Shown here piece by piece: positions 1 to 57,790 of a DNA stretch of 57,790 bases. The stretch is taken from contig NZ_JACJQG010000067.1 of assembly GCF_014696435.1 (NCBI RefSeq), positions 1 to 57,790 of the forward strand. The letters are read 5' to 3'. Position 1 is the first letter of the stretch; the number at the start of each line of letters is the position of its first letter. Origin of the DNA: Calothrix anomala FACHB-343. Lineage in GTDB: Bacteria; Cyanobacteriota; Cyanobacteriia; Cyanobacteriales; Nostocaceae. Both the position numbers and the translations under genes were made by a program. The notes beneath the pieces were generated by a model that was given only the letters and a program-made list of their open reading frames with translations, was not told where the DNA came from and did not search any database.

Positions 1-111
1 CCTTTTTCCTTGCAAGCGATCGCCTGTGAGTTTGTGGGTACGTTTGCACCTAGATTACTATTTAATCATGAGCTAGTGCAACCCAGCAAAATTAATGGGA
101 CAGACCAGTAG
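1..111 (+). CDS. 3' end of an unrecognised gene (cut by window edge)
   Basis: Frame 1 is open from the first base to a TAG at 109-111 and gives 36 residues ending in KINGTDQ. The piece is too short to assign to a family. It contains a HIP1 site and reads like ordinary coding sequence, but chance openness over 36 codons is possible. Confidence 0.3.
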   Translation, partial: PFSLQAIACEFVGTFAPRLLFNHELVQPSKINGTDQ

Positions 112-534
112 TGGTTCATCGCGTTAATTCTGAGGGGTAAGTTTCTTCTTATTTTCTCTTCCTTTGCGTACTTCGCGTCTTCGCGGTTCGTTTTTTAGCA
201 ATCATATTTAATGCGTCATACCAGTAGTCTCGATGAAAAAATTTTCATCGCCATGTAGAAAAGAGAAGGAGGACAAATAACCAATGCCCCATGCCCCATG
301 TCCAATTCCTAAATTGCAACTACCAATACACAAATAAGCACATCAAGAGCTTTAAAATAATTAGTAATGGAATTAGTTGAGTATTTAAACTCTAACTAAT
401 TCTCAACCGCTAATTATACAAAATAGCGGGAGAATCAGACAATCTAAATTACGAATTACGTAGACGCGAAGCGGCTTCCCGAAGGGTATTACGAATTACG
501 AATTACGAATTAGATTCACATCCCTAAGCGGTTA
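112..534. repeat. Intergenic repeats upstream of the hyp cluster
   Basis: No gene is seen here. At 446-511 there is a tandem ACGAATT heptamer run interrupted by an insert reading GTAGACGCGAAGCGG, a piece that looks like a dispersed Nostocales repeat. The 112-240 stretch (GCGTCTTCGCGGTTCG and an AATTCTGAGGGG motif) resembles stretches near 19,260-19,380 and 49,690-49,800. No clear Shine-Dalgarno sequence precedes the ATG at 535, so the promoter of the hyp cluster must lie in or upstream of these repeats. Confidence 0.55.
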
Positions 535-1752
535 ATGCATAAATCCATCAGACTGAATTCCTCATCTTCATTACCGCCAGAATCAATAGAAATTGCCCCA
601 AAATTACCCTTTTCTTTGACAGGTGCCGAGGTAATTTTAGGTGATATTCTTGAACCGGGACAATTAGCGATTCCATTAGCGCCTAATTCCCAAAATATGT
701 TTGGCCCTCGTGGTGCTTGTTTATTATCAGAAACTGGGCCATTATGGGTATCGGATACAGGACATCATCGCTTATTAGGATGGCGCAATTTACCTACTCA
801 AGATAATCAAAGTGCTGACTGGGTAATTGGACAACCAGATTTTAATCGTGAAGGACAAAATGCTAAAGGTACGCCAGGAAGAACAACTTTTAGCGTACCT
901 ACAGGAATTTGTGCTTGTGGTGCAGGATTAGCTGTTGCAGATGCTTGGAATCATCGCGTATTAATTTGGCATAAATTACCAGAAGATAGTCATGTTCCTG
1001 CCGATTTGGTATTAGGACAAGCTAATTTTACTGATAACGAACCAAATCGCGGTAGTCAAGTAGCCGCAGCTAATACAATGCATTGGCCTTATGGTATTTG
1101 CTATCATCAAGGACGACTATTTGTAGCCGATACGGGTAATCGGCGGCTGTTAATTTGGCAGCAATTACCAACAGAAAATGGACAACCAGCCGATTTAGTT
1201 TTGGGACAACCAGATATGGTATCCCGGAATGAAAATGGCGGCGGTTCTCCCACAGCTTCTAGTATGCGCTGGTGTCACGATATTACCTTTTGGGGTGACA
1301 ATTTAGTTGTCGCTGATGCTGGTAATAACCGGGTGATGATTTGGCAAGGAATACCAACAGTAAATAATGCCCCTTGTGCAGTGGTATTGGGACAGAAAAA
1401 CTTTGAATTTACCGAGTTAAATCGAGGCGTTTATTTTCCTTCTGCTGCTAGTTTAAGTATGCCTTATGGTGTAGATGTGGCTGGTGATTGGTTAATAGTT
1501 GCCGATACAGCTAATTCGCGCTTGCTAGGATGGAAGAAACCAGAGTCAATTTTATCACTGCAAGATGTGGCAGCAGATGCAGTTACCGGACAAACAAATT
1601 TTCAAAATAAAGGTGAAAATCGCGATTTTGGCTTGCCTACAAGAGACAGTTTAAATTGGTGTTACGGCATAAAAATTTGTGGCAAAACTGCGGTAATAGC
1701 TGATTCTGGAAACAACCGAATTTTGCTGTGGCGGTTTAATTATGGTGAGTGA
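535..1752 (+). CDS. NHL-repeat beta-propeller protein at the head of the hyp cluster
   Basis: This is a 405-residue protein built of about six NHL-type blades. Each blade carries a variant of VADTGNxRLLIW followed by LPTxNxxPADLVLGQ; examples start near residues 85, 140, 200, 260 and 325, and the last blade ends in NRILLWRFNYGE. No signal peptide or membrane segment is visible, so a cytoplasmic scaffold or binding role is likely (inference). The gene overlaps hypF by 11 bases, which indicates co-transcription and probably translational coupling. An NHL gene is a known member of the extended hyp cluster in Nostoc-type cyanobacteria, but its job there is not established. The ATG at 535 is the first in frame. 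Confidence 0.85.
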   Translation: MHKSIRLNSSSSLPPESIEIAPKLPFSLTGAEVILGDILEPGQLAIPLAPNSQNMFGPRGACLLSETGPLWVSDTGHHRLLGWRNLPTQDNQSADWVIGQPDFNREGQNAKGTPGRTTFSVPTGICACGAGLAVADAWNHRVLIWHKLPEDSHVPADLVLGQANFTDNEPNRGSQVAAANTMHWPYGICYHQGRLFVADTGNRRLLIWQQLPTENGQPADLVLGQPDMVSRNENGGGSPTASSMRWCHDITFWGDNLVVADAGNNRVMIWQGIPTVNNAPCAVVLGQKNFEFTELNRGVYFPSAASLSMPYGVDVAGDWLIVADTANSRLLGWKKPESILSLQDVAADAVTGQTNFQNKGENRDFGLPTRDSLNWCYGIKICGKTAVIADSGNNRILLWRFNYGE

Positions 1753-4153
1753 AAAAATTAGAATTCGCGGTACAGTTCAGGGTGTGGGATTTCGCCCGAC
1801 TGTGTACCGTATTGCTACAGCTTGCGGTTTGCGGGGCGATGTTTGTAATGATGGAGAAGGTGTATTAATTCGCGCGGTTGGAAGTGAAGCAGCTTTAGCA
1901 GAATTTATTCAAAGATTACAACAAGAATGTCCGCCTTTAGCGAGAATTCAGGAGATTATCAGAACCTCTTATGTAGGTGAATGGGAATTTGCTGATTTTG
2001 CGATCGCGCATAGCGTCAGTGGTACAGTAAAAACAGAAATTTCCCCCGACGCTGCTATCTGTCCCCAATGTCAACAGGAAATTTTTGACCCCTTTAGCCG
2101 CTTTTTCCGTTATCCCTTCACTAATTGTACCCATTGCGGCCCTAGATTAAGTATTATTCGCGCCATTCCCTATGACAGAAGCAATACAAGTATGTCTGCA
2201 TTTGTCATGTGTCCCCAATGCGAGAAGGAATACTACGACATAGAAAATCACCGCTTTCACGCCCAACCTATAGCTTGCTATAATTGCGGGCCTCAAGCTT
2301 GGTTAGAACGTACTGATGGTAAATCAATTACCTCTTCTATGTTCTCTATGTTAGATGATGTAGATGCAGTTTGTACCTTATTACAAAAAGGCGAGATAGT
2401 TGCAATTAAAGGTTTAGGGGGAATTCATTTAGCTTGTGACGCAACTGTAGAGGCTGCTGTGCAAAAATTGCGTCAGCGTAAACAGCGATATCATAAACCT
2501 TTAGCTTTAATGGCAAGAGATATAGATATCATTGCCGAATATTGCATAATTAGCGCTAAAGAAAAAGAATTACTCACGAGTCCGGCTGCGCCTATTGTTT
2601 TGTTAAAGGTGAGGGAGAGGAGAGAAATTCCTCAAAACCAATCTTCAATCCAAAATCCAAAATCTAAAATCCAAAATTGCATTGCGCCTTCAGTTGCACC
2701 AGGGCAAAATAGCCTTGGTTTTATGTTACCTTATACGCCCTTACATCATTTAATTCTCAAGCGGATGAATCGCCCAATTGTGTTAACTAGCGGTAATTTA
2801 TCCGATGAACCACAATGTATTGATAATGGCGAAGCTAGAGAAAGATTAGGAAAAATTGCTGATTATTTTCTCCTACATAATCGCGAGATTGTCAATCGCG
2901 TAGATGATTCAGTAGTGCGTGTTGTCGGCGATAAAGTGCAAACAATTCGCCGCGCTAGAGGTTATGCACCAGCACCAATTATATTACCTCCTGGATTTGA
3001 AAATATCCCGCCAATTTTAGCAATGGGTAGCGAGTTAAAAAATACCTTTTGCTTATTACGAGAAGGCGAGGCGATTCTTTCGCAACATTTAGGCGATTTA
3101 GAAAATGCTGCGGCTTTTAATACTTATCAAGATACTCTAAATTTATACTTAAATTTATTTCAACATCAACCCCAAGCTATCGCCATAGATAAGCATCCAG
3201 AATATCTTTCTAGCAAATTGGGTAAAGAATTAGCAACCGCCAACCAAATCAAAATTTATCCGATTCAACACCATCACGCCCATATCGCAGCTTGTATGGC
3301 GGAAAATGGGATTCCTCTGAATTCCCCGCCAGTTTTAGGTATTGCTTTAGACGGCTTAGGTTATGGCGAAGATGGTACATTTTGGGGCGGAGAATTTTTA
3401 TTAGCAGATTATCGCCAATTTAAACGCCTAGCAAGATTTAAACCAGTGGCGATGATTGGGGGAGAACAAGCAATTTATCAGCCTTGGCGAAATACCTACG
3501 CCCACCTCATAGCCGCAGATAATTGGCAAAATTTAACACAAAAATATAGCGATTTAGAAATATTAAATTTTTTCAAGCAAAAGCCGCTAAAGTTACTCAA
3601 TCAGCTTATAGAGCAAAATATCAACTCTCCCTTAGCATCCTCAGCCGGGAGATTGTTTGATGCAGTAGCGGCGGCGATTGGCATTTTTAGAGAAGATTGT
3701 AGCGATGAAGGACAAGCTGCGATCGCAATGGAAGCATTAGCCGAGAGTCATAACTTAAATAATCCTGAAGAAAAGCCAAACTATCCTTTTAATTTTACCT
3801 TTTTCGATAGTATTTATTGTATAGACCCTAGCCCCATGTGGCTTGCCTTGCTCACAGACTTACAGCAGCAAATATCTCCAGGGATAATTGCTGCCAAATT
3901 TCATAGAAGTTTAGCCACAGCAATTATCGAAATGGTTAAACATCTATCTCAAGAAAATCTTATTCATCAAGTAGTCCTGACAGGAGGCGTATTTCAAAAT
4001 ACTCTTTTATTGAAGCAAGTCGCCCAGGGATTACAAACATTAGGAATAGAAGTATTAACTCACAGTTTAGTTCCTCCCAACGATGGAGGTATATCTTTAG
4101 GACAAGCGGTCATTCTTGCCGCATATAATTTAACAGAAAACACGCTTATTTAA
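1742..4153 (+). CDS. hypF: HypF, carbamoyltransferase for [NiFe]-hydrogenase cyanide ligand synthesis
   Basis: HypF converts carbamoyl phosphate and ATP to a carbamoyl adenylate and transfers the carbamoyl group to the C-terminal cysteine of HypE. This is the first step in making the CN ligands of the Fe(CN)2CO centre. Visible domains: acylphosphatase (residues 1-90, RGTVQGVGFRPTVYR); two zinc-finger motifs (CPQC...CTHCGP and CPQC...CYNCGP, residues about 108-183); a YrdC-like domain (about 205-400, SGNLSDEP); and a Kae1/TobZ-like C-terminal half with HHHAHIAACMAENG near 511. The 803-residue length is slightly above the family norm. Part of the excess is a repeat-derived insert at residues about 302-313 (see the repeat entry at 2646). 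The ATG lies within the end of the NHL gene. Confidence 0.97.
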   Translation: MVSEKIRIRGTVQGVGFRPTVYRIATACGLRGDVCNDGEGVLIRAVGSEAALAEFIQRLQQECPPLARIQEIIRTSYVGEWEFADFAIAHSVSGTVKTEISPDAAICPQCQQEIFDPFSRFFRYPFTNCTHCGPRLSIIRAIPYDRSNTSMSAFVMCPQCEKEYYDIENHRFHAQPIACYNCGPQAWLERTDGKSITSSMFSMLDDVDAVCTLLQKGEIVAIKGLGGIHLACDATVEAAVQKLRQRKQRYHKPLALMARDIDIIAEYCIISAKEKELLTSPAAPIVLLKVRERREIPQNQSSIQNPKSKIQNCIAPSVAPGQNSLGFMLPYTPLHHLILKRMNRPIVLTSGNLSDEPQCIDNGEARERLGKIADYFLLHNREIVNRVDDSVVRVVGDKVQTIRRARGYAPAPIILPPGFENIPPILAMGSELKNTFCLLREGEAILSQHLGDLENAAAFNTYQDTLNLYLNLFQHQPQAIAIDKHPEYLSSKLGKELATANQIKIYPIQHHHAHIAACMAENGIPLNSPPVLGIALDGLGYGEDGTFWGGEFLLADYRQFKRLARFKPVAMIGGEQAIYQPWRNTYAHLIAADNWQNLTQKYSDLEILNFFKQKPLKLLNQLIEQNINSPLASSAGRLFDAVAAAIGIFREDCSDEGQAAIAMEALAESHNLNNPEEKPNYPFNFTFFDSIYCIDPSPMWLALLTDLQQQISPGIIAAKFHRSLATAIIEMVKHLSQENLIHQVVLTGGVFQNTLLLKQVAQGLQTLGIEVLTHSLVPPNDGGISLGQAVILAAYNLTENTLI
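2646..2680 (+). repeat. Short repeat inserted in frame within hypF
   Basis: Four near-tandem units of the type AATCCAAAATC run through the hypF reading frame and encode SIQNPKSKIQN. This repeat type is normally intergenic in Nostocales. It sits in the YrdC-like domain between the VLLKVRER strand and the conserved APSVAPGQNSLG segment, which fits a tolerated surface loop. Confidence 0.75.
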
Positions 4154-4218
4154 TTATATATTTTGGATAGATTTTCTGCGCCTCTGTGGTTAGTCCCTCT
4201 CCAACAAGGAAAATACCA

Positions 4219-4464
4219 ATGTGTTTAGGAATTCCCGGTCAAATTGTCGAAATCACAGACAATAATAACAAACTAGCGATAGTCAATGTAGGTGGTGTGA
4301 AGCGCCAAGTCAACATAGCTTGTATAGTGGACGAACAACATCCCCCAGAAGCTTGTATAGGTGATTGGGTATTAGTACATGTAGGCTTCGCTATGAATCG
4401 CATTAACGAACAAGAAGCCGCAGAAACATTAAAAATGTTAGAGGAAATAGCAACCTATATCTAA
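4219..4464 (+). CDS. hypC: HypC, hydrogenase maturation chaperone
   Basis: This 81-residue protein begins MCLGIPGQIVEI. The N-terminal MC dipeptide is the hallmark of the HypC/HupF family: after Met removal the cysteine binds the Fe precursor held on HypD and contacts the large-subunit precursor. The start at 4219 is chosen over an in-frame upstream start at 4186 because the upstream start would bury this essential cysteine. An AAGGA at 4206-4210 also sits eight bases before the ATG. The gene lies 65 bases after hypF on the same strand. Confidence 0.96.
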   Translation: MCLGIPGQIVEITDNNNKLAIVNVGGVKRQVNIACIVDEQHPPEACIGDWVLVHVGFAMNRINEQEAAETLKMLEEIATYI

Positions 4465-4530
4465 TTGAGTCAGTCATAATTGCAACCAACCATTTTCCAG
4501 CAAGCAAATCTACCACAACCCTTACCAATA

Positions 4531-4590
4531 ACAAATGACAATTGTACAGACAAGGGTTCATCGCGTCTCTAACAAATGACAAATGACAAA
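4531..4590. repeat. Dispersed palindromic repeat (GACGCGATGAA type)
   Basis: The core TACAGACAAGGGTTCATCGC, continuing as GTCTCT, is flanked by ACAAATGAC units. Related copies occur at about 12768-12820, 43075-43113 and 45670-45714, in either orientation. The copies at 12.8 and 43.1 kb are nearly perfect palindromes around GACGCGAT and ATCGCGTC. This copy fills most of the hypC-hypD gap. Confidence 0.6.
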
Positions 4591-4663
4591 TGACAACTAT
4601 TTTTCCTTAACGTTTTCATAATCAAGCCTCCTCTGTAAAAACCCTTCCTCACACCATCACAAT

Positions 4664-5848
4664 ATGAAATACGTTGATGAATTCCGCGAACCGGAAAAAG
4701 CTGAAGGTTTACGCCGTGAAATTACCAAATTAAGCCAAAAGCTAGAAAAACCGATAAAAATCATGGAGGTATGCGGCGGGCATACCCATTCTATATTTAA
4801 GTATGGGATTGAAGAGATTTTACCAAATCGCATTGAATTAATACACGGGCCTGGTTGTCCGGTATGTGTCATGCCAAAGGGGAGAATAGATGATGCGATC
4901 GCTATCTGTGAACATGATAACGTCATCTTCACCACCTTTGGCGATGCCATGCGCGTTCCTGGTTCTCATACTAGCTTATTGCAAGCCAGAGCGACAGGGG
5001 CAGATATTCGCATGGTGTACTCGCCCCTAGATAGTTTGCAAATCGCCAAAGACAACCCCGACAAAGAAATAGTATTTTTTGGACTCGGTTTTGAAACCAC
5101 AGCCCCCAGTACCGCCTTGACAATTCTTCAAGCTGCGGCGGAAAACATATCTAACTTTAGTATGTTTTGCAATCACGTTCTCGTGATTCCCGCCTTAAAA
5201 GCACTACTAGATAATCCTGACTTACAACTAGATGGATTTGTTGGGCCAGGTCATGTCAGCATGGTAATTGGTACTGACCCTTATCAATTTATTCCTCAAC
5301 AATATCATAAGCCAATTGTTGTTTCTGGTTTTGAACCCTTAGACATACTCCAATCAATTTGGATGTTATTGCAACAAATATTAGAAAATCGTTGCGAAGT
5401 TGAGAATCAATATAATCGCATTGTTCAACCAGCCGGAAATCAAACTGCCCTAGCTGCTATCAATAAAGTTTTCATGGCGCGAGAAAAATTTGAGTGGCGC
5501 GGTTTAGGTGATATTCCTGAATCTGGGTTACAAATTCGCCCAGAATACGCTCAATTTGATGCTGAATTAAAATTTACCATTCCTAACATAAAAGTTGCCG
5601 ATCATAAAGCTTGTAAATGTGGAGAAATTCTTAAGGGAGTATTAAAACCTTGGCAATGTAAAGTATTTGGTACAGCTTGCACTCCAGAAACACCAATCGG
5701 AACTTGTATGGTATCTTCTGAAGGTGCTTGCGCTGCCTATTATAAATATGGCAGACTCTCTACCATTGGCAAAAATACAATGCCAGAAAAACCAAAGCTA
5801 GCATTATCTCAAGAACCTCTGCCATCCTGTAGTACATCTTTGGTATAG
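4664..5848 (+). CDS. hypD: HypD, [4Fe-4S] scaffold for Fe(CN)2CO assembly
   Basis: HypD works with HypC as the scaffold on which the Fe(CN)2CO unit is assembled. The 394 residues carry the family signatures CGGHTHSIFKYG (about residue 38), GPGCPVCVMPKG (about 65) and GFETTAPS (about 145). The C-terminal cysteine cluster, from CKCGEIL through WQCKVFGTACTPETP to GACAAYYKYG, includes ligands of the [4Fe-4S] cluster. The length is slightly above the usual 360-380 because of a tail after YKYGRLS. The start is the first ATG; no strong Shine-Dalgarno sequence is seen, only a CT-rich stretch upstream. Confidence 0.96.
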   Translation: MKYVDEFREPEKAEGLRREITKLSQKLEKPIKIMEVCGGHTHSIFKYGIEEILPNRIELIHGPGCPVCVMPKGRIDDAIAICEHDNVIFTTFGDAMRVPGSHTSLLQARATGADIRMVYSPLDSLQIAKDNPDKEIVFFGLGFETTAPSTALTILQAAAENISNFSMFCNHVLVIPALKALLDNPDLQLDGFVGPGHVSMVIGTDPYQFIPQQYHKPIVVSGFEPLDILQSIWMLLQQILENRCEVENQYNRIVQPAGNQTALAAINKVFMAREKFEWRGLGDIPESGLQIRPEYAQFDAELKFTIPNIKVADHKACKCGEILKGVLKPWQCKVFGTACTPETPIGTCMVSSEGACAAYYKYGRLSTIGKNTMPEKPKLALSQEPLPSCSTSLV

Positions 5849-5881
5849 CTAATCTCAACCACATATTTGAGGAGACATTTT

Positions 5882-6097
5882 ATGCCATTTGTTACAGTTA
5901 AAATTGCCAGAGGACATTCAATTGAAAAAAAGCGGCGATTAGTAGAAGCCATTACTAACGCTTTAGTTGCAGCCCTAGATACCAAGCCCGAATGGATTAC
6001 CATTCATATTGATGAATTTGAACGAGAAAGCTGGGCTGTAAATGGTGAGTTACTATGTGATAGGCATCGTGGCAGACACGATGAATCAGGTAGATAA
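5882..6097 (+). CDS. 4-oxalocrotonate tautomerase-family protein
   Basis: This is a 71-residue protein starting MPFVTVKIARGHS. After Met removal, Pro would be the N-terminal catalytic base of the tautomerase superfamily. The ATG at 5882 is preferred to a TTG at 5867 because it exposes that proline and because GAGGAG at 5869-5874 lies at proper spacing. The gene follows hypD by 33 bases. A tautomerase gene here is known in Nostoc-type hyp clusters. Its substrate is unknown, and a direct role in hydrogenase maturation is only suggested by position. Confidence 0.85.
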   Translation: MPFVTVKIARGHSIEKKRRLVEAITNALVAALDTKPEWITIHIDEFERESWAVNGELLCDRHRGRHDESGR

Positions 6098-6100
6098 ATC

Positions 6101-6125
6101 AAGGGCACAACATTGTTGTGCCCTT
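6101..6125 (+). terminator. Strong hairpin after the tautomerase gene
   Basis: AAGGGCACAA and TTGTGCCCTT form a perfect 10-bp stem with a five-base loop, just after the tautomerase stop. No run of T follows, so it may act as a weak terminator, an mRNA-processing or stabilising hairpin, rather than a classic intrinsic terminator. Confidence 0.5.
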
Positions 6126-6159
6126 ATCAATCACAGATAAAAAATTGCGGGGAATCTCT

Positions 6160-6573
6160 ATGCATACAACCTATAATCAGCGCCAAATTTGGTTACTTGT
6201 TTTAATAGCCATTAATATATTTGTTTCCATTGTGCATTACACCGATCATATTATTTTCTTTGACGAATATCCAGAAACATCTTTATTTACACCACAAATT
6301 ACACATTCACTTTGGCTAGTTATGACACCCTTATGTATAGCAGGTTATTATCTATATATTAAAAGGGCATTTTTATCAGCATATTTCTGCCTTTATCTCT
6401 ATATTATTATGAGCCAAATAACTTTAGGACAATACATTATTACCCCAATGTGGCATCTATCATTAAAAATGAACACCTTAATTTTATTAGAATCGGTTAG
6501 CGCCATTCCTTTGTTAATTTTTGTTGCCTGGTCGCAACTTTTTCTCAAAGAGTCAACAGTCAATAGTCAGTAG
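6160..6573 (+). CDS. Small four-helix membrane protein of unknown function inside the hyp cluster
   Basis: The protein has 137 residues with four predicted transmembrane segments, near IWLLVLIAINIFVSI, LWLVMTPLCIAGYY, YFCLYLYIIMSQI and LLESVSAIPLLIFVAW. The start at 6160 is preferred to 6118 because GCGGGGA lies 5-11 bases upstream and because the upstream extension overlaps the hairpin at 6101-6125. No family is recognised. The last residues (STVNSQ) are encoded by heptamer repeat DNA, and the TAG stop (6571-6573) belongs to the GTAGGGG arm of the next palindromic element, so the natural 3' end has been overwritten by repeats. Confidence 0.7.
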   Translation: MHTTYNQRQIWLLVLIAINIFVSIVHYTDHIIFFDEYPETSLFTPQITHSLWLVMTPLCIAGYYLYIKRAFLSAYFCLYLYIIMSQITLGQYIITPMWHLSLKMNTLILLESVSAIPLLIFVAWSQLFLKESTVNSQ

Positions 6574-6632
6574 GGGCGGGTTGATTGAAAATCATCGTTG
6601 ATCAGTGAGAATATTTGTGAACCCGCCCGTAC
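6570..6632. repeat. 63-bp palindromic element, GTAGGGGCGGGTT variant
   Basis: The ends GTAGGGGCGGGTT and AACCCGCCCGTAC are complementary with one mismatch and enclose about 37 bases. The length of 63 bp and the terminal GTAGGGGC match the GTAGGGGCACGGCA palindromes found elsewhere in the window, but the inner stem differs. It lies directly between the membrane-protein gene and hypE. Confidence 0.65.
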
Positions 6633-6638
6633 AGTTGT

Positions 6639-6682
6639 TAACAGTCAACCGTCAACAGTCAACAGTCAACCGTCAATAGTCA
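6639..6682. repeat. Heptamer tandem repeat abutting the hypE start
   Basis: About six units of the CAACAGT/CAACCGT/CAATAGT heptamer run right up to the ATG at 6683. The whole ribosome-binding region of hypE is made of repeat and shows no Shine-Dalgarno sequence. Confidence 0.8.
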
Positions 6683-7786
6683 ATGGATTTATCACCAAAT
6701 ACATCCGAACAAAACCCCTTATTTCAAAAGCTAGAAAAAGTTCGCCGTCGCCAAGGTAAAGTACGAGATACTCATATTACTCTCGCACATGGTAGCGGTG
6801 GTAAAGCCATGCGCGATTTAATTGATGAGATATTTGTTAAAAGTTTTGATAATCCCATTCTTTCTCAATTAGAAGACCAAGCTAGTTTTAATTTAGCCCA
6901 TCTCATGTCACAAGGAGATAGACTAGCTTTTACTACAGATTCCTATGTTGTAGATCCGCTATTTTTTCCTGGTAGCGATATTGGTGAATTAGCCGTTAAC
7001 GGTACAGTAAATGATTTAGCCGTGAGTGGTGCTAAACCTTTATATCTTACCTGTAGTGTAATTTTAGAAGAAGGATTACCAACAGAAACCTTACGCCGAG
7101 TAGCTGCTAGTATGCAAGCTGCTGCGAGAAAAGCTGATATTCAAATTGTCACCGGTGACACCAAAGTTGTGCATCGGGGTGCGGCTGATAAATTATTTAT
7201 TAACACTGCTGGGATTGGTGTTATACCTAAAGGAATTGAAATTTCTGCTCAAAAAGTTCAACCAGGAGATGTAGTAATTATTAATGGTGAATTGGGCAAT
7301 CATGGGGCAGCCATTTTAATTGCTAGGGGTGAACTAGCTTTAGATACTGATATTGAAAGTGACTGTCAACCATTGCACAATTTAGTCGCCAATATCCTGA
7401 AAGTTTGTCCAGAAGTTCATGCAATGCGCGATGCTACCAGGGGTGGTTTAGCGACAGTGTTAAATGAATTTGCCCTCAGTTCTAATGTAGGAATTCGCCT
7501 GGATGAAAAATCTATACCTGTACGGGAAGAAGTGAAAGGAGTTTGTGAAATTTTAGGTTTAGATCCTTTATATTTAGCTAATGAAGGTAAGTTAGTAGTC
7601 GTAGTACCAAAAAAATCTGCCGAGGCTGTTTTATCAGCAATGAAATCTCACCCTGCTGGAAAAGATGCAGCAATTATTGCGGAAGTATCAGCTTCACCAC
7701 CAGGGGTAGTTTTATTAAAAACTGTATTTAATGCTGAAAGAATTGTTGATATGTTAGTTGGCGATCAATTACCACGCATTTGTTAA
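6683..7786 (+). CDS. hypE: HypE, thiocyanate-forming hydrogenase maturation enzyme
   Basis: HypE is a PurM/ThiL-like ATPase that dehydrates the carbamoyl group on its C-terminal cysteine to a thiocyanate and donates CN to HypC-HypD. The 367 residues show ITLAHGSGGKAMRDLI near residue 31, FTTDSYVVDPLFFPGSDIG near 92, VTGDTKVV near 158 and DATRGGLATVLNEFA near 250. The essential terminal motif PRIC ends exactly at the stop codon. The start is within a few codons of the expected place, although initiation signals are masked by repeats. Confidence 0.97.
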   Translation: MDLSPNTSEQNPLFQKLEKVRRRQGKVRDTHITLAHGSGGKAMRDLIDEIFVKSFDNPILSQLEDQASFNLAHLMSQGDRLAFTTDSYVVDPLFFPGSDIGELAVNGTVNDLAVSGAKPLYLTCSVILEEGLPTETLRRVAASMQAAARKADIQIVTGDTKVVHRGAADKLFINTAGIGVIPKGIEISAQKVQPGDVVIINGELGNHGAAILIARGELALDTDIESDCQPLHNLVANILKVCPEVHAMRDATRGGLATVLNEFALSSNVGIRLDEKSIPVREEVKGVCEILGLDPLYLANEGKLVVVVPKKSAEAVLSAMKSHPAGKDAAIIAEVSASPPGVVLLKTVFNAERIVDMLVGDQLPRIC

Positions 7787-7840
7787 TGTTTAATATTTAA
7801 TCAGGAGATAATTTCCAAAAAGATAAGCATGAAATGGAAA

Positions 7841-7974
7841 TTACAGCAGTTTTCACCTATTTGAACCACATCTGTCGTAGTAGGGGCACGGCATCAGTAA
7901 GATTATTGTATGTACCAAAAGATTATCGGTGCCGTGCCCCTACAGCGTGGTCTATTTACAGGAAGATGCTGTAA
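7841..7974. mobile_element. 134-bp palindromic MITE-like element containing a 64-bp GTAGGGGCACGGCA palindrome
   Basis: The element starts TTACAGCAGTTTTCACC and ends in GGAAGATGCTGTAA, an imperfect inverted repeat running almost its full length. The core runs from GTAGGGGCACGGCA to TGCCGTGCCCCTAC and is 64 bp. A near-identical 132-bp copy lies at 30902-31033, and a shorter inverted copy at 39971-40050. The rest of the hypE-hypA gap (7975-8133) holds two more dispersed repeat types (GAACCGCCAAGACGCCAAGG and a CTGCCCTC run) and no gene. Confidence 0.8.
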
Positions 7975-8133
7975 AGAAATCTAAAAAGTTTTATTGAAAT
8001 GAACCGCCAAGACGCCAAGGACGCAGAGAGAAGAAGAAATAGAATAAATCAATGCTTATCCTAACTGGATGAATTTAAAAACCTCATTCATTCTGCCCTC
8101 TGCCTCCTTCCCTCTGCCTTCTCATCAAAACTT

Positions 8134-8475
8134 ATGCACGAACTAGGAATTACGCAAAATATTGTAGCGATTGTTCAAGAACATGCCAATGGCAAGAAAG
8201 TCAACCGAGTATTATTAGAAATTGGCAAGTTATCAGCTATTATGCCTGATGCTATTCGCTTTTGTTTTGATATTTGCGCTCAAGGTACAGTTTTAGCAGG
8301 GGCGAAATTAGAAATTTTAGAAATTCCTGGTTTGGCAGAATGTCGTCAATGTGGTGCAAAAATACCTTTAGAAAAACCTTTTGGCGTTTGTCAATGTGGT
8401 AGCGTGCAATTAGATTTAATCACCGGTGAAGAACTGAAAATTAAAGAAATTGAAATAGAGGAAGTATGTGTGTAA
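8134..8475 (+). CDS. hypA: HypA, nickel metallochaperone
   Basis: HypA delivers nickel to the hydrogenase large subunit together with the GTPase HypB. The 113 residues begin MHELGITQNIV; His2 and the following Glu belong to the nickel-binding MHE motif. A zinc site is formed by CRQCG (about residue 70) and CQCG (about residue 88), a CxxC/CxC pair rather than two CxxC motifs. The gene overlaps hypB by 10 bases. No Shine-Dalgarno sequence is seen, and the preceding bases are CT-rich repeat. Confidence 0.95.
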   Translation: MHELGITQNIVAIVQEHANGKKVNRVLLEIGKLSAIMPDAIRFCFDICAQGTVLAGAKLEILEIPGLAECRQCGAKIPLEKPFGVCQCGSVQLDLITGEELKIKEIEIEEVCV

Positions 8476-9335
8476 CCTGCGGCTGTTCTGAAGATGGAGA
8501 AAGCAAAGTTACGAATTTAGCGACTGGTGAAGTTGAACAACAACATCATCATCACCATAATCACGAGCATACTCATACTCACACCTTACCGGATGGAACT
8601 GTAGTTACTCACACTCACAATCATAATACCCACGCAGAAGCATCAGAAATTCATGCAAAAATGCATGGTACAACTATATCCTTAGAACAAGAGATTTTAA
8701 CAAAAAATAATTTACTTGCTGCCCAAAATCGCGGCTGGTTTAAAGGGCGAAATATCCTGGCTTTAAATTTAATGAGTTCTCCCGGTTCGGGGAAAACTAC
8801 ATTATTAACGCGCACCATTCACGATTTACAGCCAAAATTATCTATTAGTGTCATTGAAGGCGATCAAGAAACAACAAATGATGCCAAAAAAATTCAAGAG
8901 ACAGGCTGTAAAGTTGTGCAAATTAACACGGGTACAGGCTGTCATTTAGATGCATCAATGATTGAAAGAGGTTTACAACAACTCAACCCGCCATTAAATT
9001 CAGTGGTGATGATTGAGAATGTGGGTAACTTAGTTTGTCCCGCTTTATTTGATTTGGGAGAACAGGCGAAAGTTGTAATTCTTTCTGTAACGGAAGGAGA
9101 AGATAAGCCTATCAAATATCCTCACATGTTTCGTGCTAGTCAGGTGATGATTCTCACGAAAATTGATTTGCTACCTTACGTGCAATTTAACGTGCAAAAA
9201 TGCATAGAATATGCACGCCAAGTTAATCCAGAAATTGAAATTTTTCAAGTTTCATCGACTACAGGCGCAGGCTTAGATATTTGGTATGCTTGGCTATCGC
9301 AAAAGGTTGGAGGTTTGCAAGCTCTTGTGACTTAA
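8466..9335 (+). CDS. hypB: HypB, nickel-insertion GTPase with a histidine-rich nickel store
   Basis: The 289 residues start MCVTCGC, the high-affinity nickel motif seen in E. coli-type HypB. A histidine-rich region at residues 27-63 (including HHHHHNHEHTHTHT) probably buffers nickel. The SIMIBI-class GTPase has a P-loop SSPGSGKTT (104-112), a switch/nickel region EGDQETTNDAKK, NTGTGCHLD with its metal-binding Cys and His, and TKIDLLPY for guanine recognition. Hydrolysis of GTP drives nickel transfer from HypB/HypA to the apo-hydrogenase. It is the last gene of the cluster. The next genes are on the other strand. Confidence 0.97.
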   Translation: MCVTCGCSEDGESKVTNLATGEVEQQHHHHHNHEHTHTHTLPDGTVVTHTHNHNTHAEASEIHAKMHGTTISLEQEILTKNNLLAAQNRGWFKGRNILALNLMSSPGSGKTTLLTRTIHDLQPKLSISVIEGDQETTNDAKKIQETGCKVVQINTGTGCHLDASMIERGLQQLNPPLNSVVMIENVGNLVCPALFDLGEQAKVVILSVTEGEDKPIKYPHMFRASQVMILTKIDLLPYVQFNVQKCIEYARQVNPEIEIFQVSSTTGAGLDIWYAWLSQKVGGLQALVT

Positions 9336-9463
9336 AGTCAAATTTTCTTGATACTGAACTATCCCACAAAAGTGCGATCGCTTTCTCCTCATCAACAAAA
9401 TCTGCCAAGTATATAATGACACATGACGCTAACCTACTTAAATAGCTCTTTCTTCACCCATTT

Positions 9464-10927
9464 TTAAAACCTATCAACTTGTGAGTTTTGACTAGCAACA
9501 GCATGTTCTTGAAAGTCGCTTTCCTTGTTGGTAAAATAGTAGTAACTATGGCTTTCATTTTGAGGCATAACTGCATTAATAACTTGCCCCAAAACGTTCT
9601 GTCCGGATTTTTCTAAAATCTCCGCAGCCACCGCAGCATTGACAGAATCAACTACGCCTGGACGAACTACTAATAAAACACCATCAGCCATTTGTCCTAA
9701 AGTCGCTGCATCGGCTGCAACGTTTAAAGATGGCGCGTCAATAATCACAAAATCATAGCTAGAACCAAAATTTTGGATTAAAGAAGCCATGCGTTTTGAG
9801 TCTAACAATGAGGCTGGGGAAGGAGGTACAACACCAGCAGTCAAAACATCTAAATTAGCCATGACTTTTTTGACGGCATGATTAATTTCTGACTGTCCGA
9901 CAATTAAATTACTTAGTCCTTGGCTATTGGTTAATTCCCAAATTTGATGTTGTATTGGTTGGTGTAAATCGGCATCTACTAATAATACTTGACGCTCCAT
10001 TTGCGCCATTGCTAAAGCTAAATTAGCGGGAGCATCCCAATTTTGACGCAATACCCTAGAAGGGTATTGCTATACCAACAAAGCCTGCCTTCGCAGGCTA
10101 TCAAACTTTTAGCCTGCGAAGGCAGGCTTCGTATTTGTAGCCCCACCCTTATAGGGTGAGGGCGTTTTTGCACATTTGGGATGCTCCCAAATTAGCAGCG
10201 ATTGTTGACTTACCTTCTCCGGGTACGGAACTGGTAATCACAATAACTTTTAATTCCTTATCAGCGCTCATGAATTTTAAGTTAGCTCTGAGCATTCGGA
10301 AGGCTTCGCTAATTGGCGATCGCGGGATATCTCTGACTACTAGACTAGATACAGGAAATTCTAATGATTCTTCGCCGCGAATGTACTTTTTAGATTTATT
10401 AAATGTGGGAATTACACCCAATACAGTCAAGCCTAATAAGTCTTTGGCTTCATCAAATGTCTTAATAGTCTTATCGCGAACTTCTAAAATATACATAGTT
10501 GCTAAAGCCAGAAAAACACCAATTAAACCGCCACTCAGGTAATAAATTAAAACCGAAGAAACAGGCGATCGCGGTACAATTGCTTCGGATATTTTGCTAG
10601 CATTACCTACTGTTTGATTTTCGGCTATGCGGCTTTCTTGTAATTTTTGCAGCAACAATGCATAAGTAGATTGGGAGGCGCGGACTTTTCCTTCTAACTG
10701 GCGTTCTTGTTGTTCTAAGCGAGGAATTTTAGTGAGTCTTTGTTTATAGTTATTTTCATAATTAAATGCAGAAGCTAATTCACTAACTAAACCTTGCCGA
10801 GTAGATTCTAATTCTACTAGCTTGGTAGTTAATTGTTGTTTCATTTGCCCTAGTTGTAAATTGCCATTTCCTGTTACTGGCGAACTTCCAGAAACCTGTT
10901 TTACTCGCCCTTTTAGTAACTGCTTAC
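9464..10927 (-). pseudogene. Polysaccharide-export tyrosine autokinase (Wzc-like), disrupted and 5'-truncated
   Basis: Two open segments read as one BY-kinase. The 5' segment runs from about 10927 to 10189 with a coiled coil, a membrane segment (about 10541-10488; VLIYYLSGGLIGVFLALATM) and a P-loop VPGEGKSTIAANL. The 3' segment runs from 10027 to 9464 with VLLVDADLHQP, DFVIIDAPS and a tyrosine cluster SYYYFTNKE. The 161-bp element at 10028-10188, flanked by AAATTAGC, separates them. Removing it plus one copy of the 8-mer restores GKSTIAANLALAMAQ in frame. The first several hundred residues (Wzz domain) are missing: the open frame continues upstream of the ATG at 10844 only to about 10927, where it meets an aminotransferase fragment. 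A functional kinase is unlikely. Confidence 0.85.
10028..10188. mobile_element. 161-bp non-autonomous insertion element with 8-bp target duplication
   Basis: The terminal inverted repeats start GGGAGCATCCCAA and end TTTGGGATGCTCCC. The target-site duplication AAATTAGC lies at 10020-10027 and 10189-10196. Inside are nested palindromes: CAATACCC/GGGTATTG, and a 19-bp pair AAGCCTGCCTTCGCAGGCT with its complement. It encodes no transposase, so it needs one in trans. It has disrupted the tyrosine autokinase gene at its Walker A motif. Confidence 0.88.
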
Positions 10928-11194
10928 TTCGGCTGTGGCTGTAAAAGTATAGGTTGTAGTAATTACTTCATCGCCAACACCCACACCTAAAGCTTCCAGC
11001 GCTAAGTGCAATCCTGATGTTGCCGAATTCACCGCGATCGCTTCGACATTATTACCAATAAATTCCGCAAAATCTTGTTCAAAACGTTTAGTTTTCGGCC
11101 CGGTAGTTAGCCAACCAGACTTTAAAGAATCTAAAACTTCGGCAATTTCTTCTTCACCAATAGTGGGTAAAGCAAAAGGAAGGAATTCTGTCAT
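10913..11194 (-). pseudogene. N-terminal fragment of a DegT/DnrJ/EryC1 sugar aminotransferase
   Basis: The frame from the ATG at 11194 ([20 protein letters not shown]) carries the typical opening of PLP-dependent sugar aminotransferases: [19 protein letters not shown], then [19 protein letters not shown] and [13 protein letters not shown]. It stops after about 90 of roughly 380 expected residues, exactly where tyrosine-autokinase sequence begins. The catalytic lysine region is absent. An upstream in-frame ATG at 11233 lies in GGGGCATGG repeat DNA and is not used here. This is a deletion scar, not a working enzyme. Confidence 0.78.
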
Positions 11195-11365
11195 AAATAA
11201 GGATGTTAAATTTGTTAATGGGGCATGGGGCATAAAAAGTCAAAAGTCAAAAGTCAAAAATATTTCTGAATGCGTGAATGCGTGAATGCGTGAATTGATT
11301 TTGTCCTCCTTGTCCCCCTTGTCTCCCTTGTCCCCCTGCTCCCTGCTCCCTGCCCCCTTGCCTCT

Positions 11366-11713
11366 TCAACTGTTGCCATTTAAATATTTTTCAACGTTGG
11401 TATATCCATCTGCATCTGCATCTTGGGAACCATCCAAGGGATTATCGGGGTTAAAACCATGTTTGAGTTCCCATTCATCTGGCATCCCATCGCGATCGCG
11501 ATCGCTACATGCACTACCCTTTGCTATCTGGGGATAACCACCCACAACAATGGGGAGGTTATATGCAAAACCAGCTTGAGAGAATTTCTCTTGTAGTAGG
11601 GGTTCAGAACCAATCGCACTCACCTGGAAGTCTGTTTTGAGCAAATCCATTAACTCTATTCGCGCATCTACATCGGGGCCGCCCAAAATAGCGACTTTTG
11701 GTAATGAATTCAT
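11366..11713 (-). pseudogene. Chimeric ORF: glycosyltransferase N-terminus welded to a lyase-type C-terminus
   Basis: The 115 residues from MNSLPKVAILGGPDVDARIE to about FAYNLPI read like the start of a GT4-family glycosyltransferase. The rest, VVGGYPQIAKGSACSDRDRD through MPDEWELKHGFNPDNP to GYTNVEKYLNG, is the calcium-binding thrombospondin-3-like tail typical of pectate-lyase-like polysaccharide lyases. The switch is at about residue 55 (near 11550). A good ribosome-binding site (GGAGT, 11722-11726) remains, so the chimeric peptide could still be made. Neither catalytic domain is present. Confidence 0.65.
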
Positions 11714-11718
11714 CTTGT

Positions 11719-12720
11719 TTACTCCTTGAAGCTTGATTTTGTGTGATTTAGCTTCTTCTCCCATTCCAAAGCTGTCTCTACAATTTCATCCAGGCGATCG
11801 TATTGCGGCTTCCATCCCAACAGTTTACGAATCTCATCTGATGCAGCTACCACACAAGCTGGATCTCCCAAGCGTCTTGGTGCTTCAATTACCGGGAAAT
11901 CCACTCCCGAAAATTCCTTCACCTTGGCTATGACTTGGCGCACGCTGTAACCATGTCCATAACCGCAATTCAGTACCCGACTCTTACCCCCTGTTTGTAA
12001 ATACCGCAATGCATCTATGTGCGCCGTTGCTAAATCTTCTACATGGATATAATCGCGAATGCCCGTGCCATCAGCTGTGGGAAAATCGGTACCAAAGATA
12101 CTCAACGAGGGTCGTTTACCTAAAGCTGCTTCACAAGCTACTTTAATTAAATGTGTTGCATTGGGAGTAAATTGACCAATCCGCATTGCTGGATCGGCAC
12201 CAGCTACATTGAAATAGCGTAAAATTATATATTGTAATTCTGAAGCTAATCCATAATCTTGAATCATCCACTCACTCATTAATTTCGAGCGTCCATAGGG
12301 ATTAATGGGGATAGTGGGAAATGATTCTGATACTGGACTTTCTTCCGGACTGCCATATACAGCTGCGGTACTAGAAAATACTAATTTTTTGACTCCAAAA
12401 GTTTGGCAACAACGCAATAAATTTAAAGTATTGCGAGTATTATTTGCATAATAATCTAAGGGCTGGGCGACAGATTCAGCAACCACTGTACTAGCAGCAA
12501 AATGTAAAACTGCTGCAAATTTATTTTTAGCAAAAGTGCGGTACAAACTCTCAATATCTGCTAAATCTCCGACTACCAATTTTCCCGACAGCACCGCAAT
12601 AGCAACACCTGTAGAGCAGTTATCATAAACTACTACGTCATACCCTGCTTCTCCTAGCTGGCGCACTACATGGGAACCGATATAACCCGCTCCCCCAGTG
12701 ACGAGAATTTGATGTGTCAT
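11719..12720 (-). CDS. galE: UDP-glucose 4-epimerase
   Basis: The enzyme interconverts UDP-glucose and UDP-galactose with bound NAD and supplies galactosyl donors for polysaccharide synthesis. The 333 residues match the usual length and carry the Rossmann motif GGAGYIGSH (residues 9-17), SSTAAVYG with the catalytic Ser/Thr region (about 121-128), YxxxK as YGRSK (about 147) and YFNVAGADP (about 176). The gene is intact, in contrast to its neighbours, perhaps because GalE is also needed elsewhere. Its 3' end is followed at once by the chimeric ORF. Confidence 0.95.
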   Translation of the reverse strand: MTHQILVTGGAGYIGSHVVRQLGEAGYDVVVYDNCSTGVAIAVLSGKLVVGDLADIESLYRTFAKNKFAAVLHFAASTVVAESVAQPLDYYANNTRNTLNLLRCCQTFGVKKLVFSSTAAVYGSPEESPVSESFPTIPINPYGRSKLMSEWMIQDYGLASELQYIILRYFNVAGADPAMRIGQFTPNATHLIKVACEAALGKRPSLSIFGTDFPTADGTGIRDYIHVEDLATAHIDALRYLQTGGKSRVLNCGYGHGYSVRQVIAKVKEFSGVDFPVIEAPRRLGDPACVVAASDEIRKLLGWKPQYDRLDEIVETALEWEKKLNHTKSSFKE

Positions 12721-12767
12721 AGATTTTCACCCCGATTAATTAAATGCAACCTAATAATCTAAATAGT

Positions 12768-12820
12768 CATTTGTCAGAGACGCGATTAATCGCGTCTGTA
12801 CAATTGTCATTTGTCATTTG
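12768..12820. repeat. Palindromic repeat AGACGCGATTAATCGCGTCT
   Basis: This is a perfect 20-bp palindrome at its centre with TCATTTGTC/TTGTCATTTG flanks. It belongs to the family also seen near 4531, 43075 and 45670. It lies just upstream of galE, on the promoter side. Confidence 0.65.
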
Positions 12821-12861
12821 TTTTTCCCCCTTCTCCTCCTCGTCCTCCTAGCCTCTAGCCC

Positions 12862-13611
12862 CTAGCCCCTAGTCCCTTGTTCTAGTAGTCCCCTCGCTAA
12901 CAGCAGTGATGAATTATTTTGATTATCTTGCAATGTGTGAATTTTGCGATCGCAATCTACTATTACTACATTATTTTTAACATTAGAAAATTTGACTATT
13001 TCCTCAAAAGTAGATACAGCAAATTTAATAAACCGCTCTACTTGCGGATAGGAAATATTGGGAATGCGTTTATGTCCCCTAGCTAAAGTTCTCTCAATTA
13101 ATATAGCTTCTTGCTGCTGAAGATAAATCGCCACATCTGGCACAGGAATTAATTTAGCAAAGGTTGCTAAATCTTGGTGATTAGGTGCCACAGAAACATG
13201 AACAAAGAGGTAATGGGCTATATGTAATGTCCCTTCATCTAAGAAGATAATTTCTTGTGGAGAACTGAGATTTTGGATGATTTCATAAACTCCCAGGTTT
13301 CTCAGCACATTCCTGGCGATCGCGATTTTTTGTACTAGCTTTATTTTACCAGGTAAAGCGATCATAATTTTGCTAGCAAATAGATATATTTTAAAGTTAT
13401 TGTAAAGCTTAAGGCAACAAGCCAATAATGCTAGCAAGTCTACAATAAATCTTTGCCAGAAATAGCTTTTAATCCAATTTAGTCGAAATTTTTGCAAGAC
13501 AAATTCATCGCCTGTAACAGCTGCAACGCCCTGTTGTTGACAAATTTGTAGTAAATGCTTAATTCAGGTGGATTTCCCTGCGCTTGTACAGCCAATTAAT
13601 TCAATTTGCAT
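12862..13611 (-). pseudogene. P-loop kinase-like protein with an in-frame stop after the Walker A motif
   Basis: Read from the ATG at 13611 the protein begins MQIELIGCTSAGKST, a good P-loop. It meets a TGA at 13564-13566, then continues in the same frame for another 233 codons to 12862. The remainder (FLDEGTLHIAHYLF, PDVAIYLQQQEA, then R and D residues and a VDCDRKI near the end) resembles nucleotide or deoxynucleoside kinase-like ATPases. One base change (for example CGA or TTA to TGA) explains the break. A shorter ORF starting at 13497 lacks the ATP-binding loop and should not function as a kinase. Confidence 0.72.
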
Positions 13612-13641
13612 GATATTTTGTCATTGGTCATTTGTCATTGG

Positions 13642-14808
13642 TCATTTGTCGATAGTTATTGAGAATTTATGCGGTGTTTTCTCTGTTTGATGAGCTTGCT
13701 GATAATTGTGGCGATAAACTGCTTCATATTTTTTATGCATGGCGGTTAAGCTGAACCTTTCTTCTACTAATTGTTTACATTTTTGACCAATTTCTGCTCT
13801 TTGAGAGGCGGACATTTGATGAAATCGCATTATTTCTTCAGCAAATCCTACTACATCGTCAGGATGAATTAAAGGAATAAAATCGACTCCATCAGCAATT
13901 TCTCGGTGTGGTGGGATATCCGATAAAATTACGGGACAGCCACAACTAATTGCTTCTAAAACTGCTACGGGAAGTCCTTCTAACCAAGAGGTAGAGACAA
14001 ATAAATCGGCATTTGCTAAATGCTGATATACCGCTTCTCGTGCAATTAATCCAGTCATTTTGATGCGATTTTCTAACTGACGATTTGTCATTTCGGCGAT
14101 GAAGGTAGATTTCATCGCGCCGTCACCTATTAGTAGTAGGTGAATAGTGCGATCGCTAATTTTTTCAAAGATACTCAAAAGACATAGCGGATTTTTGACT
14201 TTGATTAATCTCCCAATAGATATAACCATAAAATCTTGATGTAAATCATCATTTTTGGGCGTAATTTAACGATTTACTAAAACGCGATTAATTCTGGATA
14301 AATCCACCCCATTTTGCACAATCTGTAACTTTTTACTACCTAACTTTTGGAGAAATTTTGGCAAGCTAGTAAAAGAAGCATAACTACAAGGTACCAGCTT
14401 GCTAAAAGTAGCAAATATGGCAATAATCAACAGACGATTTCTGGGTTTTAAATTGGGGTAAGAAGTGTGAATTGTATAGACAGTTGCGTCAATCAACTGG
14501 TGATATTTACCAAAAATAATCATCCCTAACAGCAATAATATGCCAGTCGGTACTGCATGGGCATGAATCGCATCATATTTTTGGTGATTAAGAGCTTTTT
14601 TGAGGGCGCGAAAGAAGCCAATCAAAGTATTATCGCCTTCAAAATTAGTAATTTCTGAGGGGATTTTTTTCGCTGATTTATAGTAAGTACAAATAGCGAT
14701 ATTGCGTTTATCCATCATCGGTAGAGAATGATCATTAAATTGACTATTGGTGTCAGTTACCGAAATAATAATATGCAATATATTCAGGGGTTTATTGTTC
14801 TGATTCAT
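13642..14808 (-). pseudogene. GT4-family glycosyltransferase with one in-frame stop codon
   Basis: The single frame from ATG 14808 to 13642 encodes a 388-residue GT-B glycosyltransferase interrupted only by TAA at 14266-14268. Before the stop is the acceptor-domain half (HAHAVPTGILLLLG, VQNGVDLSRINRVLVNR). After it is the donor-sugar half (VISIGRLIKVKNP, EGLPVAVLEAISCGCPVI). Both halves otherwise lack damage. A CAA to TAA change would explain the stop. Split expression of two half-proteins is possible but unlikely to be active. Confidence 0.82.
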
Positions 14809-14824
14809 AATCTAAATTTTTTAC

Positions 14825-15285
14825 CTAAGCACCAAGTAGCCATTTAAAACGTTCGTAATTTTTTCTCATCAAAGGCGTGAGTTTCAGCCGAAAAACTGAT
14901 GGTGTAGTTTGTTGATAAATACCAACTCGTCTCAGGGTGTAAGGATTTAAAGGAATTCGCGAACGTTTAGGTGTAACAACAGCACCGCGATAACCAGCTT
15001 GTTCAACTAGTTGAATCACTTCTGGATTCAGTTTTCCGCGCGGGTAGCAAAAAGATACAACTTCTCGTCTCAATTTCGCCTCTAAATCCTGACGCGAACG
15101 AGTGATTTCTTCGATACATTGCTCCCGCGATAAACTCGGTAATTCCGGATGGGTACAGGTGTGGGAACCAAATTCAATCCCATAATCTAGCATTTCTTGT
15201 ACTTGTTCCCATGTCAGCAATTTATACAAACTTTGTTCATGATTATGAGAAATTTTCGGAACATCCCAGTAAAACATTCCCAAGT
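14825..15285 (-). pseudogene. C-terminal part of a polysaccharide deacetylase (NodB-like)
   Basis: The frame shows MLDYGIEFGSHTCTHPELPS, with the SHTxTH metal motif of carbohydrate esterase family 4, followed by SFCYPRGKLNP and GAVVTP near the C-terminus. The N-terminal half with the catalytic Asp motif is missing. Upstream of about 15280 the DNA instead encodes the end of an O-antigen ligase in another frame, so the 5' part was lost in a deletion. Confidence 0.72.
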
Positions 15286-15780
15286 TAAAGTGGAAGCGCC
15301 TATCGTCCAAATTATCAGTAAAGTTAGCCAAAACATTGAGTGAACTTTTGGTTGACGCGATGCTAAATAACAAACCAACAAAAAGATAGCTAAAAATAGC
15401 AATAAGCCAATTGCACCTACTTCTACTAACACAGAAATAAAAGAATTATGGGCTACTTTACCTAAACTATTAGTTGTGCGAATTGCACCTAAGCCTACAC
15501 CTAAAAATGGATGTTTTAAGAAAGAAGCCAAGCCTTCTCGCCAGATAATTAATCTACCATTAAGGTCACCTGATGTGATTTCACTACCAGTACTTTGTAA
15601 ACGCGAAAATAGTGTTTCTGGTACAAAAAAAGGTAAACTAAATACGACTCCAGAAAAATAATTGATGCCAGCATTTTCTAATGCTTGGCATAACTGGGCG
15701 ACAAGTTTTAAAGTTGCTGATTGTTCTTGTCTGTATGTAATTTCCAACATTGAATTGATTGTCCCTGATAATTTTACCAA
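15277..15780 (-). pseudogene. C-terminal fragment of an O-antigen ligase/polymerase (Wzy/WaaL-like) with a foreign N-terminus
   Basis: GRLIIWREGLASFLKHPFLG, then the HNSFISVLVEVG periplasmic loop and two membrane segments ending ASTLTWE, are typical of the last third of O-antigen ligases. The first 42 residues (MLEITYRQEQSATLKLVAQL and LCQALENAGINY) are soluble and unrelated, and probably come from another gene start. After TLTWE (near 15277) the sequence switches to the deacetylase. Two deletion junctions therefore bound this fragment. Confidence 0.65.
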
Positions 15781-17215
15781 AAAATTATTAAATGAATACT
15801 GAATATTGCTATTTAAATGAATACTGAATATTGCTATTTATCTCTAATATTCAGTATTCATTACATCTGTGACTATGGGAATTATTCTGCCTAAATTTTA
15901 CCCAAACATTCTTTTAATTTCTCTGCTACTACTTGTACGTTTGGCTCTTGGAAGATATCAGTATGAACGCCAGGAATTTCATGGATTTCTAAGCCCCCAT
16001 TGATTAATTTACCCCAGCCTAAATCGGGTTCGTAATCATAGGTTAAAGAAATACGATCGACTGGCTTAAAAATAAATGCTTTCCCTTGATAAGGTTTGAG
16101 GACATAATCTTTATATTTTACTTGTGCTTTATTTACTGCTTGTTTGTTGTTGCGAGCAATCATTTTTTTGACCAAGCTTTTCTTGGCTCTTTGGATTACT
16201 TCCCCAGTCCCAATTTTAAGGATATTCAAAAGTTTATTTTGCCAAGATAGGGGTTTTGCGCCTTCTTCAATAGTCGGATCGAATAGCGCTAGCATAGCGA
16301 CTTTTTCGCCTTGGGCTGTTAATTGTTGCGCCATCTCGAAGGCGATGATGCTTTCAATACATAAGCCCATGAGATAATAAGGGCCTTGGGGCTGGATGAT
16401 GCGCATTTCTTGGATGTAATGGGCGGCTAAATCTTCCATTTTTTCGGGGAGAGTTGGCATATTTTCGCCATTTTCCACTGCTAGACCATAGCGCAACGCA
16501 TAAATCGGTTGTTCTGTTCCCAGATAATTAGCTAAGGCATGATAGCGCGTACTGTGGATACCAAATAAAGGCGATCGCGATCCTTTTGGTTGCACTGGTA
16601 CAATAGAATACCAGGGTGATGACTGTCCTTTTTGGCGTAAGGTTGTGGCTAACTGCTCAATAGTTGGTGTGGGGAACATCGCCGCTAATGGCAGTTTTTG
16701 TTGGCAGACTTTTTCGATTTGTGCCATCAAGCGCACTGCTAGTAATGAATGTCCTCCTAACTCGAAGAAGTTTTCTGTGACTCCTACTGGCTGTGGCGGG
16801 TTAATTACTTGTCTGGGAACACCATTTTCGGCAATAAAGTTGGTACGTACTGCTTCATGATGTACGGCGATCGCATCTAGGGCTTGTTGCAGTACTGGTA
16901 TATTTAATTCCCCTTGCAAACGGACTGCATACGGTAAGTTGTAAACTGAGGTATGCGGTTCTAGTTGCTCTAATAACCACAGTGGCTCTTGCGCAAAGGA
17001 TAATGGGGCGAAATTGTGGTTCTTAACCGTTGACCAAATCGTCGTTTCTGTCGGCCCGTACATATTCCACAGCGCCGCAGTTCTTGCGAGGAGTTGATTC
17101 GCCAAGCTGCGGGGTATAGCTTCCCCACCACAGAGAATTTTTAAGTCTGGTTTACCTTCCCAACCTGCGGTTAACAGCATTCGCCAAGTTGCAGGGGTAG
17201 CTTGCATAATCGTTG

Positions 17216-17255
17216 CTTGTGATTGTGCGTTCGTCGCAGACGTTGGCGTAGCCAT
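17216..17255. repeat. Short dispersed repeat inserted in the NRPS adenylation domain
   Basis: The stretch TTCGTCGCAGACGTTGGCG and its flanks add about ten residues (PTSATNAQSQ) between MQAMA and ATIMQATPATW, which are normally close together in adenylation domains. The DNA resembles a dispersed Nostocales repeat. Confidence 0.5.
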
Positions 17256-17955
17256 CGCCTGCATTAACTCGATGGGATCTGCTGCGGTTTGTCGGCTAAC
17301 TATCACCACTTTTGCCCCCACGGTGATGGGTAGAAATAGCTCAAGAACAGCAATATCAAAGGAAATGGTGGTCACAGCCAGTAACACATCTTTGGCGGTA
17401 ATTCCTGGCTGATGCTGCATCGATGTTAAAAAATTGACCACCGCTTGCTGAATGATTTGTACCCCTTTAGGTTTACCTGTGGAACCAGAAGTATAGATGG
17501 TGTAAGCTAAATTCTCTGGTTGACTGGAGACAGCTAAATTACTGGGTGATTCTTGGTTGATGATTTGCCAATCCCTATCTAAACAAACCACTTGAGCAGA
17601 TGTTTCTGGTAATCCTGCTTGCAAGTGGCTTTGAGTGACAATGACTGGTGCTTGGGAATCTTCCAGCATCAAGGCGATTCGCTCTTGGGGATAGGCGGGA
17701 TCTAGGGGTACATAAGCGCCACCTGCTTTGAGTATGCCTAATAATCCGACTACCATTTCTAGGGAGCGTTCAACATAAATTCCCACTAGGGTATCTGGTT
17801 GCACTCCCAGGGTTTTTAAATGATGCGCTAGTTGATTGGCTTTGTTGTTGAGTTGTTGGTAGGTTAACTGCTGGTTTTCAAAGACTATTGCTATGTCGTC
17901 TGGTGTTTTGCTTACCTGTGCCTCAAATAACTGATGAATACATTTATTGAAAGCG

Positions 17956-18075
17956 GCGGGAAACTCCATCCCCTTGTGGGTGGAGAGGGACAGCCGCCCC
18001 GCCGCTTGGGGCATTGGGCATTGGTGATTTCTTCCCCATGCCCAAAAACTCCATCCCCTTGTGGGTGGAGTTTTT
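17956..18075. repeat. Repeat insertion in the NRPS (two copies of ACTCCATCCCCTTGTGGG)
   Basis: Two copies of AACTCCATCCCCTTGTGGGT lie at 17962 and 18047, each a hairpin (CTCCA...TGGAG). They are separated by GGGCATTGGGCATTGG-type repeat and bracketed by AGCGGCGGG/CCCGCCGCT. The insertion shifts the NRPS reading frame between the condensation and adenylation domains. Confidence 0.7.
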
Positions 18076-18853
18076 TATCTTCAGGATATTCACTGAAGCT
18101 ATTATTTCCTTGCGCTAGTAACTGCTGTGTTTCTTCAACTGTGAGCAAAGGTAATTGAGAAATTGGTTGTTTGAAATTAGCGATCGCACCTGCAAGTAAT
18201 GTTTGGTAATGTCCCATCATCCGGGTAATGGTGGCGTCATCAAATAAATCTGTGCTGTAGTTCCACGTACCACTAATTACCCCGTCTTTTTCGGACATTG
18301 ACAAAGTTAAGTCAAATATTGCTGTATGTGCTGTGCTTTCTTCTGTAGCATTTTCCAGCCTAAACAATACTTGAAATAAGGGATGATAACTAAGCGATCG
18401 CTCTGGGTATAATTCTGCTAATAACTTCTCTAAGGGTAAATCTTGATGTTTATGTGCATCTGAGACGACAGAGTTTACCCTTGTCAATAATTCTTGAAAA
18501 CTGGGATTTCCTGATAAATTAGTGCGGAGCGCTACTTGATTTTTTTCCCCAATAGCCGAGCCAATAATAATATCTTCTTGTTTACTATAACGATAAAGTA
18601 AAGTCACAAATGCTGCCAACAAGCGTGTGTATAATGTTACTTCATCTTGATGACAAAGCTTGACCAACCCATCACTCAAGCTTGATGGCAAAATAAACGA
18701 CTGATTTTTACTTTGGTAAGTCTGCACTGCTAGACGGGGGCGATCTGTGGGTAATTCTAATAAAGGGTTTGCGCCTGCTAGTTGCTGTTTCCAGTAGTTG
18801 AGTTGCCGATCTAGTAATTCTTGAATGATACTTAGGGATTCAGTAATATTCAT

Positions 18854-19052
18854 GACTGTATTTGGTTGCTAAGTAATATTTTGAGTTAGGTAATGCAGGA
18901 AATGAATTTTTCAATTGCTCAGGCTTGACTGATGAGATATCAATAACATTTATGATGATGAACATCATTGAAAAAACTAGACGAAAATTCTGTTTATTGG
19001 GCAGAGTAAAAATGAATTTGTATGCCCTCTTTGTACAAGCGATCGCAGCTTA
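18854..19052. other. Gap upstream of the NRPS remnant
   Basis: The gap is AT-rich with no open frame that looks coding. It would hold the former NRPS promoter. I see nothing specific in it. Confidence 0.4.
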
Positions 19053-19204
19053 GAAACTAACTATTGACTGTTGACTGTTGACTGTTGACTGTTGACTGTT
19101 GACTATTGACTGTTGACTGTTGACTATTGACTGTTGACTGTTGACTGTTGATTGTTGACTGTTGACTGTTGACTGTTGACTATTGACTGTTGACTGTTGA
19201 CTTT
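19053..19204. repeat. Heptanucleotide short tandemly repeated repetitive (STRR) array
   Basis: About 21 units of TGTTGAC/TATTGAC run without spacers from roughly 19053 to 19204. The same heptamer family abuts the hypE start at 6639-6682 and appears at about 6553-6570. Such arrays are a mark of heterocystous cyanobacteria. They are polymorphic in copy number and do not encode a protein here. Confidence 0.92.
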
Positions 19205-19324
19205 CGCACAGCTTACTAGTACTTTGTCTCATTCATGATGTGGAGTAAGCTGATTTATTTTTCTTCCTTCCCTTACTTCGCGTCTACCTGCGGGTTTTGC
19301 TTTGTAGTACGCGGTTAGTTTTTA

Positions 19325-19380
19325 CTCCTCATAATTAATGCGATGAACTACTATTTGTCTATCGCATTAATTATGAGGAG
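19325..19380. repeat. Perfect 20-bp inverted repeat
   Basis: CTCCTCATAATTAATGCGAT (19325-19344) is exactly complementary to ATCGCATTAATTATGAGGAG (19361-19380) with a 16-base loop. The arm resembles the GCGTTAATTCTGAGG motif near 115-140 and ATTAATTATAAGGGG near 49,765, so it is probably one end structure of a dispersed element. Confidence 0.75.
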
Positions 19381-19438
19381 GTTGAGAAAAATATCAAGCA
19401 GTTATGACAACAAACATCTGACATTAGGAATCGGTTTT

Positions 19439-19695
19439 TTATGGTGTTTGCTTGGAATTGATTTCTATAAATTTTAGACTTTGGATATAAAAGCACAATC
19501 CGATTAGTATGTCTGCTAATAACATACTCGGCTCCTGTTTTTGCCGTTGTTGATTGCGCTTTATCGCCACTTCTACATGTACGCTCAAGGGGACGATGAT
19601 ATTTGCGGGGGGTGGCCTAACATGAAAATTGTTTGTTTTATATATTCTATACTTGCATATAAGTATAAATATTGGAGCGATATTTTTACCAAAGT
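19439..19695 (-). pseudogene. Possible small-gene remnant without an ATG start
   Basis: An open minus-strand frame ends with TAA at 19439-19441 and encodes PPPANIIVPLSVHVEVAIKR followed by MLLADILIGLCFYIQSLKF. It reads like real protein with a hydrophobic segment, but no suitably placed ATG is present except an internal one, and a stop lies just upstream. No family is recognised. It may be a degraded gene or a dispersed repeat. The rest of 19696-20210 shows nothing coding. Confidence 0.3.
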
Positions 19696-20210
19696 TTATA
19701 TTTGCTGAAATTGCTATTTTTTGGGAGAAATGAAAATAGTCTGATTCAGGAGAAGTAAAAACTCAAAATATAGGCGATCGCTTGCTGCTTAAATTTCTCT
19801 GACTGCACGGGATTAGCGATAAGTAATAACTATCCCCAGATTTTTCACCTATTTAGTTAATTGAATAATTCAAAAAATTACGTCTTCTTCACAGCCAGCA
19901 ATTTTCATAATTTAATTGCTTTTCTTACTTTAGATAGAAGAAATCTTACCTGAGATAGTTGCAAATATTTCGGACTCATCCACATTCATTTGTGAATTGT
20001 GAATTTAGTTGTTCCTGAAATATTACAACAGGTCGTAAATAAAGCTACAATTTCCCACATTCACAAGCCTTAATATATTAACCCATTGACAAATGACTAA
20101 TGACAAATGACTAATGACTAATGACTAGTCAACCCTGAACAGCGATCGCTTTTTGCAGAGTACGGATATCAACAGTATTTGTCATGAGATGATTAAATAA
20201 TTGCATGTCA

Positions 20211-20505
20211 TGACTACAATCCACTAAAACTTGTTCTCAGTGTGGGCATATTCTAGAAAAAATTGATCTGTCGGTCAGACAGTGGCGTTGTCCTTCCTGC
20301 CAGTCAGTTAACGGAAGAGACGAAAACGCCGCACGTAATATTCAACAGTTCGGCTTCGCTCACTGTTGACCCTGAGCGGAGCCGAAGGGTCAAGTGGTTG
20401 GGGCATCAACCATCGCCTAACCCGATGTCAGTCGGGCTGTGCCTGCAATTGCTGTTTGACCCCAGAATCCCCACCCTTCAAGGGTGGGGAGTATGTCAAT
20501 TTTTA
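20211..20505 (+). mobile_element. 3' remnant of an IS200/IS605-type element: tnpB end plus right-end hairpin
   Basis: The frame at 20211-20370 encodes STKTCSQCGHI, WRCPSCQ and GRDENAARNIQQFG, the zinc ribbon and the last RuvC motif of TnpB. Everything upstream (more than 300 residues) is missing. The end has been altered by a TTGACCCTGAGCGGAGCCG-type repeat. At 20469-20489 the hairpin CCCCACCCTT/AAGGGTGGGG followed by AGTATGTCAA resembles the subterminal right-end hairpin of this IS family. No tnpA is nearby. Confidence 0.75.
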
Positions 20506-20506
20506 A

Positions 20507-23500
20507 TTATTGATTGGCGATAAACTCTACATAGAGTAAAGGCGCACCGAGTTGGTCGCCCTCAAAGGCTTCCGCCACTCGATGACCAGTGCCGCTAATA
20601 ATTGTCGCCAGCGCATTACCGCTACTCCAGCCAGGACGACTGACAATTTCTTGAATCACCGCAGCCAAATTCGGAGTCCGTTGGTCAGTACCTGCTGCAC
20701 CCTCAACATTCCAGGTGGGTACAGAATTCCAAACAGCATTAGCATCTGTGAGGGTACGGGAAGAAATATCACCTCTAGTCGTGGTGAATGTGCCAGCATT
20801 ATCCGCATCTTGTCCGTGAATTATCAGGTTAGTTGCTTCTGAAGTTCTTTCATCAACCTTAAATTGAATATAAGCATTAGTGATTGTTGCTGCTTGAGGA
20901 ATATTCACACCAACAAAACGTAAACCTACCAGTTGATCTGTGCTGCCATCACGAATTAATTCTAAATCCGTACTGGTCAAACTCATGCTTCCAGAAGAAC
21001 TTTGTTCAGCATCATCGCTACCAGCTGCAACTCTAACTTGGATAGCTGTTGGCGCTGTTGAGAATCGATAACCAAAGTCCTGGCCGAGGTTGTTTTCACC
21101 TGCGGTTAGGGTAACTAGGGATCTGTTATTGTTACCACCATCAGGATCGGCAGTGAGGATAGTGCCATTGGGTAGAGTATTGGTATCAACTTGTACAGTA
21201 TAACTGCCCGCCTGGAGATTATTAAATAAGTAGCTACCATTGGCACCTGTTAACTGAGTAGCAATCACATTGTTACCTGATAGTAGGTTAACTCTCACAC
21301 CCGTAATTCCGCTTTCACCATTATCCTGGGTGCCGTTGCTATTAACATCATTCCAAATGCGATCGCCAATTGAACCAACTAAGGGAAGTCGATAACCAAA
21401 ATCCTGGGTGAGGTTGTTCTGACCTGCTACTAGGGTGACTAGGGATCTGTTATCGTTACCACCATTAGGATCGGCAGTTAAGGTAGCTCCACTGGGTAGA
21501 GTAGTAGTATCTACCTGTACAGTGTAACTGCCCGCTTGGAGATTGTTAAATAAGTAGCTACCATTAGCACCTGTTAACTGAGTAGCAATCACACTATTAC
21601 CAGAGAGTAGGTTAACTCTCACACCCGTAATTCCGCTTTCACCATTATCTTGGGTGCCGTTGCTATTAGCGTCACTCCAAATGCGATCGCCAATTGAACC
21701 CAGTGGTGCTGGTGGTTGATTAATATATTCAATATGCAACAGTGGCGCGCCTGCTGCATCGCCCTCAAATGACTCCGCTACCTGTTTACCAGTGCCAGTA
21801 ATAATTGTGGCTATGGAATTACCACTTGTCCAACCAGGTCGATTGATAATTTCTTGAATAATTGCAGCAATATTACTAGTACGTTGGTCAGTACCCGCTG
21901 CGCCTACGGTACTCCAGTTAGCCGGATTCCAGGCTACAGAGGCTGCGGTTCTGCTGCGGCTAGAAATATTGTTACTAGCTGTGCTAAATGTCACAGCATT
22001 ATCAACTGCTTCGCCGTGAATTATCAGGTTAGTTGCAGTAGTTGAAGTTTCATCAGCTTTAAACTGGATATAAGCATTAGTAATCGTCACCCCTTTAGGA
22101 ATATTAATCGTGTTGAAGCGTAACCCAACGGTTTGAGTACTACCATCAGTCACCAACTCTAAATCCGAACTGCCTAAATCAACGCTGGTTCCTCTTTGTT
22201 CAGCATCATCGCTACCAGCAGTAATCCGACTTTGTAGGGTGATGATATTCGGCCCAATATTGGCGCTGGCCTGGTCATCTTCGGTGGCGTTGTTGTTGTT
22301 CGGTGTAGAGTCGGGGTCAGTCACAGATGAGGCTGTTACCTGGGCGGTATTAGTAATGATAGTAGTTGGTGTGGTGTTGACTCTAGCGACTAGATTCAGT
22401 GTCAAGCTGCTACCACTGTTGACGGTACCCACAGTCCAAACACCAGTGCTGCTGTTGTAACTCCCCTGGCTAGCAGTAGCAGATACAAAAGTTAATCCTG
22501 TTGGTAATTGGTCTGTAACTGTGACGTTGTTGGTGCTTTGCGGGCCTCTGTTATTTAATCTCAGAGTAAAGGTAACATTTTCACCGCCAGTGGGGGTGGC
22601 ATTACTAACTGTTTGCGTCAGTTCTAAATCTGCGCCTGTAGGTGGTGGCGGTGCTGTGGGCAGGACAAATTCGTAAATTTTTCCATCATTTTCATTAGGG
22701 TCGCTGTCATTATCAACGCCGCGATCGACAACATATATACTTAAGCTATTGGGGTTATTACTAGTAGGAGCAATTGTTAAACCAGCCGTCTTGACAGGAT
22801 TTGCTGCAGAAATATCCAGACTGTTGAGTACCTGTCCAGAAAGACTGACTTCTAGGATTTGATCTTTGGGTTCTCCCATCAGGTAGATAGAACTAGTAAA
22901 CGGGTTGTAATCTATGCCTTCCGGATCGATAGAAAAACCAGCTGTACTAAATCTGTTAATAAAGGTTCCGTCTGTAGTTACCTGATAAACGAATGCGTTG
23001 AGGCCATCAAGGATTAATAGGGTTTGTTGTTCAACTCCGTTGACAATAGCCTTGGGGCCCCATGCAACTCCTTCGGGGTCAGCACTACCAAAAGAGCTAT
23101 TACGAAAAGATAAGGTGGAAATGACGGTTCGGACATCATCGCTATCACCATAAACTCCATTTACTGGATTGATGGAATATACTCTTCTTTGATCGTCATC
23201 TGAAATCAGCAAATATCCATTTAATGGGTCATTTGGGTTACTAGGATTAAAATAAATATCTGCACCAACTGGCTCATTAGAGAAGGATGTTGTACTCCAT
23301 CTGCGATCCCAAACGGTTTGCGTACTATTGATACCCAGTTCAAAGACGTTAGCTCCCTGAAAGAGGTTCGATATTTCTTCAACTTCGCCATCAAAAATCA
23401 CTAGCCGATTGGTATATGGGTTGTAAGCGATACCTGATGGATCGGGACTACTGGGCGAAAATTTTGAGGTATTAATGATGCGAACCAAAGACAATTTTAA

Positions 23501-23509
23501 ATTAGCCAT
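20507..23509 (-). CDS. Large modular surface/secreted protein: beta-propeller, DUF11, SdrD-B and paired beta-domains
   Basis: The 1,000-residue protein begins with a propeller-like region (residues 1-285; SSPDPSGIAYNPYTNRLVIF, FDGEVEEI) like cyanobacterial phytase-esterase/SdiA-regulated families. Next come a DUF11-type Ig fold (about 290-405, VTDQLPTGLTFVSAT), a beta-domain (about 418-590, AGSDDAEQ...FEGDAAGAPLLHIEY), two SdrD-B Cna-like modules (about 600-825, GSIGDRIWSDANSNGTQDNG) and a second copy of the beta-domain to the C-terminus. No signal peptide, LPxTG or membrane anchor is seen, so any export would need a non-Sec route (inference). An adhesion or matrix role is a guess from architecture. 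Confidence 0.8.
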   Translation of the reverse strand: MANLKLSLVRIINTSKFSPSSPDPSGIAYNPYTNRLVIFDGEVEEISNLFQGANVFELGINSTQTVWDRRWSTTSFSNEPVGADIYFNPSNPNDPLNGYLLISDDDQRRVYSINPVNGVYGDSDDVRTVISTLSFRNSSFGSADPEGVAWGPKAIVNGVEQQTLLILDGLNAFVYQVTTDGTFINRFSTAGFSIDPEGIDYNPFTSSIYLMGEPKDQILEVSLSGQVLNSLDISAANPVKTAGLTIAPTSNNPNSLSIYVVDRGVDNDSDPNENDGKIYEFVLPTAPPPPTGADLELTQTVSNATPTGGENVTFTLRLNNRGPQSTNNVTVTDQLPTGLTFVSATASQGSYNSSTGVWTVGTVNSGSSLTLNLVARVNTTPTTIITNTAQVTASSVTDPDSTPNNNNATEDDQASANIGPNIITLQSRITAGSDDAEQRGTSVDLGSSDLELVTDGSTQTVGLRFNTINIPKGVTITNAYIQFKADETSTTATNLIIHGEAVDNAVTFSTASNNISSRSRTAASVAWNPANWSTVGAAGTDQRTSNIAAIIQEIINRPGWTSGNSIATIITGTGKQVAESFEGDAAGAPLLHIEYINQPPAPLGSIGDRIWSDANSNGTQDNGESGITGVRVNLLSGNSVIATQLTGANGSYLFNNLQAGSYTVQVDTTTLPSGATLTADPNGGNDNRSLVTLVAGQNNLTQDFGYRLPLVGSIGDRIWNDVNSNGTQDNGESGITGVRVNLLSGNNVIATQLTGANGSYLFNNLQAGSYTVQVDTNTLPNGTILTADPDGGNNNRSLVTLTAGENNLGQDFGYRFSTAPTAIQVRVAAGSDDAEQSSSGSMSLTSTDLELIRDGSTDQLVGLRFVGVNIPQAATITNAYIQFKVDERTSEATNLIIHGQDADNAGTFTTTRGDISSRTLTDANAVWNSVPTWNVEGAAGTDQRTPNLAAVIQEIVSRPGWSSGNALATIISGTGHRVAEAFEGDQLGAPLLYVEFIANQ

Positions 23510-23896
23510 AATTTTTTACTTTAATTTTTAAAAATTTTGCTTTGCAAACTTCTAACTGTAACTAGCCGAAATACCTACTAGCTTAAAAATAGGTATTAAT
23601 GTAATGGGTTGATTTTTTTAAAAACTATACAAATCGCGAGCAATTTTGATTGTCATTCTTGGGGGAGATCGCTCAGTAGTTAATAATTTGATAATGAGGA
23701 ATAAAGAATAGAACATTGATTTTTAAGTTGAAATTTTGATGAGGATTAAAGAAAGATAATTCGTAATTAATAATTCGTGATTTTTCTCCTATGTAATTTG
23801 ATATTAGGCAGATTTTTAAATAACAGATTCAGAGAATTACATCTAGAATTAATCGCGAATTTAAAATTACGAATTACCAATTACCAGGCGGCACTA
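23510..23896. other. Intergenic gap between two surface-protein genes
   Basis: The gap is AT-rich with ATTACGAATTACCAATTACC-type short repeats next to the 3' end of the following gene. No gene or clear terminator is seen. Confidence 0.4.
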
Positions 23897-25759
23897 CTAA
23901 ACTAGCTGGAAGCCATCAACGCCACTGGGCAAACCGGCACTGGCGGCATCCCAAAAAGCACTAATACCACTGATGGTGTTGTCACTGTTGAGAGCGACTT
24001 TAAAGATAGAACTGCCGCTACCGGTGAGGCTGGTATCACCTATACCAAGAACAGCATTTCTTCTGGTACTGAGGAAAAGATTGCCTGAGCGATCGATCCA
24101 GGCACTATCCACATCTTCATCGGTGTTAGTATCCAGTCCTATTTGCGCACCAACAAAATATAGTTCCCAGGTTTTACTGGTGGAATTTAATTTCAGTAAG
24201 TCTTCATCTTTGGCAGTCACCCCGCCTGCATTGAAGTTACCGTTGACGCTGATAACTAAATCGCCTTTTGCTGTAAAGGTAATGGCATCAATGTTTTCTC
24301 TCTCTGTATCTTCCAGCCCGACTTTGGAACCATCGAGGAATAATTCGTAGGTTCCAGCGCTGTAATCACTAGGGGTTGCTGGTTTAACGCGGATAATGTC
24401 AGAATTATCCACAATTAAATTGCCTAATACAACACCACTCTTATCAAGGCTGATTAAAATGCTGCCATCATCTTGAACGGAGAAAGCATCAATATCCACA
24501 CCTTTGCCATCTAAGCCAACTTGGGAACCGTCAAAGAATACTGACCAGCTTCCTTGTTTGCTGTCATACACCAAAATATCTTCATCTGAGTAAGAGATGC
24601 CATTGATAGTGCCATTTTCATTAGCGCTGACATAGTATTTGTGGTTAGCTGTCTCAAATACGTAAGCTGCACCAATGTTAGGTTTAATGCCGTCATGGCC
24701 AATAGCACCAATTACCAGCGCATCACCGTCTTGAATATCGACAGAATTAGCAAAGAGGTCACCATTGCCAATATCAGGGTTGGTCAAGGTTTCTAATAAA
24801 TTGCCTGTTATGGCATCAAACAAGTAGGCAGAGCCACTGTTATCTGCACCAGTGTTATCACCACTCGCACCAACCAAGACTTTGTTATCGGCGATGGAGA
24901 CGGAAACCCCAAACTTGTCACCTGGCTCTGGGGTGGGGTTAGCAAAGGTTTGCAACAATTTCCCTGTGACAGCATCAAACAGATAAGCTGAACCAGCGTC
25001 AACAGCACCTAAATCGTCAGCGCGAGCACCAACGACGATTTTGTCACCATAAATAGCTACAGCACTACCAAATAGGTCAGCCTCATCAGCTTGGGGATTG
25101 AGGATGGTATGTACTAGTTCTCCAGTTTTGGCATCAAATACATAAACACTGCCTGTATCAGCTGCACCTGTATCATCTAAGAAAGCACCGATAACTACAG
25201 TGTCACCATATATCGCCACCGAGAAGGCAAACAAGTCTCCACCATAAGGTGTGGGGTTGTCGAAGGTGCGCAAAAGTTCGCCAGTAGTGGCGTCATACAA
25301 GTATGCTCTGCCACTGTTGGATTCTCCCCGATCGTCGTAGGGCGTACCAATTAGTACGTAGTTGCCAGACATTGCTACTGAGTAGCCAAAGTAGTCACCT
25401 CCTGAAGCATTGGGTTTGGAAAAAGTTTGTAAAAGTTGCCCTGATAGCTTGTCATAAAGATAAACCTCTCCTTTATCGTTATGACGAGGGGCACCGATCA
25501 GTACAGTTTTCTCAGAGAGATCTATGGAATTACCATACATATCACCACTCTTGGCAGAGGGGTTGAGATAAGTCTGTACTTTCTTCCCTGTAAGGGTGTC
25601 AAACAGATAGACTTTAGCATTACCAGATTCACCTTCCTCACCTCCAACTGAGGAAACTAAGGTATGAGTCCCGGAAATAGCCACTGCATTGGCAAATAGG
25701 GTGCTATTAGGCGCGGGATTCAGTAAAGTTTGAGTCAGGGAGAATTTAGTAGTAGCCAT
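23897..25759 (-). CDS. FG-GAP-type beta-propeller protein with C-terminal repeat domain
   Basis: The protein has 620 residues from MATTKFSLTQTLLNPAPNST. Seven blades of about 50 residues each fit the pattern GDxFGxSVAIxGDxVVIGAxxDDTGAxxSGSAYLFDxxTGxLLxTF (residues about 10-375). The C-terminal third (about 385-620) has repeated ESDEDILxYDS...FDGSQVGLD units and ends SGVDGFQLV, a domain also found in the 937-residue neighbour and in the intervening fragment. An upstream ATG at 25792 lacks a ribosome-binding site and adds an atypical leader, so 25759 is preferred. No signal peptide is seen. It is probably a surface or secreted protein, function unknown. Confidence 0.8.
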   Translation of the reverse strand: MATTKFSLTQTLLNPAPNSTLFANAVAISGTHTLVSSVGGEEGESGNAKVYLFDTLTGKKVQTYLNPSAKSGDMYGNSIDLSEKTVLIGAPRHNDKGEVYLYDKLSGQLLQTFSKPNASGGDYFGYSVAMSGNYVLIGTPYDDRGESNSGRAYLYDATTGELLRTFDNPTPYGGDLFAFSVAIYGDTVVIGAFLDDTGAADTGSVYVFDAKTGELVHTILNPQADEADLFGSAVAIYGDKIVVGARADDLGAVDAGSAYLFDAVTGKLLQTFANPTPEPGDKFGVSVSIADNKVLVGASGDNTGADNSGSAYLFDAITGNLLETLTNPDIGNGDLFANSVDIQDGDALVIGAIGHDGIKPNIGAAYVFETANHKYYVSANENGTINGISYSDEDILVYDSKQGSWSVFFDGSQVGLDGKGVDIDAFSVQDDGSILISLDKSGVVLGNLIVDNSDIIRVKPATPSDYSAGTYELFLDGSKVGLEDTERENIDAITFTAKGDLVISVNGNFNAGGVTAKDEDLLKLNSTSKTWELYFVGAQIGLDTNTDEDVDSAWIDRSGNLFLSTRRNAVLGIGDTSLTGSGSSIFKVALNSDNTISGISAFWDAASAGLPSGVDGFQLV

Positions 25760-25854
25760 AATGATGCTTTTTATCTCTGGGTTATAGAACAATGGCGATC
25801 GCCGTCAATACGTCAGTAAAAATTTTCACAGTAGCCAGGAACAACTAATTAGCT

Positions 25855-26355
25855 AGAAAAACCAGCCATCACAATCCTGGAAAATCCACTAGCGGAGCCG
25901 TTCCAAAATGAACTGTAGTTACCGCTTGTGTTGATAGCTAATAAGCTAAGGCTAAGTTTGAAAATGTCATCACCTCCTCCATCAGATCAGAAACGTTGAA
26001 AGCTCTAAATATAGTTAGGTAAATACTTCCATGATTGTCATTCCTACAGTGTTAATATCTTGAGTGTTAGCTCTGTTGAGACCCATGTTAGAGCCATCAA
26101 AATAGGGCGGATACCGATGATTTGCCCTGAAAGCGCGATCGCGGTAACGTCAGATTGTATTCGATCGTCTTTACCGTTTCTTAATAAAAAAAATTTTTTG
26201 TTGTGCGCTGAGTCAATGAAATCTTGACAATGAGGTTGGTGAATCAAGCCATCATCATCGCTGGCTTTGATTACAAATGCACCCGTTATCAATTTATCGT
26301 CAGTTTGATGATTCATTAACCCTGCAACACCCAATTGTCTTAGTAGCCTTCTCAT
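25855..26355 (-). pseudogene. Degraded copy of the surface-protein C-terminal domain
   Basis: On the minus strand GDDIFKLSLSLLAIN, TSGNYSSFWNGSASGF and MAGFSS (25855-25970) match the ends of both neighbouring proteins (TSGDLIQFWDGTAAGLN in the 937-residue protein). Further upstream a different frame has ISGNxx-like and FDGSNMGLNRANTQDI sequence near 26050-26110. A 103-codon ORF at 26044-26355 covers part of the region in the wrong frame. Several frameshifts separate the pieces, so this is a dead paralogue fragment between two live genes. Confidence 0.7.
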
Positions 26356-26383
26356 TTCCTAGCTTTCTTGTGTTTTTAGGACT

Positions 26384-29197
26384 TTAGCCGACAGCAAAAC
26401 CATCAATGCTGTTAGTTGCATTTAATCCGGCAGCTGTGCCATCCCAAAATTGAATGAGATCACCACTAGTATTTAAACCGATAGAATTGGGAATGAATGT
26501 GAAGATTGTGTTTCCGTTTCCACTGATAGTAGTGTTAGCACCGATAGCACCGTAGTTTCTTCTGGTACTTAAGTATATATTGCTACCGTTATCTACCCAA
26601 ATAGCATCAATATCTTCATCACTATTAGTATTGAGATCTAAATCAGAACCATCAAAATATGGTGCCCAAGTTCCTGCTGTGTTGGCTCCGGTATTTGTAG
26701 CTGTAAACACAAACAAATCTTCATCATTGCCATTAATTACTCTTCCATTGACACCAGGAAGGCTGGGACTACCAGTGAAACTCATTAGTAACCGACCATC
26801 TGGTAATATGCTAAAAGCATCAATATTCTCGCCATTATCGCTGGGATTACTCACAGGATTTAACTTCTCACCTAAACCGACATTTGCCCCACGGAAGTAT
26901 AAACTGTAAGTCCCCGCAGTATTACTGCCCCAGGAAGTAGCAGAACTGGGAGTGAAACGGACTATATCAGTATTGGTAACAACTAAGCCCCCAGGAAGCG
27001 TTAAGGATGTCGCTTTAGAGTTATAGTCTAGAGAAAACAAAATGCTATTAATACTATTGTCAGTATTTCTAACTATATGAAAAGCATCAATATCTACCGC
27101 CAGATTTTCGTTATTCTGATTTGTCTGGTTTAACCCTACTTGGGAACCGTCGAAGAATATCGACCACTTTTTAGAGATGCTGTCATACTTTAAGATATCT
27201 TCATCTCCATAGTCAAAAGCAACCCCCGTACTAGAATTGGCGCTACTAATTGTGCCAGCATCAACGCTACTCACATAAAAGCTGCTATTGTAGTTGATAA
27301 TCACTTCATCTTGGGCAGTTAGTTCGCTATCTGCGGCTGTCAGACGCAATACATAAGTACCTGGTTGGGAAAAAGTGGCGGTTGTATCTATAGCGTTGGC
27401 ATTACCAAAGGTAACATTACCCGGGCCGCTTAACTTAGTCCATTTACTAAAAGCGATCGCGCCGCTATCGGTCACTGTACCATCTAAAGAAACGGTATTG
27501 ACTGCAACTGTCTGGTTATTTCCTGCCTCTACCGCAGGTGGTTTATTGGTGAGGGTAAATTCATATAAGAAGCCATCATTTTCGTTAGGATCGCTATCAT
27601 TATCAACTCCTCTGGCGACGATGTAGAGGTTGGTGGCGCTGGGCGTTTTACTACCTGGTGCAAATACTAAACCTGCTGGATTGAGAGGATTAGCTGCGCT
27701 GATGTCAATTGTCTGCACTAAGGTACCACCAACAGTCATCTCGAATAATAAATTATCAGGGTTACCTAGCGCGTATAAATGACCATTGGCTGAGTTATAA
27801 GCTATACCTTCAACATCAGTCAATCCCATGATGGCAGTATCAAAGGAAGAATAAACATCATCTGTGGTGCCAAATTTACCATCTGCACCTGGATTAACTC
27901 GGTAAATTTCACTGTCTACACCACCAGCAAGAAACAGAGCTTTGATACCACGGCTCAAGTCATTAACATAAACTACATCTTCTACGTCTGTACCAGCGGA
28001 TTGATTATTATTGATAATCTTGAAAATAGAAGTGTCAACCTCACCTACCTTTACATCATCTGCGGTGCCAAATTTGCCATCTGCACCCAGAGCAATTTCA
28101 TAAATGCGGCGATCGTCGTCAGAGGAAATAAATATACGTCCAGTATTAGGGTTAAAGCTGATTCCTGTTGGTTCTTTCGTATAAGATGTGGTGCTACCGC
28201 TCCTCACTGGAGTACCATCTAGCTTGACTTCAAATACATTACTATTGACGAAAATGTTTGGCATTTCGTCTACTTCGCCATCAACCATTAACAATGTATT
28301 TGAACTAGGTAGGTAGGTAATACCTGAGGGATCGGGACTAGAATTACTCCAGGGGCTAGAACTGAGAACCTTAGTTGCTGTAGCCCTGACTAAATAAGCT
28401 TTGGTGGTGGGTGCTGCTGTAGTTTGAACTGCTGTTAATGATAATTCTGTAATGGGGGCACTAGTTGCATCAGCCACAAACAGATTTTGTCTGCTGCTGG
28501 CGTCTGTGGTGTCTGAAGTTGGCGCAAAAAGTAAATCTGTTGGCTGTTTGAGTCCGAGTTGAGATGCATCGCGGATTGCTAACAACTCACCTTTTTGATT
28601 GATTTCATACAGCTTTTGTTCTTTAGGAAAACTCAAGACATGGAGATTACCAGTGCTGACATCAAAGGCGATGTGTTTGGCATGTTTAATCCCTGATGGT
28701 AAAGGAATCTGCACAACTTCTGCTTTAGCAAAGCTCCCCAGGGAGTCTGGCAGAATACTGATAATAGTATTTTTCTGCAGCAGAAATAGGCGTCCTGTGT
28801 CTGGTTCGATAGTTATGTCTAGAACTTTACTAATCGACTTAGGAAGAGCGAAAGAAATTTGTTGATTGGGATTGAGGCTACCATCAGAGTTAATCGCGAT
28901 CGCAATTAATTGCTGTTTGGGAGTCAAAACTAGCAACCGCTCAAATTTGTCATCCTGAACTATCAGGGATTTATCGAGCAAACCAGCTTGTATATTTTTA
29001 TTTGAACGTTTACTATCTCGCCCTTGCTGAGAATCAATAGCGATGATTTGGTTTTTCTCGATAGCAAAGAATCGTTTGGCTTTATGTGAGTAAGCTAGAC
29101 TCTCTGGTGCTGGCAGTTCCACACCATTGACGCGATCGTCGAAAATTTGTACTAATTGTAAGGGACTGAAGTTGTCTAAATCTTTATTCTTAGGCAT
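26384..29197 (-). CDS. Large modular surface/secreted protein: propeller, PKD domain and C-terminal repeats
   Basis: This is a 937-residue protein. The N-terminal 260 residues form a propeller-like region (LAYSHKAKRFFAIEKNQIIA, FDVSTGNLHVLSF). Residues about 270-555 are a second propeller (SSPWSNSSPDPSGITYLPSS, GTDVEDVVYVNDL, ARGVDNDSDPNENDG) clearly related to the N-terminus of the 1,000-residue neighbour. A PKD-like domain follows (about 558-645; VTDSGAIAFSKWTKLSGPGN), then three or four FDGSQVGLN/YFRGANVGLGE-type repeats ending NSIDGFAVG. No signal peptide is visible. Together with its neighbours it forms a shuffled gene family. Confidence 0.8.
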   Translation of the reverse strand: MPKNKDLDNFSPLQLVQIFDDRVNGVELPAPESLAYSHKAKRFFAIEKNQIIAIDSQQGRDSKRSNKNIQAGLLDKSLIVQDDKFERLLVLTPKQQLIAIAINSDGSLNPNQQISFALPKSISKVLDITIEPDTGRLFLLQKNTIISILPDSLGSFAKAEVVQIPLPSGIKHAKHIAFDVSTGNLHVLSFPKEQKLYEINQKGELLAIRDASQLGLKQPTDLLFAPTSDTTDASSRQNLFVADATSAPITELSLTAVQTTAAPTTKAYLVRATATKVLSSSPWSNSSPDPSGITYLPSSNTLLMVDGEVDEMPNIFVNSNVFEVKLDGTPVRSGSTTSYTKEPTGISFNPNTGRIFISSDDDRRIYEIALGADGKFGTADDVKVGEVDTSIFKIINNNQSAGTDVEDVVYVNDLSRGIKALFLAGGVDSEIYRVNPGADGKFGTTDDVYSSFDTAIMGLTDVEGIAYNSANGHLYALGNPDNLLFEMTVGGTLVQTIDISAANPLNPAGLVFAPGSKTPSATNLYIVARGVDNDSDPNENDGFLYEFTLTNKPPAVEAGNNQTVAVNTVSLDGTVTDSGAIAFSKWTKLSGPGNVTFGNANAIDTTATFSQPGTYVLRLTAADSELTAQDEVIINYNSSFYVSSVDAGTISSANSSTGVAFDYGDEDILKYDSISKKWSIFFDGSQVGLNQTNQNNENLAVDIDAFHIVRNTDNSINSILFSLDYNSKATSLTLPGGLVVTNTDIVRFTPSSATSWGSNTAGTYSLYFRGANVGLGEKLNPVSNPSDNGENIDAFSILPDGRLLMSFTGSPSLPGVNGRVINGNDEDLFVFTATNTGANTAGTWAPYFDGSDLDLNTNSDEDIDAIWVDNGSNIYLSTRRNYGAIGANTTISGNGNTIFTFIPNSIGLNTSGDLIQFWDGTAAGLNATNSIDGFAVG

Positions 29198-30901
29198 GAT
29201 GTTTGTGGCACTGGATGAAGTTGTGAATTATGTTTATCTAGTTTGTTCATACCCTTTACAAGTACGCAGTTCTCAACAAGAGCAATCGGTTTTATTCAGG
29301 TGATTGGAGAGAGAAATCACCATCTAAGCGGATAATCAAAGCTAATAAGGGTGTGAAGACAAATAAAATCACATCACAAACAAATCTCTATTGCGTAAAT
29401 TCAGCAGTTTTCTAAAAAAGATGTTGCTAAATCTTTGAGCCGCTAAATTGAATCTGTAGAGTGAATAATTCATGCTTCTAAAGCGCTTAAGCTTTGGTAA
29501 TGTACTGTGCTGTTAATGGCTAAAGCCTTTTAGTTGATTTAAGCTTTCATACAAAAGGTTCTCGTTGTTTATAGATTTTGATTCGGTAATTTTACAAAAA
29601 TTTTATAATCAAATAAATCTGACATTTGTTATTCTGTATTTACTGCTAAAATGCGGAAGATTTAATACTTTGCATGACAGCACATCGTCGCAATAATTAT
29701 TGCGATCGCAATTTATATATAGTAGGAATTATGAACAATCGCGATGTTTCTACTATACAGATGTAGCTAGAGAATAAAGACAAACCTATATTTCTGAAAC
29801 TATTTACTTATGCATACTTGCAACAAGTTAGTTCCAGCCGCTCTTGATAAATAAATGTGATGAGCGCAGGGATGTGGATATGTATTTAGCAGCTTTATCC
29901 GATGCATCCTAATTTGGTGAGAGCTAGATAGCGAATCAATTCTGCGGGGCAAAAAAAATTATCCAACCGCGTAAGTCTCAGGAAAATCCTTTATAGTCTG
30001 ATTTAGTCAGTCTACGAGATGGGAAGCCGCTTTTAGTCTTTGTGCGAACATGAGCAACTTATAGTCTGACAGTGATTTTTCCAAATTAGGTACACCTATC
30101 GAGCGCATGATAAATGTAATAAAAATTTATCTTGTTAATCTATATGTGCGATCGACAAGAAAATTTTAAAAACTGTGTTGTGATTTAGGCTGTCAAGCTT
30201 TAGCTTACCGCGTCAGTTTGATTTGACTGACTCTTAATTACCCTCCTAGCAATAGATGACCCTCAAATTAATGAACCAAGTTTCGATAACTCTATTATTA
30301 CTTGATTTCACTGAATGTGGATCTGTGTTTATAAACTGCAATATCTGAGATATTACAGTCATCTTTGAGATTTATAGCACTTGTTAGACAGTAAGTTTAT
30401 ATAGATTTTATGAATTAACTCGATTATCGTCAGCAAATATATATAGATTTCATTAAGCAGACAAATACATCGGCTATTTACGTAGAGTTAGCCGATTTTG
30501 TCTAGCACATATCAAGCTAATTGCTAGATATTGTTAGCTTTTAACGAAGCATTGGTTTTTTTACTTGGAGCTAGGTCTATGGCAAGCGATCGCTATCCTA
30601 CTATGAAAAGTATATATCTCATGCAACTTGACAGCAGAACAGTTTTTTGTTTTAAGGTTTGGGCTAGGGCAGGCTAGGTAAGGCTACGACAAAGATTAAG
30701 ACAATTTGGGTTTGGGGTTTGAATGAATCTATAATACGAGGCTCTTGGTTAAGGAAATGTTATTGAACGGCAGATTTTTGATTAAGATTTGCTCATTGGT
30801 CAGTTGTTCGGGGAGTTTCAGAAATTTCAGAAATTTTAAATTTGCTAAAGCGTGTTTAAAAAATAAGTATTGCTATTCTACTTTTAAGGAATTTAACTAA
30901 G
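29198..30901. other. 1.7-kb AT-rich stretch without a recognisable gene
   Basis: I see no conserved open frame, RNA gene or IS signature. There are several HIP1 sites, a short TTATTGCGATCGCAATTTAT palindromic patch near 29,695, and T-rich runs. A 32-codon ORF at about 30580-30680 with GGAG upstream is not convincing. The stretch may hold an unrecognised small RNA or decayed genes, and it contains the promoter of the 937-residue protein gene at its left end. Confidence 0.4.
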
Positions 30902-31033
30902 TTACAGCAATTTTTACCTATTTGAACCACATCTGTCGTAGGGGCACGGCAACAGTAAAATTATTGTATGTACCAAAAGATTGTCGGTGCCGTGCCCCTA
31001 CAGCGTGGTCTATTTACCTGAAAATAGCTGTAA
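30902..31033. mobile_element. 132-bp palindromic MITE-like element upstream of hyuA
   Basis: It starts TTACAGCAATTTTTACCTA and ends GAAAATAGCTGTAA, with the 64-bp palindrome GTAGGGGCACGGCA...TGCCGTGCCCCTAC in the middle. It is nearly identical to 7841-7974, and its core is almost identical, in inverted orientation, to 39971-40050. It ends 16 bases before the hyuA start codon, so it supplies the hyuA leader. Confidence 0.82.
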
Positions 31034-31049
31034 TTTAGAAAACAATCAA

Positions 31050-33143
31050 ATGTTAAAAATTTTTGCTGATCGCGGTGGGACATTTACAGATATTGTAGCT
31101 GTAACTAACAATCAGGGGATTGTGGAAAGATTATCCAGCCACAGAGAACGTTTTTTGATTGTGCCCCTTCCTCAAAGAGAATGGATTATAGTCTACAAGT
31201 TACTTTCGGAAAATCCAGAACAATATCAAGATGCAGCGATTCAAGGGATTCGGGATATTATCGGTTTGGCTAGGGATGAACCTATCCCCAGTGAGGCAAT
31301 AGAAGTAGTGAAGATGGGAACAACGGTGGCGACAAATGCATTGTTAGAAAGAAAAGGCGATAGAGTTGCACTGTTAATTACCAAAGGTTTTAAAGATGCG
31401 TTGCGCATTGGCTATCAAAACCGTCCAGATATATTTGCGCGTCATATAGTTTTACCGACGATGCTTTACGAACAAGTGATTGAGGTAGAGGAACGTTATG
31501 ATGCTGAGGGTCAAGAATTAACTCCAGTCAATATTGCCCAGGTCAAACAAGACTTAGAAAGATTGTACAGCATGGGGATACGCAGTTGTGCGATCGCGTT
31601 TATGCATAGCGATCGCTATCCGCACCACGAACAACAAGTTCAGCAACTCGCCCAAGAGGTTGGATTTACCCAAATTTCAGTATCTCATGAAGTTAGTCCG
31701 TTAATGAAATTGGTCAGTCGCGGTGATACAACCGTTGTTGATGCTTATCTAACGCCGATTTTGCGACGCTATGTCAACCAAGTAGCGAGTCAGTTACCTG
31801 GGGTGAAATTAATGTTTATGAAATCTGACGGTGGTTTAGTTGCGGCGGATAAATTTCAAGGTAAAGATAGTATTTTAAGCGGCCCGGCTGGGGGAATTGT
31901 TGGTGCGGTACAAACGAGTAAAAGGGCGGGTTTTGACTTAATTATTACCTTTGATATGGGTGGAACAAGTACAGATGTTGCCCATTTTAAAGGAGAATAT
32001 GAACGCCAATTAGATTCAGAAATTGCTGGCGCGAGAATGCGAGTCCCCGTATTAGCGATTAATACCATCGCTGCTGGGGGCGGTTCAATTTTATTTTTTG
32101 ATGGTTCTAGTTATCGTGTCGGCCCGGAATCGGCTGGTTCAAATCCCGGCCCCGCTTGCTATCGCCGTGGTGGGTCTTTAGCGGTGACCGATGCTAATGT
32201 TATGTTAGGTAAAATTTACCCGCAATATTTTCCGGCGGTATTTGGCGTGACGGGGAATTTACCACTAGATAAAGAGATTGTGCTGGAGAAATTTAGCCAA
32301 TTATCCCAAGAAATTGCCACAGCTACAGGTAATTATCGTACACCCGAACAGGTAGCAGCAGGATTTATAGCGATCGCAGTTGAGAATATGGCGAATGCGA
32401 TTAAAAAAATTAGCTTGCAAAGAGGTTATGATGTCAGCCGATATGTGCTTTGTTGTTTTGGTGGTGCTGGCGCACAAGTTGCTTGTTTAATTGCTGAGAC
32501 TTTAGGGATGAAGCAGATTTTTCTCCATCCTTATGCGGGGGTTTTATCAGCTTATGGAATGGGATTAGCTGATGTCCGCGCTATGAGAGAAAAGGGCGTA
32601 GAACAACCTTTAACGGCTGCATTAATTCCCCAATTACAAGAGTTAATGCAGAGTTTGCTGATTCAGGCGAGAAACGAACTCAGCGAGGGAGATATTAGAC
32701 ATGATGAAGTGGTGCAAAAAGTCAATTTAAAATATCAAGGGACTAACTCAATATTGACCATTGATTTTGATACAGATGTAGCGATAATGCAGGCGAAGTT
32801 TGAGGTTGAGCATAAATCGCGTTATGGGTTTGTGCAATTAGAGAAACCCTTAATTGTTGAGTCTGTTTCTGTAGAATTAATTCAGAAAATGGATACACCA
32901 GAGGAATCTTTAATAATTCGCGATCGCTCTTTAGATGAATATCCGCAATCTGTGGAGACTGTGAAGATGTTTGCTGGCGATGAATGGCATGATACACCAG
33001 TTTATCGCCGGGAAGATTTACAGCCTGAAGATATTATTAATGGCCCGGCGATTATTGTGGAGAAAATTAGTACAATTGTCGTAGAACCTAACTGGATAGC
33101 TAGGTTGACTGAATGCAATCATTTGATTTTACAGCATTTATAA
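31050..33143 (+). CDS. hyuA: 5-oxoprolinase/hydantoinase A-type subunit
   Basis: The 697 residues from MLKIFADRGGTFTDIVAV match the ATP-using half of 5-oxoprolinases and the HyuA subunit of hydantoinases, which open cyclic amides such as 5-oxoproline. Signatures: RGGTFTDIV (phosphate loop of the actin-like ATPase fold), GTTVATNALLERKG, SGPAGGIVGA, FDMGGTSTDVA, GPESAGSNPGPACYRRGG and FGGAGAQVACLIAETLG. A TTG start at 30981 would place the leader in the palindromic repeat, so ATG 31050 is chosen. The partner HyuB lies 6.9 kb away on the same strand; in many relatives the two are adjacent or fused. Confidence 0.93.
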   Translation: MLKIFADRGGTFTDIVAVTNNQGIVERLSSHRERFLIVPLPQREWIIVYKLLSENPEQYQDAAIQGIRDIIGLARDEPIPSEAIEVVKMGTTVATNALLERKGDRVALLITKGFKDALRIGYQNRPDIFARHIVLPTMLYEQVIEVEERYDAEGQELTPVNIAQVKQDLERLYSMGIRSCAIAFMHSDRYPHHEQQVQQLAQEVGFTQISVSHEVSPLMKLVSRGDTTVVDAYLTPILRRYVNQVASQLPGVKLMFMKSDGGLVAADKFQGKDSILSGPAGGIVGAVQTSKRAGFDLIITFDMGGTSTDVAHFKGEYERQLDSEIAGARMRVPVLAINTIAAGGGSILFFDGSSYRVGPESAGSNPGPACYRRGGSLAVTDANVMLGKIYPQYFPAVFGVTGNLPLDKEIVLEKFSQLSQEIATATGNYRTPEQVAAGFIAIAVENMANAIKKISLQRGYDVSRYVLCCFGGAGAQVACLIAETLGMKQIFLHPYAGVLSAYGMGLADVRAMREKGVEQPLTAALIPQLQELMQSLLIQARNELSEGDIRHDEVVQKVNLKYQGTNSILTIDFDTDVAIMQAKFEVEHKSRYGFVQLEKPLIVESVSVELIQKMDTPEESLIIRDRSLDEYPQSVETVKMFAGDEWHDTPVYRREDLQPEDIINGPAIIVEKISTIVVEPNWIARLTECNHLILQHL

Positions 33144-33523
33144 AATTTTATGATAGATTTTAAATTTCACAATATCGTGTTGATATATATCCCGCCCTAC
33201 ACTAAACTGTAGGGTTAATAGCGTAAGTCCACTCAAGTAGACCGGGGTATGTAACTAATATCAATGCTATAAAGAAAAGGAACAAATTTTAAGCCATAAA
33301 TTCTTCCTAGATATAAATTTTTGCGTTAGAAATTGGTATTAGTCTACTTTAGTAGACTTTAGCTATTAGCCTGGGAATTCATTCCCAGGTGGTTAAGCAG
33401 CGAAGTGAGGATTTATTAATTATGTATAATTATCAAAATTATAAACTAAGGTTTCATTTGTACTCAGAAAAAATATTTGCATCAGCATTAAGTTGATTAT
33501 TACCTCTAAAAACTTCTAAAAAT
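33144..33523. repeat. Palindromic repeats downstream of hyuA
   Basis: The gap contains a decayed pair (AAGTCCACTCAAGTAGAC near 33222), AGTCTACTTTAGTAGACT (33341-33358) and the near-perfect palindrome CCTGGGAATTCATTCCCAGG (33370-33389). Together they resemble a dispersed cyanobacterial palindromic element. The last hairpin could stop transcription from hyuA but lacks a T-run. No gene is seen. Confidence 0.6.
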
Positions 33524-34060
33524 ATGTATAAATTTGCTGCGGCTTATGAGCAGGAAGAGATTGTATTTGGTGCTGCAAAACCAGGATATAGCCATGAGCA
33601 GATTCAGCAATGGATCGAATTTATGCAAAGCCAAAATATTCAACGTGTTTGCTGTTTACTTGCTCCTGTGCAACTAAATAAATATTCAGATTTGCTCGGA
33701 ATATATCAAGATAAATTTGGCAGTGAAAGGGTATGTTGGGCACCAATTGAAGATTTTCAATTAGTCAGTCGGGAAACTTTACAAGAGAAAATTTTACCTT
33801 TTCTATTATTAGCAAATCAGCAAAATGAAAAGGTAGTAGTTCACTGTGCTGGAGGAATTGGACGCACGGGACATGTTTTAGCTGCTTGGCTAGTTAGAGG
33901 AAGAGGATTTTCCAATCAAGCAGCAATCTCAGCAGTGAGAAAAAATGGTAGAAATCCTTATGAAGCAGCGATTGCGGCTTTTTTGAAAGGTCGAAATCCT
34001 TGGAAAGTAATTGCGGAGTTAAATGCACTGCTTGATGATTGTCGCCAAAATAGTCAATAG
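33524..34060 (+). CDS. Dual-specificity/tyrosine phosphatase-like protein
   Basis: The 178-residue protein contains the cysteine-phosphatase signature HCAGGIGRTG (CX5R, residues about 107-116) after a VVV strand. A candidate general acid lies upstream in the WAPIEDFQLVSRE stretch (near 67-79). This motif catalyses phosphoester hydrolysis through a cysteinyl-phosphate intermediate. The substrate is unknown: protein phosphotyrosine, phosphoserine or a small molecule. It is soluble, with no signal peptide. It converges on the giant kinase gene, whose stop codon is the very next base triplet on the other strand, so a functional pairing with that kinase is conceivable but unproven. Confidence 0.82.
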   Translation: MYKFAAAYEQEEIVFGAAKPGYSHEQIQQWIEFMQSQNIQRVCCLLAPVQLNKYSDLLGIYQDKFGSERVCWAPIEDFQLVSRETLQEKILPFLLLANQQNEKVVVHCAGGIGRTGHVLAAWLVRGRGFSNQAAISAVRKNGRNPYEAAIAAFLKGRNPWKVIAELNALLDDCRQNSQ

Positions 34061-37000
34061 TTAACATATTGGCAGTTGAATGCAGAACTCGCTACCTTTA
34101 CCTAACTGAGATTGTACTTCTAAACTACCGCCATGCTTTTCTACCACGATTTGCCGAGCGATCGCTAATCCTAAGCCTGTACCTTTACCTACGCCTTTAG
34201 TGGTAAATAAATGGTCGAAGATTCTCGCTTTTATATCTTCGCTCATCCCTTTGCCGTTATCCCGAATCGAGATGAGAACTTGATTTTCTAGCATTGCCGT
34301 GCGAATCGCGATTTTTTGCGGATGGGCGGCTATTTCTTGATATGATTGAGTTTTCGCCATCTCATCGAACATATCAATGGCATTAGCCAGGATATTCATA
34401 AATACCTGATTTAATTGCCCTGGAAAGCATTGTATTGCTGGTAACTCGCCATATTCGGTAATTACTTGAATGGCGGGACGGGAATCATTAGCTTTCAGGC
34501 GATATTTCAAAATCAGTATTGTGCTGTTGATACCTTCGTGCAGGTTAGCTCTGACTTTATACTCAGTATCAGCACGGGAGAAGGTGCGGAGGCTGGTGCT
34601 GATAGACTGAATGCGATCGCTTGCACCTTGCATAGAATTAAGTAACTTTGGTAAATCCTCGCTTAAATATTCTAAATCAATGTCTTGTGCCTTTTCTTGC
34701 ACAGGTGCGGCGGCATCGGGATGATATTGTTGATATAGGGCGATATAGTCGAGTAAATCCTGGACATATTCTTGGGCATTATTAATACTGCCATTCAGGA
34801 AGCCGATGGGATTGTTGATTTCGTGGGCAACACCGGCAACTAAGTTACCCAAAGATGCCATTTTTTCACTCTGGACTATTTGCAGTTGTGATTGTTCTAG
34901 TTTTTGGGCGTAAGTTTGTGCTTTTTGATAAAGTCGGGCATTTTCTAGAGAAATCGCCGCCTGAGTGCAGAGGAAGTTAAGAACGAAAATGCGATCGCTA
35001 GTAAATACTCCACTAGTTGAGCGATTTTTTAAGGATACAATGCCAATTAATTGTCCGTGGCTAATAATTGGCAAGCATAACAAACTCTTTGGTTGTTGAC
35101 GAATAAGATATTCATCTATAACGGGTAAATCTGTTTTGAGATTGTCAATCGTTACGATTTGTTGCGTGTTCTTGACATATTGAATCAATTTTACAGGTAG
35201 ATTGGAATTACCATCGAGTGGTTCTGAACAAAGTTGTGTAGTTTCTGGTGTAGCTATAGCGACAACTTGCCATTCACCCTCAGAATTAGGACAGATTAAA
35301 GCACAGCGATCGCCCCCGGAGTTTTGTAAAATAATTTTTGTGAGTTGATGTAGTAAATCATCAAGTTGCAGAGTGGCAGATAGACTTTGAGAAGCTTTGA
35401 TCATAGTGGCAATATCAATAGCGTTATTGATGTTTGTGCTATGACCTAGGCTAGATTCTGAGGTATTCAGGGAAATATCTTGTGTAATTGTGCTTGTCAA
35501 GCTTTCCCACAGTTTCATGGGTTGGGAAACTGACTGCAGAATCGGACGCAGTAAATGAGGATAGCGATGTTCTAAATCGTTACTTTTTGCTTTCGCTCCC
35601 CAACGAGCATAGCAGTAGTAGGCTTCCTGCATATAGACAGCAGCAATTTTTTCTTTGCCCCAACCAAGGTAGAATTTAGCAGTAAGTTCATTAGCGATCG
35701 CTTGTTCTAGGATATAGCCATTTTCTTGAGCTAAACAAATAGCGCGATCGTAAAAATCAATTGCTTGCTGTGGATGTCCTAAAACACGCTGTTCTTCAGC
35801 ACAAATCAAATCATATCGGTGCTGACAATTCATGGGTGCATAGGTAGCCCAATTTTGCAGCTTTTCTTTAGCATCGGCAATTAATGCCCATAATTCATTT
35901 GGTTGAGAATTTGCTGATAACTGGGTGAAACAGGCTAAAGCTGTATAAAAATACAGTATTGGTACATTTAGCATCCCAGTACCGCCCCCAGCATTCAGCT
36001 TTGCTTGTTGACAATGATAAAATGTCTGGTCATGGCACTCGAATAAATAGGTTAAAGTTACTTTGCACATATGGAAATGCCATAACCCCGTTTTGTCGTT
36101 AGCTTTTTCCAGATTGGCTAAAGTTACCCCTTCATCAAAAATTGTGCCTACTAATTTGGTTGGGTTCTCACATTTTCCTAAGAGATTGGCAACGGTTTGA
36201 TGGACGATATGCAAATAGCCTAAAAGTGCTTGTTGTTTGATGTTTGCCAAGCCTATGCTGTAAGCCTGACATTCTGTTTCTAAGGCTGTAAGTTCTTTAC
36301 CGACAAAATAAGCATGAAAGGCGTAGGTATAACCAGAATAGCCAGCATAAGTAAGAGCGCCAACTTTTAGTCCCAGGGTATAGGCTTCTTGTAATGGTTG
36401 TAGAGTTGTCGCCGCATTTTTCACCCAGTGAACAGTAAACTTGCTGGTCATGTATAAAACTTTAGCAGCATATTCCTGATTATTGAATTTATCTACTAAC
36501 TGTAAAGCCAGTTGACCAAATTCATAACCTGTTTTGATATCACCAACTACACCACAAAGTAATAATCCATAAACCACATATCCAAAGCTGGAGGCGGGAA
36601 TATTACCGTGGGTGACTGATAGCTGCACCTGCTGACAGCAAATTAAAGGATACAGGGATGGAGATGCTAAGTAAGTAGCTCCACTAATCTGGACTAACAT
36701 TCGTAGCAGTGCTTGGAATTGAGGCGAAGTCATCACAGGTAAGTTTAACAGCTCATCTGGAGAACGTCCTGCCAATTGCTGTCGGGTTTGCTGGAGAAAA
36801 TCAGCAAAATCTTGTTTATTCGGCTGACTGGGAAATTCAATCCCAAAAGATTTGAGAAAGTTTAAACCCGTGGTAACAGCTTTGGTAAATTCACCTTGGC
36901 TTGTGTAAGCATCAATTTTAATTTCATACACCTTGGCAGCATCCAACAAATTCCGAGCTTGTTGCAAGACAATTTCCGCCAAAGTTTCCATCTGTGCCAA

Positions 37001-39460
37001 ATCTGTATTCAGATACGCAGCTTCAGCCGCGCTACTATAGCAAGCTAATGCCAAATCATACTGAGTTTGCCAGCTATCAGTCGGCAGTAAATTACAAGCA
37101 TATTTTAAGCAATAGGTGGCAGTATCATAGGCAGTAGTGGCGATCGCTTTTTGTCCGGCTCTTAAATTCAGCTCTACCAGCCTTGCTTGCTCTAGGGTAT
37201 CATTGATGAGCGTACAGCCAATATTCAATTGGTTGACAATATCAAAAATTTGCTCCTCTAATTGTTCTGCAGATGTATGGTTTAATAAGTGACGACCAAT
37301 GCTAAGATGCACAACCTGTTTCTCTTGTTGGGGAATCAGGGAATAAGCAGCTTGCTGGACGCGATCGTGAAGGAATTTGTAAACAACGGTAATTCCATCA
37401 CTGTAGTTATCATTTAAACCATCCCCTTGAAAAAACTTGTAGGTTTCACTGATGGGTAAAATGAATCCTTCCTGTAACCCTTTCCACAAGTCAGTTGCTA
37501 CCTGCTGCGGCAATTTTTCTGAAACGATCGCCAAAGTATTCAAGTCAAATTGATTACCAATACAAGCTGCCAGTTTGAGGATATTCTGAGTCTCATCAGG
37601 TAATTTTTGCAACTGCTTGGCCATGAACTCTACCACATCATTGGTTAATGCAGCCTCGCGTACCTGAGTAATATTACATTGCCAATGTCCAGCCTGGATA
37701 TTAAAGGTAATAAATTGCTCTTGATGCAGAGTTTTGAGAAATTGCGTAGCAAAAAAGGGATTCCCTTGGGTTTTTTGATAGACTAATTCTGCTAGAGGTT
37801 GTGCCAATACCTCAGCACATTTGAGCATATCCGCCACTAATTGATTCAGGCTGGTTCTACTCAAAGATGCTAAGGTAATTCTGTTGATTGTAGCTTTTAC
37901 TTTGCTGACTTCGTTTAAAGTCAGCATTAACGGATGGCCGGGAAATACTTCGTTATCCCGATAAGCCCCAATCAGCAGTAAATACCCCTGTTCCCTCTCA
38001 CTCATCAACAACTGCATCAATTTTAAAGATGCGGCATCTGCCCATTGCAAGTCATCCAAAAACATCACCAAAGGATGTTCTTTTGTCGTAAAAACTTGAG
38101 TAAATTTCTGGAACAGCAAATTAAACCGATTCTGCGCCGCCGTACCCGATAGTTCTGCTACAGGTGGTTGTATACCAAGAATACATTCCAATTCCGGGAT
38201 GACATCAATAATTACTTGGGCATTCTCTCCCAAAGCCTCAAGAATCCTGGCTTTCCACGCTTGTAATTGAGTATCCGATTCTGAAAGCAACTGTCCCATT
38301 AAATCCCGAAAGGCTTGGACAAAGGCAGAGAAGGGGATATTACGATTATACTGGTCAAATTTACCTTTAATAAAATAACCCCGTTGCCGCACAATGGGTT
38401 TATGAACTTCATTGACAACCGCCGTCTTTCCAATTCCAGAGAACCCAGCTACTAGCAGTAATTCTGAGGTACCGTTGCTGACTCGCGCAAAAGCATCTAA
38501 TAGTGTTTGAACTTCTGCTTCTCGTCCATAGAGTTTTTCCGGGATAGAAAAGCGATCGCAAATATCCCGTTGCCCAATGATAAACTGTTGAATATGTCCT
38601 GTTTGCTTTAACTGTTCTAAGCAAATTGCCAAATCGTGCTTTAAGCCTAAAGCACTTTGGTAGCGGTCTTCGGCATTTTTACACATTAACTTAGCGACAA
38701 TTTGCGCGATCGCTTCTGGTATTTGGGAGTTAATTTCGTCTACCCTGGGTGCAGGTTTGGCAATGTGACTATGCACCAGTTCTAAAGGATCGTTACTAGC
38801 AAAAGGTAACTGTCCCGTCAACAATTCAAACAACGTCACACCTAGACTATAAAAGTCTGTACGGTAGTCAACGCCCCGATTCATCCGCCCGGTTTGCTCT
38901 GGTGCAATATAGGCTAATGTGCCTTCTAATACATTAGGGTGCTTGATTTCTTCGTTTTCTTTCGGTAATAGGGAAGCGATACTAAAATCAATTAATTTGA
39001 CTTGTTGCGATTCTGGATGAATCAGAATATTAGCGGGTTTAATGTCTTTATGAATTACCCGATGTTGATAAAGCTCATGGAGAATATCGGCTAGTTGTAG
39101 AGCGATCGCTATTATATCTGATAGTGTTAATTGATGCTTGCGGCTATATGTTGATAGCGCCACACCACCAAAATCTTCCATCACTAGGGCATAGCTATTG
39201 CGATATGGTATCAGGCGATCGGGACGAATCACACCAGAAATATTCAAGTTTTTAGCAATAGTATATTGGTTGCGAAAACGTAACAATTCGCTGAAGCTAG
39301 GATAATCTTGTTGTAGCAATTTGATGACAACCTGACGCTGGCTTAATTCTTCCACTGCTTGATAAACAATCGTCCGAGAACCCACATATAATTGCTCAAC
39401 GATTTTATAGCCAGGAATTTCGGGGAATAGATTTGTGTAGGTGCTTGCCGCCCGTGTCAT
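34061..39460 (-). CDS. Giant Ser/Thr-kinase, AAA ATPase, GAF and histidine-kinase hybrid
   Basis: This is a 1,799-residue signalling protein. Domains: a Ser/Thr kinase (1-275; VVIKLLQQ, HKDIKPANIL, LIDFSIASL, GTLAYIAPEQTGRMNRGVDY); an AAA/STAND-type ATPase (about 300-520; P-loop GFSGIGKTAVV, Walker B VMFLDDLQWAD); a long helical TPR-like region (about 600-1,290); GAF (about 1,380-1,530); a dimerisation domain with GNLVAGVAHEINNPIGF; and an HATPase (NILANAIDM, DNGKGMSE, GTGLGLAIARQIV). Both kinase modules keep their key residues. This architecture is known in filamentous cyanobacteria. The output partner is not encoded next to it. No membrane segment is seen. Confidence 0.95.
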   Translation of the reverse strand: MTRAASTYTNLFPEIPGYKIVEQLYVGSRTIVYQAVEELSQRQVVIKLLQQDYPSFSELLRFRNQYTIAKNLNISGVIRPDRLIPYRNSYALVMEDFGGVALSTYSRKHQLTLSDIIAIALQLADILHELYQHRVIHKDIKPANILIHPESQQVKLIDFSIASLLPKENEEIKHPNVLEGTLAYIAPEQTGRMNRGVDYRTDFYSLGVTLFELLTGQLPFASNDPLELVHSHIAKPAPRVDEINSQIPEAIAQIVAKLMCKNAEDRYQSALGLKHDLAICLEQLKQTGHIQQFIIGQRDICDRFSIPEKLYGREAEVQTLLDAFARVSNGTSELLLVAGFSGIGKTAVVNEVHKPIVRQRGYFIKGKFDQYNRNIPFSAFVQAFRDLMGQLLSESDTQLQAWKARILEALGENAQVIIDVIPELECILGIQPPVAELSGTAAQNRFNLLFQKFTQVFTTKEHPLVMFLDDLQWADAASLKLMQLLMSEREQGYLLLIGAYRDNEVFPGHPLMLTLNEVSKVKATINRITLASLSRTSLNQLVADMLKCAEVLAQPLAELVYQKTQGNPFFATQFLKTLHQEQFITFNIQAGHWQCNITQVREAALTNDVVEFMAKQLQKLPDETQNILKLAACIGNQFDLNTLAIVSEKLPQQVATDLWKGLQEGFILPISETYKFFQGDGLNDNYSDGITVVYKFLHDRVQQAAYSLIPQQEKQVVHLSIGRHLLNHTSAEQLEEQIFDIVNQLNIGCTLINDTLEQARLVELNLRAGQKAIATTAYDTATYCLKYACNLLPTDSWQTQYDLALACYSSAAEAAYLNTDLAQMETLAEIVLQQARNLLDAAKVYEIKIDAYTSQGEFTKAVTTGLNFLKSFGIEFPSQPNKQDFADFLQQTRQQLAGRSPDELLNLPVMTSPQFQALLRMLVQISGATYLASPSLYPLICCQQVQLSVTHGNIPASSFGYVVYGLLLCGVVGDIKTGYEFGQLALQLVDKFNNQEYAAKVLYMTSKFTVHWVKNAATTLQPLQEAYTLGLKVGALTYAGYSGYTYAFHAYFVGKELTALETECQAYSIGLANIKQQALLGYLHIVHQTVANLLGKCENPTKLVGTIFDEGVTLANLEKANDKTGLWHFHMCKVTLTYLFECHDQTFYHCQQAKLNAGGGTGMLNVPILYFYTALACFTQLSANSQPNELWALIADAKEKLQNWATYAPMNCQHRYDLICAEEQRVLGHPQQAIDFYDRAICLAQENGYILEQAIANELTAKFYLGWGKEKIAAVYMQEAYYCYARWGAKAKSNDLEHRYPHLLRPILQSVSQPMKLWESLTSTITQDISLNTSESSLGHSTNINNAIDIATMIKASQSLSATLQLDDLLHQLTKIILQNSGGDRCALICPNSEGEWQVVAIATPETTQLCSEPLDGNSNLPVKLIQYVKNTQQIVTIDNLKTDLPVIDEYLIRQQPKSLLCLPIISHGQLIGIVSLKNRSTSGVFTSDRIFVLNFLCTQAAISLENARLYQKAQTYAQKLEQSQLQIVQSEKMASLGNLVAGVAHEINNPIGFLNGSINNAQEYVQDLLDYIALYQQYHPDAAAPVQEKAQDIDLEYLSEDLPKLLNSMQGASDRIQSISTSLRTFSRADTEYKVRANLHEGINSTILILKYRLKANDSRPAIQVITEYGELPAIQCFPGQLNQVFMNILANAIDMFDEMAKTQSYQEIAAHPQKIAIRTAMLENQVLISIRDNGKGMSEDIKARIFDHLFTTKGVGKGTGLGLAIARQIVVEKHGGSLEVQSQLGKGSEFCIQLPIC

Positions 39461-39665
39461 ATTATCAACTAAAAGTATGTAGGAAATTTATCTCATCGTT
39501 ATACTTCCCACAAAATTTATAAATTCAACTATTACATCGTATTATGTATTAAAAATTCAAAAATTCTTTCTCCCCCTGCTTACCAAAGTGGTTGTATATT
39601 TTTTTAGTTGGGAAGTATCTTAGAAGATGTTTTAAAAGTCCTGTCGTTAGTAGCAAAAAGTTTTA
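39461..39665. other. Promoter side of the giant kinase gene
   Basis: The stretch is AT-rich with no gene. It should contain the kinase promoter, but no motif is clear enough to call. Confidence 0.35.
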
Positions 39666-39785
39666 GATCCCCCTAAATCCACGTCACTTGCTACAACGGG
39701 GGGAACCCCCGCAACGCAGGGCTGCCCCTTAAAAAGGGGGACTTTGATTGTATTTCCCCCCTTTTTAAGCGGGGTAGGGGGGATC
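39666..39785. mobile_element. 120-bp repeat element with GATCCCCC termini
   Basis: It starts GATCCCCCTAAATCC and ends GGGGTAGGGGGGATC as imperfect terminal inverted repeats. Inside are CCCCTTAAAAAGGGGG and CCCCCTTTTTAAGC blocks that pair into hairpins. It encodes nothing. The structure is that of a small non-autonomous element. Confidence 0.7.
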
Positions 39786-39808
39786 GATTAGTATGAAGAT
39801 ACAGCCTT

Positions 39809-39970
39809 CTAAACTGCGATCGCTGCAATGGGGATTTTCTGCAAAATTCTCCCTAACCAAGCACCCCCAATACTCGCTACCCCAAAACCAACTAAGATAA
39901 ATACTGGGATACGTAATCTCTAATTTGAATGCAGTGCTAACCCAATTATACCTAACCAATAACAAAAAAT
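39809..39970 (-). pseudogene. Possible membrane-protein remnant
   Basis: Between two repeat elements the minus strand encodes FCYWLGIIGLALHSN, a TAG, then RLRIPVFILVGFGVASIGG and GAWLGRILQKIPIAAIAV before a stop at 39809-39811. The hydrophobic, protein-like composition suggests the tail of a transporter-type gene truncated by the palindromic element at 39971. No family is assigned. Confidence 0.35.
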
Positions 39971-40050
39971 CTGTAGGGGCACGGCACCGACAATCTTTTG
40001 GTACATACAATAATTTTACTGGTGCCGTGCCCCTACGACAGATGTGGTTC
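39971..40050. repeat. Palindromic repeat (GTAGGGGCACGGCA type), inverted copy upstream of hyuB
   Basis: The core at about 39974-40036 is the reverse complement of the core at about 30935-31000, with only a few differences including TTGGTACATACAATAATTTT. The AGATGTGGTTC flank also matches the 30902 element in reverse. It ends about 27 bases before the hyuB start. Confidence 0.8.
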
Positions 40051-40076
40051 TCTGATCTCAATAACTAGGAACTAAA

Positions 40077-41681
40077 ATGCAACCGATATCTCAACCCGAT
40101 CCAGTACGTTTAGAAATATTTAAAAACCTTTATCAATTTATCGCGGAACAAATGGGAATTGTGCTGCAAAATACAGCAGCATCAGTGAATATCAAAGAAC
40201 GCTTAGATTTTTCCTGCGCTATCTTTGATGAATCTGGATTATTAGTAGCTAATGCTCCTCATATACCTGTACATTTAGGCTCAATGAGTGAAAGTGTCCG
40301 CAGTTTAATTAATGATAAGAGCAATAATATTAAACTGGGAAACGTGTATTTATCAAATAATCCCTATAACGGCGGAACTCACTTACCCGATGTCACAGCC
40401 ATTACCCCTGTATTTTTGGAAAGCGGTGAAAATAATCTTTCCCCCATGCCCAATGCCCAATGCCCAATGCCCCATGCCCAATGCCCAATGCCCATTTTCT
40501 ACGTCGCTTCGCGCGGACATCAAGCAGATATTGGCGGAATTACTCCCGGCTCGATGCCTCCCCATAGTACCACGGTAGCAGAAGAAGGTATTTTATTTGA
40601 TAATTTTTTATTAGTTGAATCGGGTAATTTTCGCGAAACTGCAGTCAGAGAAATTTTAGCCAATCATCCCTATCCGGCGCGTAATCCCGACCAAAATATT
40701 GCTGATTTTCAAGCTCAAATTGCCGCTAATGAACGGGGAGTACAAGAACTCCGCAAGATGGTTGAGCAATATGGATTAGAAACTGTACAAGCTTACATGA
40801 AATTTGTCCAAAATAATGCAGAAGAGGCAGTAAGAAGGGCAATTTCTGTCCTCAAAGATGGGGAATTTATCTATGAAATGGATAGCGGCGCTAAAATTCA
40901 AGTTAAAGTCACAATTAACAGAGAAAATCGCAGTGCAATTATTGATTTTACTGGCACATCTGCCCAATTAAACAGTAATTTTAATGCCCCTAAAGCCGTT
41001 ACCCAAGCCGCAGTTTTATATGTCTTCCGAACTTTAGTTGATGATAATATTCCCCTAAATGCTGGATGTTTAAAACCTTTAGAAATTATTGTGCCTGAAG
41101 GTTGTATGCTCAATCCTACCTACCCAGCCGCAGTAGTAGCGGGTAATGTAGAGACATCCCAGACTATTGTTGATGCTTTATATGGTGCCTTAAGTGCGAT
41201 CGCAGCTTCTCAAGGAACCATGAATAATTTTACCTTTGGCAATCAACGCTATCAATATTATGAAACCATTTGCGGTGGTTCTGGTGCAGGCGCTAACTTT
41301 CATGGTACTGATGCAGTTCACACCCACATGACAAACTCCCGCCTAACTGACCCAGAAGTTTTAGAAACCCGCTATCCTGTATTGGTAGAAAGCTTTAGTC
41401 TGCGTCCTGATAGCGGTGGTAAAGGAAAGTATTCCGGTGGTAATGGCGTGATTCGTCGCATCAAGTTTTTAGAACCGATGACAGCGAATATTCTTTCTAA
41501 TCATCGCCGTGTTTCTCCCTTTGGCTTAAATGGTGGGGAACCGGGAAAAGTTGGATGCAACTGGATACAGCGTCAGGATGGAACGCAAGAAGAGTTAGAT
41601 AGTACTGCAACTGTTGAGATGGAAGTGGGAGATGTTTTTGTGATAGAAACACCAGGGGGAGGGGGTTTTGGTGATAGCTAA
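40077..41681 (+). CDS. hyuB: 5-oxoprolinase/hydantoinase B-type subunit
   Basis: This 534-residue protein begins MQPISQPDPVRLEIFKNLYQ and carries HyuB signatures: SVNIKERLDFSCAIFD, HIPVHLGSMSESV, NPYNGGTHLPDV, RGHQADIGGITPGSMPP, ETSQTIVDALYGAL and RPDSGGKGKYSGGNGVIR. It ends in the usual glycine-rich TPGGGGFGDS. With HyuA it forms the ATP-dependent amidohydrolase. A repeat-derived insert sits at residues about 122-140 (see entry 40441). The TAA stop lies at the edge of a repeat unit. Upstream DNA to 40050 is palindromic repeat, so hyuB must rely on its own promoter or on one carried by the repeat. Confidence 0.93.
   Translation: MQPISQPDPVRLEIFKNLYQFIAEQMGIVLQNTAASVNIKERLDFSCAIFDESGLLVANAPHIPVHLGSMSESVRSLINDKSNNIKLGNVYLSNNPYNGGTHLPDVTAITPVFLESGENNLSPMPNAQCPMPHAQCPMPIFYVASRGHQADIGGITPGSMPPHSTTVAEEGILFDNFLLVESGNFRETAVREILANHPYPARNPDQNIADFQAQIAANERGVQELRKMVEQYGLETVQAYMKFVQNNAEEAVRRAISVLKDGEFIYEMDSGAKIQVKVTINRENRSAIIDFTGTSAQLNSNFNAPKAVTQAAVLYVFRTLVDDNIPLNAGCLKPLEIIVPEGCMLNPTYPAAVVAGNVETSQTIVDALYGALSAIAASQGTMNNFTFGNQRYQYYETICGGSGAGANFHGTDAVHTHMTNSRLTDPEVLETRYPVLVESFSLRPDSGGKGKYSGGNGVIRRIKFLEPMTANILSNHRRVSPFGLNGGEPGKVGCNWIQRQDGTQEELDSTATVEMEVGDVFVIETPGGGGFGDS
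40441..40495 (+). repeat. CCCAATGC-type tandem repeat inserted in frame within hyuB
   Basis: Seven to eight units of CCCAATG/CCCCATG encode MPNAQCPMPHAQCPMP between VFLESGENN and FYVASRGHQADIGG, which should be close together in HyuB proteins. The same repeat type is intergenic at 281-302 and 11219-11232. It adds about 18 residues without breaking the frame. Confidence 0.82.
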
Positions 41682-41699
41682 AAACAGCGACTTTTATAA

Positions 41700-41885
41700 G
41701 TTTGAGTCGATTATTCATAAGTTTGACTTGATTTTTTAGCTAAAAGTATAAGTCTTTATTAGTTTGAGTCAATCATTTATAAGTTTGACTGGATTTTTTA
41801 GCTAAAAGTATAAGTCTTTATTAGTTTGAGTCGATTATTTATAAGTTTGACTCGATTTTTTAGCTAAAAGTAGCACCCTTTATAA
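41700..41885. repeat. 62-bp tandem repeat, three copies, after hyuB
   Basis: GTTTGAGTC recurs at 41700, 41762 and 41824 with a strict 62-base period. Each unit reads through ATAAGTTTGACT and TTTTTTAGCTAAAAGTATAA. The hyuB stop region (GATAGCTAAAAACAG) is a partial earlier unit, so the repeat overlaps the end of the gene. Confidence 0.9.
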
Positions 41886-42229
41886 GTTTGTTTGCAGTAG
41901 AAACCCTAAGTAGGGGCACGGCATCCACAGATTTTCGGTAAATCCGATATTTTATCTGTGCCGTGCCCCTACGACCTATTGCATATTAATAATGATAAGA
42001 CACGGCATCCACAGACTTTCGGTAAATCCGATATTTTATCTGTGCCGTGCCTTTATAAGTTTGTTTGCAGTAGATACGCTCAGTAGGGGCACGGCATGGA
42101 CAGACTTTCGGTAAATCCGATATTTTATCTGTGCCGTGCCCCTACGACCTATTGCACATTAATAATGATAAGACACGGCATCGACAGACTTTCGGTAAAT
42201 CCGATATTTTATCTGTGCCGTGCCCCTAC
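41878..42229. repeat. 173-bp tandem duplication carrying four palindromes
   Basis: CTTTATAAGTTTGTTTGCAG begins at 41878 and again at 42051. Each unit contains two hairpins of the GCACGGCA...TGCCGTGC family: 41910-41972 (63 bp), 42001-42050 (ends decayed), 42083-42145 (63 bp) and 42174-42229. The loop holds a nested stem TCGGTAAATCCGA. The hairpins precede the 3' end of the RAYT gene. Confidence 0.88.
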
Positions 42230-42267
42230 TGGGAAAATTATTTGCTAATTTTATAGGTAATGTGGGT

Positions 42268-42825
42268 TCAAAAATATACATCTAAATCTAGTTGTGCTTG
42301 TGGGTGATGCGAAGGGTTTTCTTCGTCCTCTGCCCATGCAAAAGGATTACTGAGAATATATTGGCGTACATTATCCAATCCATCTTGCCGGATAATGCTT
42401 TCGTAATAATTGCGTTGCCAAATAGGAGGATATGGCCTTTTTCGCATTAGGTTTATTCGTTTGGTAACAGCTGATTTAAAAGCACGAATAATTGTAGGAA
42501 TAGAACCAGGAACAGGTTTACCAAATTGTTCTGCTGTTGGTTGCCGGGGCACGGCATCGGTGATGATGAGAATACCATGCACATGATTTGGCATAACGAC
42601 AAAAGCATCTAATTCGATGTGAGAAAACCGACGCGGAAGCGCCTGCCAAAAGGTATAAACAATTATCCCCAATTGATTATGTTGCATTTCCCCATTCATG
42701 ACATCGCCAAACCAACATTGCTTTTTATAGGTACAAATCGTTGTGAAATAAGCTCCGATTTGGGTATAGTCATATTCTGGTAAACGAATAGAACGGCGAT
42801 GATGTTTTTTGGGGTTGTATGCCAT
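42268..42825 (-). CDS. RAYT: REP-associated tyrosine transposase (Y1/HUH family)
   Basis: The 185-residue protein starts MAYNPKKHHRRSIRLPEYDY, has the metal-binding HUH motif in MPNHVHGILI (residues about 80-85) and a catalytic tyrosine in WQRNYYESIIR (near 138). These are the signatures of single-domain Y1 transposases of the RAYT group, which nick single-stranded hairpin ends. Intact and single-copy, it lies between two clusters of 63-bp palindromes (41910-42229 and 42889-42951). It lacks the subterminal ends of an IS200 element. Its own coding DNA contains the palindrome arm GGGGCACGGCATCGG at 42546-42560 (protein ITDAVPRQPTAE). Confidence 0.88.
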   Translation of the reverse strand: MAYNPKKHHRRSIRLPEYDYTQIGAYFTTICTYKKQCWFGDVMNGEMQHNQLGIIVYTFWQALPRRFSHIELDAFVVMPNHVHGILIITDAVPRQPTAEQFGKPVPGSIPTIIRAFKSAVTKRINLMRKRPYPPIWQRNYYESIIRQDGLDNVRQYILSNPFAWAEDEENPSHHPQAQLDLDVYF

Positions 42826-42888
42826 CCCAATTCTCTTAAGTAATAATCATGAATAACCAGTATATTATATTGCTAAACTGGATGCATC

Positions 42889-42951
42889 GTAGGGGCACGG
42901 CACCGATAAAATTGCGGTGGGAACGAAAGACTGCCGATGCCGTGCCCCTAC
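42889..42951. repeat. 63-bp palindrome upstream of the RAYT gene
   Basis: GTAGGGGCACGGCACCGA pairs with the end TGCCGATGCCGTGCCCCTAC after a variable centre (TAAAATTGCGGTGGGAACG). It shares the arm with the other copies but has a third kind of central sequence. It lies 64 bases upstream of the RAYT start codon. Confidence 0.85.
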
Positions 42952-43461
42952 GGTAAAATTACAATGTTTTGCGATCGCACCAATGTTTAAGGATTTTGAG
43001 AGTAGGCAGAGGCGATCGCCATCTGTGCAATTATATGAATTAATGCCAAACCTCACGCCAGCGATATGCAACAACAGAGACGCGATGAATCGCGTCTGTA
43101 CAATTTTCATTTGTCCCCCTGCCCCCTGCTCCCTGCCCTTTAAGTAACAAATAAGTAATAAATTACACTTTTCTTGATAACAAGACTTATTATATAAAGC
43201 CGTTGGGTTGTCAAGGAGGTGGTGCATGACAAGATTCAAGATTTTGGCGGAAATTTGCGGAATCTGATTTTTTCTTGTGTTTTTATGTCATGTCCTAACA
43301 TTAAAATATCTGGCGATGCTACCTGTCCCTTCTCAACAGAACTATCCTAAAAAATAGAGTAGAAAGTTTTCGGAATTAAAAAAATAGGGACAAGCAACTG
43401 ACATTAATTTTTTTGTTCCTTTGTCTGCCATCAGTTAGTCAAAAAAAGGAGAATATCTCGG
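42952..43461. repeat. Repeat-rich gap before the M4 peptidase gene
   Basis: It contains a palindrome AGAGACGCGATGAATCGCGT at 43077-43098 (family of 4531 and 12768) and a CCCCCTGCCCCCTGCTCCC stretch. The region 43190-43461 is AT-rich, and just before the peptidase start there is GGAG at 43449-43452. No gene is seen; open frames here are made of repeat. Confidence 0.55.
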
Positions 43462-44544
43462 ATGGCTCGAAATAAGAAGAAATCTACTGGTTTTAACTGT
43501 AAACATCCAGGCTACTCTAGATGCCCTATATGTTGTATTATTCCCCCACATATGCTGGAAAATGTTGCCGTAAATGGTAACCCAGAACAGCGTAGTTGGG
43601 CTTTTCAAACATTAAATGTTTCTGCACAATTGCGCGGTAGAAGAAATATAGTAGGTGCTATCTCCTTTGCACCATCCCCAGGTGTAAAGCGCCGCACTAT
43701 TTATGATGCTCAATTTTCAGAAAATTTACCTGGTAAATTAGTACGGGGTGAAGGCGATCCCCCAAGCACTGATGAAGCTGTAAATGAAGCTTATGACTAT
43801 GCTGGTGCGACATACGACCTGTTTTATGAGATATTCGATCGCAATTCTATTGATGATAAAGGACTGCGTTTAGATTCTACCGTCCATTACGGCATTAAAT
43901 ATGATAATGCTTTTTGGAATGGCGACCAAATGGTTTATGGTGATGGTGATGGTGAATTATTCCAACGCTTCACTAAATCGATAGATGTGATTGCCCATGA
44001 ATTAACTCATGGTGTGACTCAATATGAAGCTGGTTTACAGTATTACGCTGAATCAGGGGCGCTGAATGAGTCATTTTCTGATGTATTTGGTGCTTTAGTT
44101 AAGCAAAAAAGTAAAAATCAAACAGCAGAAGCAGCCGACTGGATTATTGGCGAAGGACTTTTAGCACCAGCAGTCAAAGGGGTGGGTATTCGTTCCCTGA
44201 AAGCACCAGGAACCGCATACGACGATCCAGTTTTGGGTAAAGATCCCCAACCAGCATATATGAAAGATAAATATACTGGTACGGAAGATAACGCCGGAGT
44301 GCATATTAATTCGGGTATTCCTAACCATGCTTTTTATCTAGCGGCTGTGGAGATTGGCGGCTATGCTTGGGAAAAAGCCGGGAAAATTTGGTATATTACT
44401 TTGCGCGATCGCCTGCGTGCTAATGCTAATTTTAAAACAGCCGCCAACACTACAATTAAGGTAGCTGGCGAACTGTACGGTAACAATAGTAAGGAACAAA
44501 AAGCTGTACAGAATGCTTGGCAAAAGGTAGGTGTAATCAAATAG
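43462..44544 (+). CDS. Protealysin-like M4 (thermolysin-family) metallopeptidase
   Basis: The 360 residues carry the zinc motif HELTH (in VIAHELTHGVTQYEAGL, near 180), the third ligand Glu in GALNESFSDVFGALV and the substrate-stabilising His region VHINSGIPNHAFYLAA. The precursor is short (about 45 residues), contains the PPHMLE motif of protealysin-type propeptides, and has unusual cysteines (CKHPGYSRCPICC). No Sec signal is present, so the enzyme is probably cytoplasmic or non-classically released, as for protealysins. GGAG precedes the ATG. An inhibitor-like gene lies 296 bases downstream. Confidence 0.93.
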   Translation: MARNKKKSTGFNCKHPGYSRCPICCIIPPHMLENVAVNGNPEQRSWAFQTLNVSAQLRGRRNIVGAISFAPSPGVKRRTIYDAQFSENLPGKLVRGEGDPPSTDEAVNEAYDYAGATYDLFYEIFDRNSIDDKGLRLDSTVHYGIKYDNAFWNGDQMVYGDGDGELFQRFTKSIDVIAHELTHGVTQYEAGLQYYAESGALNESFSDVFGALVKQKSKNQTAEAADWIIGEGLLAPAVKGVGIRSLKAPGTAYDDPVLGKDPQPAYMKDKYTGTEDNAGVHINSGIPNHAFYLAAVEIGGYAWEKAGKIWYITLRDRLRANANFKTAANTTIKVAGELYGNNSKEQKAVQNAWQKVGVIK

Positions 44545-44558
44545 TCAATGGTTAGAAA

Positions 44559-44702
44559 TTAGGACTTACGCGCTGAACACAAAAACCTTCACAAGGGTTG
44601 TCAAAAGTCAAAAGTCAATGGTCAAAATTCAGATTTTTGGACTATGGACTATTGACCATTGACAAAAAGCATGAAAAATATCTGACACTGCGTAAGTCTT
44701 AG
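44559..44702. mobile_element. About 144-bp MITE-like element between peptidase and inhibitor genes
   Basis: The ends TTAGGACTTACGC and GCGTAAGTCTTAG are inverted. TAGAAAT occurs at both outer edges (44553 and 44700) and may be a 7-bp target duplication. The inside has a GTCAATGGTCAA/TTGACCATTGAC hairpin. No coding capacity. Confidence 0.68.
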
Positions 44703-44771
44703 AAATGCTGAAGTTTTCATCACTCATCATTTAGCATTCAGCATTTATACTAAGTTGTCCTTTGTTGTTAC

Positions 44772-44806
44772 ACTGGAAGATGACAGTTAAAATCTTCCAG
44801 TTTTTT
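44772..44806 (+). terminator. Intrinsic (rho-independent) terminator
   Basis: The stem ACTGGAAGAT/ATCTTCCAGT (10 bp, ten-base loop) is followed directly by six Ts. It lies between the M4 peptidase gene and the emfourin-like gene, 35 bases before the start codon of the latter. It could terminate the peptidase transcript or act as an attenuator setting the level of inhibitor. Confidence 0.82.
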
Positions 44807-44840
44807 ATTTTCCCATAGATAGGACAACGGAGAGGAAACA

Positions 44841-45143
44841 ATGCGGATCTCCTTTGAACGCACAGGCGGCTTTGCTGGAATTAGCAAGAAAACAACCGTG
44901 GATACAGCGACTCTCCCAGCCAACGAAGCCCAAGAACTACCTATACTGGTGGAAGCGGCGGGTTTGTTTAATTTACCAGAAAAAATTACTTCACCTAATC
45001 CCCAGAGCGATCGCTTTCAATATAAATTGACAGTAGAAGACCAAGGTAAGCAACATACAGTCACAGTGAGCGAAGCTGCATTACCAGGAACCTTAAGACC
45101 TTTAATTGAGTGGCTTAATCAAGTAGCTAGGCGTCCTGGGTGA
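44841..45143 (+). CDS. Emfourin-like inhibitor of M4 peptidases
   Basis: The 100 residues begin MRISFERTGGFAGISKKTTV, matching the start of emfourin, the small protein inhibitor encoded next to protealysin. The rest (LPANEAQELPILVEAAGLFN, PDRFQYKLTV-like SDRFQYKLTVED, LIEWLNQVAR) is soluble and fits the family length. The GGAGAGGA ribosome-binding site at 44829-44836 is strong. It would bind and block the neighbouring peptidase in the cytoplasm. The gene ends five bases from the convergent response-regulator gene. Confidence 0.85.
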   Translation: MRISFERTGGFAGISKKTTVDTATLPANEAQELPILVEAAGLFNLPEKITSPNPQSDRFQYKLTVEDQGKQHTVTVSEAALPGTLRPLIEWLNQVARRPG

Positions 45144-45148
45144 ACCAC

Positions 45149-45553
45149 CTACACCGCCCGATTAAAGTATGAGGTAATTTGTTGCATCACTTCTACTAAC
45201 TCAGCAAAAGATCCTGGTCTAACAATATAGGAACTAGCTCCTAAGGCAGTTGCTTGGTTAATATCTTCAATTTCTCCAGAACTGCTGAACATAATCACAG
45301 GTAGTTGCGAAAATTCTGGTTGTTGTTTAATCCAGGCAAGTAATTCTATCCCATTCATGCGCGGCATTTTAATATCTGTCAAAATTAACTGAGGTAAAGG
45401 AGATTTTTTCAGATAGTTTACGGCTTGTTCTCCATCTTCAACTGCTTGAATTTGAATATTGAGTTTCAGCTTACTCATTGCCCGCTTAATTAATAATATA
45501 TTTCCTGGCTCATCTTCTACTAGCAGCAGCAAATTCTGCTGAGTATTACTCAT
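45149..45553 (-). CDS. Single-domain response regulator (Rcp1/CheY type)
   Basis: A receiver domain without output domain: LLLVEDEPGNILLIKRAM (acidic pocket), LILTDIKMPRMNG (phospho-acceptor Asp), VIMFSSSG (Ser in place of Thr) and YIVRPGSF. The conserved Lys of the last motif is replaced by Arg, which may change phosphorylation or signalling. The start at 45553 (MSNTQQNLLLL) is chosen; an ATG at 45577 adds eight residues. It lies on the same strand downstream of the five-PAS histidine kinase, the usual place for a phytochrome-style partner regulator. Confidence 0.92.
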   Translation of the reverse strand: MSNTQQNLLLLVEDEPGNILLIKRAMSKLKLNIQIQAVEDGEQAVNYLKKSPLPQLILTDIKMPRMNGIELLAWIKQQPEFSQLPVIMFSSSGEIEDINQATALGASSYIVRPGSFAELVEVMQQITSYFNRAV

Positions 45554-45577
45554 AGTTGTTAACTGTTGATTGCTCAA

Positions 45578-45932
45578 TGATTTTGTTCTGGAGTGGCGAT
45601 AATTTTACGCCTGTAACAGAATACTAGAGTTCATAGTCACACACTTCTGTCTAAAGTTTGGTCATTGCTCAGAGACGCGATAACCCTTGTCTGTACAATT
45701 GTCATTGGTCATTTGGGTATAAATCAGAACTTAAGCTTTAGCTATCATACCTGTCAACTTAACGTGAAACCCTTGCCAAGGCTCGATTTTTACCATCGCC
45801 TACCATTAAGCTCCGCGTTACCCCACCCCAGTTTTGTCTAAAGCCAAAACTTCCCCTCCCCGTTTACGGGGAGGGGTTAGGGGAGGGGTAAAAGGCTTGT
45901 GGGGTAAGCGTTTTAACTGTCTGAAAATGTCT
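45578..45932. repeat. Repeats between the response regulator and histidine kinase genes
   Basis: At 45670-45714 there is a decayed palindrome AGAGACGCGATAACCCTTGT of the 4531 family. At 45815-45910 an element with GCGTTACCCCAC/GTGGGGTAAGCG ends encloses the strong hairpin CCCCTCCCCG/CGGGGAGGGG (45853-45876). These elements would tend to separate transcription of the two genes. No gene is seen. Confidence 0.65.
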
Positions 45933-48900
45933 TTAATTTTGAATTTTGAATTTTGAATTTTGAATTGGTATTAGTTCTAGCCAAAAACGGCTACCTTTTC
46001 CTAGCTCGGACTCAACGCCGACGCGCCCGCCTAGACGTTCAATACCCTTTTGGACGATCGCAAGTCCTACTCCCGTACCTGAATAGGTATCTGAGCTATG
46101 TAGCCGTTCAAATACGCCAAAAATTCGTTCTTGAAATTCGGGTTCAATGCCAATACCATTGTCTGCAATCCAGATGCGAACCCAATCTTGGCGTTTTTCT
46201 GTCCAAACTTCTATTTGTGGTTTTACACCTGTTGCTACATATTTTAGGGAATTTGTCAATAAATTAATTAGGACTTGAGTTAAGATGGTACGCTGGGCAA
46301 TTACCTGGGGTAAAGGCTGGGTTACGGTAATTTCGGCTTGTTTGGCTTGGCGTTCAGGTTCCAATTGCTGGAGAATTTCTGAGACAAGAGTTGTTAAATC
46401 AACGATTTGCAACTGAATTTCTGTTTGGCTGAGGCGGCTGTAGGCGAGTAAGTCTTGAATTAACCGATCCATGCGCTGGGCAGAATCGGCAATGTGGCGA
46501 GCATATTCATGTCCGAGTTCGTCTAAACGATCGCCATTATCCTCAACTAAGGCTTCAATTAAACCGCGAATGGCGCGTAGGGGCGATCGCAAATCGTGAG
46601 ATACGCTATAAGCAAAGCGTTTTAATTCTTGGTTAACTTCTGCTAGTTGGGCGGTGCGTTGTTCTACTCGTTGTTCTAGGGTTTCATTGAGTTGCTTGAC
46701 TGCTAATTCTGCGGCTTTGCGAGCGCTAATATCTTGAATGACACTAATAAAGTAGTCGGGAATTCCCCCAGGTTGTCTGACTAAGGAGGCTGTTAAGTAA
46801 ATCCAAATCAGAGAACCGTCTTTACGAAGATAACGTTTCTCCATTGAGTAGGTTTGAATTTCTCCTACTAGCAACTGTTGCGCGTAAGCTAAATCAATTT
46901 CTAAATCTTCAGGATATGTAATTTCCTGAAAGGTTTTCTGGATTAATTCTGTATGGGAATACCCGACAATATCGCAGAGTTTTTGGTTGACTCGCAGCCA
47001 CCTACCATCCAATGCTACATGGGCAATTCCCACTGCGGCTTGATTAAAGGTAGCGCGAAACCTTTCTTCGGCTTTTTGCAGTTCGCTAACATCCCAAAAT
47101 GCACCAATCACGCCCCGCACGTTACCCGCATCATCGAATAATGGCACGGAGCGACTATCGAGAAACTTGACTTCACCATCATTAAAGACAAATTCAAACT
47201 TAGCTTCTACACTTTCCCCGGTTCTGGCTGCTTTCTGCATGGGTAATTCTGGGGGAGGAATATCTACACCATTTTTTTGAATTTTGAAATCAAAGGGATA
47301 TTCCCCAGAAGCAGGTGTAGCTGTCATGATTCCCCCTGGCTGTCTGCGTATCATGGTATAGGCGGCGCGGTTGTTTGTCATCACATGACATTCGCGATCG
47401 TGCGCAATCCAAACGGCGACGGGAATCGCTGCTAAAAATATTTCTAATTCTTCGGCTCTGGCTCTGGCGCGAGCTTCACTTTCGCGCAGGGCAACTTCGG
47501 CTTGATACCGCTCGGTAATATCTAATACATTGACAATGCGATAAAGGATATTACCCCACTCATCTTTAACAACCGTGATATCAATAAATACTGGAAATAT
47601 TGTGCCATCTTTACGAAGATGTTTTGATTCATAAGTCAGATGTCCGGTTTCGTTCACCTGTTGGATAAACATCCGCGCCTGTACATGAGATTCAGGGGGA
47701 AATAATTCTAAAATTGGTTTTCCGATTAATTCTGCTACTGTATAACCATGCATTCGCGCAAAAGCCGGATTAACTAATTCAATTACCGCCTCTCTACTAA
47801 TTGCTAAGGCATGTTCGGCAAATTGAAAGATATCTTGATATTTTTGTAAATCGGCTTCGGCTTGTTTGCGCTCGGTAATATCAATAGCCATTGTCATTAC
47901 CATTTTACGGCGATCGCGCAATTTACCCAGAGGAGCAGAATAAAAATCCCATAGGCGTTTTTCTTGGGTATTAGTTGTTACATAATGTTCCCCTTGGGGA
48001 GTGCGTTCTGTTAATTGATATAATCGGGCGATCGCATTCTGCATTTGTGCTTGACGCAAGCCATAAGCCTTTTCTGTCCAATCGCCAATTGTGGGGATTT
48101 CTTCGGGACGATACCCGGTAATTTCTGTCCATGCATGATTAATTTGTAACACTTGCCCATCTTCAGCATGGAGAATAATCGGCAAAGGTGCGTCTAAAAT
48201 CGCCCGCCGGAAACGTTCTTCACTTTCCTGTAAAGCTGCTTCCGCTTGCTTGCGATTGGTAATATCAGAGCGAATGGCAATATATTGATATGGCTTACCG
48301 CGATCGTCTAGAAACGGTACGATAGTTGTCGCTACCCAATAAAAGCTACCATCCTTGGCGCGGTTTTTAATTTCCCCTTGCCAAACTTCTCCTTGGGAAA
48401 TCGTTTTCCACATTTGGGTAAAAAAGCTTTTGGGATGATAGCCAGAATTAATAATTCGATGGCTTTGTCCAATTAATTCTGCTGGAGAAAATTGGGAAAG
48501 TTCGCAAAATTTATCATTAACGTAGCTAATAATTCCTCTGGCGTCAGTAATTGCCACAATTGAGGACTCATCAAGGGCAAACTTAATATCTGCTAATTCC
48601 CGCAAAGATTGTTCTAAAGCTACATTAGTTTGGGATAACTCGGCTGTGCGTTCTTCTACACGCATTTCTAGGCGGGCGTAGCTATCTCTCAAAGCTGACT
48701 TGGCTAATTGACGCTTGAGATCCACCTGCACTAATCTTTGGGCGCAGTACCAAGTTAAGCCTAAAAAAGCCACGACATTTCCCGTAACATGGAGAGAAAG
48801 CCCAAAAGCCTCATCAAACCAGCCAATCTTTTCTCCCAACAACTGCAACCATCCCAAAATAAAGGGAATCGCCACCGCCGCCGGTATCAGCACCCTGGCG

Positions 48901-49592
48901 GTAATTCCCCCGGCGGTATTGCTGACAAACAAACTCATCCATCCTCCCTCAGGAGCAGCAAATAATATACCCAGTGAGAGAATAAAAAAGGCGATCGCTG
49001 TATGTAGAGCAGTAAAAGTATAAAATGCTAATCCAAATATCGGTTCAGCGCCGTAAGTATAACCAATGACTACTTGTAAGGTAATTAACGCGGTAACCAG
49101 TGCTAATATTTGCACCAGTTGATAACGAATAATTCTCCCCAGCAACAGCCACAAAGCTATACCCATAAGGGTAAAATTCAATGCTGTCACCGGAGCCATT
49201 CTTCCAGGGTTAGAAGTAGCGATCGCTCTTGGTTCGTCTGTAAATACTAATTGATCTATCCCCAGGTTCCAGCCAAATGCATACTGACTGAGATTCAGCA
49301 GTCCTAGTAAGGTAATAAATAAAGCACAACCTTGAGCTAATCTTCGTTTACCTGAGCTAGTTGATTGTAAAAAATATAACCCCATTCCGGCAAACACAAA
49401 GCCCAGTGCGGCATTAGCTTTCATCGTTACCCACTGAGGTAAAATACTTTTGATAGTAGGAATATCAAACACCCAACCCAGCAGCACAACGCAGCCGATC
49501 AACACAACGCCAAGGCTGCAAACCTGGGAAGTCTTTTTGAGCGCAGTTAACAAACCGCGATCGCCCTGAGCAATATCCATAGTAGCTTCCAA
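45933..49592 (-). CDS. Membrane histidine kinase with five PAS domains
   Basis: The protein has 1,219 residues. Residues 1-290 hold about eight hydrophobic segments (a MASE-like sensor region; [31 protein letters not shown]). A short coiled linker leads to five PAS/PAC units starting near 335, 460, 585, 715 and 845. Then come a dimerisation domain with [18 protein letters not shown] (phospho-acceptor His) and an ATPase domain with [29 protein letters not shown] and [18 protein letters not shown]. This resembles kinases that act with Rcp1-type regulators. The final residues [12 protein letters not shown] are encoded by a repeat that replaced the original 3' end. A second ATG four codons in is an alternative start. 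Confidence 0.93.
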
Positions 49593-49617
49593 CTCCTATA
49601 AAATAGGGGCGCTGAGA

Positions 49618-49749
49618 CTAGTACTCTGACAACTCAACTTTACTGGGTGAATCATTTTTTTACTTCTCTTCTTTACCTCTTTCTTAGCGCCCTTCGCGTC
49701 TTCGTGGTTCGTTTCTTTACCCCTTAAAGTTGGATTGCCAGAGTACTAG
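49618..49749. mobile_element. 132-bp MITE-like element just upstream of the histidine kinase gene
   Basis: CTAGTACTCTGACAACTCAA and its partner form 25-bp imperfect terminal inverted repeats (49618-49642 and 49725-49749; the right end reads TTGCCAGAGTACTAG). The interior holds a CTTCGCGTCTTCGTGGTTCG stretch also seen near 170-190 and 19,270. It ends 25 bases from the kinase start codon, so it must form part of the leader or promoter. Confidence 0.8.
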
Positions 49750-50142
49750 TAATTTGTATTATTAATTATAAGGGGTAAGTTTCTTCTTCTTTTCACTACC
49801 CTGCGGGAAGCCGCTATGCGTCTCGGTTTTTTGTCAATCAAAATTTTGGCAATAAACTACTAATTGAAAACTAAAAAGATTTGCTCAGATTAGGTTTTGG
49901 TTAAGAGTTGATTGCGGAAAATTTAAAGTAATCTGTCATAGAGAATTTATCGCGATTCTCTAAAATAGAGCAACCCATTCACAACCGGAAACTCAGATAC
50001 AGCCTGAATTTCTTAATTTTGAATTGTGAAATTTGAAATTTGAATTGGTATTAGATGTTCTATGTGATACTCTTCTGTCAAAGCATCTATGAAAATTTAG
50101 CTTTTGTGTCTGGAATATTCTCTCTAAATCAGCAAAAAACCT
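49750..50142. repeat. Gap with dispersed repeats between divergent genes
   Basis: It holds another ATTAATTATAAGGGGTAAG-type repeat (49763-49830) and, at 50014-50055, TTTTGAATT units ending TGAATTGGTATTAG, the same repeat that forms the end of the histidine kinase gene. The promoter of the 755-residue protein gene should lie near 50,050-50,140; no motif is clear. Confidence 0.55.
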
Positions 50143-52410
50143 ATGTATAAATTCCAGGTTATTGCATACACACAAGCGGGTGAATCTATTGCTCTAGTGG
50201 GTTCTACTCCTGAATTGGGATTGTGGGATATTAGCAAATGTATTCGCCTTTGCACAAGTAGCGATCGCTATCCTTTATGGTGGACAGAGACAGAAATCGA
50301 TATTCAGCCATCTTTACCATCTAGGGAACAGCCGCAGGTGGAATATAAGTATGTCTGTCTCGATAGCAAAGGTAATGGGCGATGGGAGGCTTTAGGCGCA
50401 AATCGTTGGCTACCGCTCAACTCTGATAAGCAGTCTGGTACTATAGTTGTAGATGATGGCGCTTTTGGTTATTTGCAGCCTTACCCCTTTGGTTTTATTG
50501 AACAGTCTGCTGTTAAGAAGCCTTTAGAATCAGGTGATGCAGGTTTAAAAATTGTCGTTATTGGCAGTTCTGTAGCTGTAGGTCATAGAGCTTGGTTGTT
50601 AGAAGGTTGGGTTTGGCAATTAGAACAGGCTTTATCGGCAAAATACGGACACAGACTGGTAAATGTCTCTGAGGTAGGAGCGAATGTCAGCAGAACCATC
50701 GCTCGATTTGCTTCAGCAGTCACCCCAGAACAACCAGATATTGTGATTATTGCTTTGTCTTTGGGGAACGAAGGGTTAGCTTACTGTCCCCCTCACGAAC
50801 GGCGCGCGGTACAGCGACGCTTTGAAAGCGGCTTACAGCAGCTGGTGAAAATGACGCGCGCATTGGGAGCAATTCCCATTCTCGGCGGAGTTTATCCCAA
50901 TAATGACTATAATTCAGAACATCACTGGCTGTTGCAAGATACCCACAACCGGATGTTGAATTGGGGTGTGCCTATAATCGATTGGTTAGCATTACTAGAT
51001 AACGGACAGGGACGCTGGCGAAAAGGGATATCCTTCGATCCAGCTCATCCTAACACTATTGGTCATCGCCTGATGTATCAAGGGATCGACTTGAATTTGT
51101 TTCAAATTGACAAAGACGAACTCGCCAAACAAAAGCAACGTTTTTGGCAACCAGATGAAGTACCGATTTATCTTGACAATGCAGGGTTTTATGTCTGTGC
51201 TTCTATTGAGGAGAAGCGTTTGCGAATCGTTAATCCTTCAAAATATAGCTATACCATTGCTCCCTATTGGCAAGAACTGCAAACTGTACTGCAAAGTAAA
51301 GCCGGATTGATTCCAGGAATCTACATTGCCAAAAATCCCCAGAAAGGAACGCTTCCCTTTTTTGCAGTGCCGGAAGATGGCGCGATCGCTACTTTGGTAG
51401 AAATTCCCCCTGGTGCTGAGGTAGAATATGTGGCGGCGTTTAATCTGTTTGCGCCCAACAACGCCCAAGTTTTATTTTATGACGGACATCTGGGACTTTT
51501 GCAAGCCGACGAGCAGCAATTGTGGGCGATCAATGAATCAGATCATGAGTATAATATTCAACCCATGTGGCAGGAGGTACGGAGCGCCCTCAAAGCTCTG
51601 CCAACGGGTGTTTATGAAGACCCTCTACATCCCGATATTCCTTTCCGGACAATGATGATTGGCAATTACGGGTTAGAAAGTCGGGTAAAAATACCAGCTA
51701 AATCGGCTGTATTATTTCAATATAAATGTAAATTATCAGACATCAGCCGTGTAGGGATAATTCCCCTGGGCGATCGCTGTGCTGTACGGATGATGTTGTA
51801 TAAAATGGAGTATGATGGCCCCGCTTTTCCCTTTGATTTAACGCGCACTACCAAAATTGCAGATATTGCAGATATCATCGAAAATCGCTTTGCTGATATG
51901 TGGAATCCAAGCTTTCTGCATTACAATCCAGAAGCAGGTAGAATTTACCACAGCAAATGGACGGGTTTATCCTTTGCCCATGAAGTTGAGGATACAGACG
52001 ATCCTGTAAATAATATGTCTCCCGTTCATGGAAGAATGCGCGATCGCTACCAGGCGCGATCGCAAAGATTTTGGTATAGTATTGAAAATTGCGACCAAGT
52101 GCTTTTCGTCCGTACAGGAATTAGCGATCGCGCTGGAGCGATGGATTTACTAAATAAGTTAGAAAAGCATTGTCAGGGTAAGCCATTTCAGTTACTCCTG
52201 CTTTCTCCCCAAGCTAGCGATGAGTTTTTAGGACTACCTCGCCTGCTGCATTATAATGTAGAGTTCAATCCCGATCGCATGTATGATGACTTGGGACATT
52301 GGCTATATTGCACAGAAGTAATGCGGGGAATTCTGGAATCTATTGGTGTTTCTAGCAAAAATCTCTTTTGGTGTCCGCCAAATCCTCCAAAGGATAAGTT
52401 GAAAGGTTAG
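50143..52410 (+). CDS. CBM20 / SGNH-hydrolase / DUF1796 papain-like fusion protein
   Basis: This 755-residue protein has three recognisable parts. Residues 1-110 resemble a CBM20 starch-binding domain (VIAYTQAGESIALVGSTPEL, GLWD, YKYVCLD). Residues about 125-325 are an SGNH/GDSL hydrolase with nucleophile block IGSSVAVGHRAW, LGNEG and the acid-base block DPAHPNTIGH. Two related modules of about 85 residues follow (near 340-430 and 447-527; YTIAPYWQELQTVL and YNIQPMWQEVRSAL). Residues about 532-745 match the DUF1796 papain-like family (IIPLGDRCAVRMMLYK with the candidate Cys, FPFDLTRTT, MSPVHGRMRDRY with the candidate His). No signal peptide is seen. Role unknown: perhaps deacylation or processing of glycan-bound esters. 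Confidence 0.8.
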   Translation: MYKFQVIAYTQAGESIALVGSTPELGLWDISKCIRLCTSSDRYPLWWTETEIDIQPSLPSREQPQVEYKYVCLDSKGNGRWEALGANRWLPLNSDKQSGTIVVDDGAFGYLQPYPFGFIEQSAVKKPLESGDAGLKIVVIGSSVAVGHRAWLLEGWVWQLEQALSAKYGHRLVNVSEVGANVSRTIARFASAVTPEQPDIVIIALSLGNEGLAYCPPHERRAVQRRFESGLQQLVKMTRALGAIPILGGVYPNNDYNSEHHWLLQDTHNRMLNWGVPIIDWLALLDNGQGRWRKGISFDPAHPNTIGHRLMYQGIDLNLFQIDKDELAKQKQRFWQPDEVPIYLDNAGFYVCASIEEKRLRIVNPSKYSYTIAPYWQELQTVLQSKAGLIPGIYIAKNPQKGTLPFFAVPEDGAIATLVEIPPGAEVEYVAAFNLFAPNNAQVLFYDGHLGLLQADEQQLWAINESDHEYNIQPMWQEVRSALKALPTGVYEDPLHPDIPFRTMMIGNYGLESRVKIPAKSAVLFQYKCKLSDISRVGIIPLGDRCAVRMMLYKMEYDGPAFPFDLTRTTKIADIADIIENRFADMWNPSFLHYNPEAGRIYHSKWTGLSFAHEVEDTDDPVNNMSPVHGRMRDRYQARSQRFWYSIENCDQVLFVRTGISDRAGAMDLLNKLEKHCQGKPFQLLLLSPQASDEFLGLPRLLHYNVEFNPDRMYDDLGHWLYCTEVMRGILESIGVSSKNLFWCPPNPPKDKLKG

Positions 52411-52699
52411 GAGCTTTTTGTATGATTTGGGGTGATTTTGGAGCTTTGAGGCGAAATAAGCGTTCTGTGTTTCTTAGTCATCCCATTTTTTTAACGCAAA
52501 GGTGCGCTAAGGTATGCGCTAAGGTACGCAGAGGATGAGTAATACCAATTCTCCAAAATATGACTACACGTAGGCAGCAGGGGGGCAGGGAGCAGGGGGC
52601 AGGGGGACAAGGGGGACAAGGAAGAATAATGACAAATGACTAATGACAAATGACTAATGACAGCCTTTAGCAGCTATCTTTGCACCACCCTACTTAGAG
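52411..52699. repeat. Short repeats between convergent genes
   Basis: It contains GTGCGCTAAGGTATGCGCTA, a GGGGGCAGGGAGCAGGGGGC run near 52,580 and four ATGACAAATGACTA units near 52,628-52,660. No clear intrinsic terminator is present. Confidence 0.55.
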
Positions 52700-54190
52700 T
52701 TAGCGAAATAGTTCAATTACTGATGGCTTGGTTACTTTTCCCATTGCGTTGCGCGGTAATTCTGCAACTGTCAAAATTCGGGTGGGGATTTTATAAACTG
52801 CTAATTGCTCTTTTGCCCATATGCGAAAAGATTCTAATGTTAACTGGCGTTGGGGTTGCAATACTAAAGCCGCACAAACTCGTTCACCCCATTCTGGATC
52901 GGTAACTCCTACGACTGCACATTCTTGAATATCTGGATGGGTTCTTAATACTTCTTCAATTTCTAAGGCGGAAACTTTATATCCTCCGGTTTTGATGATA
53001 TCTACGCTGATTCTGCCTAAAATGCGGTAGTTACCATTTTCAACTACGGCGAGATCTCCAGTACAAAACCAGCCATTTTGAAAAGCTTTGGCGGTTGCTT
53101 GGGGATTTTGCCAATATTCTAAAAATACTGTGGGGCCTTTGACTTGGATTTCTCCTGGTGTTCCTGGTGGTACTAATTCTCCACTTTCATCTACTAATCT
53201 TACTTCCACTTGGGGCAATGGTTGACCTACATATCCTGAGTATCGTTGAGCGTGTAAAGAGTTGGATAGCGCCATACCGATTTCTGTCATTCCATAGCGT
53301 TCTAGCAAAAAATGGCTGCTGATGCTGCGCCACTTTTCTAAAACTTGAACTGGTAAAGCTGCGGAACCAGAAACCATGAGGCGCATTTTCTCACAACCTG
53401 CTGTCATGCTTTTTTGGCGTTCCTTGGTAGCGTTTTCCCAAGCAGCAATTAGTTTGACATAAATTGTTGGGACTGCCATAAATAAGGTGAAATCACCCTG
53501 AGAAATTCGGTTCCAAACAACTTCAGCATCAAACTTACTCAACATATGACATTCTGCTCCAGCCCATAAAGCACAAGTCAGAACGTTAATAATTCCATGA
53601 ATATGATGCAGGGGTAATATATGTAAAATGCGATCGCTTGCTGTCCATTCCCAAGCAGCGATTAAGCTAGTTACTTGGGCTTGGATGTTTTGATGAGTTG
53701 TTACCACGCCTTTGGGTTTCCCTGTTGTTCCGCTAGTGTAGAGAATTAAGGCGCGTCTGGTAATATCGACATCAGGGAGAGGATTAACAGAATTTGGCAG
53801 AGTATCTGAGGTGAGGATAAATCGCAAATTTTTTTCAGTGGCGATCGCGCGTAATATCTGCTCATAATTGGGATGAGCAACAATAATTGATGCGCCTGAA
53901 TTTGTAATTACATAATCTAATTCTGGTTTTGGGTGAGAAATACACAGAGGTACAGCGATTCCGCCAGCGCGCCAAATCCCCCACTGTGTAGCGACATACT
54001 CAAACCCTGGTGGAATCAGAAATGCAACTCGTTGCTCTTGTAAATCTGCTGTATTTTTGAGAAGATGTGTTGCTATTTGACTGGAAGTATGCAGCAAATC
54101 TCTATAGGTAAATGCTCCTTCATTTGTTGCGATCGCTATTTTCTCGTTATGTTCTTGAGCAAGAGTAATTAACGGGAGATTTACTGGCAT
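52700..54190 (-). CDS. Malonyl-CoA synthetase-like acyl-CoA ligase (ANL family)
   Basis: The protein has 496 residues with AMP-forming ligase core motifs: LILYTSGTTGKPKGVVTTHQ, LPLHHIHGIINVL, ERYGMTEIGMALSN, GWFCTGDLAVVENGNYRIL, GRISVDIIKTGGYKVSALEI and the catalytic Lys in PRNAMGKVTK near the C-terminus. The GMTEIGMALSN and KTGGYKVSALEIE stretches are close to the MatB/ACSF3 group that activates malonate or methylmalonate, so that is the preferred substrate (inference). It is soluble and stand-alone, without a carrier protein. No operon partner is obvious. The ATG at 54190 gives the expected family length. Confidence 0.85.
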   Translation of the reverse strand: MPVNLPLITLAQEHNEKIAIATNEGAFTYRDLLHTSSQIATHLLKNTADLQEQRVAFLIPPGFEYVATQWGIWRAGGIAVPLCISHPKPELDYVITNSGASIIVAHPNYEQILRAIATEKNLRFILTSDTLPNSVNPLPDVDITRRALILYTSGTTGKPKGVVTTHQNIQAQVTSLIAAWEWTASDRILHILPLHHIHGIINVLTCALWAGAECHMLSKFDAEVVWNRISQGDFTLFMAVPTIYVKLIAAWENATKERQKSMTAGCEKMRLMVSGSAALPVQVLEKWRSISSHFLLERYGMTEIGMALSNSLHAQRYSGYVGQPLPQVEVRLVDESGELVPPGTPGEIQVKGPTVFLEYWQNPQATAKAFQNGWFCTGDLAVVENGNYRILGRISVDIIKTGGYKVSALEIEEVLRTHPDIQECAVVGVTDPEWGERVCAALVLQPQRQLTLESFRIWAKEQLAVYKIPTRILTVAELPRNAMGKVTKPSVIELFR

Positions 54191-54311
54191 AGCTTACATT
54201 CTCTGAGGGTAGATTGCAAATTGCAGCAGTCAAGATAATTGTAAGCTTACGCCGTGCTTTTCCCTGCTTTTTGGATTTAATCACAAGGAGGCTATATTAA
54301 ACCAGATCCTT

Positions 54312-57299
54312 TCACCAACTGACAACTAACAACTGACACGCGCAGCGCGATAAAAAATCTTTCGCCAACTGTTCTACAGTATCGCTTGTACAATCAGCAT
54401 TAAGATGCAAGCCTAACACTAAACGCGCTGTATTCTCCATCTTTTGCACACCCGTCCAAGGTCTGACAAATATCCCAAGTTGCTCAAGCTGAATAATCAA
54501 ACCAATAATGTAGCCTTCTAAAATACCGCAGCATTTTTCTAGCTCATGCTCATCTCGATCGCTCACCTTTAATATCAAGAAAATTTCTGATTCTTGGTGT
54601 AAATCAATTGGCGCAAATAAAGTTGTCCATTTCTCCTCATCTGCTAAAATTCGCTTAGTCAATGTTGCGCCTCTAGCAAATTCACTTTGGATTATCTTGG
54701 CAGTAGAACGGGTGACATTACGAGCAGTATTTTGAAATGGTTCTATTGATGTAATTACAGGTAGCCAGTCTCTCGGTAGTTGTACCTGATATTGTCTACC
54801 AAAATCTGTAAGTGCGATCGCTTGTTGCCAATCACGATGATGCAAAAGTTGAAAAAAATTAGCCAGTAATTTCTCTCTGCTTGGTTCTACTTCTTTGTCA
54901 AATGTACAACAAAAAGCACAAAGTAACGCCCAAGAGAAACCACCAAGAAAACCCCAAGCATTGCCATAAATCTTTCTAGCTTTAGCCCAGGCGCGTACTG
55001 CTCGCAATAACTCACGAAAGGTGTTTAGAGAGACATATTTACTAACTATCTCAGTAATTACATCTGCTTCCCAACAACCAATAATAGCTTTTAAGCTAAT
55101 TGAGTCAAGGTTTTGCGGATGTTTTCTCGCCAATTGATAGTTTTCTGCTCGTGCGTAAAGTAAATCTAAGGATATTCCCTCTAATTTTAGGCGCAGTATT
55201 GGTACTCGTGCATCTAATACTAGTTGAGTGTGACACAATCCTTGTAACCGTTGTTGAACGCTAACTAAAAACGCTTCCCCAGTTAGATAAGTGGGAATTA
55301 CACACACAGCATCCAAATCGCTATCGGGACTTTGCACCCCAAGACGCGCCGAACCCAATAACTGCAATGATGTTTGAAAACCCAAACATTCTGCACAAGC
55401 TTGAGTCACCACTTCTAACACCGTATCGCGCTGTAATTGCTGTGCTGGAGTTAATTCCGGTTCCAGTTCCTTAATCAACTCCCCTAATTCACTTCCCCCC
55501 TTCCCTCCCTTGTCCTCCTTGTCCCCCTTGTCCTCCCTGTCCCCCTTCCCTTGTCCCAAATACACAAGATGTCTCACTTCAAAAGGCTCATCACCGCGAC
55601 GGCTAATTAAGGCGATAGAGTCAACTGTAAAACTAACTGGATGCCATTCTGGTAACTCAGCAAACGCTGCTTCCGGGCTGGGGAATTGTCCGACGCTGAG
55701 GTGGGGTGTAAAACCTGCTTTTGTTTTGCTGCTTTGTTCGTTACATTGGGGAAACAGATTTTCCAGTATCGTCTGTAACTCATGTAATGCGGTTTCTGGC
55801 TCGACAACAGGACGCAACCATGCTGTAGAACTTTTACGGTGTGTAAATGTTTGGAAGTCGGCTAAGGTAATTTGAAATGGTTGTAGTTGAGCAAGTACAG
55901 GTGCAATAATTTCTACCGCTTCGGCAAAATAAGATTCTGGTAGAAAACCGTAGAGTAAATTAATATGAGCCATCCAACGCTCTACTCTGGCATCATAACG
56001 CTCACGAATCGCTTGGATAGCAGGTAAAACATTGTCTGGTGGAATTACAACTACAGCACTTTGATAAACTGGGCGCACTGTACTTAATGCCGAACTTAAT
56101 GGAGAAGCTGGAAAAGACTTGGCAAATTTTAGAACTGCACGAATACCAAAATGATCGGATGGATAAATTTTCTCTTCTGTATCTGCTATGGGTTCACAAG
56201 CGAACAAGTCAATTGACTGTGGTTGCCAATCATGGTTTGGACTTCGTAGTAAAATGCGATCGAGTCTAACTGGTATTCCCTTTAAACTCATCAAGGCTGC
56301 TAAGGTGTTGTGTTGGGGGTCAAATGTATAACCTGCTGCATCTGGATGTAGTTTTTCCCAGATATCAACACATCCTGCACCGGTTAATATGTCTTGTTGT
56401 TCGTTACCTCGCGTATTAAAATCACCAGCTATTAAGCTATTTCCCGGTAGCTTTTGCAGATATGCAATGATGGTAGCTAGTTGATGCTGACGTTTTTCTA
56501 AAGCATTTTGCGCGTAGTCGCTGGTTAAATGTACAACTGCAACGTGCAATAATTGACCGTTAATTTGATAACTTCCTACCAATACCCGCTTGTGTCCAGA
56601 AAATTGATGCTCAACGAGTGTAAAAGGCAGACGCGACAATAATAAATTACCGTAAGGTCGCACTGTTGCGGCTGCACTGTTATCGGAGATGTAATAATTA
56701 CGCACCCAATTTTGTGATAAAAGTAACTCTATCAAAGGTGGTGTAGCTTCTTGAATAGCGATAATATCCGCATTACATTGACGTAATTGCTCAACAATTG
56801 CTGGTAATCTTTTTTCTGTAGCAATTTTCTCCTTTTCGTAGAGGTCGCAAAGCACGTTAAAACTAGCGATCGCCAAATTGTCTAATTTGACATCCGCGGC
56901 TTTTTGTGTATCTGCTTGCCAACCTTGGATATCGTATTTATAAACTGGTCGCGGAGTGAATATTGCTGTGCTATTTAATATAGTGACAACGTTCTCCCCT
57001 AAATTTTCTCTAGTCTCGCTTTTCCAAGCCGCCGCAGGTAATTCTCCAGAGGAAATTAAATCTAAATATTGTTCTCGATCCCAAACAACCACATCTTGAC
57101 AACGGATATAGCGGATGCGGTGAAATGGAATATCTCCATCTGTCGTCCATTGTGCGAGAGGTTTTTCTCGGATTCCTGTAGATGAAAGACGTTCTTGATA
57201 ACCGACTATAAAAGCGCTGCTATCAAGACGCACATCCCAGATAATGCGATGGTAAACTTCGCGACTGGTTGCCATTTTTTTCTTTTCTGATTTTGACAT
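54312..57299 (-). CDS. Multidomain RNA-end repair protein: MJ1316 domain, EEP nuclease, 2H phosphoesterase, poly(A)-polymerase-like
   Basis: The protein has 995 residues. Residues about 12-90 (YHRIIWDVRLDSSAFIVGYQ, ISSGELPAAAWKS nearby, IPFHRIRYIR) match the MJ1316/DUF504 RNA cyclic-phosphate-end recognition domain. About 125-365 is an endonuclease/exonuclease/phosphatase fold (IASFNVLCDL, IIAIQEATP, AGDFNTRG, SDHFGIRAVL). About 385-565 is a 2H-type ligase/phosphoesterase (HINLLYGF and HLSVGQF). From about 610 there is a nucleotidyltransferase (LLGSARLGVQSPDSDLDAV) with the poly(A)-polymerase central motif NAWGFLGGFSWALL and an RNA-binding-like tail. A lysine/glycine-rich repeat insert joins the last two parts. 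A second Met at residue 9 is an alternative start. Confidence 0.85.
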   Translation of the reverse strand: MSKSEKKKMATSREVYHRIIWDVRLDSSAFIVGYQERLSSTGIREKPLAQWTTDGDIPFHRIRYIRCQDVVVWDREQYLDLISSGELPAAAWKSETRENLGENVVTILNSTAIFTPRPVYKYDIQGWQADTQKAADVKLDNLAIASFNVLCDLYEKEKIATEKRLPAIVEQLRQCNADIIAIQEATPPLIELLLSQNWVRNYYISDNSAAATVRPYGNLLLSRLPFTLVEHQFSGHKRVLVGSYQINGQLLHVAVVHLTSDYAQNALEKRQHQLATIIAYLQKLPGNSLIAGDFNTRGNEQQDILTGAGCVDIWEKLHPDAAGYTFDPQHNTLAALMSLKGIPVRLDRILLRSPNHDWQPQSIDLFACEPIADTEEKIYPSDHFGIRAVLKFAKSFPASPLSSALSTVRPVYQSAVVVIPPDNVLPAIQAIRERYDARVERWMAHINLLYGFLPESYFAEAVEIIAPVLAQLQPFQITLADFQTFTHRKSSTAWLRPVVEPETALHELQTILENLFPQCNEQSSKTKAGFTPHLSVGQFPSPEAAFAELPEWHPVSFTVDSIALISRRGDEPFEVRHLVYLGQGKGDREDKGDKEDKGGKGGSELGELIKELEPELTPAQQLQRDTVLEVVTQACAECLGFQTSLQLLGSARLGVQSPDSDLDAVCVIPTYLTGEAFLVSVQQRLQGLCHTQLVLDARVPILRLKLEGISLDLLYARAENYQLARKHPQNLDSISLKAIIGCWEADVITEIVSKYVSLNTFRELLRAVRAWAKARKIYGNAWGFLGGFSWALLCAFCCTFDKEVEPSREKLLANFFQLLHHRDWQQAIALTDFGRQYQVQLPRDWLPVITSIEPFQNTARNVTRSTAKIIQSEFARGATLTKRILADEEKWTTLFAPIDLHQESEIFLILKVSDRDEHELEKCCGILEGYIIGLIIQLEQLGIFVRPWTGVQKMENTARLVLGLHLNADCTSDTVEQLAKDFLSRCACQLLVVSW
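55497..55556 (-). repeat. GTCCCCCTTGTCCTCC-type repeat inserted in frame within the RNA-repair gene
   Basis: Tandem CCTTGTCC/CCCTTGTCC units encode GKGDREDKGDKEDKGGKGG between the 2H domain and the nucleotidyltransferase. The same repeat occurs between genes at about 11301-11335 and 52,605-52,622. It provides a charged, flexible linker. Confidence 0.85.
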
Positions 57300-57651
57300 T
57301 TTCAGTTTTTCTGGAGATATGTTGACAATGCAAAATTAAGAAAATGAAACACTGTGTCTTCATTTTCAAATTGCGATCGCGAATCCTCAATATGATGGAT
57401 ACGCGGATATCAATCAATTTTTTCTCTGAATTTTTACCTTGGCGACTGTAATCAAATCATTTCGCGACGAACTGAAACGAATCAGTCAGTTAACATTCGC
57501 CGCTTGAACCGAATTTGATTGAAACCAGGGACTACATATACTTTTACCGTAGTTTTTTTTAAGTATTACTTACATAATACATCATACTTCACCCGCAAGT
57601 AACTATCTAATTTAGGGGAAAGTAGCTGAAATAGCTGGCTGTTTGAAATAT
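57300..57651. other. Gap upstream of the RNA-repair gene
   Basis: The gap is AT-rich with two HIP1-like sites. No gene or repeat was recognised. It should contain the promoter of the RNA-repair gene at its left end. Confidence 0.4.
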
Positions 57652-57790
57652 TTACCAAAAAACTGGGTCTAAAGCCCCGTCCAAAAGGAGCGGCTTTTCT
57701 TCCTGTAGTCTATCAATCCAGTCTTCAATCAGTTGAGTCATTGTCTTGCGCTTCTGCTTGGCAATCCTTCTTAATTTTTCAAGCCTTTGG
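57652..57790 (-). CDS. C-terminal part of a small ribbon-helix-helix/antitoxin-like protein (cut by window edge)
   Basis: The minus-strand frame is open from the window edge to TAA at 57652-57654 and encodes QRLEKLRRIAKQKRKTMTQL, then IEDWIDRLQEEK and an acidic tail DGALDPVFW. The amphipathic helix LEKLRRIAKQKRKTMTQLIE resembles the second half of CopG/Arc-type ribbon-helix-helix regulators, common as antitoxins. The start and any toxin partner lie outside the window. The annotation is tentative. Confidence 0.5.
   Translation of the reverse strand, partial: QRLEKLRRIAKQKRKTMTQLIEDWIDRLQEEKPLLLDGALDPVFW

Follow-up and report, generated by a model that had tools for sequence, protein, structure and literature searches.

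The stretch of DNA analysed here, referred to as the window, comprises 57,790 nucleotides of a contig of the cyanobacterium Calothrix anomala FACHB-343 (NZ_JACJQG010000067.1). At 54312..57299 on the minus strand, it contains an intact open reading frame of 995 amino acids, running from ATG to stop. An earlier note had described a single 995-residue, four-enzyme protein at this place and had suggested a profile search for each domain. When Pfam profiles were compared with the window protein under their curated bit-score cut-offs, the MJ1316, EEP (endonuclease/exonuclease/phosphatase), 2H and PAP families all exceeded these thresholds, so that the description holds. It had named no strand; the plus-strand frame at these positions is crowded with stops.

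Three RNA-end domains form the N-terminal part of the chain, all encoded, like the parts that follow them, on the minus strand. The MJ1316 domain (residues 9-75, 57075..57275; PF04457, 70.5 bits, cut-off 26.3) is followed by the EEP domain (residues 145-383, 56151..56867; PF03372, 54.0 bits, cut-off 24.5) and by the 2H phosphoesterase domain (residues 420-571, 55587..56042; 2_5_RNA_ligase2, PF13563, 120.9 bits, cut-off 27). A weakly conserved, low-complexity linker (residues 583-603, 55491..55553) with a median dN/dS of 0.74 over 22 pairs then leads to the polymerase module. This module consists of a nucleotidyltransferase palm (residues 617-723, 55131..55451) with G649-S650, D661, D663 and D712, a PAP central domain (residues 760-896, 54612..55022; PF04928, 97.1 bits, cut-off 27.1) with Y778 and N780, and a C-terminal part (residues 897-985, 54345..54611), which is perhaps the rest of a PAP RNA-binding domain. 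In the palm, PF20750 scores above its cut-off and PF22600 below, and the PAP_NTPase match covers residues 647-723 (37.6 bits, cut-off 27). An AlphaFold model of the protein, built on an eight-row alignment, was set aside because its mean pLDDT was 29.8.

To compare the protein with its relatives, we used an alignment of 28 rows (A1), namely the window protein, 24 other cyanobacterial and three actinomycete sequences. The rows were picked for a frame of at least 900 amino acids matching the window protein; L037 is included, and L044 was retained despite its partly missing 2H domain. Left out were L010, whose 902-residue frame is closed by an in-frame stop, the short, cut or interrupted L011, L085, L086, L097, L098, L104 and L105 (133-558 amino acids), and L094, which seemed to match the window protein just as L096 does. 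In these rows, preselected for length as they are, the MJ1316, EEP, 2H and PAP families are matched throughout (28/28), MJ1316 (PF04457) at E<=0.001. The median dN/dS per domain is 0.14-0.32, versus 0.42 and 0.74 in two linkers, and each domain is thus under purifying selection. Since four families are common to 28 sequences and dN/dS is lower in the domains than in the linkers, the frame is not a product of chance. The nucleotidyltransferase parts of two actinomycete pairs have higher values (0.40-0.53), which we count against the repair function proposed below.

The earlier note had named the loss of catalytic residues in most domains as grounds for refutation, and we found no such loss. The active site of the EEP superfamily is a set of Asn, Glu, Asp and His residues, and N148, E184, H257, D293, N295, D382 and H383 are invariant (28/28), as is the aspartate triad of the nucleotidyltransferase. 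By profile match and active-site set, the domain belongs to the EEP superfamily. Its best match in the PDB is TDP2 (E=1.6e-10), the nearest solved relative; this alignment supports the active-site positions in the C-terminal half, and the identity of the match also counts against the repair function. The 2H signature is HxT/S in both motifs. Of the two catalytic histidines, H533 is present in all 28 rows and H445 in 27, with a gap in L044, and together with the profile match they mark the domain as a probable 2H phosphoesterase. The second motif has S or T at its third position in 28/28 rows. The first reads HxN in 21 of 27 rows, including the window protein, and has T in the other six, a further point against repair. 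Finally, the MJ1316 domain has been described, in a passage of PMC6514570, as recognizing RNA 2',3'-cyclic ends, and we regard that of the window protein as a proposed reader of RNA cyclic-phosphate ends.

The nucleotidyltransferase has its closest matches among canonical eukaryotic PAPs (E=1e-38). Their structures include PDB entries 1fa0/2hhp and 1f5a, which we take to be the canonical PAPs of yeast and bovine. D661, D663 and D712 align with D100, D102 and D154 of yeast PAP, while Y778 and N780 correspond to PAP Y224 and N226. N780 is present in all 25 cyanobacterial rows; in the three actinomycete rows, the Y778/N780 sites are occupied by D and A. Judged by its three catalytic aspartates and its PAP central domain, within which the previously noted motif GFLGGFSWALL lies, the module can be classed as a putative PAP of the canonical eukaryotic type. 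The claim of a PAP-like RNA-binding tail stands in part: on PAP chain 1f5a, the profile built from the 28 rows can be aligned as far as residue 484, and no Pfam RNA-binding family matches the window protein. A grouping with bacterial CCA/PAP enzymes was also looked for and was not found, as profile and sequence comparison return the canonical eukaryotic PAPs instead. The bacterial class II CCA/PcnB family (PF01743) gave no Pfam match up to E=1, with HMMER filters that drop most matches above about 0.1, and BLASTP against one of the two PF01743 proteins of the same genome gave a best E of 4.9, on which we rejected an ordinary CCA/PcnB identity. The module is as unusual as supposed: in a draw of 388 genomes of the order, PAP_central occurs in just 22. 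MJ1316 is also found in 21 of these, in 19 of them within the same open frame, while the 22nd has merely a 38-position piece.

The same draw contains 24 MJ1316 loci, 18 of which have a frame of more than 900 amino acids. In seven of the 24, an RNA_ligase gene and an HD-AAA_33 kinase gene are found upstream in the same orientation, an arrangement also seen in a further Nostoc locus (L008). No ligase or kinase match was found in 14 of the 24 within the available stretch, which in some cases is ended by the contig. The linked loci are spread over several branches of the tree, and the operon could be a single old linkage, partly lost; the seven linked loci are therefore not seven independent events. 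On the genome level, an RNA ligase is present in 20 of 24 MJ1316-positive versus 35 of 364 MJ1316-negative genomes, counts that are uncorrected for relatedness. The remaining four positive genomes lack a ligase at the cut-off used, with a partial match in one (G514). At the window locus, 491 bases separate the four-domain gene from the upstream contig end, and neither partner is seen in them; the same genome carries both on another contig (C116), with a KVDG motif in the ligase and HD motifs in the kinase. This separation counts against repair, as do the 14 loci with no partner match, the four genomes lacking a ligase and the unusual P-loop of the HD kinase. In two Embleya records and one of Nonomuraea, the preceding gene is a different, fused ligase-kinase, overlapping by 1-4 bases, for which RNA_ligase and AAA_33 matches are shown at L039. 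These actinomycete copies come from plasmid records, and their counts are no survey of actinomycetes; Deinococcus is absent from the seven plasmid records matching the window protein. L004 and L044 encode KptA/Tpt1 at a distance of two genes. The earlier note had mentioned neither the RNA ligase nor the HD kinase.

With these partners, the trimming and re-extension suggested earlier becomes a pathway of break repair. The domains, the conserved active-site residues, the selection on each domain, and the association with ligase and kinase genes, by linkage and by co-occurrence, are observed, and starting from them we consider it likely that the window protein heals and rebuilds 3' ends as one arm of such a pathway. 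Because the genes of some relatives adjoin an RNA ligase and a kinase, it would probably rebuild the ends of broken RNA prior to rejoining. The MJ1316 domain would grip an RNA with a 2',3'-cyclic phosphate at its end, this phosphate would be opened by the 2H domain, and the EEP domain would take off the leftover phosphate or trim damaged nucleotides to leave a clean 3'-OH, to which the canonical-type PAP domain could re-add nucleotides without a template. The separate HD-polynucleotide kinase would phosphorylate the 5'-OH, its HD part perhaps sharing in the 3' cleaning, and the RNA ligase would seal the break. We infer the substrates and the order of these steps, as well as the group removed by EEP and the nucleotides added by PAP; the target may be a cleaved cellular RNA such as tRNA, and the four domains might act in one pass. 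HD kinases may clean 3' ends on their own, and 2H and EEP would therefore be partly redundant, which weighs against this reading. The scheme follows a syntax set out in part of PMC7824862, where 2H enzymes open cyclic ends, healing falls to kinases and phosphatases, and lost bases are predicted to be restored ahead of ligation by a template-independent nucleotidyltransferase. In a Deinococcus operon, as described in a section of PMC1997131, the HD domain could not be identified as the source of the 3'-phosphatase activity, and DNA was not joined by the ligase, which also weighs against the repair reading.

Could the protein rather be a general enzyme of mRNA 3'-tailing and decay, whose PAP marks RNA with A-tails and whose EEP domain is a deadenylase? 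The weaker EEP matches include a CCR4-type deadenylase, CNOT6L (E=9e-6), and the conservation of N780, the equivalent of yeast N226, in the cyanobacterial rows fits such a role. So does a statement in a 2022 review, seen in excerpt, that poly(A) polymerase homologues are missing from cyanobacteria, with PNPase as the probable sole tailing enzyme (PMC10989914). We nevertheless find this improbable, as PAP_central is sparse in the order, unlike a core decay factor, co-occurs with the ligase and has ligase and kinase genes linked to it in 7/24 loci. To our knowledge, 2H and MJ1316 domains have no part in RNA tailing.

It is quite improbable that the protein is a nucleotide-signal enzyme, with the nucleotidyltransferase making 2-5A-like or cyclic oligonucleotides and 2H and EEP erasing them. 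The 2H and EEP families both include 2-5A-degrading enzymes, and the PAP_central part weakly matches the CBASS cyclase NF041116 (E=3e-7, 29.9 bits versus a cut-off of 200), the PADLOC Cyclase (E=5.9e-6) and CdnC (E=6e-4), but the match to canonical PAPs is far stronger. Making and erasing a signal in one chain would be futile unless controlled. No PADLOC family is matched by the ligase or the kinase found in the window genome, and the Embleya ligase-kinase matches only mads_3 (E=0.006). Least credible is a TDP2-like EEP domain freeing RNA or DNA 5' ends of covalently bound protein, that is, repair of protein-linked nucleic acid and not of RNA cuts, for although TDP2 is the top PDB match, it is merely the nearest solved EEP structure at an E-value that leaves the substrate unfixed, and RNA ends are what the other three domains and the linked ligase and kinase suggest.

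A known defence system was likewise rejected, the weak PADLOC Cyclase match being all that the window protein gave, as was a phage or viral origin, since phage records had no match to it. Among viral contigs, the single protein as query gave no pattern match, and alignment A1 gave 49 stretches that fit the pattern, none of which was confirmed.

Burroughs and Aravind reportedly described RNA repair systems with MJ1316-domain fusions in 2016. In the full-text literature searched, the scope of which did not extend to subscription papers such as theirs, we found no description of the bacterial four-domain chain and no mention of DUF504. Fusions of MJ1316 to RNA-repair domains are thus already known; new are the operon link, the spread over two phyla and the active-site tests. 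If the repair reading is true, RNA-break repair gains a step in which a eukaryote-type polymerase adds nucleotides, and cyanobacteria become a setting for testing the end reading proposed for MJ1316. With more reserve, and leaning towards doubt, we raise the idea that two bacterial phyla run a complete RNA gap repair of cleaning, template-free 3' rebuilding by a eukaryote-type PAP and religation, perhaps with A-scars, in which PAP chemistry serves RNA repair and not mRNA tailing. The quoted statement of PMC10989914 on cyanobacterial poly(A) polymerase homologues is qualified by the 22 PAP_central genomes, one of them with the 38-position piece.

Like the published fusions in PMC6514570, the window protein joins MJ1316 to RNA-repair domains; unlike those of the passage concerned, which are eukaryotic, it is a bacterial chain of four domains. 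It shares with canonical eukaryotic PAPs (1fa0/2hhp, 1f5a) the GS...DxD...D triad, the central domain and perhaps part of the C-terminal domain, but its PAP module is fused behind three RNA-end domains, and in a bacterium. RlaP, an RNA-ligase-associated Pol-beta nucleotidyltransferase and predicted base restorer, likewise goes with RNA ligases, whereas the nucleotidyltransferase described here, as compared with the partial description of RlaP in PMC7824862, belongs to the PAP family and shares its chain with three other domains. Finally, Deinococcus DRB0098 combines HD and P-loop kinase domains, and its operon also encodes a homologue of ATP-dependent ligases, as outlined in part of PMC1997131; it thereby resembles the cyanobacterial ligase-kinase pair, which can precede the four-domain gene.

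The gene at 54312–57299 on the minus strand encodes, in 995 codons, a chain with Pfam matches, each above the curated cut-off, to MJ1316 (residues 9–75), an endonuclease/exonuclease/phosphatase (EEP) domain (145–383), a 2H phosphoesterase domain (420–571), and the nucleotidyltransferase (NTase; 647–723) and central (760–896) domains of a poly(A) polymerase (PAP). All four RNA-end enzymes that an earlier note had placed in one chain are thus recovered. An NCBIfam search with this protein returned sub-threshold matches only, and its structure prediction reached a pLDDT of 29.8. The host is a Nostoc-type cyanobacterium with a 9.24 Mb assembly in 144 contigs; the closest named relatives of the gene come from Nostoc and Calothrix records, and its start codon lies 491 bases from the contig end on the upstream side. 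Elsewhere in the window, 50143–52410 encodes a 755-residue protein combining a starch-binding CBM20, a GDSL esterase and a DUF1796 papain-like domain (Pfam), and 34061–39460 a 1799-residue protein with Ser/Thr kinase, AAA_16, GAF and histidine-kinase ATPase domains, located between the hydantoinase A and B genes (30981–33143 and 40077–41681) on the strand opposite to theirs.

Loss of catalytic residues in most domains, which the earlier note had named as one of two observations that would speak against its reading, is not what we find in an alignment of 28 sequences (the window protein, 24 other cyanobacterial and three actinomycete proteins). The EEP residues N148, E184, H257, D293, N295, D382 and H383 and the NTase residues G649, S650, D661, D663 and D712 are invariant in all 28. 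The 2H histidine H533 is likewise found in 28/28 and H445 in 27/28, L044 being gapped there; two positions past H445, 21 of the 27 have N and 6 have T, a departure from the usual 2H signature, HxT/S. L044 (6185–9040), one of two copies in its genome (G003), lacks some 60 residues of this domain, the first catalytic histidine among them. The rows were picked for a frame of at least 900 residues (that of L037 was obtained separately), so their common architecture, with MJ1316, EEP, 2H and PAP_central matched in all 28, is partly selected; 18 of the 24 MJ1316 loci among 388 genomes of the order have a frame of this length. For eight Nostoc-clade sequences (28 pairs, with 27 and 22 usable pairs for the C-terminus and the second linker, respectively), the median dN/dS is 0.18 for MJ1316, 0.20 for EEP, 0.14 for 2H, 0.20 for the palm, 0.27 for PAP central and 0.32 for the C-terminus, whereas the linkers reach 0.42 and 0.74 against this range of 0.14–0.32. 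Constraint is weaker in two actinomycete pairs, with values of 0.40–0.53 for palm and PAP central.

Searched against the PDB, the full-length protein matches canonical PAPs best (E=1e-38 to 4e-32), presumably the yeast, mammalian and fission-yeast enzymes. When its last 368 residues are searched by themselves, the E-values for uridylyltransferase 1 and Poly(A) RNA polymerase protein 2 are as high as 0.055–0.085. A profile of the 28 rows matches canonical PAPs at 4e-64, a uridylyltransferase at 6e-9 and CdnC at 6e-4, and the 40 sequences that this search lists at E≤0.01 include none named as a CCA-adding enzyme or a bacterial poly(A) polymerase. The profile of the bacterial class, PF01743, is absent from the Pfam matches of the window protein up to E=1; the genome carries two separate PF01743 genes, and comparison with the product of one of them revealed no similarity. 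On the PF01743 result and the PDB matches, the ordinary bacterial CCA/PAP class is rejected, and the eukaryote-like module proposed in the earlier note holds. Aligned with yeast PAP, D661/D663/D712 fall on D100/D102/D154, R769 on K215, Y778 on Y224 and N780 on N226 (numbers counted from the printed alignment). N780 is kept in 25/25 cyanobacterial rows and is A in the three actinomycete ones, and the Y778 site is occupied by Y (15 of the 28 rows), H (10) or D (3); since these sites vary, nucleotide choice may differ between rows.

PAP_central occurs in 22 of the 388 genomes of the order, and 21 of these are among the 24 with MJ1316; the two domains share an open frame in 19 genomes and lie on separate contigs in G490 and G527. 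The 22nd genome, G366, has no MJ1316 match and carries a 38-position PAP_central piece (contig C10, 16209–16322), perhaps a decayed copy. In a sample drawn evenly across the phylum, 2/339 genomes contained MJ1316, and within the genus the four-domain protein was matched in 8/9 genomes searched. Outside cyanobacteria, plasmid records and 14 control genomes of the family searches were covered. Calothrix brevissima NIES-22 has an intact copy (L005) on a plasmid typed as conjugative and a chromosomal copy (L010, 8001–11015) split by an in-frame stop. Shorter MJ1316-2H relatives, devoid of EEP and PAP, are found on a Streptomyces plasmid (L040, 3995–4858), with a second plasmid record matching over the same range, and in one cyanobacterium (L104, 2603–3583); L085 has MJ1316 alone. 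In L098 (5497–10269), the four-domain gene is broken after about residue 558, and the frame between the pieces (6482–7792) looks by eye like a putative transposase. The patchy spread, the plasmid copy and the broken copies would fit a mobile, condition-dependent repair function.

Seven of the 24 MJ1316 loci, a set that includes the window, carry upstream and on the same strand a gene for an RNA_ligase followed by one for an HD + AAA_33 kinase: G006 (L007), G409 (L089), G362 (L090, where the ligase frame begins late), G387 (L092), G397 (L095, where a small frame separates the two), G631 (L101) and G605 (L102). L008, from a genome outside this draw, has the identical gene order; the families were named from L007 and L008, and the other loci were assigned by BLASTP to L007. 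Two further loci have the kinase alone next to the four-domain gene: L091, at which the contig breaks off and the ligase is found at the start of another, and L105, in which the four-domain gene lacks its central part and the kinase frame is in pieces. In L099, ligase and kinase lie about 5 kb off on the same contig, on the opposite strand. No ligase or kinase match was seen in the available stretch of the other 14, limited in some by contig ends. In the tree, operon rows fall into several branches: L090 and L092; L101/L102 together with L089/L095 (support of 91/90 at the fork); and L007 and L008. A single ancient linkage, lost later in some lineages, would account for this scatter, and we therefore do not count these loci as independent origins. 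Across the order, the ligase (E≤1e-40) is found in 20/24 MJ1316-positive versus 35/364 negative genomes (Fisher p=2.5e-15, uncorrected for relatedness), and the window genome carries ligase and kinase on another contig (C116, L058). The actinomycete proteins (two from Embleya, one from Nonomuraea) are preceded by a gene fusing a different ligase to a kinase, which overlaps the four-domain gene by 1–4 bases, depending on the start chosen; its families are shown for L039, with which the other two share 79% and 71% identity. In the genus of the window genome, 9/9 genomes searched have a match to the ligase portion of the Embleya query (E of about 5e-5 to 6e-4). The usual P-loop reads GKS/T; that of the HD-kinase (5615–6898 in L058) reads GKD or GKN in 7/7 aligned rows, and that of the Embleya fusion kinase GKST. 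In two Nostoc genomes (L004, 11150–13505; L044, 9266–11697), genes for an ankyrin-repeat protein and KptA/Tpt1 RNA 2'-phosphotransferase, which acts on 2'-phosphates, lie directly downstream on the other strand, KptA/Tpt1 being two genes from the four-domain gene.

Two papers describe, for RNA repair, metal-independent nucleases that leave 2',3'-cyclic phosphates, the opening of these by 2H enzymes, healing by kinases and phosphatases, a predicted restoration of lost nucleotides by NTases such as RlaP, and sealing by ATP-grasp ligases (PMC7824862, PMC9503650). The window protein would combine the 3'-side functions of such repair in one chain, with PAP in RlaP's place as the nucleotide-restoring NTase and the partner ligase and kinase genes supplying the remaining functions. 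The nearest solved relative of the EEP domain is TDP2; trimming or phosphate removal would fit the context better than a TDP2 role, and the EEP substrate is the weakest step of this mechanism.

MJ1316 is stated to recognise RNA 2',3'-cyclic ends and, across lineages of eukaryotes, to occur in fusions with RNA-repair domains, in a passage of PMC6514570 citing Burroughs and Aravind 2016. The latter may already list bacterial four-domain chains, and we therefore claim no new category. Our additions are the near-exclusive link, within the order, of the eukaryote-type PAP to MJ1316, the residue-level test of the active sites, the operon link of ligase and kinase with the four-domain chain in cyanobacteria, and the actinomycete counterpart with a different ligase. 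The cyanobacterial operon loci resemble an operon of Deinococcus, in which, according to PMC1997131, an HD-kinase likewise accompanies a ligase homologue, with the phosphatase role of the HD part left open and DNA joining not seen.
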